A stretch of DNA of 64,000 bases from Paracyclopina nana (lineage: Eukaryota; Arthropoda; Copepoda; Cyclopoida; Cyclopettidae). The DNA is taken from contig JAGUCH010000007.1 of assembly GCA_019096065.1 (NCBI GenBank), forward strand, positions 6,656,501 through 6,720,500, written 5' to 3'. How positions within the stretch are numbered: the stretch's first letter is position 1; every line of letters starts with the position of its first letter. This document shows, piece after piece, positions 1 to 64,000 of this stretch. The position numbers were made by a program, and so were the translations under genes. Below the pieces are notes generated by a model. It did not search any database. It was not told the origin of the DNA and was given only the letters and a program-made list of their open reading frames with translations.

Positions 1-880
1 CAAGATAAAGATGCAACTTTGCATGAACCCACTCTAATTTTAGCTTTATTTTTTTTCTTGTAGCAAAACTGGTTTTAAAACATTTTTAGACATCAATCAA
101 GTTTCACAGAAATTGAAGTACACAGAAAAACACTTTTTGTTCATGCTCATCAAAGCCTGAAAGTATCAAACCAAAATCATAAACATGAGCAACTTAAAAT
201 TGTTTTGGAAGAGTTGCAATCCCGACCAGATGTATAATTAGGGAGTGTAGTCAAAATCTCAGTTTTGCTTAATGATTGCATTTAAAAATGTATGGCAGCA
301 ATCAAATTCCACTCAGTCATCATGCAAAGGCTGTGTTCATCTACTGAGCATTGTATTGAGTTGGTAGTAGACCACAACTTAAGTATGTATTGCTTTTTGA
401 AAAGGTCAACTCGCACACTTGGCTGAGTTTGTGTAACTCCTGTTTTTAAAAACATGCCTTTTTTGGTGATTATTACACTATGGTGTGTGTCCAAAAATCC
501 TTGTCTTTTTCACTATCATATCACCAAATAGCATTTTGTGAGGTTTTGCTCCTCGAAAATTTCATGCTTGGTCGCGCTAAATTGGCCGTAGAAAAATTGT
601 CTTTGTTGATGCTGCTTTGATTAGCTACTTTACAAGTGGAACATTTATGGCTTAGATGATTCAAACAAAAAAATATTTTGTATATCTGATGTTATGTAAC
701 CCGGAATTTTGAAGCCAGACAGAAATACAAATCGTGGGAATTTAGATGCCTTTTTTGCCAAATTGAATTTCAGCTGGAAAAAAAACCAGAATTGAAGCCA
801 TAAATATTGGCATTCAAGGAATGAACTCTTATTTTAGCCTTTTCACTGGCATTTTCGCACTTTTCAGTCCACTGACTTTA
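1..880. other. Intergenic sequence, no gene seen
   Basis: AT-rich sequence upstream of the first prepropeptide gene. The only open frame above 60 codons (282-494, minus) has no start context, splice sites or recognisable motif and looks like chance. I see no RNA gene or clear repeat here. Confidence 0.5.
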
Positions 881-890
881 CTCAAAATCC

Positions 891-957
891 TATAAAAGGC
901 CACACATTTGCAGAAGTGGTCATCATTGCAGCTCTGATTACCACAGAGGGCATACAT
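891..957 (+). promoter_or_regulatory. Core promoter of prepropeptide gene 1
   Basis: A TATAAAAGG box starts at 891. About 33 bases downstream lies a block (924-957) that reads almost the same as the block at 1892-1925 in front of prepropeptide gene 2, including CATTGCAGCTCTGATT and CAGAGGGCATAC. Spacing from the TATA box places the transcription start at about 920-930. The shared block is probably the 5' UTR start or an initiator-proximal element inherited from a common ancestor gene. Confidence 0.7.
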
Positions 958-976
958 CCACTTTTAATTCAATACA

Positions 977-1422
977 ATGAATTCCTCTTTGGTAATTATA
1001 CTTACAAGGGAATTTTCCTTTAATTATTTTTTTGCTCATAGATTGTTGCTTTTGCTGTTTTGGCCTTGGCCTCAGCTGCCCCTTATTATGGCCATGGACA
1101 ATGGCAATGGCCAAGCTCTTATGGACCAGGATTCAGCAGCACTTGCTTTGGCTGCAGGGGGAAAAGGTCAGCTGAGCCAGAACCTTACCACGGTTATGGT
1201 TATGGTCTTGGATATGGATATGGAGGTGGTGTGGCTCACCATCCCTATGGAGGCTCCTCCTATGTTGGAAGGACCATTTGGGGCCTTGGAAAGAAGAAGA
1301 GGTCAGCTGATCCTGAACCAGAGCCTTACTATGGTTATGGTCATGGAGTGGCTCACCATCCCTATGGAGGCTCCTCTTATGTTGGAAGAACCATTTGGGG
1401 CCTTGGCAATGGATACTACTGA
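977..1422 (+). CDS. Secreted Tyr/Gly-rich prepropeptide 1 (two exons)
   Basis: Model: exon 1 977-991, a 50-nt GT-AG intron (992-1041), exon 2 1042-1422; 131 aa. Exon 1 plus the start of exon 2 give a signal peptide (MNSSL then IVAFAVLALASA). The secreted part has a CxxC segment (FSSTCFGCRGKR), then two units that each begin RSAEPEP or RSADPEPEP, run through Gly/Tyr/His-rich sequence and end HPYGGSSYVGRTIWGLG. GKR and GKKKR sites separate the parts; the Gly before the basic residues would allow C-terminal amidation (IWGL-amide). This is the layout of a secretory-pathway peptide precursor. A cuticle or structural role is possible given the Gly/Tyr richness. I do not recognise a named family. 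AATAAA at 1451 fits the poly(A) signal. It is paralogous to the gene at 1933-3167. Confidence 0.85.
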
Positions 1423-1450
1423 AGAAAACCTCTCTAAATCACAAATTTGC

Positions 1451-1456
1451 AATAAA
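1451..1456 (+). terminator. Poly(A) signal of prepropeptide gene 1
   Basis: AATAAA lies about 30 bases after the stop codon, on the coding strand and in AT-rich sequence. Confidence 0.6.
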
Positions 1457-1537
1457 TCAGACACATTAAGTTTACCAAATCTTGCATCCTTAATGTGATG
1501 TTCATTTACTGTTTTTTTCATTCTGGACGACAATTTA

Positions 1538-1690
1538 CTATTTTCAGTTTCGATCAATTTTTTATACCAAATTGAAAGAAAACCATCAAGTCTCATTACT
1601 TAGCCATTTGATTTGGAGATGTTGTTAAGCCAAAAAATTTCTCATGTCTGCAGAAAGTTAAATGTCGTCAAATCAAGAAGAACTTGAAAT
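1538..1690. repeat. Copy of the TTCAGTTT/AAACTGAA dispersed repeat
   Basis: Contains TTTTCAGTTTCGATC, then CAAGTCTCATTA and CCATTTGATTTGG, a combination that recurs many times in the window (near 2800, 4900, 6090, 7610, 8700, 10350, 30450, 31180, 62930 and 63600). No coding potential was seen. It fills much of the gap between the two prepropeptide genes. Confidence 0.6.
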
Positions 1691-1831
1691 TACGTCAATA
1701 TAAATTGGTTATTTTGATGAAGGATCTTATTATCACCAATCACCAGGGGAGCTACTTGACATTTCTAGCTATTTCTGCCTTGAAACGAAGCCAATCAGTA
1801 AAGATATGCACCCACTCAGGATGTACCTGAA

Positions 1832-1865
1832 GCGCGCGCGCGCGCGCGCATTTCAACCTATATAA
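1832..1865 (+). promoter_or_regulatory. (CG)n run and TATA box of prepropeptide gene 2
   Basis: An uninterrupted alternating GC/CG run covers about 1832-1849 and stops some 10 bases before TATATAAGG (1859-1867). The start region shared with gene 1 follows at 1892-1925. The TATA box and shared block support a core promoter. The alternating purine-pyrimidine run just upstream is a Z-DNA-prone sequence; any regulatory effect is inference. Confidence 0.6.
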
Positions 1866-1932
1866 GGGCCCTGAGGGCAACTGGGAATCACTCATTGCAG
1901 CTCTGATTTTTGCAGAGGGCATACACTCCAAA

Positions 1933-3167
1933 ATGATGAAGCTGATCTTGGTAAGTCATTGTCCTTTCAAGCATTGAGCTTTGAATTAAAATATGGGCTT
2001 AATTGCAGTTGACCGCACTTGCTGCAGTGGCTGTGGCTGATCCTGGATACTTTTATCCTGGATACTACCACCAGCAAAACTGGCCTGGCTTCAGGGCTCC
2101 TGGATTCTCCTCCACCTGCTATGGATGCAGGGGCAAGAGGTCAGCTGAGCCTGAGCCTGCCTACTATGCTCACCCTGGATTCTACTATGGACTCCGCCCC
2201 TATGCCTATGGCCCTGGCATCGCTGCCCACCCCACTGGCACCTCTTACACTCAAAGGAGCCCCCAGGTAACTAATACATTCATTCGACTTGATGGGAATG
2301 TTGCTAGTCCAGCCTTGTTTTTGTCTCAATTTGATAACACTGCTCACCAAAAATAATCAGTGTCCACAACCACTGACACAGTTTCAACTGCAAAGGTTGC
2401 GAATTAATCAGGATTCAAATGTTCGGATTCGTCGAATTATTATAGCATATTGATGCCCAACTAGAAATTTTCCCAAGTTTTCTGAAAGTTATTGTAACGT
2501 ATTAGCACTCCTTCGTTTTACCCTAGTTGAGTTGATGTCGTTATATGGCATTATCTGCCTTACCACCAATGTAAAAAAATCAAAGGTGACTCAGAAAATT
2601 GGTGTATTTGATGTTTCTTTGGTGGCAAGACAGTTAAAGTTTCTTAATGACATGAAGTCTATGCTGATAAAATGTATGAGTTTTATTGAGATTTATTTTG
2701 TCGCAAGAGGGCTCTAAATTTCTGGTTCGGATTGAAGCGCTTCTGGATTTGACGACATTTAACTTTTTGTCGATAAGAGTAATTTTTTGGCTTAGCAATG
2801 TCTACGAATCAAATGGCAAAGTAATGAGACTTCATGCTCTGCTTTCAATTTGGTTTTCAGTCATCGAAACTGAATTTTGTTGAATTGGGTAAACATGAGC
2901 TTACGTCAAGATTTCTTAATGTTTCAGGGCCTTGGCAAGAGGTCAGCTGACGAGGAGCCTGCAGCTGTTGAAGAGGCCCCAAGAGCCTATGGCATCCACC
3001 CCAAGGGAGGCAAAAGCTTTGTGGCCAACCAAGTTTGGGGAGCCAGAGCCAAGAGATCTGCTGAGCCAGGATATGGTTACTATGGACTCCTTCCCTATGC
3101 TGGACATGCTTACCATCCAGGATATGCCACCTCCTATGTTGGCCGCACCATCTGGGGACTCCACTAA
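1933..3167 (+). CDS. Secreted Tyr/Gly-rich prepropeptide 2 (three exons)
   Basis: Model: exons 1933-1950, 2009-2266 and 2928-3167, all joined at phase 0; 171 aa. The signal peptide is split by intron 1 (MMKLIL then LTALAAVAVA), at the same place as in gene 1. The mature region holds FSSTCYGCRGKRSAEPEP, a Tyr/Pro-rich segment, GLGKRSADEEP, GGKSFVANQVWGARAKR, and a last unit RSAEPGYGYYG ending SYVGRTIWGLH. KR sites divide it into about four peptides. The last unit ends in His before the stop, so unlike gene 1 it has no Gly for amidation. Intron 2 (661 nt) carries a copied piece of the neighbouring lipocalin gene and a fold-back element. The identical SYVGRTIWGL motif and shared promoter block show a tandem duplication with gene 1. 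Function is unknown. Confidence 0.85.
2280..2455 (-). pseudogene. Copied fragment of lipocalin exon 3 and adjoining intron
   Basis: This stretch of prepropeptide intron 2 aligns by eye with 4402-4573, the first part of lipocalin exon 3 plus its upstream intron. Shared blocks include ATTCGACTTGAT, AATAATCAGTGTCCACAACC and CAGTTTCAACTGCAAA. The copy keeps the plus-strand order, so the lipocalin exon lies antisense to its host gene. Similarity continues into the fold-back element at 2456-2730, implying that one block was duplicated. The copy has no full reading frame. Confidence 0.75.
2456..2730. repeat. Fold-back MITE, CAACCAGAAAT family, copy A
   Basis: Ends resemble CAACTAGAAATTTT and AAATTTCTGGTT, which are inverted. 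The two arms pair around ATGTCGTTA...TTACTGCC and its reverse form. Related copies lie at 4574-4828, 5666-5941 and 9977-10253. No protein is encoded, so it would be a non-autonomous DNA element. This copy lies in intron 2 of prepropeptide gene 2. Confidence 0.65.
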
Positions 3168-3199
3168 GAACTCTGAAATGTTGCTCAAAAAAGTGCAAA

Positions 3200-4270
3200 T
3201 ATGACCATAATGGTCAACAAAAAGAAATATATACAAGCTTTTTCAAACCTACTAAAAGGATTTTTTTTATCGCGGAATCCCAAAGTAAATATCTCCCAAC
3301 CTCCCTTTTATATAAATTAAACATGAATTTTAAAGCCAAACATTTTTTCTTCAGTTTTTTCACTCTAGAAATATCTTTTGATTATTCAAATTTTTTTTCA
3401 AATTGAAGGTATTCAAAACAATCATTTCAGCTTTTTTTCATGACAATTAGTCATTGCATTATTAGCTTCCAAAAAGTGCATTTGAATTATGAATTTCAAA
3501 AATGTTTGCTTGCAAATATGTCTAGTCATCCAGGATTTGTTTTGGGTCAGCACCATCTCATCAGTGAAATATGAGATATTTCTTGCAAGCCTGCATTTGA
3601 ACAAGACAGACTTTGCTTTCTTTTCCTTTGCAAAAAGCAATTATTGGCATTTAATGTTTCTAGTTAATGAAGGACAAAGCTATTCATAGACTTGCTCAGT
3701 TGAGTATAGACAATAAAAGGTGCAAGCACTCTTAGCCTGATTATCAGTCAATAATTTCACTCATCTTGATCAACTGCAATTGTAATAATTTTACACTGTG
3801 ATGTAGACGTGGGTAAACTGATGGCACCAAATGTTGCCCACCACTACATTGCTGTGGAAATAATTGAGCATCGAGAGAAGAATCTATTAAAAAAGGTAAT
3901 TTTAGGCCCTGTTCACCTGCTTGATGTTATGCACAATTTTGTGGGCCAAAACACCCATAAATTAAATGTTTACCTTTTTTTCACATTTAAAATTGAGCTA
4001 ATTTTCAAAGTTGCTTGAAAAATCTGTATGGACTTTCCATTAGTTTTAAATTGCTTTTCGAATAAAGGTTATAAAGGTTTTGCCAAAAAAATAAATTGCA
4101 TGTTTTCCCTTACAAATTAGTGATACTTTATTCATTTTCCTGAAACAATCACATGGATACTTTAGCCAGTATTTTCAAAGTGTGGGTGAATTGCCATAGT
4201 CATCAGAAGGAAGAGAGTAAGAAAGCCTCATTTGTTACAGTACACACCAATAATTATGATAATTAATTAG
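3200..4270. other. Gap between prepropeptide gene 2 and lipocalin gene
   Basis: No gene is supported. There is a GGCCCTGTTCACCTG motif at 3905-3919, the end sequence of a dispersed TIR family seen elsewhere in the window. A TAAAAGG box near 3715 followed by ATCAGTC could be a stray promoter of the prepropeptide type, but no coding exon follows it. Confidence 0.45.
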
Positions 4271-4278
4271 CATTATTT

Positions 4279-5496
4279 CTAAAAGCATCCCTCTTGATCA
4301 ATGGAGTATTTGTAGTTGCCCTCCACTTTGGCATCTCGAATGGCTGCACGAGCTCGGTCAAGATCAGCTGAGGGCAAAGTGCGAGTTCTGGACAAGATTC
4401 GACTTGATTGGAATGTTGCTGGTCCAGCCTCGTTTTTGACACACTGCGACAACACTGCCCACCGAGAATAATCAGTGTCCACAACCACAGACACAGTTTC
4501 AACTGCAAAAGGTTGCGAATTAATTAGCATTCAAATGTTCCGGATTCATCAAACTATTATATTGCATACCGATGCCCAAAATAAAATATTCCCAAGTTTT
4601 CTGAAAGTTATTGTAACGTAACTTCATTTTACCCATGTTGAGTTTTTGTCGTTACGTAACATTAACTGCCAAATAACCTGAGTGAAAAATTGGAAGGTGA
4701 CACGGATAATTGGTGTTTCTGATTTTGCTTAGGTGACAAGGCAGTTAATGTTTCATAGTGACATAAACTGTACGTTGATGAAACGTTGAAGTTTCACTGC
4801 GGGTATAAGAGAGCTCAGAATTTGAGATACTTATATTTCATTGACGTTCTTTTACTCTATGACGTGCCATTCATTTTTTTGACTTTGCGCACTTTTCAAA
4901 TCAAATGGTAGCTTAATGAGACTCAATGGTTAGCTCTGAATATTGCTTTCAGTTTGCAAGACTGAAAGCAAACTGTGAGGTAAAACTTGGATATACATCC
5001 GGATTTTCATCGAATGATAAAAAAGCTTTCGATACCTTGAAAACTTACCGTTCTTAAAAGTGGTGTCCCACTTTGCAGTGGTCTCATTGGACAGGATGGC
5101 AAATGTTGGCACGCTGTACATGAATCCAGTTTTAGGTGGGAATCTGAACGTGAAGTTGGAAATCATGACTTTCACATCGGTGCCATCCACCTCTGGAATT
5201 CCATCCATGGTGAATTTGAAGCCAAGGCAATCCAAATGGTTCAACTTGGTGACCTCGGCAAATTCGTACTCCACAATGTACCAATCACCCAAAAACTGCA
5301 CCAAAGTTATTGTAATCAGTTGTGATCATATTTCGAAATACTTTACTTGGTTGAGGTCAAAGTTTTCCATTCCCTTGGGGCAGCTTTTCATGTTGAGTGC
5401 TGCCAAGAGATCCGGATTGACATAGTTTGACGAGAAAGCCAAGGAAGAGGTGAATAACGTGGCCAAGGCCAAGAGCAAACCTTTTGGCCAAGACAT
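4279..5496 (-). CDS. Apolipoprotein-D-like secreted lipocalin (three coding exons)
   Basis: Model on minus: exons 5496-5347, 5295-5049 and 4502-4279; 206 aa, a normal lipocalin length. Phases match at both junctions (0, then 1). Residues 1-20 are a signal peptide (MSWPKGLLLALATLFTSSLA). The lipocalin signature follows as NFDLNQFLGDWYIVEYEF, which is the GxW motif region. Near the C-terminus VVVDTDYSRWAVLSQC matches the conserved strand and cysteine of the ApoD group, followed by an SRTRTLPS segment and a final Cys. The family binds small hydrophobic ligands in a beta-barrel; the ligand here is unknown. Intron 1 is 51 nt. Intron 2 is 546 nt and contains a fold-back element. The start ATG directly follows a TTGTTGCAG acceptor, so a non-coding 5' exon is expected. 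Confidence 0.85.
4574..4828. repeat. Fold-back MITE, CAACCAGAAAT family, copy B
   Basis: Lies in lipocalin intron 2. It shares CCCAAGTTTTCTGAAAG, GTTGAGTTTTTGTCG and the inverted AATGTTTCATAGTGACAT arm with the other copies. The terminal inverted repeats are more decayed than in copy D. It continues into a TTCAGTTT/AAACTGAA unit ending near 4980. Confidence 0.6.
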
Positions 5497-5665
5497 CTGC
5501 AACAATCAGCACCACAGTGAAAAGTAATGAGCTTTTAGGACTATCGAGAAATCTTGTCAGTTGTGACTGTGTGACTCAGGAAATGCGGCAAAGAAGTGAG
5601 AAAAGAGATAAGGGGAAATTGTGTCAAATCAGGGCAAAAGTTGGCTTTATCTACCAATTATTACA

Positions 5666-5941
5666 CCCAAACAGAAATTTTCCCAAGTTTTCTGAAAGTT
5701 ATTCTAACGCGTTAGCACTCCTTCATTTTACCCAAGTTGAGTTAATGTCGATTTGTATCATTAACTGCCTTACCACTTATGTAAAGAAATCGAAGGTCAC
5801 TTGCAAAATTGGCGTTTTCGATTTTACATAGGTGGCAAGGCAATTAATGTTACGTAATGACATAAAGTCGATGTTAATGAAATGCACAAGTTTTGCTACG
5901 GGTTGTTTTGGTGCTTGAGGACTAAAAATTTCTGGTTGAGA
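5666..5941. repeat. Fold-back MITE, CAACCAGAAAT family, copy C
   Basis: Ends CCCAAACAGAAATTTT and AAATTTCTGGTTG are inverted. The internal arms CATTAACTGCCTTACCAC and GGTGGCAAGGCAATTAATG can pair. It lies in the presumed 5' UTR intron of the lipocalin gene and is followed by sequence also found after copy D (ACTGTGCAGTTTT and AAAATTAACATCGCT), so the copied unit is longer than the hairpin. Confidence 0.65.
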
Positions 5942-6242
5942 ACTGTGCAGTTTTGAGCTCAAAATTAACATCGCTTACAAAATGTAAGGAAGTGTATTCC
6001 TTTACGATACATTTGTTTTTCACTCAACAATTTGACGATGTAAAAAATATTTTAACGAAACTAGGTATGTATTCAAATCAAACGGTCAACTAATGATAAT
6101 CGATTGTCTGCTCTCAGCTTTCGATTCAGTTTGCAAAACTGAAATCGAACAAGGAAGCACTTACTTTGTTAGCGTCAAGATTTTTTACAATTTTTTAGCG
6201 AAAGCCACAAGTAATTTATGATTGTTTTTTTTTAATGTGTAC

Positions 6243-6301
6243 CTTCAGTCGAGGTTCGATGCACAATGGTTGCCCTTTTGGTGGCACTCATCGATTTTAT
6301 A
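6243..6301 (-). promoter_or_regulatory. Candidate lipocalin promoter and 5' UTR exon
   Basis: On the minus strand a TATAAA box lies at about 6296-6301. Some 50 bases further on, GACTGAAG is followed by GTACAC (intron start near 6243), a possible donor. This would splice over about 750 bases to the TTGTTGCAG acceptor just before the lipocalin ATG at 5496. Spacing and orientation fit a non-coding first exon, but nothing here is coding, so transcript evidence would be needed. Confidence 0.4.
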
Positions 6302-6309
6302 GACTTTTA

Positions 6310-7610
6310 GCTTTTTGGGTCAACTACAGCTAAATGGAAAATCGTGGTAGGAGGGAGATGGATATCTGTAATGGTGGCATTCATTCGAGTCATAATCATA
6401 ATGGCGACAATTAAATGCACCACAACTTTATTTTGCACACATAATTGCAAGGATGACGGCGTAATTGGGTCTTGAGCTGGCGATTTTTGCCAAGCAAACA
6501 AACAAAAATCTGTAGGCTTTCACTGGTGGGATTTGGGGACTTTTGGGGGTAGACTCGATCCTTCGGTCGATGCCTAATTTAAAAGTTGGCAAAAGTTTCT
6601 GTCTGAAAGTTAGCTTGATGATTATGAGGCAACGCACGCGAATAAACCATGAGAAGACATTATTTTTTTCGGCCTGCTCTCTCGCTAAAAAATTTTAATG
6701 CACAAGGCTCAACAAGGGGGCGGTAAAAGTTTGCCAACATAAAAATCTAATCTGTGTGGTAGAAAAAAAGCATTAGGCTTTGTTTGTAGCGGGGGAAAAA
6801 CGCGTATTGACAGGGTAGGAAATCTACGCTGACAACAGATGGGAGCGGGCAAGGATAACTTTTACATTTAATCTTGTGTTTCATCAGTTTTTTAAAAAAC
6901 TTATTGCATTGTAACACTTTTTGTATTGAAAAAACTGAAGTTTAAAAGTGCAATTGAAGAACTGAAGCTGTGAAATGCTTTTTAAAAATTACCCTGAAAA
7001 GATTTTTGAAATAATTTTGCTTTTTGACATGATTTCAAGTTCAATTTTAACACTGAATATAATAGATTTTAAGTGAAAGTATTCAGTACTGTTGATCTGG
7101 TTTAAAGTTTTACAAGAAATAAAAATGCATACGATTGTGGGGGGCGGGCCTTCGCCGCTGCTCACTCAAAAGAGAAGCATTGCCAACTGAAGCGCTAAAA
7201 GCGAGCACTTATTTTAGCTGATTGCAATCATGACATGGAAAAAGTCTAGTCCTTAGCATTATTATGGGGAACTAAGCGGATCCGGAAATGAAATGCGCAA
7301 AAAATGCCCGCATTATGAATGTCTGGAAATCTGTAATTATCATCTACGCCGTATACTCGTGTCATTTTCTCTGAATTGAAATATGACTTGGCCATTCTTC
7401 CAGATAAGCGCTAACTTCATTGTGCAAAATAGCCCCTTTTATTTGCGACTCACGCTTTTTCATGATTCATGGCTCCTTTTTCAGATAAGACTTATTTTTC
7501 TTCAAATGGGGGCAAAACTATGGCTCATATCTGGCTTAGCTCAATTGCTGCGTTCATCTACGAATGTATGCGAAATAATCGCTGAAAGAAATATTTTACT
7601 TCAATGTTCA
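6310..7610. other. Intergenic sequence, no gene seen
   Basis: AT-rich sequence with only short open frames lacking start context or motifs. A TTCAGTTGTGAAAACTGAA unit of the dispersed repeat begins near 7612 at the right edge. I see no RNA gene. Confidence 0.45.
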
Positions 7611-7653
7611 TTTTCAGTTGTGAAAACTGAACGTGAATTTGGAAGTTGCTCAG

Positions 7654-8348
7654 GGGTGAGCACAATAACGTCGAATTTAGAGTTGTTTTTACGTCGAATG
7701 AGTGAGTCGCATTAGCGTCGACATCGGGCATTCACTTAAGACGACACTTTTGTCATAGTTGTTTTAATCTCGACATCCGGGCATACAATAAAGTCGACAG
7801 GTTTGAACATGTTCTTTTAATGTCGACACCGGACGCCTTAGCGTCGACAAAAGATATTTTTTTGTCAACACACATCAGCATTATAATAGGTTACTGCATA
7901 TTTGACTGTTTTAGCATTTTTTTCATAGAGGAAGTAAAATCTTAGGCTAGGTTTACTTTTTTATTATAACTGATATTTTGGGAAAAAATATCTCAGAGAA
8001 ATAATGAAAAAACAAGACTTTTTTAATGGAGCAGAATGGATTTTGTTACCAAAAGACTGAGTCCAAAGTCAGAATCTGAAAAATGATTTTACAATTTACC
8101 AAAATAGCTCCAAATTCTGTCTACGCTAAAGCATGGTTTGTCGACATAGAAGCATGAGGTGTCGACATTAATGCATGATGTGTCTATGCTAATATTACAT
8201 TGGTATTTCGACACAAAAGCAACTCTCACAAAAGTGTCGATGTAAAAACATCATGTAGTAAAAAAAATGTCGACATTAAAACATCTCTCGCAAAAGTGTC
8301 GACGCAAATGCAACTCTCGCAATAGTGTCGTCGTTATTGATGGCGCCC
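7654..8348. mobile_element. 695-bp fold-back DNA element with GTCGACA arrays and 9-bp TSD
   Basis: The element is bounded by GTTGCTCAG on both sides (7645-7653 and 8349-8357), a 9-bp target duplication. Its ends are inverted: GGGTGAGCACAATAACGTCGA on the left, and GGGCGCCATCAATAACGAC when the right end is read in reverse. Each arm carries several spaced GTCGACA-type units, oriented outward-in on both arms; the centre is AT-rich. No reading frame of note is present, so it is non-autonomous. It sits inside a copy of the TTCAGTTT/AAACTGAA repeat. The empty-site sequence is visible by comparison with the sister copy near 8745, which reads through without interruption. An 8-9 bp TSD with fold-back arms would suit a Mutator-like or hAT-like origin, but the ends do not settle the superfamily. 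Confidence 0.8.
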
Positions 8349-8805
8349 GTTGCTCAGCAAATCTCATCAATTTGCCATTTGATTTGATTTTGTAACTTCG
8401 TCAAAAAAATTCTTTGTTCGTCAAAAAGGAAAATGTCGTCAAAATGATTGTTTTTCCTAATTGTCATGAAAATAGCTGTTTAGATGAATATATGAACTTT
8501 TTCCTTTGTACTGTTGTCAATATTGAAAACTAAATGGGAAATAGTAGGAAGTAAGGAATCAAGTCACATTAATTCGCTACTTGATTAGAATCAGTGATTA
8601 TAGGCTAAAAAATACCCTTTTTCAACTGAACGAAAAATGTGGTCAATAGCTTAAGTTTGCCTTTTTGCAATGTTCATCTACAATTAAATGTCAAAAAAGA
8701 AATTTCACTCCATTGTTTGTTTTCACTTTTGAAAACTGAATGTGAATTCAAAAGTTACTAAGCGAATCTCATCAATTCCCCATTTGATTTGACTTTTTCA
8801 CTTGA

Positions 8806-8963
8806 GGGCGTTCTCATATTGGACTTTAGCTTACCAAAACCTGATTTTGGTTAACCAAAAACTGGTTTTAGTAAAGCTCTATGTAGTGGCTACCTACCGA
8901 AAACTGGTTTTTGGTTAACCAAAATCAGGTTTTGGTAAGCTAAAGTCCAATATGAGAACGCCC
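8806..8963. repeat. Near-perfect 158-bp palindrome (fold-back MITE)
   Basis: GGGCGTTCTCATATTGGAC at the left is repeated in reverse complement at the right (GTCCAATATGAGAACGCCC). Pairing continues through CTTACCAAAACCTGATTTTG and beyond, leaving about 25 unpaired bases in the middle. It interrupts another copy of the TTCAGTTT/AAACTGAA repeat. The target duplication is short and ambiguous. Confidence 0.75.
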
Positions 8964-9976
8964 TTTGGTCAAAAAAATCTTCAATTTGACAAAAAGAAAA
9001 TTGTTGTCAAAACGTTAGTTTTTCTCATCATAAAGGCAAAATGACGTAGGTGAACACCGCATGTATGGAGCCCCTGATTGGTCAGGAAAGCCTCCTCCTT
9101 CTCCCTTCCGAAAGTCATGTGTAGTATACCAATGTACCTTACATTATTACATGTAAGAAGGCTACACCTTCGCCGCATTCTCGAGGGTCAACATTACACA
9201 CATTCCAGCTGCGACTCGTGAAAGTCACAATTCTTTCATGGATTTGATCTTGCAACATTTCATCATCATGAGGGCAAAAAGTGTGGCTCGCAAGGTTTCA
9301 CATCCCCATAAAAAGAGCTTAACCAGTTTGTCCGGACATCCAAGTAAGTAGAATGTATTTTGAAAGTATCCACCTGAATACATGTATTGAATACAAGACA
9401 TTGAGTACACATTGATTTTTCCCTGTTCACTAGTGATTTTGACGCTTTTCTTTGGCACTTATCTAGTCAGTACAATTTTGACTGTATTTGAATGTATCGC
9501 CCAGGGCAATACAGGCAAAATACAAGAAATTATAAATAAGCCTAATGTTTTAGTTGAGGTAACATTTATCAAATTAGAAAATCAATAAAAGTTTTGTAGA
9601 TTTTATATATCTTAGCAATTAGAAAGCTCTTTTTTAGAAGTGAAAGCCTCTCTGTATCCTCTCTTGGGAGCCAAATTTGTGCGATTAATCAAGGCTTTTG
9701 TTTTGTCATGTGAGTTTGGAAAGCAATTTTTGTGGCCTGGCAGGTATATGACGTGTCGATATGTATCATTATTCATGTCCCAGTGGGCCCCAGATTATCA
9801 CCCTGTACTAAAGTTGCATGTTCAGGAGTCATGAGGTAATGTGATTGAGACTCATTAGATGGTCGCGAGGAAACAATATTACACAACTACAACTGCACAC
9901 TGTCCAACCATAGCATTAATGCTCAATCATGTGCAGACTATTAAAAGCTAACGACAACATAAAACATTGCAAGGAA

Positions 9977-10253
9977 CCCAACCAGAAATTTTCCCAAGTT
10001 TTCTATAAGTTATTGTAAATTGTTAGCACTCCTTCGTTTTACCCATGTTGAGTTTATGTCGTTAAGTAACATAAGCTGCCTTACCCACCTTTGTTAAAAA
10101 AATTGAAGGTGACACTGACTATTGGTGTTTTTGATTTTATTTAGGTGGCAAGGCAATTAATGTTACGTAATGACATACAGTCGATGTTGATAAAACGTAC
10201 AAGTTTCACTGAATTTTATATTTGCATTTGAGGGCTCAGTATTTCTGGTTGGG
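9977..10253. repeat. Fold-back MITE, CAACCAGAAAT family, copy D (best ends)
   Basis: The clearest member: the left end is CCCAACCAGAAATTTT and the right end ATTTCTGGTTGGG. It is 277 bp with internal arms around ATGTCGTTAAGTAACATAA and TTAATGTTACGTAATGACAT. No coding capacity. Confidence 0.7.
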
Positions 10254-11552
10254 AGCTGTGCAGTTTTCATGTCAAAATTAACATCGCTCTCAAAATGTAA
10301 GGAAGCGTATTCCTTAACGATACTTTTGTTTTTGGTACCATGATTCAAATCAAATGGTAAAGTAATGAAACTTGAAGCTGCGCCTGCAATTTTGCTTTCA
10401 GTTTTCAATACTGAAAATGAACAGGAAGGCAAACTGTTTCTTCACGTTAGGATTTTTCCCAAGCTGAGCCAATGAAAGCTAAACGTCTGCTGATTTATTG
10501 TTGCTTCCAATGAGTTTATGGCCAAGATATTTATTGATGCAACAGCATTGCAGTGAGCTTTATACTGATATGGTTTTTGCATGCATATAAATATCTGATA
10601 CTTTATGGCCACTGCTACCATTGCGTGACAATTTGCCTGACCTCCATGATTGAGACACTAATGATGGCTCAATATTACATTGTTGCAGCCAAAAAAGCTC
10701 ATGCACAGCCAAGCTAGTTAAGGGCTTCCAAAAACACTGGCTCAAAAAATACTGCCTTTTTCACACACCATGAAATACAATTTCAGTTTTGAGAGCTGAA
10801 AAGAAAGTTTTGCAAGTGTCTCATTACCTAAATATCTTGTCAAAAAATCTGAATCAAAATTAAAAAAACCTAAAAGGTCTGATAAACATTAAAATTAAAG
10901 AGGCTTTTTTACTGCCTGCTTACATAAAGAAATAGATATGTGCATACCACAAGCACTGACTAAGAAATAGAATTTTAGAAAATACAGCTTTTTTGGAAGC
11001 CCTACTGCATATAATATAAGCGTATATGGTCTCCATTTATCGCAAACCGCAAGACACACGTCGAGTAACTCGCAATGATCGCGTGATGGCCACTCATGTG
11101 TAGCACCACTTTTGCGATCATATTTGGCTTTTACCACCACATAGCTACATAGCAGCCACTTTTTGTGCAGTAGCCACTTTCGAAGTAGCAGCAGCAGTAG
11201 CAGCAGCAAAAAACCTGACAAATTGTCCGCGTAGAATGTGAAAAATAATGATGAAGAAATGGCGTGACCTTTTGGCAGTGTCCCTTGTGATCTGGAGATT
11301 TTCAGCCCATTAGAAAGCCCATTATCCATTATTTTGGCGACAAAAAAACTGACTTCCTTCACTTTTATTTTGCACAACCCTAAAACGATTTCCGCGTGGT
11401 ATAATTCAGTTTACAGATCAAACTCTGCTTTTTTATGTCACAGCTCTTTCTAAGCCAATTGGAGGAAAGAAGATACTTTATAGCATGGGATTCAATTTTG
11501 CAAGACATTTTCAAGTAGTTTGCCAAATTATCATAAGTTAAAAAAAAGTTAA

Positions 11553-11624
11553 GGCATGACCGAGATTCGAACTTCAGTTGGCTGAAACTAGAGTCCAATG
11601 CTCTAACCACTGAGCTATGGGAAT
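11553..11624 (-). ncRNA. tRNA-like sequence (pseudo-tRNA or SINE head)
   Basis: On the minus strand TAGCTCAGTGG (pol III box A) is followed about 45 bases later by GTTCGAATC (box B), then a T-run that could stop pol III. The D-arm and a possible anticodon stem (TTGGA/TTCAG, loop CTCTAGT) can be drawn. The acceptor stem halves and T-stem pair poorly, so it is probably a tRNA pseudogene or the tRNA-derived head of a SINE rather than a working tRNA. Confidence 0.45.
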
Positions 11625-13399
11625 ATTTATCAAGATATGCACTGAAAAGTCTAGTTTTTTTTGCAAAAGTAGCAAAGTAATGAAACTTGCAACTTTGGTT
11701 TCAAAGTTGAAATTAGAAAGCCCTGCAGAAAAATAAGTATCTGGATGAATGGAAATGCAGCCAGCCATGAAAGTAGTTCCAGTGGTTGTCAATTTTTTGT
11801 TGGCCAGAATGATTGAAACCTTCGGAGGCAAGTCCCATGGGACTGATTAAGATTAGAAAGCCATATGTGCTTCCAGGGCAATATAGCATGCAACCTTGAT
11901 TGAGACATTTATGACACACACTTTAAAGTACTCAGCAACTTCATGACAGGCTTTTTCACAAAGTTTGTTGCTGCCCTTTTTTGCACTGAAAATCATCTGG
12001 TAATTATTACTGGACTGAGAGTTGGCCAAAATTGAAAGGCGGAACTTTAGCTTGATTTTATCACGCAACCTTGACAAAACTCCTCCTTTGCACATCTCAA
12101 GAACTCCATTTTGCTTGGATTTTTAAAGCTTTGGGTGAAATTGTAAGATTATAGAATTTTTTGATCAAAAAATGTATTTTAATTCAATAAAGGAAAATGC
12201 CTAATAAATTAGGTGTCTTTGCACAAAGCAAAATTGAAAAAAATTGATGCTTGTTCAGAATTGTTTTCTTTGGTCTATTTGAAAATCATTTTGGCTCTTT
12301 TTTTAGTGGAGAATAAGGGCAAAATGCATACGTAGGGGAGACGGAAGGCATTAAAAAGCAGTAATGTTATGTGCAGAGCGAAGCGAATTCTAAAGTCATT
12401 CTGCTGCATATACATGACACAGTCATTTAAGGGCAGAAATATATGTTTATATCGAGGTGGGGAACATAAAGAACGGCTACTAAAGAGCTGGGAGAGGATT
12501 TTAAAATGGAAACACACGATAAAAGCTTTACTAGGCCGAGCCAGCGAGGACTGTAATTTCTGTGTTATTCCCTTTAATAATCCGAGTTATTCTAAATTCT
12601 TTGGTATTTGATTAGTTCGATTATGGAATATTACAGTTATAAAATTGCTTAATGGCCCCAAAAAATTGAAAATTATTTAATATATCCAAAATGTTTGGAA
12701 AAAATATGAAAGAGCTGAGTCGGATCGGTGAACTGAATTATAACGCGAGGAAATTACAGTATATAAAAATGAAAAACTTGTCAAAATGCCTTTGGACGTC
12801 CAGTCTAGTTCAACTTGCTTGCTCTAAAGAAATTCAATACTTCACTCTCGTCCGCATGCTTAAAAAAACTGACACATATTCAGATTTCCAGCAAACAACT
12901 GAACTTGTAAAATATGTTTGTGTAAAAAATTTGAAATTTAATTATTTTCATAATTCATTTGGTTAATTAAAAAGAAAACATCTTTTTTGCCAATAAATGA
13001 GCCAAATAATTCCCTTGTCTTCTTATATAATGTAAAATCTGAAATATGCTTTAATAGAAAGCCACATTTTTTTATGAGACGTTCATCTACTATTTCGAGG
13101 CCTTGTTCACCTGTGACAATAATCTAAAAACTATGTAGATATTAACAAATGTAAAAAAAACCTCACAATTTCTCTCAAAATTAAATTATTCTACCTGGAA
13201 AACTACATTTTTCAGACATTTGTAACTTAATACATTTAAAAAAACAGAAATACTTTTATAAACTAAAAAAATCACCTATGAAATGAAATATTTAAAAAAG
13301 AATTGAAATATATTTCAAAAGTAAGAAAATCCACAAATTTACAAAATGCAGAAATGTGGCCAAAAAGCACACAAAAAAGCCACTTTTCTCCTTGAAATT

Positions 13400-13909
13400 A
13401 TCAATTGCCGAGCTGATCTTGAATCGGAGGAAAAGGCTGGGGAAAAAAGTTATTTCCCCTCTTATTTTGGCGCTTTTCGGCTTAGAGTCCGCCATGTGCG
13501 GCCAGATCAGACTAGAGCAGTCTATACAGAGAGAGTATAATGTAAGAAAGGCCTTCAAGATGGCGGCTGATGCGCTTTGAGCTCGATTCTCCTCCTCCCG
13601 TCGATGTGTTGGTGAGATAAGCGCGGCAACGGCGTTTCGCGGCGCGAATCGCCGTTCGGCGCTCCGCCGTTTGCGCCAATTTGAAGACGAGCCGAAGAAG
13701 ACACCGATTGGTCGCCATTGAGTCTGAAGCGCTCGCTGCTGCTTCACAATTCTTCCTTTGCCATCTCTTTCACTTTCCAATTACAGCTTTTGAGCATAGT
13801 AGACTGCTGGCGTGCCAATGTGAAACATGTGCGAAAAAAACCGCTATTGATAGACTATTCAATATTTAGCAGTATTTGAGCTGAGCGTTGTTGCAGGCAG
13901 TGCCAAAAA
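13400..13909 (+). promoter_or_regulatory. GC-rich promoter and 5' UTR region of the PRDM gene
   Basis: This is the only clearly CpG-rich stretch in the left half of the window, strongest at 13620-13680. It lies just before the first coding exon of the PRDM gene. It contains AAGATGGCGGC near 13557, which matches the animal YY1 consensus. No TATA box is obvious. A TATA-less, CpG-rich promoter would suit a regulatory gene, but the start site is not defined. Confidence 0.5.
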
Positions 13910-16900
13910 ATGATGACTTTGACGGATTCCAGAGCAGGTAAGGCCTCAGAAAAAAAAAATACTTTAAAAATTCAAAATTTCAAAGCTTCTAAAGCTTTTT
14001 GATAATTGAGTTAATTTTGCCCTCATCCAGATTAAAAATTGATAAAAATAGGCTAAAAATGCGTTTTAAAACACTTTTTTATACCATTTTTAAATTGAGA
14101 TTCAAATTTAATTTTTTTAAGCTAAAAAAGTAAAAGGTGAAAGTAGGCCAAAATTCAAATTGATTAAAGGATTTATCATGTTAAGATTCTTGAACCAGTT
14201 GATCTGTGTTTGTTGACATGCCTGAAATTACATTTAGATCAATACTGCATTTCTCATCATGACACCTAATACACAAAATGTGAATTTGTCCCCAGAGAGA
14301 TACTTTGGGCGTGTACATGCATGAAAACACGCAATATGTCCCTTGGGACATCATCAAAGATTGTCACTGCTGTTGTCATCATAACTATTGATCCAACAGC
14401 AAGGCAAAAATACAAATTATTCCAAATCTCCCGCGCGCGAAAGCAGGTAAATTTCAAGCCATCAAGCATTGAAAATATGTGGGAAAACCTTTGGGGACAT
14501 TTGGCTAATTTATGAGTCCATGTGGATGTCTTCTTTGGGAGGATTTACAACTCTCCTCAACGGATTTCTCCACTTTTCCCCTTTTTTTTGGTCTCTATCA
14601 AAAGCCTCAAAGTTGAAGTTGGGAAATGTGCAAAGGTAGCAATTAAGGCAGAAGAAAACTTTTAATGGTCAGAAATGATGGTGTCACAACAATTAAAACA
14701 GCTTTTGGCAGGTGTCATGACAAGTCCATTAGGGCATTATTATTATTTTTGTTTGCCATTTACCAGCAGCATGGAAAACTGACTCATGTTTATCACTTGT
14801 GAATTGGGAAGATAACATTTTTGAAGCTTTGTCTTATCGAAGAGTGAGACATGAACACATTTCTTCAGGTTGTAAAACTCTGTGACATGTGAACGATTTA
14901 CACCGGTGCTTTTCAAAGATAGCACCTAATCCTTGGATGACCGCCGTATTAGCGAAATCCGGATGATAAGACACTCGCATGCATCCATCTGCACTTTTCG
15001 CAATACTAGATTTCATATGGGCTAGTCGAGCTTTGAGTCGTTGCAGCAAAGCTTGCAAATTAGCCGCTGACTAATTTGCTCAAAATGCTTGGAGCTGCTC
15101 GCCCGCACATCAACTTGAGAAACAATTACATCCAAAGTGTTTAAAATAACATGGATAGCTCATTGCGCTGACTAAACAGGTATGTGCATTTTCCGTGTAA
15201 AAACATGATGCCCCGAATGGTGATTATGGCTAATCTCAGGGGAGTCTTTTTGCTCGGTAATTGTGTTTTCCTACTGCACATGTCATTGAGAATCTGAGAC
15301 ACCCACGACGTTGTAGCAATGGCAGTAGCTAGGTAGTAGTAGTTTTTATTGCTTTACGACCCGTTCTGCATGAGAGAAGTGTCAACACACGAGCAGTGCA
15401 GTGTGTATACGCATGAGTCAATAGAGTCATGTAGCTTTGATGTCGACTATCACACTTATGATGCGATTGTCCGCAGAGTTAATGAGTGGCCGAGCATCTC
15501 CAAGCATTCCGGACAAATTATCCAGGGGCAAATCATGCAGCATTTAGATCACGACTCGAAGCCAGTTCAACCCGGATATGCTCTAGGATTGAGTTTCAAT
15601 AGCTTATCATATCACTTTTTCCAGATACTAATGTGGTCGTTGATCCACCGACACCTACATCGCTGTTTCCAGACCCCACCTCATCATCAGCTCTGATGGC
15701 AAATAGCTCACTATTAGCAGCTGCTGCTTCTACGGCAGCAGCCACCAATCTGCAGGCAGAGGCAGCCAGGCAGTTTTTGCACCAATTGAGCGCTAGCCAT
15801 GCTCTTAATCCGCCATCACAAGTGGATTTGAGGGAGTCGTCAGTCCACAAAACTGATCTGGGTGTCTGGGCCATCGAAACAATACCCAAGGGCACAAGAT
15901 TCGGACCCTTCATGGGAAAATGGACAATGGAGCCGGCCAATCCAAAGTTTGCTTGGGAGGTATGTAGATTATTTTTTTTCCCGTGCAGTTGAGTTGAGAC
16001 TACGATACTTTGTAACTCACACCCATTGAAGTCTGTGCTTTCTCCCTGGATTTGGCAACGCTTGGGCTGAAAACATGGGGGTAGGCTAGCAAATTGTGGT
16101 AGTTGGCGTCAATTGGATATTATTAGTCTGATAGGCATCAGTATGTATGTAACGAGGAAAAGAGGAGCTCACATGAATAATAAGCGCGTTACAGCTCTGC
16201 GCTGCTGAAATGATATAGCCATCGCAGCAAGTGTGAACATCAGCTAGAGCAGCAGCGGCGGCGGCCATTATGATTGGAGCGGTCGTTACACACTACATAT
16301 TTAACACGTACACAATAGCAACGTATGCATTCTGTGGCATGTCGAACTGGAGCTGATCTCCCTTCCTGCATCTGCAGACGCCAAATCCCGACAAACTCCT
16401 TCGCCCATGTTCTCATCCCAAACGGGAGGAAATCCAGTGAGGAAGATTTCTCTTCAACGGGTGCGAGCATCAAAGTATCACTCACTCGACATAACTGCAC
16501 GCAAAAAAAACAAATTGCAGCAAAGTACGCTCAGTACGCTCAGTACGTCAGCATAGTGAAATATTATTGCCAGTAGGGTCTAGCAACGACAAAGGCGACT
16601 AGATCCAAAAAGTCAACTCAGCACCATTCCGCCCCTTTCGTTTGACAACTGTCATGTGGCTCACATCTCAATCCGAGCAGTGATATTTAGGGGAGGAGAT
16701 TCACTTTTGTGTGTGCTAACGGCTAATGTCTATTGTTATACGGATAGCCATAAATGAGAGGTGGATCCCCATATGCTTGCTTTTTTTTGGGTATATATTA
16801 TTAGGGTGGTTTGTGGGTAGGAGGGGCACTTTCTGCCCCCCCAAAAACCAAGTCAATCAGTTAATATAGATTTTAGCTCACAATCTGCCCCAAAGAGGGC

Positions 16901-19900
16901 GTGAAATGGTTTTTTATTGCGTTTCCCATGTATATAAGTCTGCTCTGATGTTCATCATCTTGGTCTATATATTCTCATGGCTTCTGCTAGTCCCATAATC
17001 CCAATGTGTGCATAATATAGCTGTGGCAGCTAGTGAGCTTTGCACCCAATATCATCATGAAATGGAAGCCAACAAAGAGTAGTAGTACATGGAATATAGG
17101 AGTGAAATATGTGCTCATGATATGGTCTTGAAAAGCCATAATTTGCAAAACCTAATTATTTTCCTTCTTTCTTTTTTTTTTTTTTGGAGGCTTAAAAAAG
17201 GTATACATGGTCAAAATGAGAAATTTGGATGATTTTGAAAAAAAGCTTTTTTAATTTCAGTTTTTTGAAAAAATTCAAATTTTCAAGATTTCAACTATTT
17301 TTGGTTGGCATAAGAGGATTTGAGTGGAAAGTGGGTCCTTTTGGAGGAGTTATGACACCAGATTGAATGTGTCTTTTCAAGTAGAGATATCAATCTCAGC
17401 TCAAAAGGTAGCTTCGCTGCTGACAGGAGCTCTTTACAAAAATGCTCATAATACAATGCCGTATTCAAAAAGTCAGCCTTGGAGACATGAGAAAAAGGAG
17501 TCGAATTTTTTTTTGGCCTCCGAAAAAAAATCTCATCTTTTATGGATGATGGAGACATTAGTTAAAAATCGATTATGTCGTTTTCCGCTTGCTGCTGCTG
17601 CTGATGTGACCCAAAAGTTTGTTTAATCCATCTGTTCGCAGAAGCGAGGCGAGAAAAAATGGGCGCGTAGTATTATGATGCTGCTCCTGCTCTTTTCAAA
17701 GGGACTCAAACCGCGGTAACTTTATTATAAATACAGACTGATCCGAAAAAAATCAAACTTTCTATTTATAATTGATCTTTTTCAATGCTTTAGGCCCGGT
17801 TCACCTGGTCAATTGTGGGCATACAAAAAGACCAAAAAATACTCAAAAAATGGCCAATTTAAACATTTTTAAAAATATTTTAGCTGATATTTTAAGCCAC
17901 AATTGGCCTTTAAAATTGGCTTTTTTTAAAAGGCCATTTATTTACCTTTTCAGCTGTTGTATTTTTTGAAATTTCCGCTTTTTTAGCAGCCATTATTAGC
18001 ATAGTGAACTGATACTAATTTATTTAGAAAGCCGCAAAATAGTGAATAATTTGGGCGAGTTGCACTTTTTGTGGGTCACCCTGTAGTTGCAGAGCGAAAA
18101 GTTTTAAGTGTGGACGGAATGCGGCGTCACAGCTTTGCTTTTGAGCTGAAAATGATCCTGAACCCGATGGTTTCATTGAGCCGACAATTTTTCCGATCAA
18201 AGTCTGCACCTCGGGGTAAAAAGCCTCCAAACCCCCACCACCAATTCCCAATTTCAAGGCTGAAAATTGATTTTTTTTGCTAATTTTTTTTTGAACCAGA
18301 CTTTAGTTTAGAAATTATTTTAGGACGCTTTTTTAGGGGGAATTCCACGCTGTGCGCGGCTAGCGCATCTGCAACCACTGTGTGGTCTTAATAGCGAAAA
18401 AAATTGAGATGTCAGTTTTGGGGAAATTTGTCAGAAAAAGAAGAATTATCGGGGCGACAACAAGGGTGCAAATGTCAGATTTCTGCCAGTGATCGATCAT
18501 AAATCATAGTACATACATCAATTAATATTAGGTAACCATAAAAAAGTAGATCTCCGTGGAAAAAACAGCATGTTATTTTAGAGGCTGACCTGGAAACAAA
18601 AAAAAAATAGATGAAAATAGAGGATAGAGGGCAAAAGTGAATATTTCATTTGGGGCTCTTCAAAGAAAACAATGGGAGAAAAGAAAGCAAAATTCAACAT
18701 AAACAAGAGATCAAAAGAGAAAAGCCACGTGCTAAATCCAGGGATTTCTCAGCAGTTGCTAATTACTGGGAAGGGAAACCATTTTGGGAACCAAATAGAG
18801 CCCCGTTCATCTAGTCGTTATTATGCTTTCGAGTAAGATTGAAAAGCCATTTTCCACTGATTTTTCAAGATTTTTTTAGCCAAAATTGGCTCAGCTGCGA
18901 AAGTGTAGGAAATCTTGTTGTACTTTCCAGCCAATTGAACTTGCTTAAAACATCGATATTTTCCCATTTATCCACTATAATAATTTGCTAAACTACGACA
19001 ACAACAAAAAAAAGACCAGCAAATTCAAGCCAGTTTTTATTGATTTTTGCATATTTTTTTGGCCAAAATTGACGGGTCAGTAAAAATAAATAAAATCCTT
19101 TAGTACTTTCAAGCAATTTTGACATATTTTTCACATTGATATTCTGCCAAAATGTATACCATAATATTTTGCAAAACGCAGACTTTTGCCAAATAAAGTA
19201 AAAAAAAGAAGCAAAATCAAGCCAGTTTTTTTATATATTTTTGTACATTTTTGGCCATAATTGGTGGAAATGTATTACATAAGAAAATACTATCGTACTT
19301 TCAAGCAATTTTGACATATTTTTCACATTGATATTCCGTCCTGATTTGCAGCTGAACGCAGCTGCAAATCATGTGATCTAGAAAAAATGGAATGGCTTCC
19401 CAATTACTCCATCACTCTGCTAATTAGAATCTATCCTAGTTAGGCTTTCTATGACAGCAGCAGATTTGTTCAAAGGTTACTTGCGTAGCATGAGATAAAG
19501 GCGCCGCGCTCCGTTCCACCTTGTTAAGTCAAAAATGTCTGAAAATGATTCAAGGAAATCAGTAGCTGGCGCCGTTAACCGCCTCCAATCCGCCGGAAAC
19601 AACAACAAGGAAACATGACTAATAGATTTTTTATAGTATGTAAAAAAAATTCAGAAAACAGTTGAATCAAAAAATAATATGTAAGAAGAGTATTTTTTCT
19701 TAAAATTACAAAGTAGAACAGAACATATCATATTTTGCAGAAAAATAAGGCAAAATGGCTTGAAAGTTCAACAAGATTCTCCTTCAATCTCAAGTTATTT
19801 CAATTTTGGCCAAAAAAAGCCCAAAAATCTAAAAAAAATATACATATTGCTCAAATTTGCTTATGGCGCAAATCCAAAATATCGAGGCCTGATAAAAATC

Positions 19901-22900
19901 AGTATTATACATTTTTACATGAAGTAAGTAAGCTAACAGCAAAAAAATAAATGTTGGTGAAAATACAAAAGGGACGGGGGGTAACGGTGGTTCGGCCATA
20001 CGAAGAAGAGAAGAAGGATGTTGTAGCAGTAAAAGAAGGCTGCATGTAGTACAGTAAAAGTAGTTAGTTCGTGACTGTGCATTCGCCGTCATTTTTCATA
20101 GTAGGTGTAAAATTGTTCGGGAAACATGACTCAGGCTCACAAACAAACTTCACAAAGGAGGTCATATCTTGCTATTTACATTTGCAAAGACAAGTTCAAA
20201 ATCGGCACAATTTTTGGTGCTTTTTACGTTCAATGCCAATTCTCATCAATTATTTAGTAAAGCCACTGTTTGCCTAGTGGAGCAACACCCAGAAGTGACA
20301 ATGACAGACTAGATACAATATATGCGCGCTAAAGGGACGCGCCAAAACCATGCCATAAATGCATTACGCTGTTGTTGGCTCAGCGGCGCGCGCAATACCA
20401 TCGAAAGTGGCTAATTTGAGCTAATTTGCTTGATGAGCCCACTTTTTGGGAGGTGAACCTAATTTTTATAATTTATGATATTTGCCAACTTATGAATCTT
20501 TTCTTAGCAATTGTTCTAGTGAATTAAGGCTAATTAAAAATATTCAGCTTAAAAAACATGGAGTTATTACCTTTCAGTACAAAATATTGCCATAATTTCC
20601 TAGGTGAACCGGGCTTAAAGAAAACCAAATCAAAATAAAAACAATTACACCTATGCTGTTTACACAAAATATCATGAAATCTGTGGTTAAAATGATTATT
20701 GTAGGCTATCTTTTTAAGCTTGATCAAAGTGGCGCCAATTTTGGGCCAAAACCTTGAAAAAGTCGATAGAAACCGATTTAATTGGACTATTTTGGCACCA
20801 CATTCGGCAATCTGTATCATGATATAAAAAGGGAAAACATTCTTCACTGATTCTCATGAGTAGGACATCAGACATTTTCGACCTTAGTGAAACGCCCCAC
20901 ATCCTAATGTGAGCTGTAATGAGTCCGAAAAATGTGTGAGGGTCACGTGGTCTAGCTATTATTGAATGTTTGCTCATAACAAATTAACACGAGGAAGCTA
21001 CTCAAGTCCAATTCTTCTACCTCCATTTTCTCGAGCCATACAATAAAATTGACACAATAAAGCTAATTTTTTATGGCCTTAAAGGGGGATTCGAATTCGC
21101 GCTGTCTAAGCACAAAATATCTCTGAGGATCATTAAGACAAGACTTTTTCTGCTGACTCAGCCAGCCACAATTTTGCCAATAAAAAATTAGCAACAGCCA
21201 CGATTTTTCGTTGCACAGTTCAGGGCAATAAGGATCAGACTTATTATGAGTGTTATCATCTGGCTTGAGCGGAAAATTCGTGAGATCAATGACACATCTC
21301 AATAATGATCCCAGTGTGAACAGCAGTCACTTCGTTATCACCCCTGACGACTTTTTTTGAGCTGGCCGCGTTTCAAAGAGCGTTTTGTCAAGCTCCCATT
21401 CGAACTAGGGCGAAGCATTCACCGGGAACGTCAAAGAATTTCCAAAAAGGCTTTTTTCGCTAAAGAAATATCGGAAAACTGCTTTATGTTGCTGCGAAGG
21501 ACGCACTCCTTGGCATGATGGCCTAGTTGCAAGCTCGAGATGCAGACCTGCAATCTGACAGATCGCAATTGTTGCAGATTTGTTTTTCCAATTTTCGTCC
21601 TTTTTTCCCCGCTTGGTCAACCCTAGGCGATTCTTTTGTGGCTGTAAAAGATGGGCCAGCAGGATGCACCTTTTGTGAGCATTTTTGGGGGTGAATTGTT
21701 GGCTGATTCGACCATTTTCACTGTCACTTCTTTAGCTGCTACCACCATAACTGTCAGGCTACCACAAAATGTCTGTGACAGGAATTCCTTCGAGAATTGC
21801 TGCAAAGGAACAACTTCATGCCCATTTGAAAGAAGGTGTCATATGGGGACACGCATATACATGTCTGTATGCTAGTCCAGCAGCTACACATGACGAGGAT
21901 GAAAACATTGTAAATGAATATGCGACAATTGAATGCTTGAAGATTTCTGTGCTCAAGTTGAAGCTCTCAACTAGTGAAGAGGACCAAGTTGAGCTCCATC
22001 CGCAGCTCCAAAAAGCAGTGTTCACATATTTCTTTGGCAGAAAAAGCCTTTTTTGATACTTTTCGAGTATCGATCGAATAATGCGTTATTTGTGGGATGA
22101 GCATCACACTGAGAGATTGATACCCAAGATAGAGATAGAATCTTTTGCAGCTTGCGGCCACTTCTTTTAAACGCCGCAATAATTCACTACTCATTCATTG
22201 CCAACGCGGTGCCAATCAGACCACAATTGTATACACCACTACAACTATGGAGCTGTGAAATTGACGCCTCTACTGAATTGTCACGAAGCAGTCTTTAGTC
22301 ACACACAACAACCAGCTAAAGGTTTCTCTTCTCTTCTTGTAGGTTTTGGTGCCAGCAGCTGGGATCCGAGGCTACTTGGACGCCTCTGAATATGGGACAT
22401 GGCTCAAGCACTTCCAGTGTGTGGCCAGCTCAAAGTTGGACAGACAAAATGTCAAAAAATTCCTCCTAGGTGGACAAGTAAGCTGAAAAGTCCTAGCATT
22501 GTCCTCAATGTATTCAGTCCTTTTTGCTCTTGCAGATTTACTATGAAACCATGAGGAAAATTGACGTTGGTGAAGAGCTATTGCTGGGCCCCAAGGAGCC
22601 CATCAGGCTAGATGGCAGCACTGGCAGCAACAGCACAGGGGGCAGTAGTCACAATGGAGACTTGACTGAGAATGATCAGAATTCGGACAACCCAGTGTCC
22701 AAGACTGGAGAGGAGGAGAGTGAAGTGTCTGAAGATGAGGAGGAAGGGGTGAAATGCATCAAATGTGACAAAATGTTCCCTGACATATTCACGTAAGCCC
22801 TCTAATGCATTATTCAAAAGTAGGGTTGTATTTGGACATTCATATTTAAAAAATATTTAGGCTACTAGAAGATTTTAGATTTTTTAAGCAAGATTCCAAA

Positions 22901-25432
22901 TACATACGGAATACATTTTTTAGGCTGGATGAGCTCATGATAGTTAAAACTAGGCTCTAAATACATACAAGTGAATACATTTTTGGGCTGGAATACTATG
23001 TTTTTTAAAGCAGCTTCCAAATACATGAATGAATACATTTTTTGCCGGTTGAGCAATTGATTTTTTATTTTTTTTACAAGCTGCCAAATACATGCTAATG
23101 AATACAATTTTTTGCTGGATGAGACTATGATTTTGGATTCTAAAAATTAGCTTCATAATTTGATGATGAATACATTTTTAGGCTGGATTTTTAAAACTAG
23201 GTTTCAAATACATACTAGCGGATACATTTTTAGGCTGGAATGTGATTATTTAAATTAGCTCCCAAATATATATACTATTGAATACATTTCTAGGCTGAAA
23301 TATATTTTTTAAACTAGTTTCCACATATACTGATACATTTCATAATATGATGATGAATACATTTTTAGGCAGGATGAGCTTATGATTTTCAAAACTAGGT
23401 TCCAAATACATATTAGTGAATACATAATGATTTTTTAAATATACATGCTGATGAATACATTTTTAGGCTGGACGAGCATATGATAGACGCCCACAGCCAC
23501 TCCCGAGGGCAGTACCCCTGTGAGCACTGCCCCAAGAGCTTTGCATGGCGCCCCAATTTGCTGAGGCACAAAATGATCCATGGTGAATTCCGTCGGTTTC
23601 CCTGCGAGAACTGCGACAAGGTGTTCACCGATCCGAGCAACCTGCAGAGGCACATCCGTACCAACCACGTGGGTGCCAGGTCCCATGCCTGCCCTGAGTG
23701 CGGCAAAACCTTCGCCACGTCCTCGGGGCTGAAGCAGCACACCCACATCCACAGCTCAGTGAAACCCTTCAGGTGTGAGGTGTGCTACAAGAGCTACACC
23801 CAGTTCTCGAACCTGTGCAGGCACAAAAGGATGCATGCCAATTGCAGGATGCAGATCAAGTGTCACAAGTGTGGCCAGGCTTTTTCCACAGTCACCTCAC
23901 TGTCAAAGCATAGGAGGTTCTGCGACTCCACTCCAACCTCTTATGGAGGACTGGTTAATCCCACCAGCAGCCCAGTCAAGTCACCAACCCTCCAGCAGCA
24001 TCAGCCTCAGCTGCCAGAGCTGCCCAAGATCAATGGCAGCAGCCCAGGCAAGTCAGCTGTTGCCAGCCAGTTGGCAGCTGTAGCAGGCCCTCCCCCTCCC
24101 CCACCTCCCCCTCCCCCTGCCCCACCAGCCCTGTATGCACTGCAGCCCTACTTGCTGCAGCAGGCCCTGCCATTCTACCCAAATTTCCTTCAGCAGTTGG
24201 CAAGGTTCCAGAACCAGGCTCAGTTGACTTCATTGCTGCAGCAGCAGCAGTCCTTGATGAAAAGGCACTTGGAGGAGCAGCCCAGCTCTGCCAGTTCTGC
24301 CCAGGCAGCCAGCCCTAGTCTTGATGTCAATAGGAACAAGAATGAGACAGTTAAAGAGGAAGAGCCAGCCCCTTCCTCCAATCCAGACTGTGAGCCCAAG
24401 AAAGCTCCAACCCCTCTGGACTTGAGCTTGGCCAAGAAGGAGGACTCTGAAGATCTGGAGGAAGAGGTTGAAGAGCTAGAGGAGAGTAACAAGCAACAGA
24501 CACAACAGGAGGAGCTAGAAGGAGACATGGAGGACCTGGAGGACACAGAGGACATTGAGGACTCTGAGGACATCACTGAGGACATCACTGAGGAGGAGGA
24601 GAAGAAGGGCTTCAAGCCCCTGCAGCATGGCACCAGCTTTGTCCCCATCAAGGACCAAGTGACATTCAAGCCCTACTCAGACTCTCCCCCAAGCACTCCA
24701 AGGCCAACTGCCAACAGCTTGACACAAGGCTCAACCAACCTGCCCAACTATCCAAGGCCTATCCACCCTCTGCTCCTGGAGGCCATGTACAGGATGCAAA
24801 GGCCCTCCCTGAGCCCCTTCTCCAGGCCAGCAGCTGCCTCCACCTACCCTCTCCCTCCCCTGCCACCCTTCCCCCCCTCCCACTTCCCCCTCGCCCACCA
24901 CCCACACCACCACCCCCATCATCAGAGCCTCCACCACCACCACCCCCTTGGCCACGCCCACAACAAGCCCAAGGACAGATATGGGTGCAAGTTTTGTGGC
25001 AAGGTGTTCCCCAGATCTGCCAACTTGACCAGACACCTGAGGACTCACACTGGGGAGCAGCCCTACAAGTGCAAGTACTGCGAAAGGTCCTTCTCCATCA
25101 GCTCCAATTTGCAGAGGCATGTGAGGAACATCCACAACAAGGAGAAGCCCTTCAAATGCCCCCTGTGTGACAGGTGCTTTGGCCAGCAGACCAACCTGGA
25201 CAGACACTTGAAAAAGCACGAGACTTGCTCAGACCCTGCCCACATTGTGGACAGCCCTGAAGCCCACCACAAGGATGACTCAGAGGGATACTTTGATGAA
25301 ATTCGATCCTTCATGGGCAAAGTCACCACCAGTGGAACGCCAGGGGGCGGGGCCTACACGCCCTCCTCCCAACATTCTGATCAGGACATTGATGTGGAGG
25401 AAGATGATGTCCTGATGGAGCATCACAGTTAG
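13910..25432 (+). CDS. ham: PRDM zinc-finger transcription factor, MECOM/PRDM16/hamlet type
   Basis: Model: exons 13910-13937, 15625-15959, 22343-22477, 22536-22792 and 23467-25432; every junction keeps phase; 906 aa. Exon 1 encodes only MMTLTDSRA. The PR/SET-like domain spans about residues 72-190, from [19 protein letters not shown] to [20 protein letters not shown] first C2H2 cluster of six fingers spans about 241-404, including [20 protein letters not shown] and [14 protein letters not shown], ending in a C2HC finger. Then come poly-Pro, the CtBP-binding motif PLDLS (about 567), an acidic block, a His-rich stretch and a second cluster of three fingers (about 757-845). This domain order is that of MECOM, PRDM16 and Drosophila Hamlet: a nuclear DNA-binding regulator of cell fate that recruits CtBP. 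Exon 5 is much richer in GC than its surroundings. Confidence 0.93.
15960..22342 (+). other. Large intron 2 of the PRDM gene
   Basis: A 6.4-kb intron splitting the PR domain (after FAWE). No nested gene is supported. It contains GTTCACCTG-family ends near 17790 and 20605 (inverted), a tandem block at 18890-19340 and many A/T runs. The acceptor is TCTTCTTGTAG at 22342. Confidence 0.6.
18890..19345. repeat. About 185-bp tandem repeat, roughly 2.5 copies
   Basis: Successive units share CTTTCAAGCAATTTTGACAT, TTTTTCACATTGATATTC, CAAGCCAGTTTTT and GGCCAAAATTG. Units start near 18905, 19090 and 19275. It lies in PRDM intron 2 and has no coding potential. Confidence 0.6.
22793..23466 (+). repeat. 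Tandem array of 3' splice-site-like units in the last PRDM intron
   Basis: The intron is built of about nine units of 55-70 bp, each centred on AATACATTTTTAGGCTGG or a close variant, often followed by ATGAGCTCATGAT-like sequence. The last unit is the real acceptor and exon start (TTTTTAG at 23466, then GCTGGACGAGCATATGAT). The other units therefore look like repeated copies of the intron 3' end plus the first bases of exon 5. Copies begin near 22912, 22974, 23035, 23104, 23170, 23224, 23284 and 23360. Several keep an intact TTTTTAG acceptor; others have changed to GGG, TGC or CTAG. Confidence 0.8.
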
Positions 25433-26285
25433 GCATATGTCCAATTATCCAGTCTTTCTTGAGGCCCAACTTTGTGTGGCTCGGTTCCCACCCTATCAAC
25501 CACTTTAGACACAGAATCTAAGCATCAGTGTAGTATTCTTCAGTGTAGATGTATTACCATCATGTTTGTTCTCCCTACACACCTAAAAAATTTGTTTTGT
25601 CCCTTCATTGCTTCAAGCTGTGATTATTGAAAAATGTGCAAATTCATGACTTTGCTGAAAATGGAGTTTCATGGCCAAAAGTCTGCAACAACACTTATAG
25701 TAACTCTCAAGTTTTATTTCTCTCCCTCCTCCTGCATTGCTGACAAGGCAATCTTTGTTTCCTTTTTACACTGTGGGTGAATGATTTCAGGCTAACAAAG
25801 CTGAAAAGGTGATTTCTCTGGAAAGCCCTTATTAATCGGTCCCACCCTAGAACATGAAATATCTTGGAAACCATTCATTTTAGAGGCAAAAGTGACTTCA
25901 ATGACCCCCCTCCAAATTGAAAAGTAGACACATTTTACTTTAAGCACTTCCCTCCCAAGTGACTCCCAACATCACCCAAGTATTACACACAAATTTACCT
26001 TGAAGGGGAATTTTATTGGCAACTTATCATGTCAAGGCAGAATTGAGTTTGAAAATGTGATAAAACAATGAATCACCAAGAATTGAGTCCCCACATATCA
26101 CCATCAGCAACTTATGCTACTAAAACTGTTTTAGAGGGCTTTGTACATTAACCAGAAACAAGCATGTCTGTACTTAAAGAAAATGATGTAGAGATTCCAA
26201 AGTTGTATAGCATTTTTCCTTCTCTCTTTCAACAATATCTACTTAGTTAATTATTAATGCTGCAGAGGTTTTATTAATAAAAAAA
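25433..26285 (+). terminator. PRDM 3' UTR and candidate poly(A) signal
   Basis: The sequence after the stop codon at 25430-25432 holds no coding frame. The first convincing AATAAA on this strand lies near 26276 in TTATTAATAAAAAAATG, giving a 3' UTR of about 850 bases. Confidence 0.45.
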
Positions 26286-29200
26286 TGTGAGCTGATGAAA
26301 TCTCCTTTCTTCCTAGAGAGCCTGCATAGATTCTCCAACAACAGGCAGATCTTTCTGCTTATAGCATGCTCCAACATGCTTCATTATACCTCTGAAGCTC
26401 AGTCATGTCTCTTTATGAGCTAGCTTTACAATCTCAGTTTTGATAATTGAACAGTCAAGTCATGAGACTAGCTGGCCACAATGGGGGAACAACTTTCCCA
26501 CATCAAAGCAGGCTTTTTTCAACTATTTTTTTCAAGCACTTACCCTGGTGTGTGCTTTCCTGGGAAAACCTGCTACCAGCCCTGCATATCTGATAATTAA
26601 CCTAATGACAGATCTATCTGGTACCAAAAAAAGCAGACACAAGCAGGAAAAGCAGGAAATTAATCATGGTGCACTAGTGATTTTCGCCTGAGATATCCAC
26701 AGCCATTTGAGCCAGACAAAAATGTAAAAATATTCCATATTCAGGTTTGTTTTTGCAACTTATTAAAGAGGAGCTGAGAGAAGCTAGGGGGGTGGGTTAA
26801 TTTGATGCACAACAAACATTTACACACTGTGGGTCTGACCCCAGCAGAAAATGCATTTCTGAATGGTGGTCGACTTTTGCTTGACTAGCAAAGAGAGGAT
26901 GTGTTAAGTTTTCCACGCTCTCTCAGATTCTTAACGACCTGAACAAATTGGAAGTCACAAGCGTTTAGCAAATGCACACAAGAAGAACTCACAAGAAAAT
27001 AAGTTTCCACAGCCAATTATTCAACTATTGAATGCTTTGGAAATACTACATGTTGAGTTTCAACCATAAAAGCTCAGGGAAATTAATTTGCCTGGGGATT
27101 TCTTTCCCTGGAAAAAAATCCCCTGGTCATTTTTTTTCCAAATATTGTTGTTTACTTTTTGTTTTACCCTATTATATGCTAGTCCTGGTAGAGAAATAAA
27201 CTGACAACTATTTGGAAATTTAGCCAGGGATTTTCAATGCAAAAGTTTAGTTTCTGAAATTGACATCTTGGATGAAGGCTAATAATGATCTTTTTAACAG
27301 CTTATGCTCAACTGGTGAGTGTGTAATTTGATCACTGATTCCCTTTTTTACTGCTGAAATTCCAATCATCATCATATCTTGGAGAGGTGAGTGAAGAATT
27401 GGCACAATTAAGCTCTAATGATTAGTAGTGATGATTGAAAACTGAGCTTTATTTCTTGAGCTTTTTTTAGGGTGTGTGAGCAGCCATGAATGGGTCCCAT
27501 TTTAGCTGTTTGCTTTTAAAGAAAAGCCAAGCCACATGAAGTTTTGCAGTAGCTCCTCTTCTATGGATGGTTGAAGCACTTTTTTGAATAGAGCTTGAAT
27601 AGAGACATATCCTGGCAACATTCAATGATCCTGGACAAGCAGGAATTGTCACGTTTTTACTGGCCTGACAACTATCTATCACTGACGCTAGAGACCTTTG
27701 TACAGAGAGATGAGTGACCTTAAAATGCACACTTCATGTTGGCTAAGTCAGTAAAAAATACTTTCAGTTCTAGAAACTGAAGACCAAAATTTTGGATTTA
27801 CTCCAAATTTGACAATTGTTGCCAAAAAATAGACAAAAAGTTGGCTTAGCCAATTAAAAGCAATTTCAGTTTCACAGGCTGAAAATTGAATTAAAAGATG
27901 CAAATCAAGTCTTTTAAATTAAAAAGTAAGTCTCATCTATTTTTTTTGATTTTCTCAATTGATGCCAAAGGATAGACATAAAATAGGCTTAGCCTATTGA
28001 AAGTAATTTCAGTTTTACAAACTGAAAAGTTAAGCTCAACTATTCAAATCAAGTCAATTTGAATAGGAAAAGTCACTCAGTCAAAAAATGTAATTTACTT
28101 TTAAATCAATTCAAAACTCAATCATGCCAATCAAGTCTCATTAATTCAAAATTTGGCTAGTAGGAAAAGCAGCCAAAAAATGGAGTTTTTCACCACCAGA
28201 AATACTGATTTTTGTTGTCAAAAATTAATTTCTAATAGGAGTATCTCTGAGTTGCAAAGGATGATCTCTAGAAGCAACAACAATGCAATGAGTGGGAAAA
28301 AAGATGCTCAGCCATGATTTTTCCCACAAAAAAAATTGTGCAATTTTAGTTGAAGAGTAATGATTAGAATGTCACAGATCTTTAGCACCACTTCTAAGCC
28401 AAGAAGTGAAACATGAGATGTGACAGCAGCAAGAAAACTCATTTTAACGGAATTCAGCTATGAAATGAGCTCGGCCAAGGTCAAGAAAAGTGTTAAAAAC
28501 AACACTGTCGCATAATCCCCAAAGCTTAAGTTTCCCAACAAGTGAAAATGGATCGACCACACACCCGCCCATAAAACTGGCATTTAATGATACTCTCCGA
28601 AATTCCATCAGAGCAACCAATAATATATTAGCGGCTTTGCAGGCTCTGGCACAAAGTGAGATCGTTGGTTATTTACCACACGTGTCACACTGGGGCATCT
28701 GGTACCAGAAAAGCACCTTGATTTATTTTATTACTTTTTTGCCTATTTTATAATAGCAAATGAAGCTTTAGTTAAAAATATAAACTTGAAGACACCTAAT
28801 AGAAGATTAGATTTTAAATACAAGTTAGAATTAAAAGTGTTTTTTTAATTATTTTTTAAATGACGAAAATCCAATGAAAATGGGTAACTATTTATTTTAT
28901 GTGAAGAAATGAAGCTTTTTAAAAAAAGACTTTGAGCCAAAACCCAAATTAGTTTTTTAAAAGTGTGATTTTTAGGTTTTTTGTGATTTAAAAAAAATGG
29001 AGTTATTTTTTTCGCTTGAGAAAAGCTTGAAACTCTCTTTCAATAAAAAAGTGCCTATCTTGGTAATTAAAGTTAAAATATAGTTAAAAATAACGAAATT
29101 CCAGTTAGAATAGTAAAAAATAACGAAATTCAAGTTGAAATAGTTGAAAGTTATTGAAATAGGTATGAGGGACTTTTGAAGGGCGTTGCCCACACTGTGC

Positions 29201-31385
29201 TGTCAGCTCTACTTTTCAGCAGTCCAAACTTTTGTGGAGCTTTTATCAATTGAGGCGCGGTGGATCATGAAACGCGATTTGAGCTGCTCTGACGCGTCTG
29301 GGACGACCCACAAAAGATATATTTAATGAGAGACACTCCATGGGATGGATATTTGGCTAGGAAAACCGAATGCAGGCCAAAAGGCACCTTTTTCACTGTA
29401 CCCTTTGTTTAAAACACTAAAATGAGTGAAATTACATTTTTTGAATAGCTTACAGGGCATTATTTATAAAAATATGCCAACTTTGCAAAAACTCCAGCCT
29501 TGGTGTGTGTGGCATAAAGCAATGGAAGAGTGTCATAAAAAATTACTGTTCAAGGACCCTTGAGAGCCCAATTCTCATCATCTAGCCTACTTTACACTGC
29601 ATCCAGGCTGTAAATTGAATGTATACACTTTTGGGGCTCACTCTCTATTTTTATGAAAGGAAAATTGCTCCACACTTAATTAGAATGACAGCTCCCATCT
29701 GCTTTCTAAAAACACTGAGAGGGTCAGCTGATGTCAATAGAAAAAAAACCCAGTAAATACAAGCTTAGAACTGACTGATTTAATCAATATAACAAAAACA
29801 ATGGCATGTTTGCTATCTATTATGCCACTTTAGGATGAGCCAAAAAATCATCAGTAAATATGAGGCATTAATGGAGCTAAGGCATGCTAGTAAGTTACAT
29901 CAGCTGATAAAGATGAGAATCATTCTTCTTCTTTCTTTGTATCTTGTCCACGCGTGAGTGGCGGCAAGTTTTTGGTTGGTGCTCATCCTCCAGTTGTCTC
30001 TTAAGCCCCGCCCACTGAAGAGACTAGATACTGAAGAACTTTCTTCAGTTTCTTCTTGAAGAGATCCACCCACATTCACAGTGCCTTTCTCATTGCTTTT
30101 TCTATGGGCACTACTGAACTGAAGGCTAAATTAGGCCCTGTTCACCTGCTCCATAATAAACGACATTTTGGAAGAATGACGTGTAAAAATCACAAATTAG
30201 AAGAGATTTCTTCAGGATTTCTTTCAATTTCTTTGGCCAAAGTTGGTATAGATGGGAAGCAAAAGATAATCATGTCGTGATGTCAAGCAATGTTGACTTG
30301 TTTTCTTGCATCGATATTTTAACAAAAGTTTCGATCATGATAACGTAACCGTATAATTATAACAGCTAATAAGTAGACGACATTTTTGGCTTTGTAAAAG
30401 TAACCAATTTTTCGGTTAGTGAGTTTGCTCAAAACAAATCCTGAATCAATGAGACTTGAAAAAATTCACTCAAGTTGGATTTCAGTTTCCAATGCTGAAT
30501 TCAACTAAAGATGAGAAATAAATCATCGCAACTTTTTCTCTAAGGACATTTGTAATACTATTAATAATACTAATACGATTTTTTATTTTGCATTTGAGAA
30601 TGCAGCGGTAGTTGATACAATTAGTATGCAAAAACACAACAATTGACATCACAATGATCAACCTTGATCTTGAACAATGGCTGAGCATTGCATCAAAATT
30701 CAGCACTTCTTCGACTTAAAATAGGTGTGAGTTGTTATTCACAACTTAATTTATCTGATCCGGAGTTTGATGGACATCTTCATAATGGTCCGCCAACAAA
30801 TCCGAGGTAGGGGACACTGACAAAGTTTTTGGGATTTCGTCAAATCATCAACATCAGCCCAACTGAATAGATACATTGACGAGAAGCCGAAATATTCTCA
30901 CGAAATTTCAGGTTTGACAGTTTGCTTGACAGCTTCAAAGAGCATCAATTTTTTGACTTTCAACAAAAATGGCCGAACCGTTAGGATCCTTGAAAAATTA
31001 GCACAAAAGGTGCAAAACACGGATGAATGTGATGCAAATCAAGGTGAAATGTGCCAAGATTGTTTTTCAAATGTTTCGTGTCTTCAATTAGCAGCATTGA
31101 ATGCTATAAATGTTACCTTCATCTAAAGTACGATGAGTTATTATTCGTTATATATTTATTTCAGTATTGGAAACTGAAAGTCAACTTGAGTGATTGCGCT
31201 CAAGTCTCATTAACTGGATATTTGATTTGAGAGAGTTTCAAAGGCGAAAAATATTATCACCATAAAATGCGTTGTTTTATTGACAAAAGATTTTTTTAAA
31301 GTAGACGAGCTTTACACAAAAGCCAAATAGAGCATAAGGCAAGGTTAAATAATGTATTCTAGGTCAAGGTAAATGCTTCTTGAAA

Positions 31386-31595
31386 GGCACCGTTCACTTG
31401 AATATCACAGCTATTTGGGCGAAATTTCGATGCGAAAAACAAGTCAAATATGCTTGAATGTTCAACATGATTTTCAGATGCTATATAATTGAGCCAATTT
31501 TGCACAAAAAAATTGAAGAAAATATTGGAGAAATCAGCACGAATTTGTCATTTCTTCGTTAAACAATGCATATGATGGACCAGATGAACGGGGCC
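31386..31595. repeat. 210-bp TIR element of the GTTCACCTG family
   Basis: The left end reads GGCACCGTTCACTTG. The right end, reverse-complemented, reads GGCCCCGTTCATCTGG. The interior is AT-rich with no frame. It belongs with the larger element at 36053-36736. Confidence 0.55.
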
Positions 31596-33339
31596 ACACA
31601 ATTCTCATTTTCACTGTGCTTTTGATCACTTGAACTTGAAATCATTTCCCCACCGGACAAGTTTTTTGAGACTTGGCCATTTAAAACTTTGACTCTGAGA
31701 ACAAGGGACATAAAAGACTTCCTGGCTTTTTAAAAAGGAAAAAAGAAATGAAGACGACTCACAATTTTCAAGTAAAGCTCGCAAAGGTGAAAAGGATCTG
31801 GTAAATTATGACAATGAATAGCCCGAACGGAAAAGTGACAAAAGAATTCTGGCGTGACAAAAGTCACCCCACCAGACAGAAATAACTCAATTGGAGCTGA
31901 GCCAGTAGTGTTCGCACATAATGGGATTATCGCGCCATTGATCATAATTTCAGAAGCATCTTTAAATCTGCCCTGCCAAAAGGTGCCGACAATTTATCTG
32001 CGAATAGTATTTTCAATGAAATTCCGCAAAATACAGCAGCAGCAAACAGCTTCAATAAAGCATTGAAGCTTTTGATATGGATAAAAATATCATGCTTTGA
32101 CAAGATACCGCCGAGCACATCATAATCATTAGAATTGATGATATAAATAATAATAATAATAAAATATAAAATACATTAGTTTTGGGAAGTGAAACTGAAA
32201 TGAAAAAAAGGCGAGTTTTAATAATAATAATAAAAAAACGATTTTTAAGAATTTTAAATGGTTTTTTTGCTTATTTAGTAATTCTAAACAGGACTTTTTT
32301 GAAAAAAAAAACATTTTCCTTCCAGTTTTGGGAACTGAATCTGAAATGTAAAAAAAGCAAAACAAAAAAGGCAAATTTCAATTAAAAAACTACTTTTAAG
32401 AATTTTTTAGTGATTTTTTTCAAAAAGGACATTTTTAGGTGAGCTGGGCCTAGAGTTAAGCATTTTTTAAAGCACTTTTTCCTTGTTTGCTTTGTGTGTG
32501 CATGATTATTTTCGGTTGTTTTGGACTTTCTCATGCTTTGTTTGAGACCTCCCCAGATTTTTGGGAAAAATTCACAGTGGAAATTCTGGATTAGATATGC
32601 TCACCCCAGGTAGTTATTTGAGTCAATGATAGCGATTTTCAAACAGATTTCTCCCTGATGCTGAATGTTCCATCATCATTGTTGGGTGGTATATACTATA
32701 TATAAGTGGATTGAGTGGTTAAAATTCCGGTCGGGGACAACACAAAAGAAAATGGTTCACACATCTGTGTACAGTGCCCAAAATGATGGTGAGAAAGATG
32801 ATGCATTTTTTGAGGCAGCCTAAGCGATGTCCATGATCATTTGAGCGGATTTCAAGAGTGTCAAATCGTTGTCATTTTTCACTAATGATGATGACAGGAA
32901 AAACAGATTTGACAAAGATCCAGGCTAATGATTCTAAGAAGATTCAACTGCTGCAAAAACCTGCGCGACAAAATGTTGGAGTTGGCCTTTTTTTTCAAAA
33001 TAATCTACAATGCCCTGTTCATATTATGCCTCAATTTAGATGTGACAATTTGCACAAAACTTCTTTTATGAGGAGATTTGATTTTTAAAAATCAGAAATG
33101 GAGTGTGATGCAGAAAAGAACAAATCGAAAAAAATTAAAAATAATCTTATTTATTCATAATTGGCCCACTCAAATTGGAGCATTTGAGAAAAATCAAACA
33201 TTGACACCTTTTAGCCAATGAAATTAATTTTTGCTGGACATTTAAAAAAATAGACAAAAATTGCTGAAAAACTTTGAATTTCGTCTGAAAAAGCTGAGAC
33301 AAAGTCAAAAGAAACTTGGACTATCATTTCTAATAGATT

Positions 33340-33660
33340 TTGCCAAAAAATTCAAATATTTGCAAAAAATCAATTAAAAGAACCAGCTGAACTGGAACCC
33401 AGAAACTTTAAATATATTTGGAAATCCAACATTGCAAAAAAATAAGTTTTATTTAAGGAAAATAAGTATTTGTTTTTGCCAAAAAAAAAAATCAAATAAA
33501 GCAACCAGCTGAACTGGGACCCAAAACATCAGTTTTGAAACCTAAAATTGAAAAAATAAGCATTACTGAAGGAAAATCATAATGAGATTTTGCCGAAAAA
33601 TCAAATAAAACAACAAGCTGAACTGGAACCCAAAAATGATCTTTTGAAACCTAGTGAATA
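33340..33660. repeat. About 125-bp tandem repeat, three copies
   Basis: Three units each contain AGCTGAACTGGRACCC followed by AAA-rich sequence and a TTTTGCC block; units start near 33340, 33478 and 33592. No coding potential. Confidence 0.6.
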
Positions 33661-36052
33661 CTATTATGGGATGAAGGCCGACTCTAAGAAATTGTCGCAC
33701 AGGTGAAGACTGCAAATGTCTTCATTTTGACCGTTTCTCCAAGGCAAAGCTTCATTTTTGGTCTCCATTGATGTTGATCTTTTCAAAAATGCCCGCTCAT
33801 GATCTCTTAATCTATTAGAGAGAAATCAGAGCATGTTCTTACTGTAAATAAAAAATAATTTCGTGACTGCAGATCTGATGCGGTTGTTGTCAGTACAAAA
33901 AAGGCCACAAAATGGAGAATAATGCAGCCGATTTTCTGTCAAACGAACTCTGGCCAATCAATGATTTGTGGTTGCCACAAACATGAGAAAACGACAATTT
34001 CCTTTGCACATTTGAAAGTGGTAAGAATACAAAAGATTACAGAAACCACAGCGGGGTAAATCCCCGCTAAACCGAAATTCTGTTTTTTATTGAAAAACAA
34101 ATAAATCGTGCTTTTTTGGGGCAAGACAATTAGAAAATTAGGCCCTGTTCATCTGGTTCATTTAATTGCATATTTTTGTGCATGAAATCAGCAAATTCTT
34201 ATTTTGGACTTTTTTCATTTCTTTAAAGTAAAATTCGATAAAATGATTAACTTGCGAGTATCTCTTTACATAGTCAAACTATGAATTAATTATTTTTTTA
34301 TTTTTTTGAGTTTTTTCAACCGGCTTTTGATATTTTTGCCATTTTTCGGCACAAAAACAAATAATTCAAGCCAATTTATTTTTTGGACTTTTCCCGCATT
34401 TTCGGCATAAAATTGGCCCAATTAAAATTATTTCAAAACATTAACATACAGAACGCAATCATAACAAAGGATATCGGAAATAAATATCTGAATTTGGATT
34501 GAGGGTTTTTTCAGGCGAGCAGTGCCCCACTGTGCAGCAGGGGTCACACTCAGCTTGAGAATTCGTTAAATAAAAAGCTCTTCCTGTCGCCAACACCGAA
34601 ACCAATTTCCAATTATGCAAATGTTTGGAACTCCTTCTTTTTCACATTAAACTTGCTGTGGCTTCGACTGAAAAAATGCATTTTTTGTCATAAATGACTT
34701 GGCTGCTTTACAGCATAAATCTTGGCTTTTCTTTATTCATCTGTTGTAGTTTCACAAGTTTATTTAAAATTTGCTTCATTTTTCGAAAAAATGAAGCTAG
34801 ATTTTTTATTGTGGTGTTCATCTACATGAAAAGGTTTATGACATTCAGGCCCTGTTCACCTATTCCAAATTATGCATAAAAAATCAGATCTAATATCCAA
34901 TTTCGTCTTCCAGCATTTTTTTAAATATTTTTTGCGGGAAAATTTTGATTTTGATTTAAAATAAAAAAATGATCAATTTTTTTACTGCTTTTATCATATT
35001 TGCAATTTTTCATTGCGAGCAACTTTTCAAAATAATCTTTCAATATTTAATAGCAAATCTAAGCTATTTGGCTGAAAATTGATAAAAACAGATTTGTGAA
35101 AGGACAAATGTGCATCACATCTGCTCTGAATTGCCCCCTGAAAACTCGTGAAATGATGGATGACTTTTCATTTTTGGTTGTTCTACAGGTGCCAAATTTG
35201 GTGCTCGTCCTCTTTGAGCAATCCGAGCGTTTCCCACAGAAGCAAAAGTCGACCCTTTTCAACGCCCCAGGGGAGCGTTTGCCTGTCCAATCTGTCTTCA
35301 TAAGCTTTTCCTTCTTTTGCAAAATCTTCTGACCCTTGGAGACACTAATTTCGCTCGCATCCATCTTCATAAATGCTCCCCACGGTGTTTTTTCAGCCGA
35401 GGTTGCGTGACTTGTTGCTTCTCAAGAGTTGCGCCTCAGCCTTACTAAATAAGGCTGCGGTCAGCTGCTGATTATTGCTGATATTTTGCAAAATATAATC
35501 AAATTTGTTTTTGAGCAATTAAGCCAATTTTGGCCATTTGAGAGATGTTTCTATGAAGGGGAGCGTTAACTGAAAAAGGAACTACTCACATAATGGCTTC
35601 TTTTTTAGGTAACGCACCCCCGTTTAGAGAAGATCTCTAAAAGCCATGATTTGATATGTGTGGGTATTTTGGTGAAATATTACACATTCATGAGCATATG
35701 ATTAGGGTCTTCAGATATCATTTTGGTAACACAAAGTTAATATTTTACTAGCTAAAGTTGCTTGAAAGAATTAAGTATTGGTCTGGTTTTAATGTAATTG
35801 GGCTGATTTCGGTAAAAAGGTGAGCTTTTAGAGGAAAAAAAAAGGATTAAAATGCTGCTTTTTCACGACCTCAAAGTAACCAAAATAACTAGGGACACTT
35901 CAGACAGTCAATCAGCAGCTTTAAAGGGTAATTAGGTTTAACCTAGAGCAATGAGAAGAAGTCAGCCAGCAAATAGAGGAATGTGGAAAATTCCTTGCCA
36001 AAACAAGACAGAAATTGCTAGCACTCAAAATCAATCCAACAGAGAATAATAA

Positions 36053-36736
36053 GGGCCTGTTCACCTGCTTATGAATAGCGTTTTTATGCGAAAATTAAAA
36101 CGCAAAACTGCTACAAAAAAGGTTAGAAATCAAATGGCCTCATCAAGAATTGCCTAAAAAAGCCGATTGTGGCTTAACAAATCGGCAAAAATGGCAAAAA
36201 ATGCTTAAATTGGCCAATTCTTAAGTAATATTTTGCCGTAATATGTTCACCTGGTCAGTTATTGTCCAAATTACGGCCTTATATCACATAACATTATTAC
36301 ATGCCAATTTAAGGCCCTGATCACCTCCAATACAATCAGAAAAAAACGCGCAATATTGTGATGATATTTTTTGCCATCAGAATCGTTCTAGAAGTGCCAA
36401 AAGATTTCACATACCAATTTCAATGTCCTCAGTTTCTCAGTATGTCTCTCCTATACTTTGCCAAAATATCAGCCATAAAATGCACTTGAGCGGGCCCTAA
36501 GTATTTTTTTTTTGGGTATTTTTGCGGTTTTCAGTAATATTTGACCACAACTGACCAAGTGAACATATTACTTAATAATTAGCTATTTGAATCATTTTTT
36601 CGCCATTTTTACAGATTTGTTAGTCAACAATCGGCCTTTTCAGGCAATTCTTGATGAGGCCATTTGATTTTTGACCTATTTTATCACTTGCATTGCGCTA
36701 TTATTTCCGCATAATATTAAGCAGGCGAACAGGCCC
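36053..36736. repeat. 684-bp nested inverted-repeat element, GGGCCTGTTCACCTG ends
   Basis: The left end is GGGCCTGTTCACCTGCTTA; the right end in reverse is GGGCCTGTTCGCCTGCTTA. Inside is a second inverted pair: ATATGTTCACCTGGTCAG near 36245 against CTGACCAAGTGAACATAT near 36560. Inside that lies a third, weaker pair near 36312 and 36490. The nesting suggests repeated insertion of the family into itself, or a large multi-arm fold-back. Confidence 0.65.
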
Positions 36737-37735
36737 AAAGTGCCTTACAATCCACAATGACAAAATGCCGTCACACCCAAAAGAGAATCTATGAAAAATT
36801 ACGCAAAAAAGCCTATTGAAAAAAAAAGCAAAAAGCGATTAGATGAACCGCGAGGCTGGATGTGCGCGCGGGTGCAAGGCTCAAGTTATGAGGCTCAACA
36901 TGTGTTTCTAGCGTCAAATAAGCCCAAGGGTCTCTCTTTGAGCGACCTGATCTCAAGCCAGCTCGAATTTCTGTCAGTTGCAGCAAAATAAGCAGGTGTC
37001 AGAACTTGAGACAGACCATTTTAATCACAACATTGCGCACAACAATTATCCCAGGTCATCCTCCAGGTCAAGTTGTTAAAAGATTGTTTCGGTTTGGCCC
37101 CAGCTTTCACCATCTGCTGCTGCTGCTGCCCCCCAACATTATTTTTATGGTGTAAAAATGACCACATGCGGGTCAAATCTATTCAATCCATACATTTTTG
37201 ACATGGCTAGGATAAAATCTGATCAGAATGATGATGATCATCATCATGGAGCTTTTATTGTTGTTTGGGAAGTGCCAAGCCCCAAATATGCTCTTACAGT
37301 GTCCCAAAAATGTGAAAAATTAAAATTGGACATACCTCAAAATTCCCTAAAATTCTTGAGGAAATATTCAGGGGAAAAAGTGCAAATTTGGCCTTACTTA
37401 CCTGCTTACACTTTTAGAGTTTCATAATTTTTGGGACACCCTTTGGTAACCATCTGTCCACTTCACACGAGCTTGAAGAGAGCACTTGAAAAATCTCTAC
37501 CATCCATGCTGGGAATATCAATTTACTGTATTTGCCACACTATGATGGTAGCAGCAGCAGCAGCCATTCCCATCTTCATTTTCAGCCATTTAATTGATGG
37601 AAAAGTTCAGCTGCAGCCCAAAATGGAAGCAGCAGCAGCACACACGTGTGCAGTAGTGAGCAGCTCCCCTGAGATGCTCAGTAACTTCAAAGAGCGAAGA
37701 AGAAAGGGAGGGCCGACCTACAGATACTTTATATA

Positions 37736-37966
37736 TGAAGAAATGGAACCAGACGACGACCACAAGTAGGTCACGACGCCTGATCTCTCTTTTTTGGCTC
37801 TACGCGCGCGCCGCTGGTATATGTTACTTCTACCTGCATTTTTACTTCAGTATGCTAAAGTTTGCTTCGCTCACTTCACCCTAGCAAATAAAGTATACTC
37901 AACCCGTTTCATCACTCTTCTACTCATAAAACTGTTCGAACCCAGTTCTTCACCTCCATTTCATCA
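37736..37966 (+). repeat. 5' LTR
   Basis: 231 bp, TGAAGAAATGG to CATTTCATCA. It contains ACTTCAGTATG near 37845, matching the arthropod TCAGT initiator, with no TATA box, as is common for errantivirus LTRs. AATAAA lies at 37887-37892. I see no difference from the LTR at 51390-51620. Confidence 0.92.
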
Positions 37967-38331
37967 TAGTTGGCTCCCACGGAATTGTATCAAGATCACT
38001 AGTGGAAGTGAAGTGCTTTTTTCCAGAGCGGGGGAGAAATAATATCATCTAAAGAAGACCTAGCCAGTCTAATTTGGATCGACTCCCTCAACAAAGTCGT
38101 ACAGTGCTCCATCACTCCATCTGAACCATAAAGGTAACCTTGCCTTAGACGAGATTAGCTACCTCAAAAAAGGACACTTCCGGCTACGCGCCCATATAAG
38201 TTAAAAGAGGCCCTTAATTCAGAGTCCCGTGTTGTGACTTACAGCTCAAACAAAGCCCTTAAGGCAATCTGGGCGGAGCATAGAAGTTCTTTCCTATCAA
38301 CAACTTACTTTCACGTACATTAGGTTCAAAA
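37967..38331 (+). promoter_or_regulatory. Leader: candidate primer-binding site and splice donor
   Basis: Four bases after the LTR comes TGGCTCCCACGGAATT, which begins TGG as a tRNA-primed binding site should; I could not match it to a specific tRNA and the 4-base offset is unusual. AAAGGTAACC near 38133 is a possible 5' splice donor for the downstream membrane-protein transcripts. Confidence 0.35.
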
Positions 38332-40224
38332 ATGGCTGAATCTGGTGCTCATCATCATGACCACCACGAAGAGACTTTAGAGAACGCCATACAAAATGAG
38401 CTACTAGGCATTGCAGCTCGCATGGCCGTGCCTCCAAATGAAGTTTCACAAGATCGCAGAGCAAAACTTGCCACCAACAGGAAAATTGAGAAGCTTGAGA
38501 GAAACCTCCTCAAAATGCAAGAAAACGTCGACACCAGCTTCTCAACCATCACCAGAGCATTGAATGATGTTCATGAGTCAAACAAGGCCATTCTACAGCG
38601 CATGGAACCATCTCCGGACTCACCTCCACAAGACCAACCTGAGCCAAGAAGATCTCGCCGATCAAGTGTGACATCCTCCATCAGAGGAGACTCCAGAGCA
38701 CCATCTCCTCATGCCAATGCTGGAGTAGCCCCACTCTTCCAAAGCTTGGCTTATGGAACTAGCAACCTTCTCCAAGGGAAAACTCATAAATATGAAAAGT
38801 CCCTTAAGGATCTGAAGGAATATGCTCGTCACAATTCAGTCCAAAACAGGGTGGAAATGGAACGAGATATTATCGCAGCAGAACTCAGGAACGACTTCCT
38901 TCAACTCATTCCAAAACTCATCCAAACGCAAAGAATTCCATGCCTGAAAACCGTCCCTTTCATTCCTGGATCAGATACAAGAGAGTCCAACACGCTTTTT
39001 GTCCAACTAAAAAGAGAAAACTTGAAAGAGTTCCCAAGGTTGAGCAAGGCAAGCCCAGATGTGAGGCACATTATTGAAGCTATGGCTGAGCGACACGCAG
39101 GCGAGCTAACAGCCAAGCAGTTTGCCAACCTCATTATACACCAGACTAACTCTCAACTCAAGGACACTTTCACCAACATTTTCAAGAGTCATGATGATAT
39201 TAATGAAGCTATCAAGGAAATCCTTGAGAGCTATTGTTGCAGCAAGAGACCAGACGAACTCTTGTGCGAGTTTTATGACTCCAAAATTGACACGAAAAAG
39301 GTCGATGACTCGCTAACCAAGATAGTCGAAAAGGCTCGTTTGGCCTTCCCAGAACAAAGGAACGACGCCTTGACTAAGTTAGTTATCGATCATGTCATTC
39401 CCCAGCTGCCTTCAGAGGTACAAAAGGCAGTTAACCTTGAACGGACAAAGATTGCGGAACTCCAAAAAATATCACCCTTTGTTCCACCCATGGATTTGAA
39501 CACGTTCAAAAACATGGTTACATCCCATCCTTCCATGACAAAAAGGGTAGTAAAAAACTTGGAAGCGGCCCCTCAAGCCATAAATAATGAGCATACCACA
39601 ACCGCAAGCATAAAAACCGGTTCTTCCAACCACTCCAATGGCCATTTCGCTGCTAATAATCAAATCATCTCTGAAATGAAAGAAACGAACCAGTTATTGA
39701 TGAAAACCGTAGCTGCACTTGAAAATCAGCCCAAGACTTACCCAAACGAAAAGGGAGGATACAACAGACCTCAAAAGTCTAAGCTGATTGTCTACAAAAT
39801 TTCAGACCCCAAATTTTCTGAAATAGCAGCCAAGTTTGACAAAAAAGGCCCTCTTATGAATGTTCTTCTCATGGAAATCGATTCGTATGAACGAAACACC
39901 AGAAAGAGAGGCCCAAAGCTCAAGATGCTGGATGATCCACATTCGCGAATTCCCTACAAGTTTGACAATCTTGGACGCATTATTCCTGAAAATGCACCAA
40001 TTGACTTTCCAGTATTTGTTGAAACTCAACCGGGAAAGTATCGCATCTCTTTGAAAACTCTTGAAAGAATCTCTATTTCTTGTGCGAGATGTGGACATTT
40101 ACTGTGTGGATTCAATGCTGAAAATTGCATTTACAAGAGCTCCACTCCTAGCTTCAATGCATGCTCCAAATGCATGCAAGGTTTCCATCTTGATCACCAA
40201 TGTCGAGCAGTTCCTTTAAACTAG
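38332..40224 (+). CDS. gag: Gag polyprotein
   Basis: Intact frame, 630 aa, first ATG of the element after the leader. Residues 45-75 look like a coiled coil, 105-125 are Arg/Ser-rich, and the middle is a helical, capsid-like region. There is no retroviral CCHC knuckle. The C-terminal 45 residues instead hold paired cysteines and histidines (CARCGHLLC, CSKCMQGFHLDHQC), which could bind zinc in another arrangement. The stop codon directly follows TTTAAAC, and the protease frame overlaps by 31 bases in the -1 frame. Assignment rests on position and composition; gag proteins have little sequence signature. Confidence 0.85.
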   Translation: MAESGAHHHDHHEETLENAIQNELLGIAARMAVPPNEVSQDRRAKLATNRKIEKLERNLLKMQENVDTSFSTITRALNDVHESNKAILQRMEPSPDSPPQDQPEPRRSRRSSVTSSIRGDSRAPSPHANAGVAPLFQSLAYGTSNLLQGKTHKYEKSLKDLKEYARHNSVQNRVEMERDIIAAELRNDFLQLIPKLIQTQRIPCLKTVPFIPGSDTRESNTLFVQLKRENLKEFPRLSKASPDVRHIIEAMAERHAGELTAKQFANLIIHQTNSQLKDTFTNIFKSHDDINEAIKEILESYCCSKRPDELLCEFYDSKIDTKKVDDSLTKIVEKARLAFPEQRNDALTKLVIDHVIPQLPSEVQKAVNLERTKIAELQKISPFVPPMDLNTFKNMVTSHPSMTKRVVKNLEAAPQAINNEHTTTASIKTGSSNHSNGHFAANNQIISEMKETNQLLMKTVAALENQPKTYPNEKGGYNRPQKSKLIVYKISDPKFSEIAAKFDKKGPLMNVLLMEIDSYERNTRKRGPKLKMLDDPHSRIPYKFDNLGRIIPENAPIDFPVFVETQPGKYRISLKTLERISISCARCGHLLCGFNAENCIYKSSTPSFNACSKCMQGFHLDHQCRAVPLN

Positions 40225-40830
40225 CTCGGCCCTTTCCAAAAACAGCAACTGTAAAAGAAGAAATATCATTAGTCACATTCTCAGACATTTCACTCGCAGA
40301 CATTGACACTGAAGATGATGACAATCCCACCATTTCCTCTTCAATCGAACCTGACTGGTTAGATTCAGATGCTGCCTTGGAAATCGCATCCTCATTAGAC
40401 TATCAAGAAATTTCGCAAGTCTCCAAAGTTCTTACTCCAGATATCATTTTAGAAGGACTCGATCTTCCAGTGATCAACGAAAGTCCTCTAAAAACAGCTT
40501 TGACAACAGACTTTGGCCTAAAAGTTGACTTCACTGTCGACTCAGGTGCACAAGTCTCAATTCTCTCCGTCAAAACTTTCCAAGAGCTTCCTAAAGACAA
40601 GTATTCCCTTTCTAATGAAAAACTCACATTGGTCGATGTACAAAAAGAATGAAATACCACAATACCAGTGTCCAATCGAACTAACCTTCCAACTACAAGG
40701 ATTTCAGTTTAAGCACACATTTTTCATTGCCTCTTCAAGCAATCTACTTGGTTTAGATTTCATAACCACTCACAACCTTCAAATAATCCAACAAAAAGGT
40801 AGAACAAAACCTCATCATAAGCTTTGAGCA
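40194..40830 (+). CDS. pol: Retropepsin-like protease segment of pol
   Basis: The open frame ends at 40652, and homology continues one frame over to about 40800. The first part contains FTVDSGAQVSIL, with the aspartic protease D-S-G active-site motif. The second part contains NLLGLDFI, the ILG.D element near the end of retropepsins. The frame step falls at a run of five A near 40644. A second step near 40795 (also five A) leads to the reverse transcriptase frame. Only the observed frames are described here. Both steps could be sequence errors, true mutations or, less likely, recoding sites. Confidence 0.75.
40215..40221 (+). promoter_or_regulatory. Candidate -1 ribosomal frameshift site TTTAAAC
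   Basis: In the gag frame the codons are CCT TTA AAC TAG, so T TTA AAC fits the X XXY YYZ rule exactly and ends at the gag stop. The protease frame is open in -1 from 40194. TTTAAAC is a known efficient slippery sequence in several RNA viruses. I cannot see an obvious hairpin in the next 30 bases by eye. Confidence 0.7.
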
Positions 40831-42406
40831 AAGATCTGAACAAAAGTCTCTGCCATCTCCGGAAGGCTTAGACTCATGGGCTTCAGTGGACGAGATCGAA
40901 GTTCTACCCGGATTAAATGAGGTCACTGGCACTCTGGATCTTCCGGATGGCCAATATAACTTGTCAATTCCCAGTGAATCACCCTTAAAGACAGTTGGAT
41001 CACTTTCAGTCAGAGGGGGAAAATTCACCACCACCATGGAAAACAAGTCTACTTCAAGATTCCCACTTTCCTGCAATGAAATCATTGGAAAAGTAACCAC
41101 TGAGGATGAAACCACCAACCAAATAGATGAAGAGACAGTTGAACCAACCGGATTCCCATGCTTGACTACAGAAGAAAAAGATGACTGGAAAATGATTATT
41201 CGTGATAATCATTCTCACATCGATAAATCTGCAGTTGAAGACATCATATCATTCATCGAAAAGGAAACACCCAATCTTTTCAGCACACATGAATCCGACA
41301 TTGGAAAGATCCATGAAAAGTTTGAAATCTTCTTTGACATAGAAACTACAACTGAAAAACCTGTCTACATCAAACCTTACACCTTGGATCCGCTCAGAGA
41401 AGCTCAACTGGCTGACCAACTCGCTGAACTTGAGAAAATTGGAGTTCTGAAAAAAGGATTTTCACCATGGGCCATGCCATGTTTCTTGGTCACAAAAAGG
41501 AATGGAACATTAAGAGCAGTGTATAATGCTCGTGAACTGAACAAGGTTACAAAACCTGTTAAGTTCCCCTATAAGCCAATTAACACCATCATCGAAGAAA
41601 TCTCATTGGCCAACCCCAAATACTTCACCACCATTGACATTGCCTCAGCCTTTCTCTCTATTCCCATGACAGAGAGAGCACAAAAGATCTGTGCAATTGT
41701 CACCAATTCAGGTCAGTGGCTTCCCCTTCGAATGATCTTTGGTCTCTCTAATGCTCCATCCTACTACAATTACTGCATGAGCCGCATCCTTGATACTGCA
41801 GACAAATCTCCGTGTAAGAGCAACTTTGTGTGCAACTACTCTGATGATGTCTGTCTTTATTCAAAAAGCTTTGAACTCAACATTCAGCAAACCAAAATCA
41901 TACTCAGAACACTTTACAATGCTGGAATCAAACTACGACCAAGAAAATTCCAGTTTGCCCAAAAAAGCATCGAACTTCTCGGCAAACACTTGGACCAAAA
42001 TGGATTTTCCATTCTTCCTCGACACTTGTCTGCTGTCAAGAACTTTAAAAAGCCTGAGGACAAACACACTTTGATGTCCTTCATCGGCTTGGCTCAATGG
42101 AACGCTAACTTAGTTTATGCCTTTTCTGAAAAATTGAAGCCACTCACCAAACTTTTACGGAAAGATGAAGACTTTGCCTGGGGTACCGAACAAGATCAAG
42201 CCTTTGACGATATTAAAAATGCCATTATCAACTCTACAACGGTGTACTTTGTGAACTATAACGAACCACTCTATCTCCATTATGACAGCAGCCTCAATGC
42301 CATCGCTGGCTATTGCTATCAGATCAAGTCCTTCTCCAGGGAGGAAGTCTCCAAATGGCATGAAGAACTTTATCAAGAGGAATCCTCGATAGCAAGTCAA
42401 AATTGA
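40800..42406 (+). CDS. pol: Reverse transcriptase segment of pol
   Basis: A long open frame. RT core motifs are present in order: SPWAMPCFLVTKRNGTLRAV, FTTIDIASAFLSIPM (the first catalytic Asp), LPLRMIFGLSNAPSYY, CNYSDDVCLYS (the catalytic box) and LLGKHL. The C-terminal connection includes FIGLAQWNANLV and the start of RNase H (LYLHYDSSLNAIAG). The catalytic box is Y-S-D-D, whereas gypsy elements usually have a hydrophobic residue before DD. The frame stops at 42406 just after a run of four A, and homology moves one frame on. Confidence 0.88.
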
Positions 42407-43110
42407 ACACAAAACATCCAGTCATCCCTCCATCTGGAAAAATAATCCAGGAATGGTAACACTGTCACCAATAGATGAAGCATTGAAGCAATATGAAAGT
42501 AACTTGAAAACCAACAACGAAGAGCTCTTCATCAGAGACATCAGACATGAAGAACTTGACGAATTGGAACCCATCTCTACATATCTTCAGGAAAAGGACA
42601 AATTACACATAATTTGTCCTGTGGGTTTACAGTGCAACGCTCAACAAGCAGCAATCCAGATATACCATTCTGGAACTTGAATGCCTTGCCCTTGTGAAAT
42701 CACTCGAACATTTTGCTCATCTACTTCATGGAGTTCCGACAACTTTTGTTTGTGGTGATAACATGGCACTTCTGTGGATACTCAAATCATCCAAGCTGTC
42801 CCCAAATCCACCTCCAAAGCTAGTGAGATGGTGCATCACGATTAGCTCAATGCCATTCAAATGCATCTTCCTACATTGCCAAGGAAAATACAATTTGTGT
42901 GCAGATGCCATGACTAGAAACTTTCCCATAGTGTATAAAGCTGTTCAAAATGATGGTCAACTAGAACCCATTCTCATCACTTCACCGTTCAAGCTTGGTA
43001 AGGTTGTCACTTTAAATGATCTCCAAGAATATCTAGAAAAGTCTATGAAGAAGGTTTTGAACCCAAGTTCAATGGAGAACAAAAGCTTGGGACACGCAAG
43101 AAAGACCTAA
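42407..43110 (+). CDS. pol: RNase H region and tether of pol, frame-shifted twice
   Basis: The first part (42453-42680) is in one frame and the second (about 42630-43110) in the next. The second includes LELECLALVKSLEHFAHLL and CGDNMALLWI, the conserved end of gypsy RNase H, then a linker. The steps fall near 42632 (GGG) and near 43082 (AAAA), the latter leading into the integrase frame. As in the protease, all steps are single extra bases at short homopolymers. Confidence 0.7.
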
Positions 43111-44692
43111 AAAGACTTTTTCCTACATTGACTCGATTCCGGAGAAGATCCAAATTAACTACATTGGTAAGAAAAATCCAAAACATGAACTCGCTGAACT
43201 GCTGACTCTTGATAACATCGCAATGGAACAAGAAAAGGATGCCAATATTCAAAAAATGAGGAGAAATCCACCAAAAGGCTTTGCTTTTGAACAAAATGTT
43301 CTATACAAAACTGTTCAAAATCCAGACCAATCCACTGAAAGGAGCCTTATTTATATTCCCGATTCTCTTCTTGGTGTACTTTTAGCCTATCTTCATTTGG
43401 ATTGTCATATAGGAGGAACAAGCTTGGCACGAATGGCTGCTATGACTCATTATCATCCCAAGTTATTTAAGTCAGCTTTAAACTTCACAATCCAATGTTA
43501 TCTTTGCCAACTCGCCAAACCCAATCGACTTGGAAAGGCCAAGCTAAAACCTATCTCATATGGAGAATCACCAAAAGGCCATACCTTTTCAATTGACATC
43601 CTCGAAGGCTATCCTGAGTTTTACAAAAGCTCCAAGATCCTTGTCATGATTGAGTACTTTACTGGTTACAAGATCATAGTACCCGTCAAGAATGCGACTG
43701 GTGACGAAATTGCCAAGATTATTGAACAATACATCATTGCAGTGTTTTCACCACCTAAAGTCCTCATCTCTGATGGTGCCTCCAACCTTGTCTCCTCATC
43801 AAAAGTCAGAAGACTTCTGGAGTATTATGACATCCACCCACATGTGACAATGCCATACTCTCCTCAAGCTCACTCAATTGTGGAAAATGCAGTTCAACAA
43901 GTCAGCAACCTCATCCGGATTTTGACCAATCAACTTAAACTACCCTGGATCAAACTCTTGTATCTTGTTCAACTATCCTTGAACACTCGCCCCTCACCAA
44001 GAATTGGCAACATTAGCCCCATTTATGCTTACTTTGGAGTTGATCACGACAGACTAAGACCAATTACAGAAAAGGACATTGTCGAACCAAGCACAATCAA
44101 AGACATCTGGAAAGCTCATGACGCCATTATACAAGAAGCAATCAATAAGAACACTCAGCTCAAAAAGCAAGCAAGAGAAAAGATTCCTGGAAAAGACATC
44201 AACTATGAGCCTGGCACTTACGTTTTCATGCTTGATAAGAGAAAACATGAAAAGCCAAAGATTTGGGTACGTTATCACACGAGCCCTTACCTGGTCCTCA
44301 AGAACTTGCAAAACACATGCCTTCTAAAAAGTTTCAATGGAGTTGTCTTTCCTGCTCACAAGAATCTCCTGAAGAAATGCTCTCCTCGCTTCGCTGAGCT
44401 CTATGGAAATTTGCCATTAAGTGTTAGATTCATGCTTGGATCACACTTCACATTGGAGTCTCTCGAACCGTACATGGAAATCCAAAAGACTCCCGAATTC
44501 TTCGATGAGGACATTTTCAAGCCCATTGAAAAGGGCCGTGTAATGACACGTGGTGAATCAAAAAGACTAAAGGAGCAAGAAAAAGCTCAAAGTGTCAACT
44601 CTCAGCTTCCAATCATTGACCAGATGTTCCTGGATGATGAAGAAGATGAACAAGCAATGCCATATGAACCTACTGTACATTTCGCAGAATGA
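43090..44692 (+). CDS. pol: Integrase segment of pol
   Basis: Open from about 43090, with the first ATG at 43223 (489 codons from there). An HHCC zinc-binding domain is visible (HLDCHIGG, then QCYLCQLAK). The catalytic triad follows as SIDIL, ISDGAS and VENAV, with the D-D spacing and 36 residues between the second D and E, close to the usual D(35)E. A GPY/F-like segment appears as YHTSPYLVL. The C-terminal tail is acidic. Integrase follows RNase H, which is the Ty3/gypsy and retrovirus order. Confidence 0.9.
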
Positions 44693-44759
44693 ATATTAGA
44701 CAAATGTGATACAAATAATGATGGATGAATGATAACCTCTACACTCTACTTTGACTTCT

Positions 44760-46397
44760 AGCCCAACTATGAGTACAAGGATGAAACAACTTCTGTGGAG
44801 TTTGGCGTTGGCAACACTGCTCCACAACACGAGTGTGACAAGCACTCCCTTCTGCAAGGCTTACAGCATTGTGTCCTTGTCAGAAACACTCAATCAACTA
44901 CATCAGCTCCTAGAGCCTCTAGTTGATGCCATCTCGAACCAAATTACTGATGTGGAGACTTTTGCAAAAGGTCGCATTGTCAACGACAAAGTTTACAAGC
45001 TGATCAATGTTCAAGACAAGTTTGCCACTTCAAAATTGGTCTGCGAGATCGAGAAGATGACTTTCATCAAGCCCAAAGGTGATTTTGCATCTGTTTTAAA
45101 GAAGATAGAGGCAGGTGTGAGAGACCCACCTAACTTCAAATTCGATGACAAGAAAATCTGGGTAAATCTTCAATATGACAAAAGAACTGATTCCTACTAC
45201 TTCGACGGTGAACCATTTCCACTATACTGGGGAGACAATGTTGAGAATCTAAGTGTCAAGCCTACTTCATTTGATGAAAACAAGTGCTATCGGATCGTCG
45301 TACCAAACAATTACGACGACAACACTGTTTTTGTAATTGAAGATGTGGCTTGCAGGAACGGACAAGCTTTGACACTGTGTGAAGCTGCCATTCCGGACAA
45401 TTATGAAAAGTACACTTCCCTTCGAAAAGTTTACTCAGCAGAACTCACTACTATCAAAGACAACTTCCCAAATGGAAAAGAGTTAATCCAAGAGTTGAAT
45501 CAAGCTGATTGGTGCGATCAATATCAAGAAAGCAATGTGGATGAACTCTTTCTGGACCACCCTTTACAAGAAGTGAAGAATCTACTAGAATCTACTCCAC
45601 CCAATATGGAGCTGATCTTTGACCTTCTTCCTAATCTAGTGAATGATTATGTCACAGCGGACAATATTATTCAGAGATTGGATAATAGTGCAAAATCTAT
45701 GGATGGAAACCAAATTTGCATTTGTGATGAAGAAGAAAAACAAAACTCCGCTGAAATCAACCCTCCTACTACAGTTATTAATGGCTCTATACCCACTAAG
45801 ACAAAAAGGCCAAAGGTGATAAAAACACTTCCAGCTGATAAGCCATCAATCAACATCACTGAGATTTTTGATAAGGCAAAAGAAAAACTGCCAGATTGGA
45901 TCACTAAACATACAAATCCTAAAGTGCTGGATATTATATTTAGTATCATAGGCGGTATATCTGGAATTGTCACCTTGATCACAAGCCTTTTCCTCGTCAT
46001 AAGAAGCTGTCGGAAAGATGGATTTATGTGCCATAAAAGAAAAAGATTTGTTGCTTTTAAAGTACCTGCCAACAAGGCGAGTCCCAAAACTACCAATCGT
46101 AATGAAACTGAAATGGCCACTTTTCTCCCATCAAAAAAGGACTCTTCAAGCGAGGGGGAAAATGATGATAAAAGTGATGTCTATTTTGTGACTCAAGATT
46201 CAAAATCAAAGAAACAAATGGACAACACAAAACCTTCAAGACCACCAAGAAGAACCCCAAGAGCCAAAAGATCTGTAAAAGTGATTGATGTTGCTCATGT
46301 CCATAGCATTGATCCCAGGAGACACAGCAACTATTCCTGTTATACAAGTGAGGATGAAATTCAAGCAGCAAGCAAAATTCACCCCTACTATGACTAA
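44760..46397 (+). CDS. Element membrane protein 1: C-type-lectin-like ectodomain, type I
   Basis: The best start is the ATG at 44769 (542 aa), since CTTTGACTTCTAG just before it is a strong 3' splice site for a spliced transcript. Residues about 5-24 form a signal peptide. The region about 74-205 has the plan of a C-type lectin-like domain: VYKL, first Cys in KLVCEIEK, IWVNL at the WIGL position, FDGEPF, a following Trp, then Cys in NKCYRIV, Cys in VACRNG and the final Cys in LTLCE. That is four cysteines in the canonical C1-C4/C2-C3 order. A transmembrane helix lies at about 386-412, then a 130-residue basic/Ser-rich tail. Three N-glycosylation sequons precede the helix. There is no furin site or fusion peptide like that of baculovirus-F-type errantivirus envelopes. 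The lectin-like call is from pattern only. Confidence 0.75.
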   Translation, partial: SPTMSTRMKQLLWSLALATLLHNTSVTSTPFCKAYSIVSLSETLNQLHQLLEPLVDAISNQITDVETFAKGRIVNDKVYKLINVQDKFATSKLVCEIEKMTFIKPKGDFASVLKKIEAGVRDPPNFKFDDKKIWVNLQYDKRTDSYYFDGEPFPLYWGDNVENLSVKPTSFDENKCYRIVVPNNYDDNTVFVIEDVACRNGQALTLCEAAIPDNYEKYTSLRKVYSAELTTIKDNFPNGKELIQELNQADWCDQYQESNVDELFLDHPLQEVKNLLESTPPNMELIFDLLPNLVNDYVTADNIIQRLDNSAKSMDGNQICICDEEEKQNSAEINPPTTVINGSIPTKTKRPKVIKTLPADKPSINITEIFDKAKEKLPDWITKHTNPKVLDIIFSIIGGISGIVTLITSLFLVIRSCRKDGFMCHKRKRFVAFKVPANKASPKTTNRNETEMATFLPSKKDSSSEGENDDKSDVYFVTQDSKSKKQMDNTKPSRPPRRTPRAKRSVKVIDVAHVHSIDPRRHSNYSCYTSEDEIQAASKIHPYYD

Positions 46398-46567
46398 TGG
46401 ATATGCAACATCAACTTTTCGCCTTCAAATACAGTATATCCAAGCATTTTATATCTAGTTCAACACAACAGCAATTTTTAATGAGCTGCTAGTGCACATT
46501 AAGCACGACGAAGATACACTATCAAATTGCAAAACCTCAGTCTCATCTACTACCAAGAAGAAGCAAC

Positions 46568-47794
46568 ATGAGTCCACTCCAATTCTTCGTCATCACCTTA
46601 AGATTGATTTCTGCCATAGAAGCCAAATCAATCTCTGAGATTGAATTCCTCAATAACTATGTCCTCAATCAACAAAGACTAACCACCTGTCTTGCATCCG
46701 AAGCTGAACTCAAGGAAAACAACCAGGAATTTAAGACCAAAATTACCACCTTGACTGATCAACTTGACAAGTGCCAAAAAACCTATGCTGCCATGATAAC
46801 AGAAGAGAAGGAGAATAACAAATCTACTTATCTGGATCCAACGGCAGACACCGATCTTGAGGAGCAAGAGGCTCTTTTTCAAAACATAAGTGTGGCCTCT
46901 CAAGATTTGATCAATGCTTCATCCAGATTGAATCCCAATCAAGGTCTCCGTGATGTCCCTTGTCAAAGAAAAGTCATCATCCTGGAAAAACTCTATGATT
47001 ATGCCAAATCCAAGGTTGAGGATATGCTAATTACCATGTCAGCTCAAGAAGAACGCCTCAATACAGAAATCCTTAACCTCCAAAAGGATCTATCCAATCA
47101 AAAGGTCCTCAACATTGAGCTCCAAGCTACAATTGCCTCACTAGAAGATGTCAAGACTGGTACGGTCCCCATTTATGACGAATTGATTGGAACCCCTGGA
47201 TTCGACACCGCTCTGAGAAACAATCCCACCTTGACGATGTGGCTCACCATCCCCACCTCGATCTTAGTCCTCCTGGCTTTGGCATTCTCCACATATCTCC
47301 TTCATAAGTGCTCAGAGAACAACTTTTTCCTTCTGAGACAGCTTGGAACCAGAGCTAGAAAATACGTGAAACGTCAAGACAAAAAGTTGAGATCCAGAAT
47401 CCAAGTACGACTTACCAAGATGAGGAAAGCCAAGGACTCCATGGAAAATGAAAACTTCGACGAGGATATTCTTGACCCCTCGAAGGACATCTTAAAGTCT
47501 GTGGAGAAAAGCATTATCAAAAATGAGCGTAAACTTGAGGCCATGAAGCACAAAAAGGCCAAGCTCATGGAGATGATGCCAAAACCTGGAAACTCACCTT
47601 CAACTCCATCCAACACTCCCACTATTCACGTTGAAACCGCAGTTGAAGTTCATGTCGCTGATGACAACAATTCTGACGGCAACAACGTCGAAAATGACGA
47701 CAACATTGAGGTGAACACTTCTTCCACTGAGAAAATCGTCGCTGATGTCACCGCGGCCTCCCAAGTTGAAAAGGCCCAGTGTAAAACTGATTAA
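46568..47794 (+). CDS. Element membrane protein 2: coiled-coil ectodomain, type I
   Basis: Intact, 408 aa. Residues 1-20 form a signal peptide (MSPLQFFVITLRLISAIEAK). Heptad-rich stretches at about 24-80 and 135-196 suggest a coiled-coil ectodomain, with three cysteines and several sequons. The transmembrane helix is at about 222-246 (PTSILVLLALAFSTYLLHKC). The tail is about 160 residues, first strongly basic and helical, then acidic and Asn/Ser/Thr-rich. CTCATCTACTACCAAG just upstream could serve as a splice acceptor. I recognise no family. It may act with membrane protein 1 as a two-part surface system, which is speculation from adjacency and matching topology. Confidence 0.72.
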   Translation: MSPLQFFVITLRLISAIEAKSISEIEFLNNYVLNQQRLTTCLASEAELKENNQEFKTKITTLTDQLDKCQKTYAAMITEEKENNKSTYLDPTADTDLEEQEALFQNISVASQDLINASSRLNPNQGLRDVPCQRKVIILEKLYDYAKSKVEDMLITMSAQEERLNTEILNLQKDLSNQKVLNIELQATIASLEDVKTGTVPIYDELIGTPGFDTALRNNPTLTMWLTIPTSILVLLALAFSTYLLHKCSENNFFLLRQLGTRARKYVKRQDKKLRSRIQVRLTKMRKAKDSMENENFDEDILDPSKDILKSVEKSIIKNERKLEAMKHKKAKLMEMMPKPGNSPSTPSNTPTIHVETAVEVHVADDNNSDGNNVENDDNIEVNTSSTEKIVADVTAASQVEKAQCKTD

Positions 47795-48412
47795 AATGCA
47801 TTTGGAATCACTTGCATCCACTTTCGAATAAAATTAACAAAATCACTTTGTTTTGCCATGCTTTAGGAAAATGTCAACAAAAATTAAGTTGGTCGGAAAA
47901 ATAGCTTGATCTAGACACTTCATTTTCCAACCTGATTCTCCATGGATCCAAACGCCAAAATCCTCACCAATTGACGCCCTCGATGGCGTAATGGCATTCT
48001 CTGATTATATTTTCGCAAAATCTTTGAAAATGATCAAAACCATCAAAGCAAGAATTTTCCCAAATTAGCCTTAAAAATAACTGCTCGATTCACACGGCTT
48101 GATGATTAGTAAACAACAACAACTGTCATGTGGACCGTGGGAAAATTCATCCTCATTCATCTATCAGCTGATGTTTTGACAAGTCATCTCAGGCCTACTT
48201 CCGGACGCCATAATAAGGAAAGTAAATCTGTCAATTATAAGGAATCTTCAAAAATCAGTCACATCACACCTTTCAAAAGTAATTGCCATATATTGGTCAT
48301 TTGCTGGCTTAACATCATAACAATTATTAAAAAAAAGTGACTAGATTAAAGCTTCCTCTTCTGTAAAAGGACAGCCATTCGAGCTGACCTCCTCTCTTGG
48401 GCCATCTTGGCC
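47795..48412. other. Gap between sense and antisense blocks of the element
   Basis: About 600 bases with AATAAA just after the membrane protein 2 stop (near 47828). No convincing frame on either strand. Antisense gene A ends at 48413, so the sense and antisense transcripts converge here. Confidence 0.5.
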
Positions 48413-49318
48413 CTAATGGCCATCCTCCGACTCGGGACTTCCATTGGAGTTGGGGCAACCTGGCTGGAAGAATCCAGGCCCCCCTTGACAAAAGGGCTGC
48501 TGCCCTTGACCCTCCTGGTCACCGACGACGCCATTGCCATTACTGGCCAGTCCAGCCGAGGCCACTACCTCGCCGTTATCGCCGACAGCATCATAAATGC
48601 CATCCTCGAGGTTGACATCCTCAAAAGGTGCTGATGGGGTAAGACAACTCGATTGACCTGACTCCACATCTTCGGGCCATCTCGGTAAACGGGGGAGGAT
48701 GAGGTCACGGACCAACACTGTCCTCTCTGTGGAGCCTGGCGGGTGGAAAACGAGAGAGAGGTACTCGCCAGACAATACCTCTCTCACAAACGCGTCATTC
48801 CCATCGAAGTTCGTGGCTAACAAGTAAGGCAAGACCACGCGCACCAAATTGGCCAACGTTTGAGCGGCCTCAGTAGGCTTCGGCCTCACTGGCAACCGCT
48901 CCTTCCCGCACATGTCATGAAAGACATACCCCAGAAATGGTCCAAACGTCAGCGGGAAGAACACAGCTGCCAGGAACTTGACAAAGATGTCAAGCCACAC
49001 ATTCCGGAGAGCCTTGAAGAACACAGGAACAGTGAAAGTGAAAGCTGCCTTTAAAATTCATATCAACTTACTTCTACGAGTGAAAAACCCGTACACCATG
49101 TACGCGAGGAAGACGAGGAAGACGAGGACCATGTACACCATCACCACCAAAAACCAAGCTCACCAATCAACAGTGACCCTACACCTTCTTCAGGCTGACA
49201 CATATTAGCCTTAAGCCAATCCGGATCCACAAACTTGGACACCTCATTCCGGATCTCGCCGACCTCCGATGCCACCTTACTGAGCCGGTACTGCGTTCAT
49301 ACGCTGAACTGACGACAT
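48413..49318 (-). CDS. Antisense gene A: membrane-associated protein, uncertain N-terminus
   Basis: The clear part is the minus frame 49044-48413, with two hydrophobic segments near its start (around FVKFLAAVFFPLTFGPFLGY) and a Gly/Asn/Gln-rich C-terminus. Upstream, 49278-49164 also reads as coding (VSKFVDPDWLKANMC). It would join in phase through a 119-nt GTGAGC...GGCAG intron (49163-49045). The same interval also encodes a strongly hydrophobic stretch (MVYMVLVFLVFLAYMVYG), so retention or an alternative exon is possible, though that frame meets a stop at 49058-49060. A start at 49318 needs a frame step near 49279. GC content is higher than in the sense genes. No family is recognised. Confidence 0.5.
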
Positions 49319-49411
49319 GACGCTGAAAAGTCAATGATTAAACAAAGTGATTGACAGTAAAGCAAAACTAGCAAACTTAAAAAGGCTGAGGAAACATCTA
49401 TTTACAAAAGC

Positions 49412-50073
49412 TTAACAGAAAGGAAAAAGAGGGAAGAAGAAACAGAATGGAGAAACTGGTGGCGAATAGGACATGGTTTGTGACACCACCAGGATCATCA
49501 ACACCATAGCCATCAATCCGTATCGCCTGGTTGACCCTGACCAGACGAGGACTCCATAAAAGAGGCTGGCAAGGCCTCCAGCCAGGCCTACAATGATGCC
49601 AATCAGAGCCAAGATCAGCCTTCTCAAAAGTCTTCGTCGCCATCTCCCAGCTTCCACTCTACTTGGCCCTCCATAGTAATCCCGCCATGCCATCCGATAG
49701 TCAAGTGATGCCAAGGCCAGAATGGCCATGGCGAGGACCCAAAGAGCCCTTAGACGAGGTGACAAGCCCGACGCAGCCTCCGTCAACGCCTCCAAATCCA
49801 CAAGGAATCTCTTCAAAAGACGAATTACTTCTTGACTAGAATCGTTGGCCATCCAGAATTGGAGGCCATGGGCAATAAGCTCCGTTATGAAATCAGCCAT
49901 CTACAAATCAAATGTTTCCACAGCCCTGAAGAAAATGCTAAAGTGTAACTTACCTTGACAAAGACTTCGCAAAAAACCGTAATGGTGACTGACCGGGAAT
50001 GAAAATTCGAATGACCTGGCTTATGAATGCTACCCAAAAAAGTTGACCTCATGTCCCTGCTTCTCAACCTCAT
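49412..50073 (-). CDS. Antisense gene B: multi-pass membrane protein (two exons)
   Basis: Model on minus: exon 1 50073-49954 (40 codons), a 53-nt intron (GTAAGT to TTTGTAG), exon 2 49900-49412, joined in phase; 202 aa. Exon 2 has three hydrophobic segments: LRALWVLAMAILALASL, LILALIGIIVGLAGGLASLF and MAMVLMILVVS. A basic Arg-rich loop (RWRRRLLRR) separates the first two. The splice sites are strong and the intron has the size of host introns in this window, so the gene is expected to be read as host-type mRNA from the strand opposite to gag-pol. No family is recognised. Confidence 0.65.
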
Positions 50074-50518
50074 GCAAGAGACAGGTTAATACAGCCCATT
50101 CAGCCCGCTACAGGTCCACACTCCTGACTTCACCTGTTGCCACCACAAGTCTGTTCAGCTATACGTGCACTCCTAAGCCGAATTCAAGCTAGTTGCCTGA
50201 CAACAGCTACCAGACAAAGATGCATCTTTGCAACTATTGCTCGAAAGCACCAATCTAATCATGCAAACATGGCTTACCTTGGCCTCGTTCATTTGCATGA
50301 TCATTGGAGCGTTCTGATCGTGGCCAAAATTATCTCTTTAAGAAAAATGAAGAAAACTCAAATCATTCATGTGACCATTGGCATCTCTAAAATCTTGAAA
50401 GCCTTCAATTTAGTGACATTTGTTGAAGCTTCATCAAACTCAACCATAGAATATCCACGGAACACTTTGTCGCATCATCATCAACTACTCTTTCTGCAAC
50501 AACTATTTTCACTTCCTT

Positions 50519-50671
50519 ATGGATTCGCCAAACAAAAAGATCAATTTCATTTGTGAACCGCACTCAATTGAAGAACTCATTCTGGACATTGATGAATTAA
50601 GCAGATTGAAGTCCATTGAAGACACAGTACAGAAACTTTACAGGCTTGCCTTCAGGAAACTCCACTACTAA
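50519..50671 (+). CDS. Small sense frame, 50 aa, in the antisense block
   Basis: ATG at 50519, stop TAA at 50669-50671. The product is acidic in the middle and basic at the end, likely helical (IEELILDIDELSRLKSIEDT), with codon use like the element's other sense genes. It could be a small regulatory protein or the last exon of a spliced sense transcript. Length alone does not prove coding. Confidence 0.35.
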   Translation: MDSPNKKINFICEPHSIEELILDIDELSRLKSIEDTVQKLYRLAFRKLHY

Positions 50672-50786
50672 CCGCCAAAGAGGACTCGCCCGACATGAAG
50701 CAAGAAACAGGTTTTAATACCAGTCCACAACGAAATCTACAATAAGTCCACATGGAGAAGATCAGCCCAAAAACATCACTAATGAT

Positions 50787-51352
50787 TTATTCATCATCTT
50801 TCTCATTCTCAAAAGTATCATACTCTAATGATATTTCATCACACAACATGACTTCCCTGGAAACAGCTTCCACTTGGTCATCTTCATCACCCATATTTGA
50901 AATAGTAATCTCAAGACTCTCTCTTGTCTCCATCATAATGCCTGATTCGGATTTTGAAGATGACGCTGCCCTTATTCGGTTGGGGTCCTCTAAAACCAGA
51001 TCACGGAAATATGACAAGTCAATGTGAAGATTCTTCTCAAGAGCCCTCCGCACTTTTCTCCTGAATATTGGTGATCTCTTCAAATACCGGCACACCTCCT
51101 CGTACTGTCTCCTTTTCAACGACAAAATGATCCTTTTCAACGTATTCACCACTGATGCGGCCTCCAACCTAAAATTGACACTTCTCTGGTCTACCCCATC
51201 GCCATTCCCCAGTTCGTCCATGGGCAAACGATGGATCATCATAAGAAGATCGACATAGGCAATGCAAATCGACACCTAAATTGGAAAAATCACATTATTA
51301 TAGACGTCGTGATTCATTTCTTCAATCATACCTGACTGGTCCTAGCCTTCAT
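50787..51352 (-). CDS. Antisense gene C: basic helical protein (two exons)
   Basis: Model on minus: exon 1 51352-51332 (MKARTSQ), a 56-nt intron (GTATGA to CAATTTAG, 51331-51276), exon 2 51275-50787, joined in phase; 169 aa. The middle is helical and Arg/Lys-rich (LKRRQYEEVCRYLKRSP); the C-terminal third is acidic with Ser/Glu. No signal peptide or membrane segment, so probably cytosolic or nuclear. The start codon is only 38 bases inside the 3' LTR, so its promoter would lie in or next to the LTR. No family is recognised. Confidence 0.6.
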
Positions 51353-51375
51353 CGTGGAAGGCTAGCTTCTTCTTC

Positions 51376-51389
51376 CGGGGGGATATCTA
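51376..51389 (+). promoter_or_regulatory. Candidate polypurine tract before 3' LTR
   Basis: GGGGGGATATC sits just before the 3' LTR start at 51390. It is short for a plus-strand primer and followed by mixed bases, so the call is weak. Confidence 0.3.
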
Positions 51390-51620
51390 TGAAGAAATGG
51401 AACCAGACGACGACCACAAGTAGGTCACGACGCCTGATCTCTCTTTTTTGGCTCTACGCGCGCGCCGCTGGTATATGTTACTTCTACCTGCATTTTTACT
51501 TCAGTATGCTAAAGTTTGCTTCGCTCACTTCACCCTAGCAAATAAAGTATACTCAACCCGTTTCATCACTCTTCTACTCATAAAACTGTTCGAACCCAGT
51601 TCTTCACCTCCATTTCATCA
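51390..51620 (+). repeat. 3' LTR
   Basis: 231 bp, same ends and same sequence as 37736-37966 by side-by-side reading. AATAAA is at 51541-51546. TATATA follows directly and matches the six bases before the 5' LTR. Confidence 0.92.
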
Positions 51621-51626
51621 TATATA

Positions 51627-53580
51627 GGCCAAAAGTCAATGTAGGACCATTCTTTTGTCTTTGTCGTCATCATATGTAGCCTTTTTTAGTGGATAAATCC
51701 CTACAAATCAAATTAAGCAGGAGCGAACATTGATTGGCAGCGTTCAAGTTTGGTGTCATTTGGAGACACTGAAATTGGAATGAATACAGTTGAAATATAA
51801 AAGCTGCAAGATTTGTTAGTCGCTGCTTCGCTTTATAAAAAACAGCGTCAAATTCAGATAAAGTATGAAGGAGCCATTTTGGCTTCAAAGAGAGTCTCTA
51901 GGATGCAACGGAGAAGAAAAAGAAGCCATTTTTCAAGCTGCGCCGATATTGAAATTGGAACATCGCTGACAAGACAATAATTCATATTTTCATCGGGTGT
52001 TTTTGACACAAACACCCATTCCACCATGTAGAATTGACCAACAACAAATATCATGCTTCAATTCATGTGACATGATCGAGATGGAAGACTTTGACCCCCA
52101 CAGTGTGAGATGAGCTAGGAAAATAACGGATATTGTGGATGACATTTGCGACAGCAAAAAGCAAAATTAACACACCAGATTGCCAAAATCGTCATCACAC
52201 ACTACCCTAACATAATTTTCCCAATACTAATTTTAAAAAACCATCTATTACATTGCACACTGATGGAGGCATGATATTTCTCAGCGGACAATGCAACATG
52301 GTGAAATGGGTATTTCTGCCAAGCACGCCCAGTGAAATTATCAATTATTGTCTTGTCAGAATTTAACAAAACTCGGTATTTTTTGAAAATTACCTACATA
52401 AGAGGTTTGATTCCTCAAAAGCAATTACTGTGCCTCGTTTTCTGAGCTCTTTTAAGACATTTGAGTCGCGACTCTGCCAGTGGCAGTCCAATCTCCTGTG
52501 AGCGTCAGATTGCCACAATGGCCGAAAAAGCGCCATAAAAGACAACTTTTCTCTGTGTGTGTATAGCTCGTGTTCTCTCAATGTCAACAGGGTCAAACAT
52601 TCAATTAGCTGTCGCAGTGCTGCTGGAAAACTTTTTTCCTTCCCCTTGATCCCTGTAAAATCTATCTGCGTATGTGTCAAAGACATTGACGTCAGCTACA
52701 ATCAGCTGGATTATGCACGCATAAAAATCCAAATCTTGATGCTCACATATTTCTCAGCTATTTGTTTCAATTTCAGTGTCACCAACTGGGAACAAAGCTT
52801 CATGCGGAAAATCAAGTGTCATCCTGGATAAATTTGATTTGTAAATATTGAGTAAGCGCTAAAATTTGCTCAAACATCGAAGCTCTGACCACATATTCAA
52901 GGGGCGACTAGACAATGCTCCCATGGGACTTAACATTGATCACAGTGGAGATTTCCGGCTCTGTATTATATGGGTAATTGTGCATGTTGCAAGAAGTGTG
53001 AGTAGTAGTAGTAGTAAATGGCATGCTTTCCCATATTTCTCACCCTCTGCGATGGTTCATCACAGCAGGAGGCTTGATCTTGTTGCTGCTGTCCTTCCAC
53101 TACCACTACAACTATTACCTTCATAAAAGGGAAAGCCATCTCCACATTATTTATTATGGGGAGGCAGAAACAAAAGCTAAACGCCAGCAACACAATAGAC
53201 CAATTTCACACTATACATGTAGGTGCTTTCTAATTTCTCCTGTCTGTCTCTCTGATCAAGGTTTTGCTGTCAAAATGGAGCAGTGTGCTTTGCGTGCTTT
53301 TGCACTGTTGTCGTGCCATGCTGAAAGAATATAACGTTATCTTTTTATTATGACTAGACTGACTCAGGAAGGTTCCTATACACACTGTAGCTCCACTGCT
53401 GCCAAAAAGAGGGAATGGACTAAACAAACGGCCAATTAATGCACCATAAAAAGTCAAATTGGTGCCAATAAACGTTATTTCATCATAGATGACACATACA
53501 CACAAAAAAGGCTGCTTTTCTTTGGCAACATTTTTTTTCATGCAAATGCAATTTAGAAAGCTTGACTTTTTTATGTATGA
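51627..53580. other. Intergenic sequence right of the LTR element
   Basis: No gene is supported. Open frames up to about 100 codons lack splice structure or motifs. A CACAGTGGAGATTT near 52941 and CACAGTGTGAG near 52099 resemble the end of the element in the phospholipase gene but have no partner ends that I can find. Confidence 0.4.
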
Positions 53581-53599
53581 CTTATTTCTGAGTTTTTTC

Positions 53600-54100
53600 T
53601 TTAGACATTTTCAGCCTAGTTCAGCTGTTTTCAGCCTTTTTTCAGGTTTTACAGAATTTTCAGCCTCTGTTAGGTCTATTAGCCTTGTTCAGCAATTTTA
53701 AGTCTTTTTAGCTCTTTTAGCCTTCTTCAGCTATTTATAGTCCTTTTCAGCATCTAAGCTCTATTACCCTTATTTAGCTTTTTAGAGCCTTTTTCATTCA
53801 TTTTCAGCCTTTTTCAGTCTCTTTTAGCTCTATTACCCTTGTTCAGCTATTCTTAGTCTTTTTAGCTCTTTCAGCCTTTTTAATTCATTTTCAGCCTTTT
53901 CAGCCATTTTCAGCCTTTTTCAGTCTCTTTTAGCTATATAAGCCTTGTTCAGCTATTTAAAGTCTTTCAGCCTTTTCAGCCTCTAAAAGCTCTGTTTGAC
54001 TTGTTTAGCAATTTCAAGTCTTTTAAACTCTTTCAGCCTCTTTTTCTTTCATTTCAAGGCTCTCCTAGGCTGTGCCTTTTTTGCCAAATTCTGCATTCTT
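53600..54100 (+). repeat. Degenerate TTTTCAGCC / CTTTTAGCTC tandem array
   Basis: About 500 bases of pyrimidine-rich sequence in which TTCAGCCTTTTTCAG, TCTTTTAGCTCTATTA and CTTGTTCAGCTATTT recur with a short period near 15 and a longer one near 95. Many units have the form of a 3' splice site (Y-tract then CAG or TAG). No exon is apparent next to it. Confidence 0.65.
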
Positions 54101-54992
54101 CAGCCTTCCCAAAGATTTTGACAAATATTCTGACTTAAAAAATCAATTTTCAAGCCTTTTTTCAGTTTTTGTAAACTTACCTAAAACATTTCATCCTTAA
54201 TATTATTGAATTATTCAAAATAAGGAATTTTTCCTCGGCAGTTTGGAATTTTGCACATCAGATCATCAAATCAGCATACTGAAATTTGGAGGCATTTTTG
54301 CGCCCGTTTCCCCCACAGTGCTCCAATGACAAGTTGTTGATCTCATGCCAACACGCAAAAATACAACTCAGGTATTCTGACTCCTTATCTTATCTGGCTT
54401 GGGAACCAGAAAAATGCTACAGCAGAAAATGGCTTTGAACACGATCATATGGAATATATACTATAATGGCTAACCAAGAAAGACACGTGTCAAAGCTACA
54501 ACAACAAATTATTACAGCACGAGTCAATAATGCGCACACTGGGCCAACCGGATTTCGGAATTAGAAAGCAGCTGATGGTATTTTACTCGGACTTTAATCC
54601 CACTGTGCCTAAAAACAAAGCCACTGATATGACTTATTAATGAGGCTAAAAATGCAGTTGGTGCGTGGGAGAATATGAGAAAAGCCATTATTATATTTGT
54701 AATCACAAATCAAAGTCACACTCTCAAATAGGTACAAATGGCCATAAATTAGGTAAGGAAACCAAAATATCAATTAAAAGTCATGCCACACTCTTTCAGC
54801 ATTAAGAAGGCACGTGCTTGACCTGTGTTGACCTCGAATTTTATTCACCCCCAGCAAAAAAAAATTGGGAAATTTGACTTCCGCCAAAAAGCAAAAAAAG
54901 TTTCTTTTTAGAAAGGCGCCAATTAATTCAATTCAGGCAAAAAATCAATACCAAATAACAAATCATGGCTTTTTGAGAGCTTTTCGATTTAA

Positions 54993-55054
54993 GGGGCGTT
55001 AATTGAAAAAGGAACCTTGCACGTGGTAGTTCCTTTTCAAAGTAACGCAACCCC
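54993..55054. repeat. 62-bp hairpin MITE, GGGGCGTTA ends
   Basis: GGGGCGTTAATTGAAAAAGG pairs with CCTTTTCAAAGTAACGC...CCCC around a short loop. A related hairpin lies at 35558-35620 (GGGGAGCGTTAACTGAAAAA and GGTAACGCACCCC). Confidence 0.6.
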
Positions 55055-55099
55055 ATAAAGCCTTGATTTGGTTTTTGGACCACTGTGCAAAGCTAATTT

Positions 55100-56856
55100 T
55101 GAATCCTATCCTAGCTAGGACTGGCATAGATGTGACAAGAAAAGAGCAAATTGGAGCTTCAGAAGAAACCAGATGTTACAGCCCATTATTTATCTATTCT
55201 CATTTGTAGCTGTAGTAACTGGTTGTACATATGTTGCTTACTGCTCAACACATCCGTGACTAAATTGGGCCATGATCTCTCTTCTGCTCACTACAGAAGC
55301 TTCCTCCATTACAACTTACTTTTTCTCAAAAAAATTCAATGTGAAAATTATTTGATGTGTTATTTTATTGAGTAAAGAAAGCTGGTTAAAATTGAATCAG
55401 TTTCAGTTTTTTGAAGAAAGTTTTTTACTTGGATATTTGTGTGGTGGCGCTAGTGTCAAATTGCTAATCAACTTTACCAGACTTGGCTTCTTTTCTTGAA
55501 ATATTGGCGAGTTTTGACTTTTTCAAGCATTTTTTGACTGCTTTGCCGTGACACTAAAAGAGTTAACTTTTTAATTATGTAAGGGCTCTTTTTAGGGAAA
55601 AAAGCTAGATTTCAATGGATTAAAACTAATTCAATACTAAATAATGGAAGAAAAATTGGCTCATTTTAATTTTTAGCCTTTTCTTGAGATCAGCGTCAAT
55701 TTTGGCGAAAAGACAAACCGGTCAGAAACGGCAAAAAAAAGATATAAAAAACGGCAAATTGCCGGCTTACCGTCAAAAAAATGAATGTCCTTCGCTTTTC
55801 TCAATTTCCCTCCGGGCGAAAACCAAGATGACTCGCGAGATTTGTTTTGTTTTGGTTTTCTAAATGTAAACAAATCAGCGCTACGAGATATCAGCGAACA
55901 TCTGCTAAAACAGCCAACGTAAACAAATCCCCACAACTCACTTACCTTAAACATTGAAAATAACCCAAGTGTGTAAAAAAGTATTTTTCTTTTAGATTGT
56001 TGCCTGCCAATGCCCAAAATAAGCAATTTTGAAGCTAGATGAGAAACTCTTAAAAAGTGCCAAATCTGGAAGCGATTTTGATGACGAAACTGGTCCTCAT
56101 CACTGGCAATATATTAGCTGAAATAAAGGCAAATTGAGGGGAAAATCAAGCATTTTAAGCTTATTTCCTAACAAATTGAGTTTTTTAAAACAAAGGTGGA
56201 GCATGTGATGTTAGAATAAAGGAAGTTGCTGTCCTTTTTGTGCAACTGAGGAAGTTGGGAGTTCAATATCATCTTCACCTCATCACTAACCTCTCCATCA
56301 TAAGGACAGCAGTTTGTATTGATAGGTGGTTGTACAGCAGCAGATCCACATGGGGGAAATTCAAGCCTTAAAAAGTTTTTTACCCAAACTTCCACTTATA
56401 GAAATGTAAAAGAACAGATACTGATGAGAGCCAGGCTTTTTTGGGTGGAATTGCCCCAGAGTGAGCTGTTTTTGTTGCTCAATATTTGTTACAGTCCAGT
56501 GGTGCCAACAGCTTTCACTGTCTCTGTCTTTCTGACTGATCACATAATGTGCTATATTGAGAGATGCAACAAAACACCTAATATTCACTTGCAAGAAATA
56601 CTGCTGATATTCTCATTTTTCCTTAAGCAAAAAATTAGACTTGAAGATTAGACTATAATGGCCCTGTTTACCTGTTCCAATCTAACAGAAACATTTTTTT
56701 TATTTTTTTCAAATTTTTTCCTTTCAAGCAGTATCAAGTATTCTGCCAAAATAATAATGAAATGATTTGGTATACAGCTGAAGAATTCCATCTTGGAGAA
56801 GAGAAAGCTCTTTGGATGAAAGGAAAAGTCTCATTTCTGGTCTGAATGGGATTGGA
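55100..56856. other. Intergenic sequence downstream of the phospholipase gene
   Basis: No gene is supported. A GGCCCTGTTTACCTGTTCC motif near 56660 is an end of the GTTCACCTG repeat family. Frames of 75-117 codons near 55673-56651 have no recognisable features. Confidence 0.4.
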
Positions 56857-59800
56857 TCATTTATATTTCACATCAATGATCTGGTTAAGAGTGGCTGACG
56901 CTTTCTCCCTTAAAGCTGTCAAAGAGTTGTTGTTGTTGAGCAGAGTCTCCAAGGACTGCTGCAACTTTCGCTGAGCTCTTTGAAGAGATGTTGGCTTTGC
57001 TCTTGTCAACTTTGACACCAAGTCCAGCCTTCTCACATTTCGGCGACAATACATTTGGGAGTCGTTCCGCATCAAACTGATCTTTTCAGGCCGAGTTTCA
57101 TCCATGGGGATAATGGCTATTTAGCATGAAAATAGAGTAAATTGAGTAAATAAAACGAAGAATTGGCTGTCGCACAATTGCAATTTCCGAGCCTCAACCT
57201 GTACAGAATGCGGCTCAGAAGTGAACAAATGGGCCGAATCGGCTGTAGCGCGATTGCAATTTCCGAGCCGCATTCTGTACAGAATGCAGCTCCGAAACTG
57301 TGAAGAAGTAAACAAATGGGCCGAATCGGCTATAGTACGGTTGCAATTTCCGACCCGCATTCTGTACAGAATGCGGCTCCGAATCTCTAAAGAAGTAAAC
57401 AAATGGACCGCATAAGCTGTAGCAAGGTTGCAATTTCCGAGCCTCAACCTGTACAGAATGCGGCTCCGAAACTCTAAAGAAGTAAAGAAATGGGCTGGAT
57501 CAGCTATAGTACGGTTGCAATTTCCGAGCCGCATCCTGTATTTTTAATAATCACTTATTTCTTACCTGACAAATAAGGGTTGAATCTGAAGTACTTGTCA
57601 TCTGGCAAGAAATCATGGAGGGTGTAGTGCACCATTTCTGTGTCAGTGGCTGATAATACCAATTTGGAGAACTTGTCTTTTAGGGACAAGTTCCCCTCTT
57701 CCAGGCAAGTTTCATAGGGGTCAATGAGCAGAGGTTCATACCTTCCACTCCCACAGCTGACCTAAATCATAAAAAGGTTGCATTTGATGATGTTTTACAA
57801 TCTGCTTTCAATTTGCCACGCTGAAAACACATGGAATATTTATTGAAATTCTTAAAAAGAGTCTTACTAGGCATTGCAATTTTTGCCCAGGCCACAAATG
57901 TTGAGACTCATGGAGTCCAATGTTGGCAGGGTTGTTGGCTATGAGGCCGCCATCTTGGAACACAAAACCTTTGGTGGAGAAGTCATCGAAGAATCCTGGA
58001 GCTGAGCTGGAAGCTCTCACAGCCTCCCAAACCTTGAACCTGGACGATCCTCTGAAGCTGGATGTGGACAGGTGAGGCAGGGTGTAGTTTCTGAAAATGT
58101 ATGGGGTCACACTGTGCCTTGAAGAGCTCATGATGGCCGAGACAAAGGCCACTTTGGGGCAGTCAGGGTCCCTCAGGGTGGAGGCCATTTCCAGGTCACC
58201 AGTGAACCTCTTCAGGATGCTTTCATACTTGGAAGTGTCATAGTAAGCCTGACACTTGACAATCCCAGTCACAGCCTTGATGTAGGTTTGCTTGAACACC
58301 TCAGCACCAAGCTCTTCATACAGCTTGAACACTTCATCCACTGTCATCCTGTGGAAGGCCAACAGGGCCACAATGATGCTGCCAGTGCACAGTGGGTCCC
58401 GTTGAAGCATTTTCCTCCATTTCTGATTTTTCGTCAAATCGGCAGTGCATTAGCAAAGCCCCTAAATGACTGTAAAACTCGAACTTTAACTCTTTCTAGC
58501 AAAGTCTTACGCACATCCACGCACTTTTTTTACAATCCAACCCTGTTCATATTACTTTTTCTCTAATTTGACAGTGTTATAGGTTGGACAACCTTGGACA
58601 AATTAAGTTCTGCTAATATTTGGTTTAGTTTTAAAGAAGAGTCATCTTTTTGGGTCAATTTTGACACTTATTTTAAATGAAATCCTGTTCTCTTGAGGCC
58701 TAAAATACTTAAACTAACTCTAATTAAAGGCTTCAACAAAAAAATTATAGTTCTAATGGAACAGTAGAAGCTTGTAGCCACTTTTTGACATTTCTTTTTT
58801 CTTAGACTTTTTTAGCAAATTCGGGATGCTTCTCAAAAATGATCTTCAATTCACAAATCGAATTGAATTTAGAGCCTTTTAAATGGCCATTTCTGATCAC
58901 CAAGAACCCATAGGAACTATTATAAGATAAAAAAGTGTTTGAAACTGGATTTCATAATTTAGCTGAAATGGAGAAATAAGGGTCTCCGTGGCCCACTGTG
59001 CAGTGCTCACTCCAATCATGTAGTCAAACAGCTCATGAATTTTCTTCCCAGTCTTCCTTTCGAGCTCTCTAAAAAAATTTGAAGTTATCCTTTTTTAATC
59101 ATTTTTGTATTACTTTTACAGGATGCGGCGCCGAAATTGCAACCGCGCCACAGCCAATTCGGCCCTTTATTATACAAAAATGATTAAAAAAGGATAATTT
59201 TATCTCTGAAGAAGTAAATAAATGGGCCGAATCGGCTGTAGCGCGGTTGCAATTTCGGCGCCGTATTCTGTATTTTTAAGAGCAGCCCGCTGCGTGTGCA
59301 TTTTCTGAGCCGCAACCTGTATTTTGCAAAAAATGAGGAATAACTGACACTGAAATGTCATTTGTTTTGAAAACCGGTTTGTTATGAAAAAAGTTGAGAT
59401 CAGCTGATGTTTGTTTACCTCAACACCTCAAGAGCAATGACCCCCTTCATGCCACCGCCATCTATGGACAAAATTCTGACTCCTCTGGAAGCATTCAGCT
59501 TTGGATGGTGTCCAAGCCTTGCTAGGACTTCTGAAGTCAACTCAAGCAACTGGGGATGAGCTCTCTGCAGTCTCAAGACCAGTTGTGCAGATTTTCTGTT
59601 GGCCAGAAATCTGGCCACTGGGAACTCCTGTAAATGCCTGTTAAATTGCTCCAGGTGGAACTGAATGGACTCCACATTTCCACTTTCCAATTGAAGCCTA
59701 TTCAAATATTGCATTGTGCTCTCATCAATTGATTCCTGGGACTTGTACACTTTCTGAAGCTTCAATTTTTCACGCTTCTCTATGAATTTGGGCCTTAATG

Positions 59801-60342
59801 CACCAATTTCACTACTACTTGACACAGACTGCAAAAACACCAAAAAAATTTCTTTTTGCCCTTTATTGACTTTTAAAAAATACCTTTTGCTGCTGTCTGA
59901 CAACTTTCCAGATATTTTCACTGGTGAAGAAGTCCTTCATCATATTGGCCACATAAGCAGTCATTTGCTGGGACAAAATCAATTTCCTAGTTTGGATTTC
60001 GTCCAATTCCTGAGCTTCCAGTTTTTTGAGCAATTCCTGGCCCTCAAATTTGCCCTTGTTGACTAAAGCTTGAAGATGACTTGCCCATTTTTGGTAGCAG
60101 GGCAGGAGAATCCTCTCGAGAAGCTCCCTGTTTTTGGCCACTTTTTCGGGGTTGTAATTGGCCCAAAAGAGCATTTTGGCGTTGTGAACATGCTTCGAGA
60201 TCCACATGTTATTGACTGAACTGAAATCCAAGGCTACAACGCAAAAAACAGACAATAATAATTCTGGAGGCTCGACTTTGTTACGCAACAGAAACAGGAT
60301 TTGGCAACTGTCAGTACAACCTGCCCAGCTGTATATACCCAT
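56857..60342 (-). CDS. PNPLA8: Calcium-independent phospholipase A2-gamma-like (PNPLA8 type), active site interrupted
   Basis: Model on minus: exons 60342-60285 (tentative), 60233-59884, 59828-59419, 59068-57868 (containing a 613-bp insertion), 57761-57566 and 57116-56857. Leaving out the insertion and one 5-bp duplicate gives an in-phase 618-aa frame. The patatin domain begins with RILSIDGGGMKGVIALEVL (the oxyanion-hole motif). The dyad Asp lies in QDGGLIANNPA. C-terminal segments GSGRYE, SATDTEMVH and YFRFNPYLS are those of the iPLA2-gamma group, which releases fatty acids from phospholipids at mitochondria and peroxisomes. The nucleophile motif GVSTG is split: GVST lies at about 59010 and the rest at 58387. 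Introns with 51, 55 and 106 nt are host-like. The surrounding exons show no other lesion, so the interruption looks recent. The N-terminal exon is the least certain part. Confidence 0.85.
57117..57565. repeat. About 85-bp tandem repeat in the last phospholipase intron
   Basis: Four to five units, each with GTTGCAATTTCCGAGCC, TGTACAGAATGCGGCTC and AAACAAATGGGCCG. Each unit also holds an internal inverted pair around CTGTACAG. The same sequence forms a palindrome in another intron of this gene at 59117-59272. Confidence 0.75.
58388..59000. mobile_element. 613-bp insertion with CACAGTGGG ends and 5-bp TSD (Transib/RAG-like)
   Basis: On plus: CAGTG duplicated at 58383-58387 and 59001-59005; ends CACAGTGGGTCCCG and, reversed from the right, CACAGTGGGCCACG. 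The first seven bases, CACAGTG, equal the heptamer of V(D)J recombination signals. A 5-bp duplication is what RAG and Transib transposases make. No open frame of note, so it is non-autonomous. It lies exactly within the codons for the catalytic GVSTG of the phospholipase gene. CACTA-type elements also start CAC but make 2-3 bp duplications. The superfamily call is inference from ends and TSD. Confidence 0.75.
59117..59272. repeat. Palindromic MITE, GGATGCGGCGCCGAAATTGC arms
   Basis: TACAGGATGCGGCGCCG... pairs with ...CGGCGCCGTATTCTGTA. A flanking pair, TTATCCTTTTTTAATC and GATTAAAAAAGGATAA, is nested with it. It lies in the intron between phospholipase exons 3 and 4 and is the likely source of the tandem units at 57117-57565. 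Confidence 0.65.
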
Positions 60343-60349
60343 GTAGACA

Positions 60350-61570
60350 AAAAAGTGGATTTTTACTGGGAGTGTGGGCTGAGTGTACCTTTTTCAGGCC
60401 CATATACTGTGAAATAACTGCGAATGTGTGTCAAGCCCAAAAATGCACAACTAAAGCTGATTTCTGCCGTTTTGCTGCTTTTCTGCGTAGCATGAAGCTG
60501 AGAATGACCTTGTAGATAAAGTAAAAATTCAACATAATGGAAAAACAATGAAAAAATTATTCTTATATACTGTAATACGATTTCCTCTTGTTATAATTCA
60601 GTTTTCCGACTCGGAAATTAAAAATGGAAAAACACTCTTAAAATTACAGCCCTCGCAGGCTCGGGCTAGTAAAGCTGCATTCGAGTTATCCCATTTTACA
60701 ATCCTCGCTCAGCTATATAATGACCCAGCTCGAAATAAATAACTATTAAGCCACTTTTCATTAACTTTTTATACTTTTTTATTAAAATTATAATTGTAAG
60801 ATTTTCAATACTCAATAATAGATTTTTTCCGTTAAGAAATAGTTTTTTAAGCAAAAGTCATGAAAATCTTGCCAAGTCACACAATCCAATTTTAAATATT
60901 GCATTTATGAGAAAATGGAGGCAAAATTGATCAAGCAAAAATGTGATTTGGTAATTAGCAGGGTGAAAGTTGCATGGTGACGAGAATCTCATCAAGATGT
61001 CATCCACCAAGTCCTTTCCAATAATAGTAATATCAAGTCCATTATCGTTGTAAATGGCTTCTTCCCTTCTCCCCATTTTAGCCGTCAAGTGCACAAAAAG
61101 GTGAAACTGGTTGCGCAACAGCAGCTGCGAGCAAAGCAAAAAAATCCGCGAACTATTTTCTCTCTCATTTTCCTTGTTTTGATTCTCAGCGCTGCTCGGC
61201 GGAGGAATTTCCAAAGATGCGAAATTGGAAAGTAGTGCTTTGAGCGGCTGTTTACCGCGGAGTGCATCAGTGGTATAGTGAAAAGAGCTGCTTTCTCAAG
61301 AAGCAAATCTTCCCTTCTGAGGCCGCCAGAGATGATTGTGAGGCCATCCTCAGGATTGGTCGCTTCTCCTCTCCATGCTTTGTTGGCCAACCAGAACTCT
61401 CTCCTCCCCAAAGGAAGAAAAGTATCCAGGATTCCATTAGACCTCACTCTTTCTTCTTCAGCCTTTTTTGTGGTGCATGTGTGCCAAGAAATCTTTGATA
61501 GATCCTCTGGAGGAAAGATTGATTCCACCAGAATGCTATTGAAAAAGATCCACCAGTTTGCATGTCTCAG
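60350..61570. other. Region upstream of the phospholipase gene
   Basis: Presumed promoter and 5' UTR of the minus-strand phospholipase gene. A moderately GC-rich patch lies near 61180-61270. Open minus frames at 60858-61214 and 61085-61528 have no recognisable motif and overlap each other. One could hold an upstream exon, but no phase-compatible donor stands out. Confidence 0.35.
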
Positions 61571-61589
61571 TAGTCCAAAGTAATTAAGG

Positions 61590-62315
61590 CTCAGTAGCCA
61601 AGTCTCAGTTATGAAGGCTCAGCAGCTCAGTCTCAGTTATGAAGGCTCAGCAGCTCAGTCTCAGGAACAGAGTCCAAGTTTACAAGTCCAAGCTGAGAAG
61701 TCCAGTCTCAGTGGCTAAGTCTAATTTGTCTAGTCTCAGTATTCTAGTCTCAGTGGATCAGTCTAAGTAGCCCAGTCACTTCAAGTTGTCCAGTTAAAAT
61801 AATCCAGACTCAGTAGCTAAGTCTTAGTGATCCAGTCACTTAGAGTCGTCCACTTTCAAAAATCCAGTCTCAGTAATCCAGTCTCAGTAAATCAGTCTCA
61901 GTAATCCAGCCTCAGTTATCCAGTCTCAGTAATCCAGTCTTGTTAGTCCAGCCTCAGTTATCCAGTCTCAGTAATCCAGTCTCAGTAATCCAGTCTCAGT
62001 AATCCAGTCTCAGCAATCCAGTCTCAGTAATCCAGTCTCAGTAGTTCAGTCTCAGTAATCCAGTCTCAGCAATCTAGTCTCAGTAATCCAGTCTCAGTAG
62101 TTCAGTCTCAGTAATCCAATCTTAGTAGTTCAGTCTCAGTAATCCAGTCTCAGTAGTTCAGTCTCAGCAATCCAGTCTCAGTAATCCAGTCTCAGCAATC
62201 TAGTCTCAGTAATCCAGTCTCAGTAGTTCAATCTCAGTAATCCAATCTTAGTAGTTCAGTCTCTGTAGTCCAGTCTCAGCAATCCAATATAAGTTGTCCA
62301 GTCTCAGTAATTGCT
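61590..62315 (+). repeat. 14-bp minisatellite, CAGTCTCAGTAATC
   Basis: About 50 units of CAGTCTCAGTAATC with variants (AGTAGTT, AGCAATC, TTAGT). The left part is more diverged (CTCAGTTATGAAGG, TCCAAGTTTACAAG). A higher-order pattern is visible at 62030-62240, where AGTAGTTCAGTCTCAG and AGCAATCTAGTCTCAG alternate. Confidence 0.85.
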
Positions 62316-62319
62316 AATA

Positions 62320-63760
62320 GAATTGCTTGAATTGCTTGCTCCCTCACTTGTTTGTGATTTAGTGTCATTTTCAAGTGTTTTTTCTGCTGTAAGAAAGCAT
62401 TTCAGTAAATGGCTTCTTCCCCTCTCTCTCTCTCTGTGTTGCTGCTATTGCCACCATTCTCAGATGCTGAAAGTGTTCTGACATCTAAATGTGGTTGTAG
62501 ATCTTGCACTCACTCCCCAGTTTTTGTGGGAAAATGCAGGAGCTTTCTTCTGGCTCCAAAAGATGCCAATTGAGAGCTGGGAGGGGAAAACACAGATTGA
62601 AGAGCAACAGCTGCATAGAAGAACTACAATACGTAGTATGCCATCATGTAGCAATAAAGAAAAGCAAGGGGCTCTTACGCAGCCATAAAATCCATGCTCA
62701 ATAGCACTTTTCACTCTTTTGCTCAATTATTGAGGGAGAACACGTCCATTTTGAAAAAAGCTGCTCTGATATAGTGCAGCAACAAAAGATTGATGACATT
62801 ACTGAGCTCACATGCAACATTGTGTGTCCTTTGATACTAATTTCCATTTCTTTCTCACATTTGCTTTCATAATGATGTCATCTATATAGTACGTACTTTA
62901 TATTCCCATCTTACATGATTTCAGTTTTGAAGACTGAAAGCCAAATGGAAAGCTGAGCATCGAGTCTCATTAAAAGACCATTTGATTTGGAGACATGAGC
63001 AAGCCAAAAAACTGTATCTTACGGCCAAAGTTAAAAGTGCGTCAAAAATAAGTATCGCAAGAAAAGAAAGCAAGATGCATAGATGAACAGCACATTAATG
63101 TTACATCACACTTAACCCATCATTATCCTGATGGAGTCCATAACGTTACATGTTGATTGGAAAGTAGAAAGCTTTCACAGCTTGATGTATCGTTCGCCTT
63201 GAGTTGTACTAGTACAGTTGGCAACCATTCATTTATGGGAAGCAGCTATCTGCACACACACACTAGCTGCACAAAAGATGGATTATGTCAACCTTAATGA
63301 CATGCTAGTAGTAGTGCTCTGTGAATACAGTGTGCACTGGCGATCAGATGACCCCAAATCCTCCTGAGATTTTCGATCCCTCCTCTGAGAATGTCCACAG
63401 AAGCTCATAAATTTGGAATGTCCTCCCTTTAAAAAGGCTTTTTCAATTTCAAACGCACACAGAAAGAATGCGTAATGGCATCATTTTCTGATCAGTATCC
63501 ATTGAATTTGAATGCCATCGATTTACCATATATCTGAATACAGGCTTTGACGATACTTCACTTCTTCGATGTAAGCTGGTACATTCTTATGGCTTGGCGC
63601 CTCTTCCAAATCAAATGGCAGACTAATGCGACTCAATGTCCAGCTTGCCATTTGGTATTCAGTCTGGAAGACTGAAAGGCGTCAAAATGTACTATTCAAA
63701 TTCTTCGTTCGCAGTATTCATTGAATGTATTTTCAACTCGATTGCTTTTTGATCATGACT
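62320..63760. other. Intergenic sequence before the right-edge gene
   Basis: No gene is supported. Two TTCAGTTT/AAACTGAA units are present, near 62922-63060 and 63590-63690, the second in inverted orientation. Confidence 0.45.
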
Positions 63761-63771
63761 TTCAGCTGTGT

Positions 63772-64000
63772 ATGGCGAAGCCTTTAAAAGTTGAGAAGAA
63801 GACCACATCTCCCTTGGAGCTTCCCAAGGGAGCTTTGAAGCTTTCCAAAGCCGCCTTGACAATAGATTTCCTCTGGAAAAAGAAAGGATCAAAGACTTTG
63901 TCCAAAAGGGGATTCATGGAAAGTCTACCAACAAAAGATCCTGATTTCTTCAGCCTACTACAGCCACCAGATCTCTATCAGGTTGACCCTCAGGCCAGTA
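63772..64000 (+). CDS. Start of an unidentified gene, cut by the window end
   Basis: A TTTGATCATGACTTTCAG acceptor ends near 63765. ATG at 63772 opens a frame that runs to the edge (76 codons) with no stop. It begins MAKPLKVEKKTTSPLELPKG and continues with SKAALTIDFLWKKKGSK and SLPTKDPDFFSLLQPPDLY. The N-terminus is Lys-rich, with no signal peptide. Composition and the acceptor support a real exon. I do not recognise the family. Confidence 0.55.
   Translation, partial: MAKPLKVEKKTTSPLELPKGALKLSKAALTIDFLWKKKGSKTLSKRGFMESLPTKDPDFFSLLQPPDLYQVDPQAS

Follow-up and report, generated by a model that had tools for sequence, protein, structure and literature searches.

A young Ty3/gypsy-like LTR retroelement of Paracyclopina nana that probably carries an intron-bearing gene cassette on its opposite strand

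The window analysed here, a 64,000-nucleotide stretch of the genome of the copepod Paracyclopina nana, contains an LTR retroelement, hereafter Z, in which gag, pol and two env-type genes on the forward strand are followed by a block of three putative genes, A, B and DC, on the reverse strand. Its features, in window positions, are as follows.

37730..37733 (left) and 51623-51626 (right), no strand: target-site duplication TATA on both outer flanks
37734-51622, forward: Z element, LTR retroelement, 13,889 bp
37734..37968, forward: 5' LTR, 235 bp, TATGA..TCATA, with AATAAA at 37887
37971..37986, forward: candidate primer-binding-site-like TGGCTCCCACGGAATT, directly 3' of the 5' LTR, by eye
38332..40224, forward: gag ORF, 630 aa
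40194..44692, forward: pol (protease, RT, RNase H, integrase), in multiple frames in the window copy
44769..46397, forward: env1, 542 aa, signal peptide plausible by eye, one membrane segment
46568..47794, forward: env2, 408 aa, one membrane segment
48413..49012, reverse: gene DC exon 2 (C), 199 codons plus stop
49013..49071, reverse: gene DC intron, 59 nt, GT..AG, phase 0 where exon D is open
49072..49318, reverse: gene DC exon 1 (D), 82 codons where open
49412..49900, reverse: gene B, 162 aa, hydrophobic segments
50787..51275, reverse: gene A exon 2, 162 codons plus stop
51276..51331, reverse: gene A intron, 56 nt, GT..AG
51332..51352, reverse: gene A exon 1, 7 codons, adjoining the 3' LTR
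51377..51382, forward: polypurine-tract-like GGGGGG upstream of the 3' LTR, by eye
51388..51622, forward: 3' LTR, 235 bp, no difference from the 5' LTR

The original prediction of matched LTRs was correct in that the two are identical, but their length is 235 bp rather than 231 bp. Eleven pairs of this LTR family were present in the assembly, accounting for 22 of the 23 LTR matches, and the 231-232-bp LTR core was 100% identical inside each pair (four pairs read of 11). All four copies read, of the 11, were flanked by 4-bp target duplications (tata, cagt, gcaa and gagg, by eye), which match only when the terminal TA is reckoned as LTR. An Rfam search of the window gave no match. Borders and copy number show that Z is a real element, and it is a young one. 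Other copies between the same LTRs were also sought, and the block at 47.8-51.4 kb was full in 10 of the 11 genomic matches and partial in one, the full blocks adjoining family LTRs at near-constant spacing; thus, the block is not peculiar to the window copy, the outcome that would have refuted the original prediction does not apply, and the assignment of the antisense region to Z is supported.

The gag and pol genes were compared with known families. In the window copy pol is broken across several frames, and in other copies it has up to 1500 open codons. Pfam matches were obtained for RVT_1 (3.6e-19), RT_RNaseH (5.5e-13) and, slightly below the curated cut-off, the integrase model rve (1.3e-7), and the protease matched weakly (E = 0.013); as predicted, the order is Gag-PR-RT-RNaseH-IN, that of Ty3/gypsy elements (Metaviridae), with the protease placed through this weak match. 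Among solved structures, the best match of the RT was 4ol8_A (E = 7.8e-29), labelled RT/RNase H, which we take to be the Ty3 RT, followed by 7q5b_A, the Ty3-G Gag-Pol (6.8e-28), and the RT is Ty3-like as judged from these comparisons. The integrase was closest to that of foamy virus (1.1e-12), with Ty3 further down at 1.8e-7. The closest RTs outside the Z family, among 150 scored matches, were approximately 30% identical. Z may, as originally suggested, belong to an undescribed lineage. The 4-bp target duplication (in the four copies read of 11) lies inside the Ty3/gypsy range of 4-6 bp. The LTRs end in TATGA..TCATA and not in TG..CA, which is usual in Ty3/gypsy elements but not universal, and gag gave no credible Pfam match, nor a match to the zf-CCHC knuckle that is usual in this group.

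The two sense genes each encode a protein with one strong hydrophobic segment, in agreement with the single membrane helices originally predicted, and the signal peptides of both were plausible by eye. The env1 ATG lies 7 nt downstream of a splice-acceptor-like CTTCTAG. Purifying selection acts on env2 (P = 0.0015), in which six distinct gap blocks were counted among nine copies. Neither protein had a credible Pfam match or could be assigned to a known envelope family: the baculovirus F model matched neither env1, env2 nor the env1 relative P0002, and the Monjiviricetes/chuvirus fusion glycoprotein model matched neither env1 nor env2. That glycoprotein is carried by another element of the same genome. 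A second envelope-like protein of the genome (595 aa, L042) gave no profile match with env1, and a structure model of env1 from five sequences failed (pLDDT 32). The originally proposed sharing-out of surface functions between the two proteins is at most a possibility. In a database of 5.8 billion proteins, env1 had two relatives, 98% and 56% identical. No relative of env1, env2, C or the RT was found in viral contigs, and no relative at E <= 0.01 was found in the protein database for env2 or for the profile of gene B (7995 candidates scored); thus, the cassette is known from this assembly alone.

On the reverse strand, the antisense ORFs of 214, 162 and 162 codons that had been read as three opposite-strand genes correspond to A, B and DC, with introns apparently interrupting two of these genes; exon D, a small fourth frame, had escaped notice, being broken in the window copy. 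The gene A intron was found in all 11 copies, with the donor GTATG in 10 and GTAAG in the remaining one, and exon 2 of gene A was likewise open in 11 of 11, with no strong hydrophobic segment. An acceptor-like TTCTTCAG lies 25 nt upstream of the gene B ATG, and the structure model of gene B was all helical at low confidence (pLDDT 59). The DC intron was retained in all 10 copies holding the region, with a length of 56 nt in copy L016; exon D is open in seven of the 10 and broken in three. Exon C has a hydrophobic stretch near its start and a net charge of -13. In the old copy L018, the B and C frames are broken. Neither AATAAA nor ATTAAA was found in antisense within 47795-48413, and the variant AATATA is present twice.

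The B-DC unit is also present on its own, in decayed form, at other places in the genome. The alignment of exon D with its relic counterpart D' begins at the first Met and stops three residues short of the splice site (E = 4e-6, a one-sequence comparison). The DC intron lies at the same place and in phase 0 in the relics at C7:5.62 Mb (61 nt) and C3:1.09 Mb (204 nt, including a repeat insert), whereas the relic at C8:6.74 Mb keeps the intron borders with the phase shifted by one; in the latter, B' was fused to D' through a deletion and not at splice sites (by eye). As the intron was kept in all three relics read, an origin of the relics as spliced retrocopies was rejected. These relics bear on the first alternative, that one recent founder picked up a host gene cluster, or another mobile unit, by chance as its antisense block, the genes only hitch-hiking. 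In favor of this reading, which we consider unlikely, the 6-10 kb read on the expected side of the relatives at C3:1.09, C3:5.76, C3:6.19 and C8:6.74 Mb showed neither a Z-type RT nor env1, B' at C3:1.09 Mb is still an open frame over 151 codons, and the ten full blocks, 96-100% identical to that of the window copy, represent one young expansion.

We examined selection on the antisense frames over nine copies by comparing N with S changes. Purifying selection was detected in exon C (8 N to 20 S, P = 9.4e-6), gene B (3 N to 12 S, P = 8.4e-5) and exon D (5 N to 10 S, P = 0.0019), and the test was not significant for gene A (P = 0.15). Among the same copies, the exons of A, B and C (1569 nt) held no distinct gap block, compared with six in the 886-nt A-B spacer, where 34 gap events counted per copy against the window copy reduce to six distinct ones; exon D had three. 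The phase fit of D, intron and C in copy L011 was reached by none of 2000 shuffles, and that of gene A by 20 of 2000. Taken together, selection and intron conservation support B, D and C as protein-coding. That the antisense frames are chance or non-coding ORFs, as in elements that make antisense RNA without an antisense protein, is consistent with the result for gene A, with the lack of database relatives of gene B and with there being no known transcripts; however, the selection specific to the frames of B, D and C, the exons of A, B and C free of gap blocks, the phase-0 intron common to two relics and the DC phase fit make it highly improbable. That only the window copy has the block, through a nested insertion or an assembly join, is refuted by the full blocks beside family LTRs at 10 of 11 places.

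We propose that Z is probably a young Ty3/gypsy-like, env-type LTR retroelement with a three-gene, intron-bearing cassette (A, B and DC) on its opposite strand. The gag-pol RNA would come from the sense strand, as would env1 and env2, probably by way of splicing; antisense transcription would start inside or beside the 3' LTR, and splicing of this transcript in the cell would yield the products of all three genes, those of B and DC resembling membrane proteins. A retroelement that copies itself by way of spliced RNA loses its sense-strand introns. As it is the sense strand that is reverse-transcribed, antisense introns survive the copying cycle, and an intron-bearing cassette is thus best carried backwards. 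Reverse orientation has been described as keeping an intron (PMC6775231), and globin gene-therapy vectors are built in reverse for the same reason as that proposed for the Z cassette. As to how the cassette arose, we give roughly even odds to Z having taken up a pre-existing spliced membrane-protein cassette (B-DC) as genomic DNA, in reverse, which now serves as an opposite-strand accessory gene set; Z would then be nature's equivalent of the retroviral vectors that keep introns through reverse orientation.

Antisense ORFs between pol and the 3' LTR have been described in the plant Ty3/gypsy elements Grande, RIRE2, Retand and PvRetro13 and in the fungal Boty (PMC7264820); thus, a statement that gypsy elements lack antisense accessory genes is too broad once plants are counted. 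As in Z, these regions are kept in all or most copies, but the account in PMC7264820 gives one antisense ORF per family, whereas Z has three genes, two with introns; moreover, the word "intron" is absent from its main text, and Z is an animal element in which the block has two env-type genes alongside it. HBZ and APH of HTLV and ASP of HIV-1 are antisense protein genes read from the 3' LTR, that of HTLV being spliced, and two membrane segments are predicted in ASP (PMC10186651). A similar arrangement is proposed for Z from its splice sites and phase fit; however, these Retroviridae, as presented there, have one antisense gene per virus, and Z has a separate three-gene block downstream of the sense genes. 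The LTR elements of bdelloid rotifers resemble Z in being animal elements with added ORFs after pol, but the main text of PMC5408684 contains "antisense" once, for small RNAs, and "intron" never. Errantiviruses and the BEL-Pao element 'Anakin', which bears a chuvirus glycoprotein, are LTR elements that acquired an envelope gene (PMC7642597, PMC12440569); in Pfam, env1 and env2 of Z match neither the baculovirus F nor the Monjiviricetes fusion model. In the literature searched, which left out most subscription papers, no animal LTR element with a spliced antisense cassette of several genes was found; this is no proof of absence. What we regard as new is an antisense cassette with several genes and with introns in an env-type element of an animal; antisense ORFs and spliced antisense genes were already known.

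If it keeps introns in backward genes as proposed, Z would offer a natural system for studying how retroelements acquire intact spliced genes and how two converging gene sets evade double-stranded-RNA silencing. It would also be a system for testing what antisense accessory proteins do, a point that PMC7264820 leaves undetermined for the plant elements.

Derivation of the cassette from a nearby chuvirus-glycoprotein element was considered and dropped, since the glycoprotein and the B, D and C proteins share no match and the cassette occurs apart from that element. At C3:6.19 Mb, a chuvirus-glycoprotein element is found 5 kb from D' and in the opposite orientation, which weighs against dropping the link fully. 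The RT of this element, some 10 kb away, is 31% identical to that of Z.

The Ty3/gypsy-like, env-type LTR retroelement Z occupied 13,889 bp of the window (37734-51622), with identical LTRs ending in TATGA..TCATA and TATA on both flanks. The original prediction of matched 231-bp LTRs held for the matching but not for the length, which was 235 bp each once TA was added at each end. With this terminal TA counted in the LTR, the 4-bp target duplication matched in all four copies (of 11) whose flanks were inspected by eye, and the LTRs were identical within each of these four pairs. In the 92-Mb assembly (10 contigs), where the counts of LTR matches are lower bounds, the Z LTR was found at at least 23 places, 22 of which made 11 pairs spaced 10.1-13.7 kb from start to start; among the matches listed, the 23rd place was a 76% match, and no lone near-identical LTR was present. 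Because the LTRs pair up at 22 of the 23 places and are identical within the inspected pairs, we concluded that the Z family is young. The LTR scores of the most decayed copy, L018 (G000:C1:13076288-13090208), were nearly equal (382 vs 378 bits) although stops stand in several of its genes, which reflects either the late spread of a defective copy or sequencing error.

The gypsy order proposed for gag-pol was confirmed as Gag-PR-RT-RH-IN; pol was broken across frames in the window copy, and frames open over as many as 1500 codons occurred in other copies. The solved structures nearest to the RT were 4ol8, presumably a Ty3 structure, and Ty3-G Gag-Pol; the integrase matched a foamy virus first and Ty3 later. 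The antisense block had been predicted to belong to the element, a claim that copies of the same LTR family lacking it would contradict. When 47800-51380 was used as the query against the assembly, 10 of the 11 matches ran from end to end at 96-100% identity, and the remaining match, in a 10.1-kb copy, covered 818 nt. Thus, the antisense block is part of Z. It contained four frames:

Antisense frames of Z
Frame A, antisense, 162 codons, open in 11 of 11 copies
Frame B, antisense, 162 codons, open in 9 of the 10 copies holding the region
Frame D, antisense, 82 codons between its ATG and the splice site, open in 7 of 10 copies
Frame C, antisense, open in 9 of 10 copies

Frames B and C were broken in the old copy L018, as was D, which was also broken in L010 and in the window copy. 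Frame C had no start codon of its own near its beginning; a GTAAGT donor ended D in phase 0 and, after 59 nt, a pyrimidine-rich stretch and AG opened C in the same phase, giving a predicted gene DC. In L016, this intron was 3 nt shorter with the AG end kept, and the stop-to-stop frame of C began at exon 2. Likewise, frame A started exactly at an acceptor, and a donor 56 nt upstream (GTATG in ten copies, GTAAG in one) closed an ATG exon of 7 codons, in phase, in all 11 copies. When the L011 copy was shuffled 2000 times with its dinucleotides and the acceptor AG preserved, no shuffle produced a D-sized exon (0/2000), and 20 produced the A exon.

We compared nine copies (the window copy and L010-L017), counting the decayed L018 apart; in L019, the region was largely missing. 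No distinct gap block fell in A (486 nt), B (486 nt), C (597 nt) or the B-D spacer (93 nt), and there were three in D (247 nt), one in the DC intron, six in the A-B spacer (886 nt) and six in env2, the second of the two sense ORFs after pol; the per-copy counts (A-B spacer, 34; D, 23; env2, 9) recount a window-copy event for every other copy. In L018 alone, five gap events fell in C, six in B and none in A. With each substitution counted once and the observed transition bias applied, the ratios of nonsynonymous to synonymous changes were as follows: C, 8/20 (P = 9.4e-6); B, 3/12 (P = 8.4e-5); D, 5/10 (P = 0.0019); env2, 12/16 (P = 0.0015). The ratio of A (9/7, P = 0.15) fell short of significance. 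All these P values are approximate because the copies are related. Among all six frames, the predicted one alone was free of stops. One opposite-strand frame also carried some of this signal for C, B, D and env2 (P 0.003-0.05), which is expected where third positions coincide.

The sense genes would be expressed from an LTR-driven RNA, for which retrovirus-like splicing is plausible because a donor-like GTAACC stands at 38134 and CTTCTAG, which resembles an acceptor, lies 7 nt before the ATG of env1, the first sense ORF. On the opposite strand, acceptor-like sites 4 nt before the ATG of D and 25 nt before that of B fit a single, alternatively spliced antisense transcript, which may start from the 3' LTR side; trans-splicing is a possible alternative. 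The introns of such a transcript would survive copying, because only the sense RNA is reverse-transcribed, a property that, in the account of PMC6775231, reverse-oriented globin vectors exploit deliberately. B was all helical in a low-confidence structure model and had at least two hydrophobic segments, D had one and C at least one; at a guess, they would most likely be accessory proteins of the membrane that serve particle release or alter the host cell. As for known systems, plant gypsy elements are established carriers of antisense ORFs (PMC7264820), and HTLV has spliced antisense genes (PMC10186651); Z differs in that its three antisense genes, two with predicted introns, accompany two env-type genes and belong to an animal genome. 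Since neither env1 nor env2 matched a known envelope family in Pfam, "env" is only a label from position and build.

Decayed relatives of the cassette frames (B', D' or C') were found outside Z at C3:1.09, C3:4.89, C3:5.76, C3:6.19, C8:6.74 and C7:5.62 Mb. Their matched protein stretches were 42-93% alike to one another, and they were about 22-58% alike to B, D or C of Z. The D/C intron kept its place and phase 0 at two of these loci: it measured 61 nt at C7:5.62 and, with a repeat insert, 204 nt at C3:1.09. At C8:6.74 (57 nt) its borders were intact with the exon-1 side one base off. In one-sequence comparisons, D matched D' of C3:1.09 (E = 4e-6) over a stretch that began at the first Met and stopped 3 residues short of the splice site, and it matched D' of C7 more weakly (2e-4). 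Given the intron and alignment kept in these relics, we consider the two-exon gene DC to be old. Within the intron of the C3:1.09 relic (L023:9692-9895) lies a high-copy repeat of about 129 bp. Near C3:1.09, C3:5.76, C3:6.19 and C8:6.74, the 6-10 kb read on the expected side yielded neither a Z-type RT nor env1; close to C3:6.19, the opposite strand carries an element of another family that bears a glycoprotein. Beside C' at C7:5.62 lies an env1 relative (about 25%) on the same strand. At C7:5.67 Mb (L042:1694-2722), a second env1 relative comes straight after a relic integrase end (30% like that of Z, E = 1e-15); this relic belongs to an older lineage of such elements. The placing of env1 after integrase therefore predates Z, whereas the antisense placing of B-DC is shown in Z only. 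A single-copy open frame of 148 aa (L027:9220-9663) has hydrophobic segments like those of B; its similarity to B is weak (E = 0.008 from B, 0.01-0.03 in reverse), and homology is uncertain.

Another LTR element was observed at C7:5602001-5622000 (L020, L022). Its RT is 21-34% like that of Z over the matched stretches, its ends carry an identical direct repeat of 195 nt, and the position of env is taken by a glycoprotein, of which the near-identical L021 copy scores as a Monjiviricetes fusion protein (Pfam PF24664, 1.4e-72). Chuvirus-type env genes have been described for BEL-Pao. A further family of envelope-like proteins (595 aa; L042:4050-5834, L021:4140-6061), without a Pfam match, lies near the other elements. 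The host genes, such as a PR-domain zinc-finger gene recognized by eye, point to an animal. The following repeats were recorded:

Repeats at the glycoprotein-bearing element and in the window
L020:4076-6695 and L022:1-3765, 433-bp tandem repeat flanking the glycoprotein-bearing element on both sides
Window 61861-62311, 14-bp unit (AATCCAGTCTCAGT) in an array whose length corresponds to about 32 copies
Window 1042-3167, repeated small ORFs that look secretory and carry the motifs GKRSA and SYVGRTIWG
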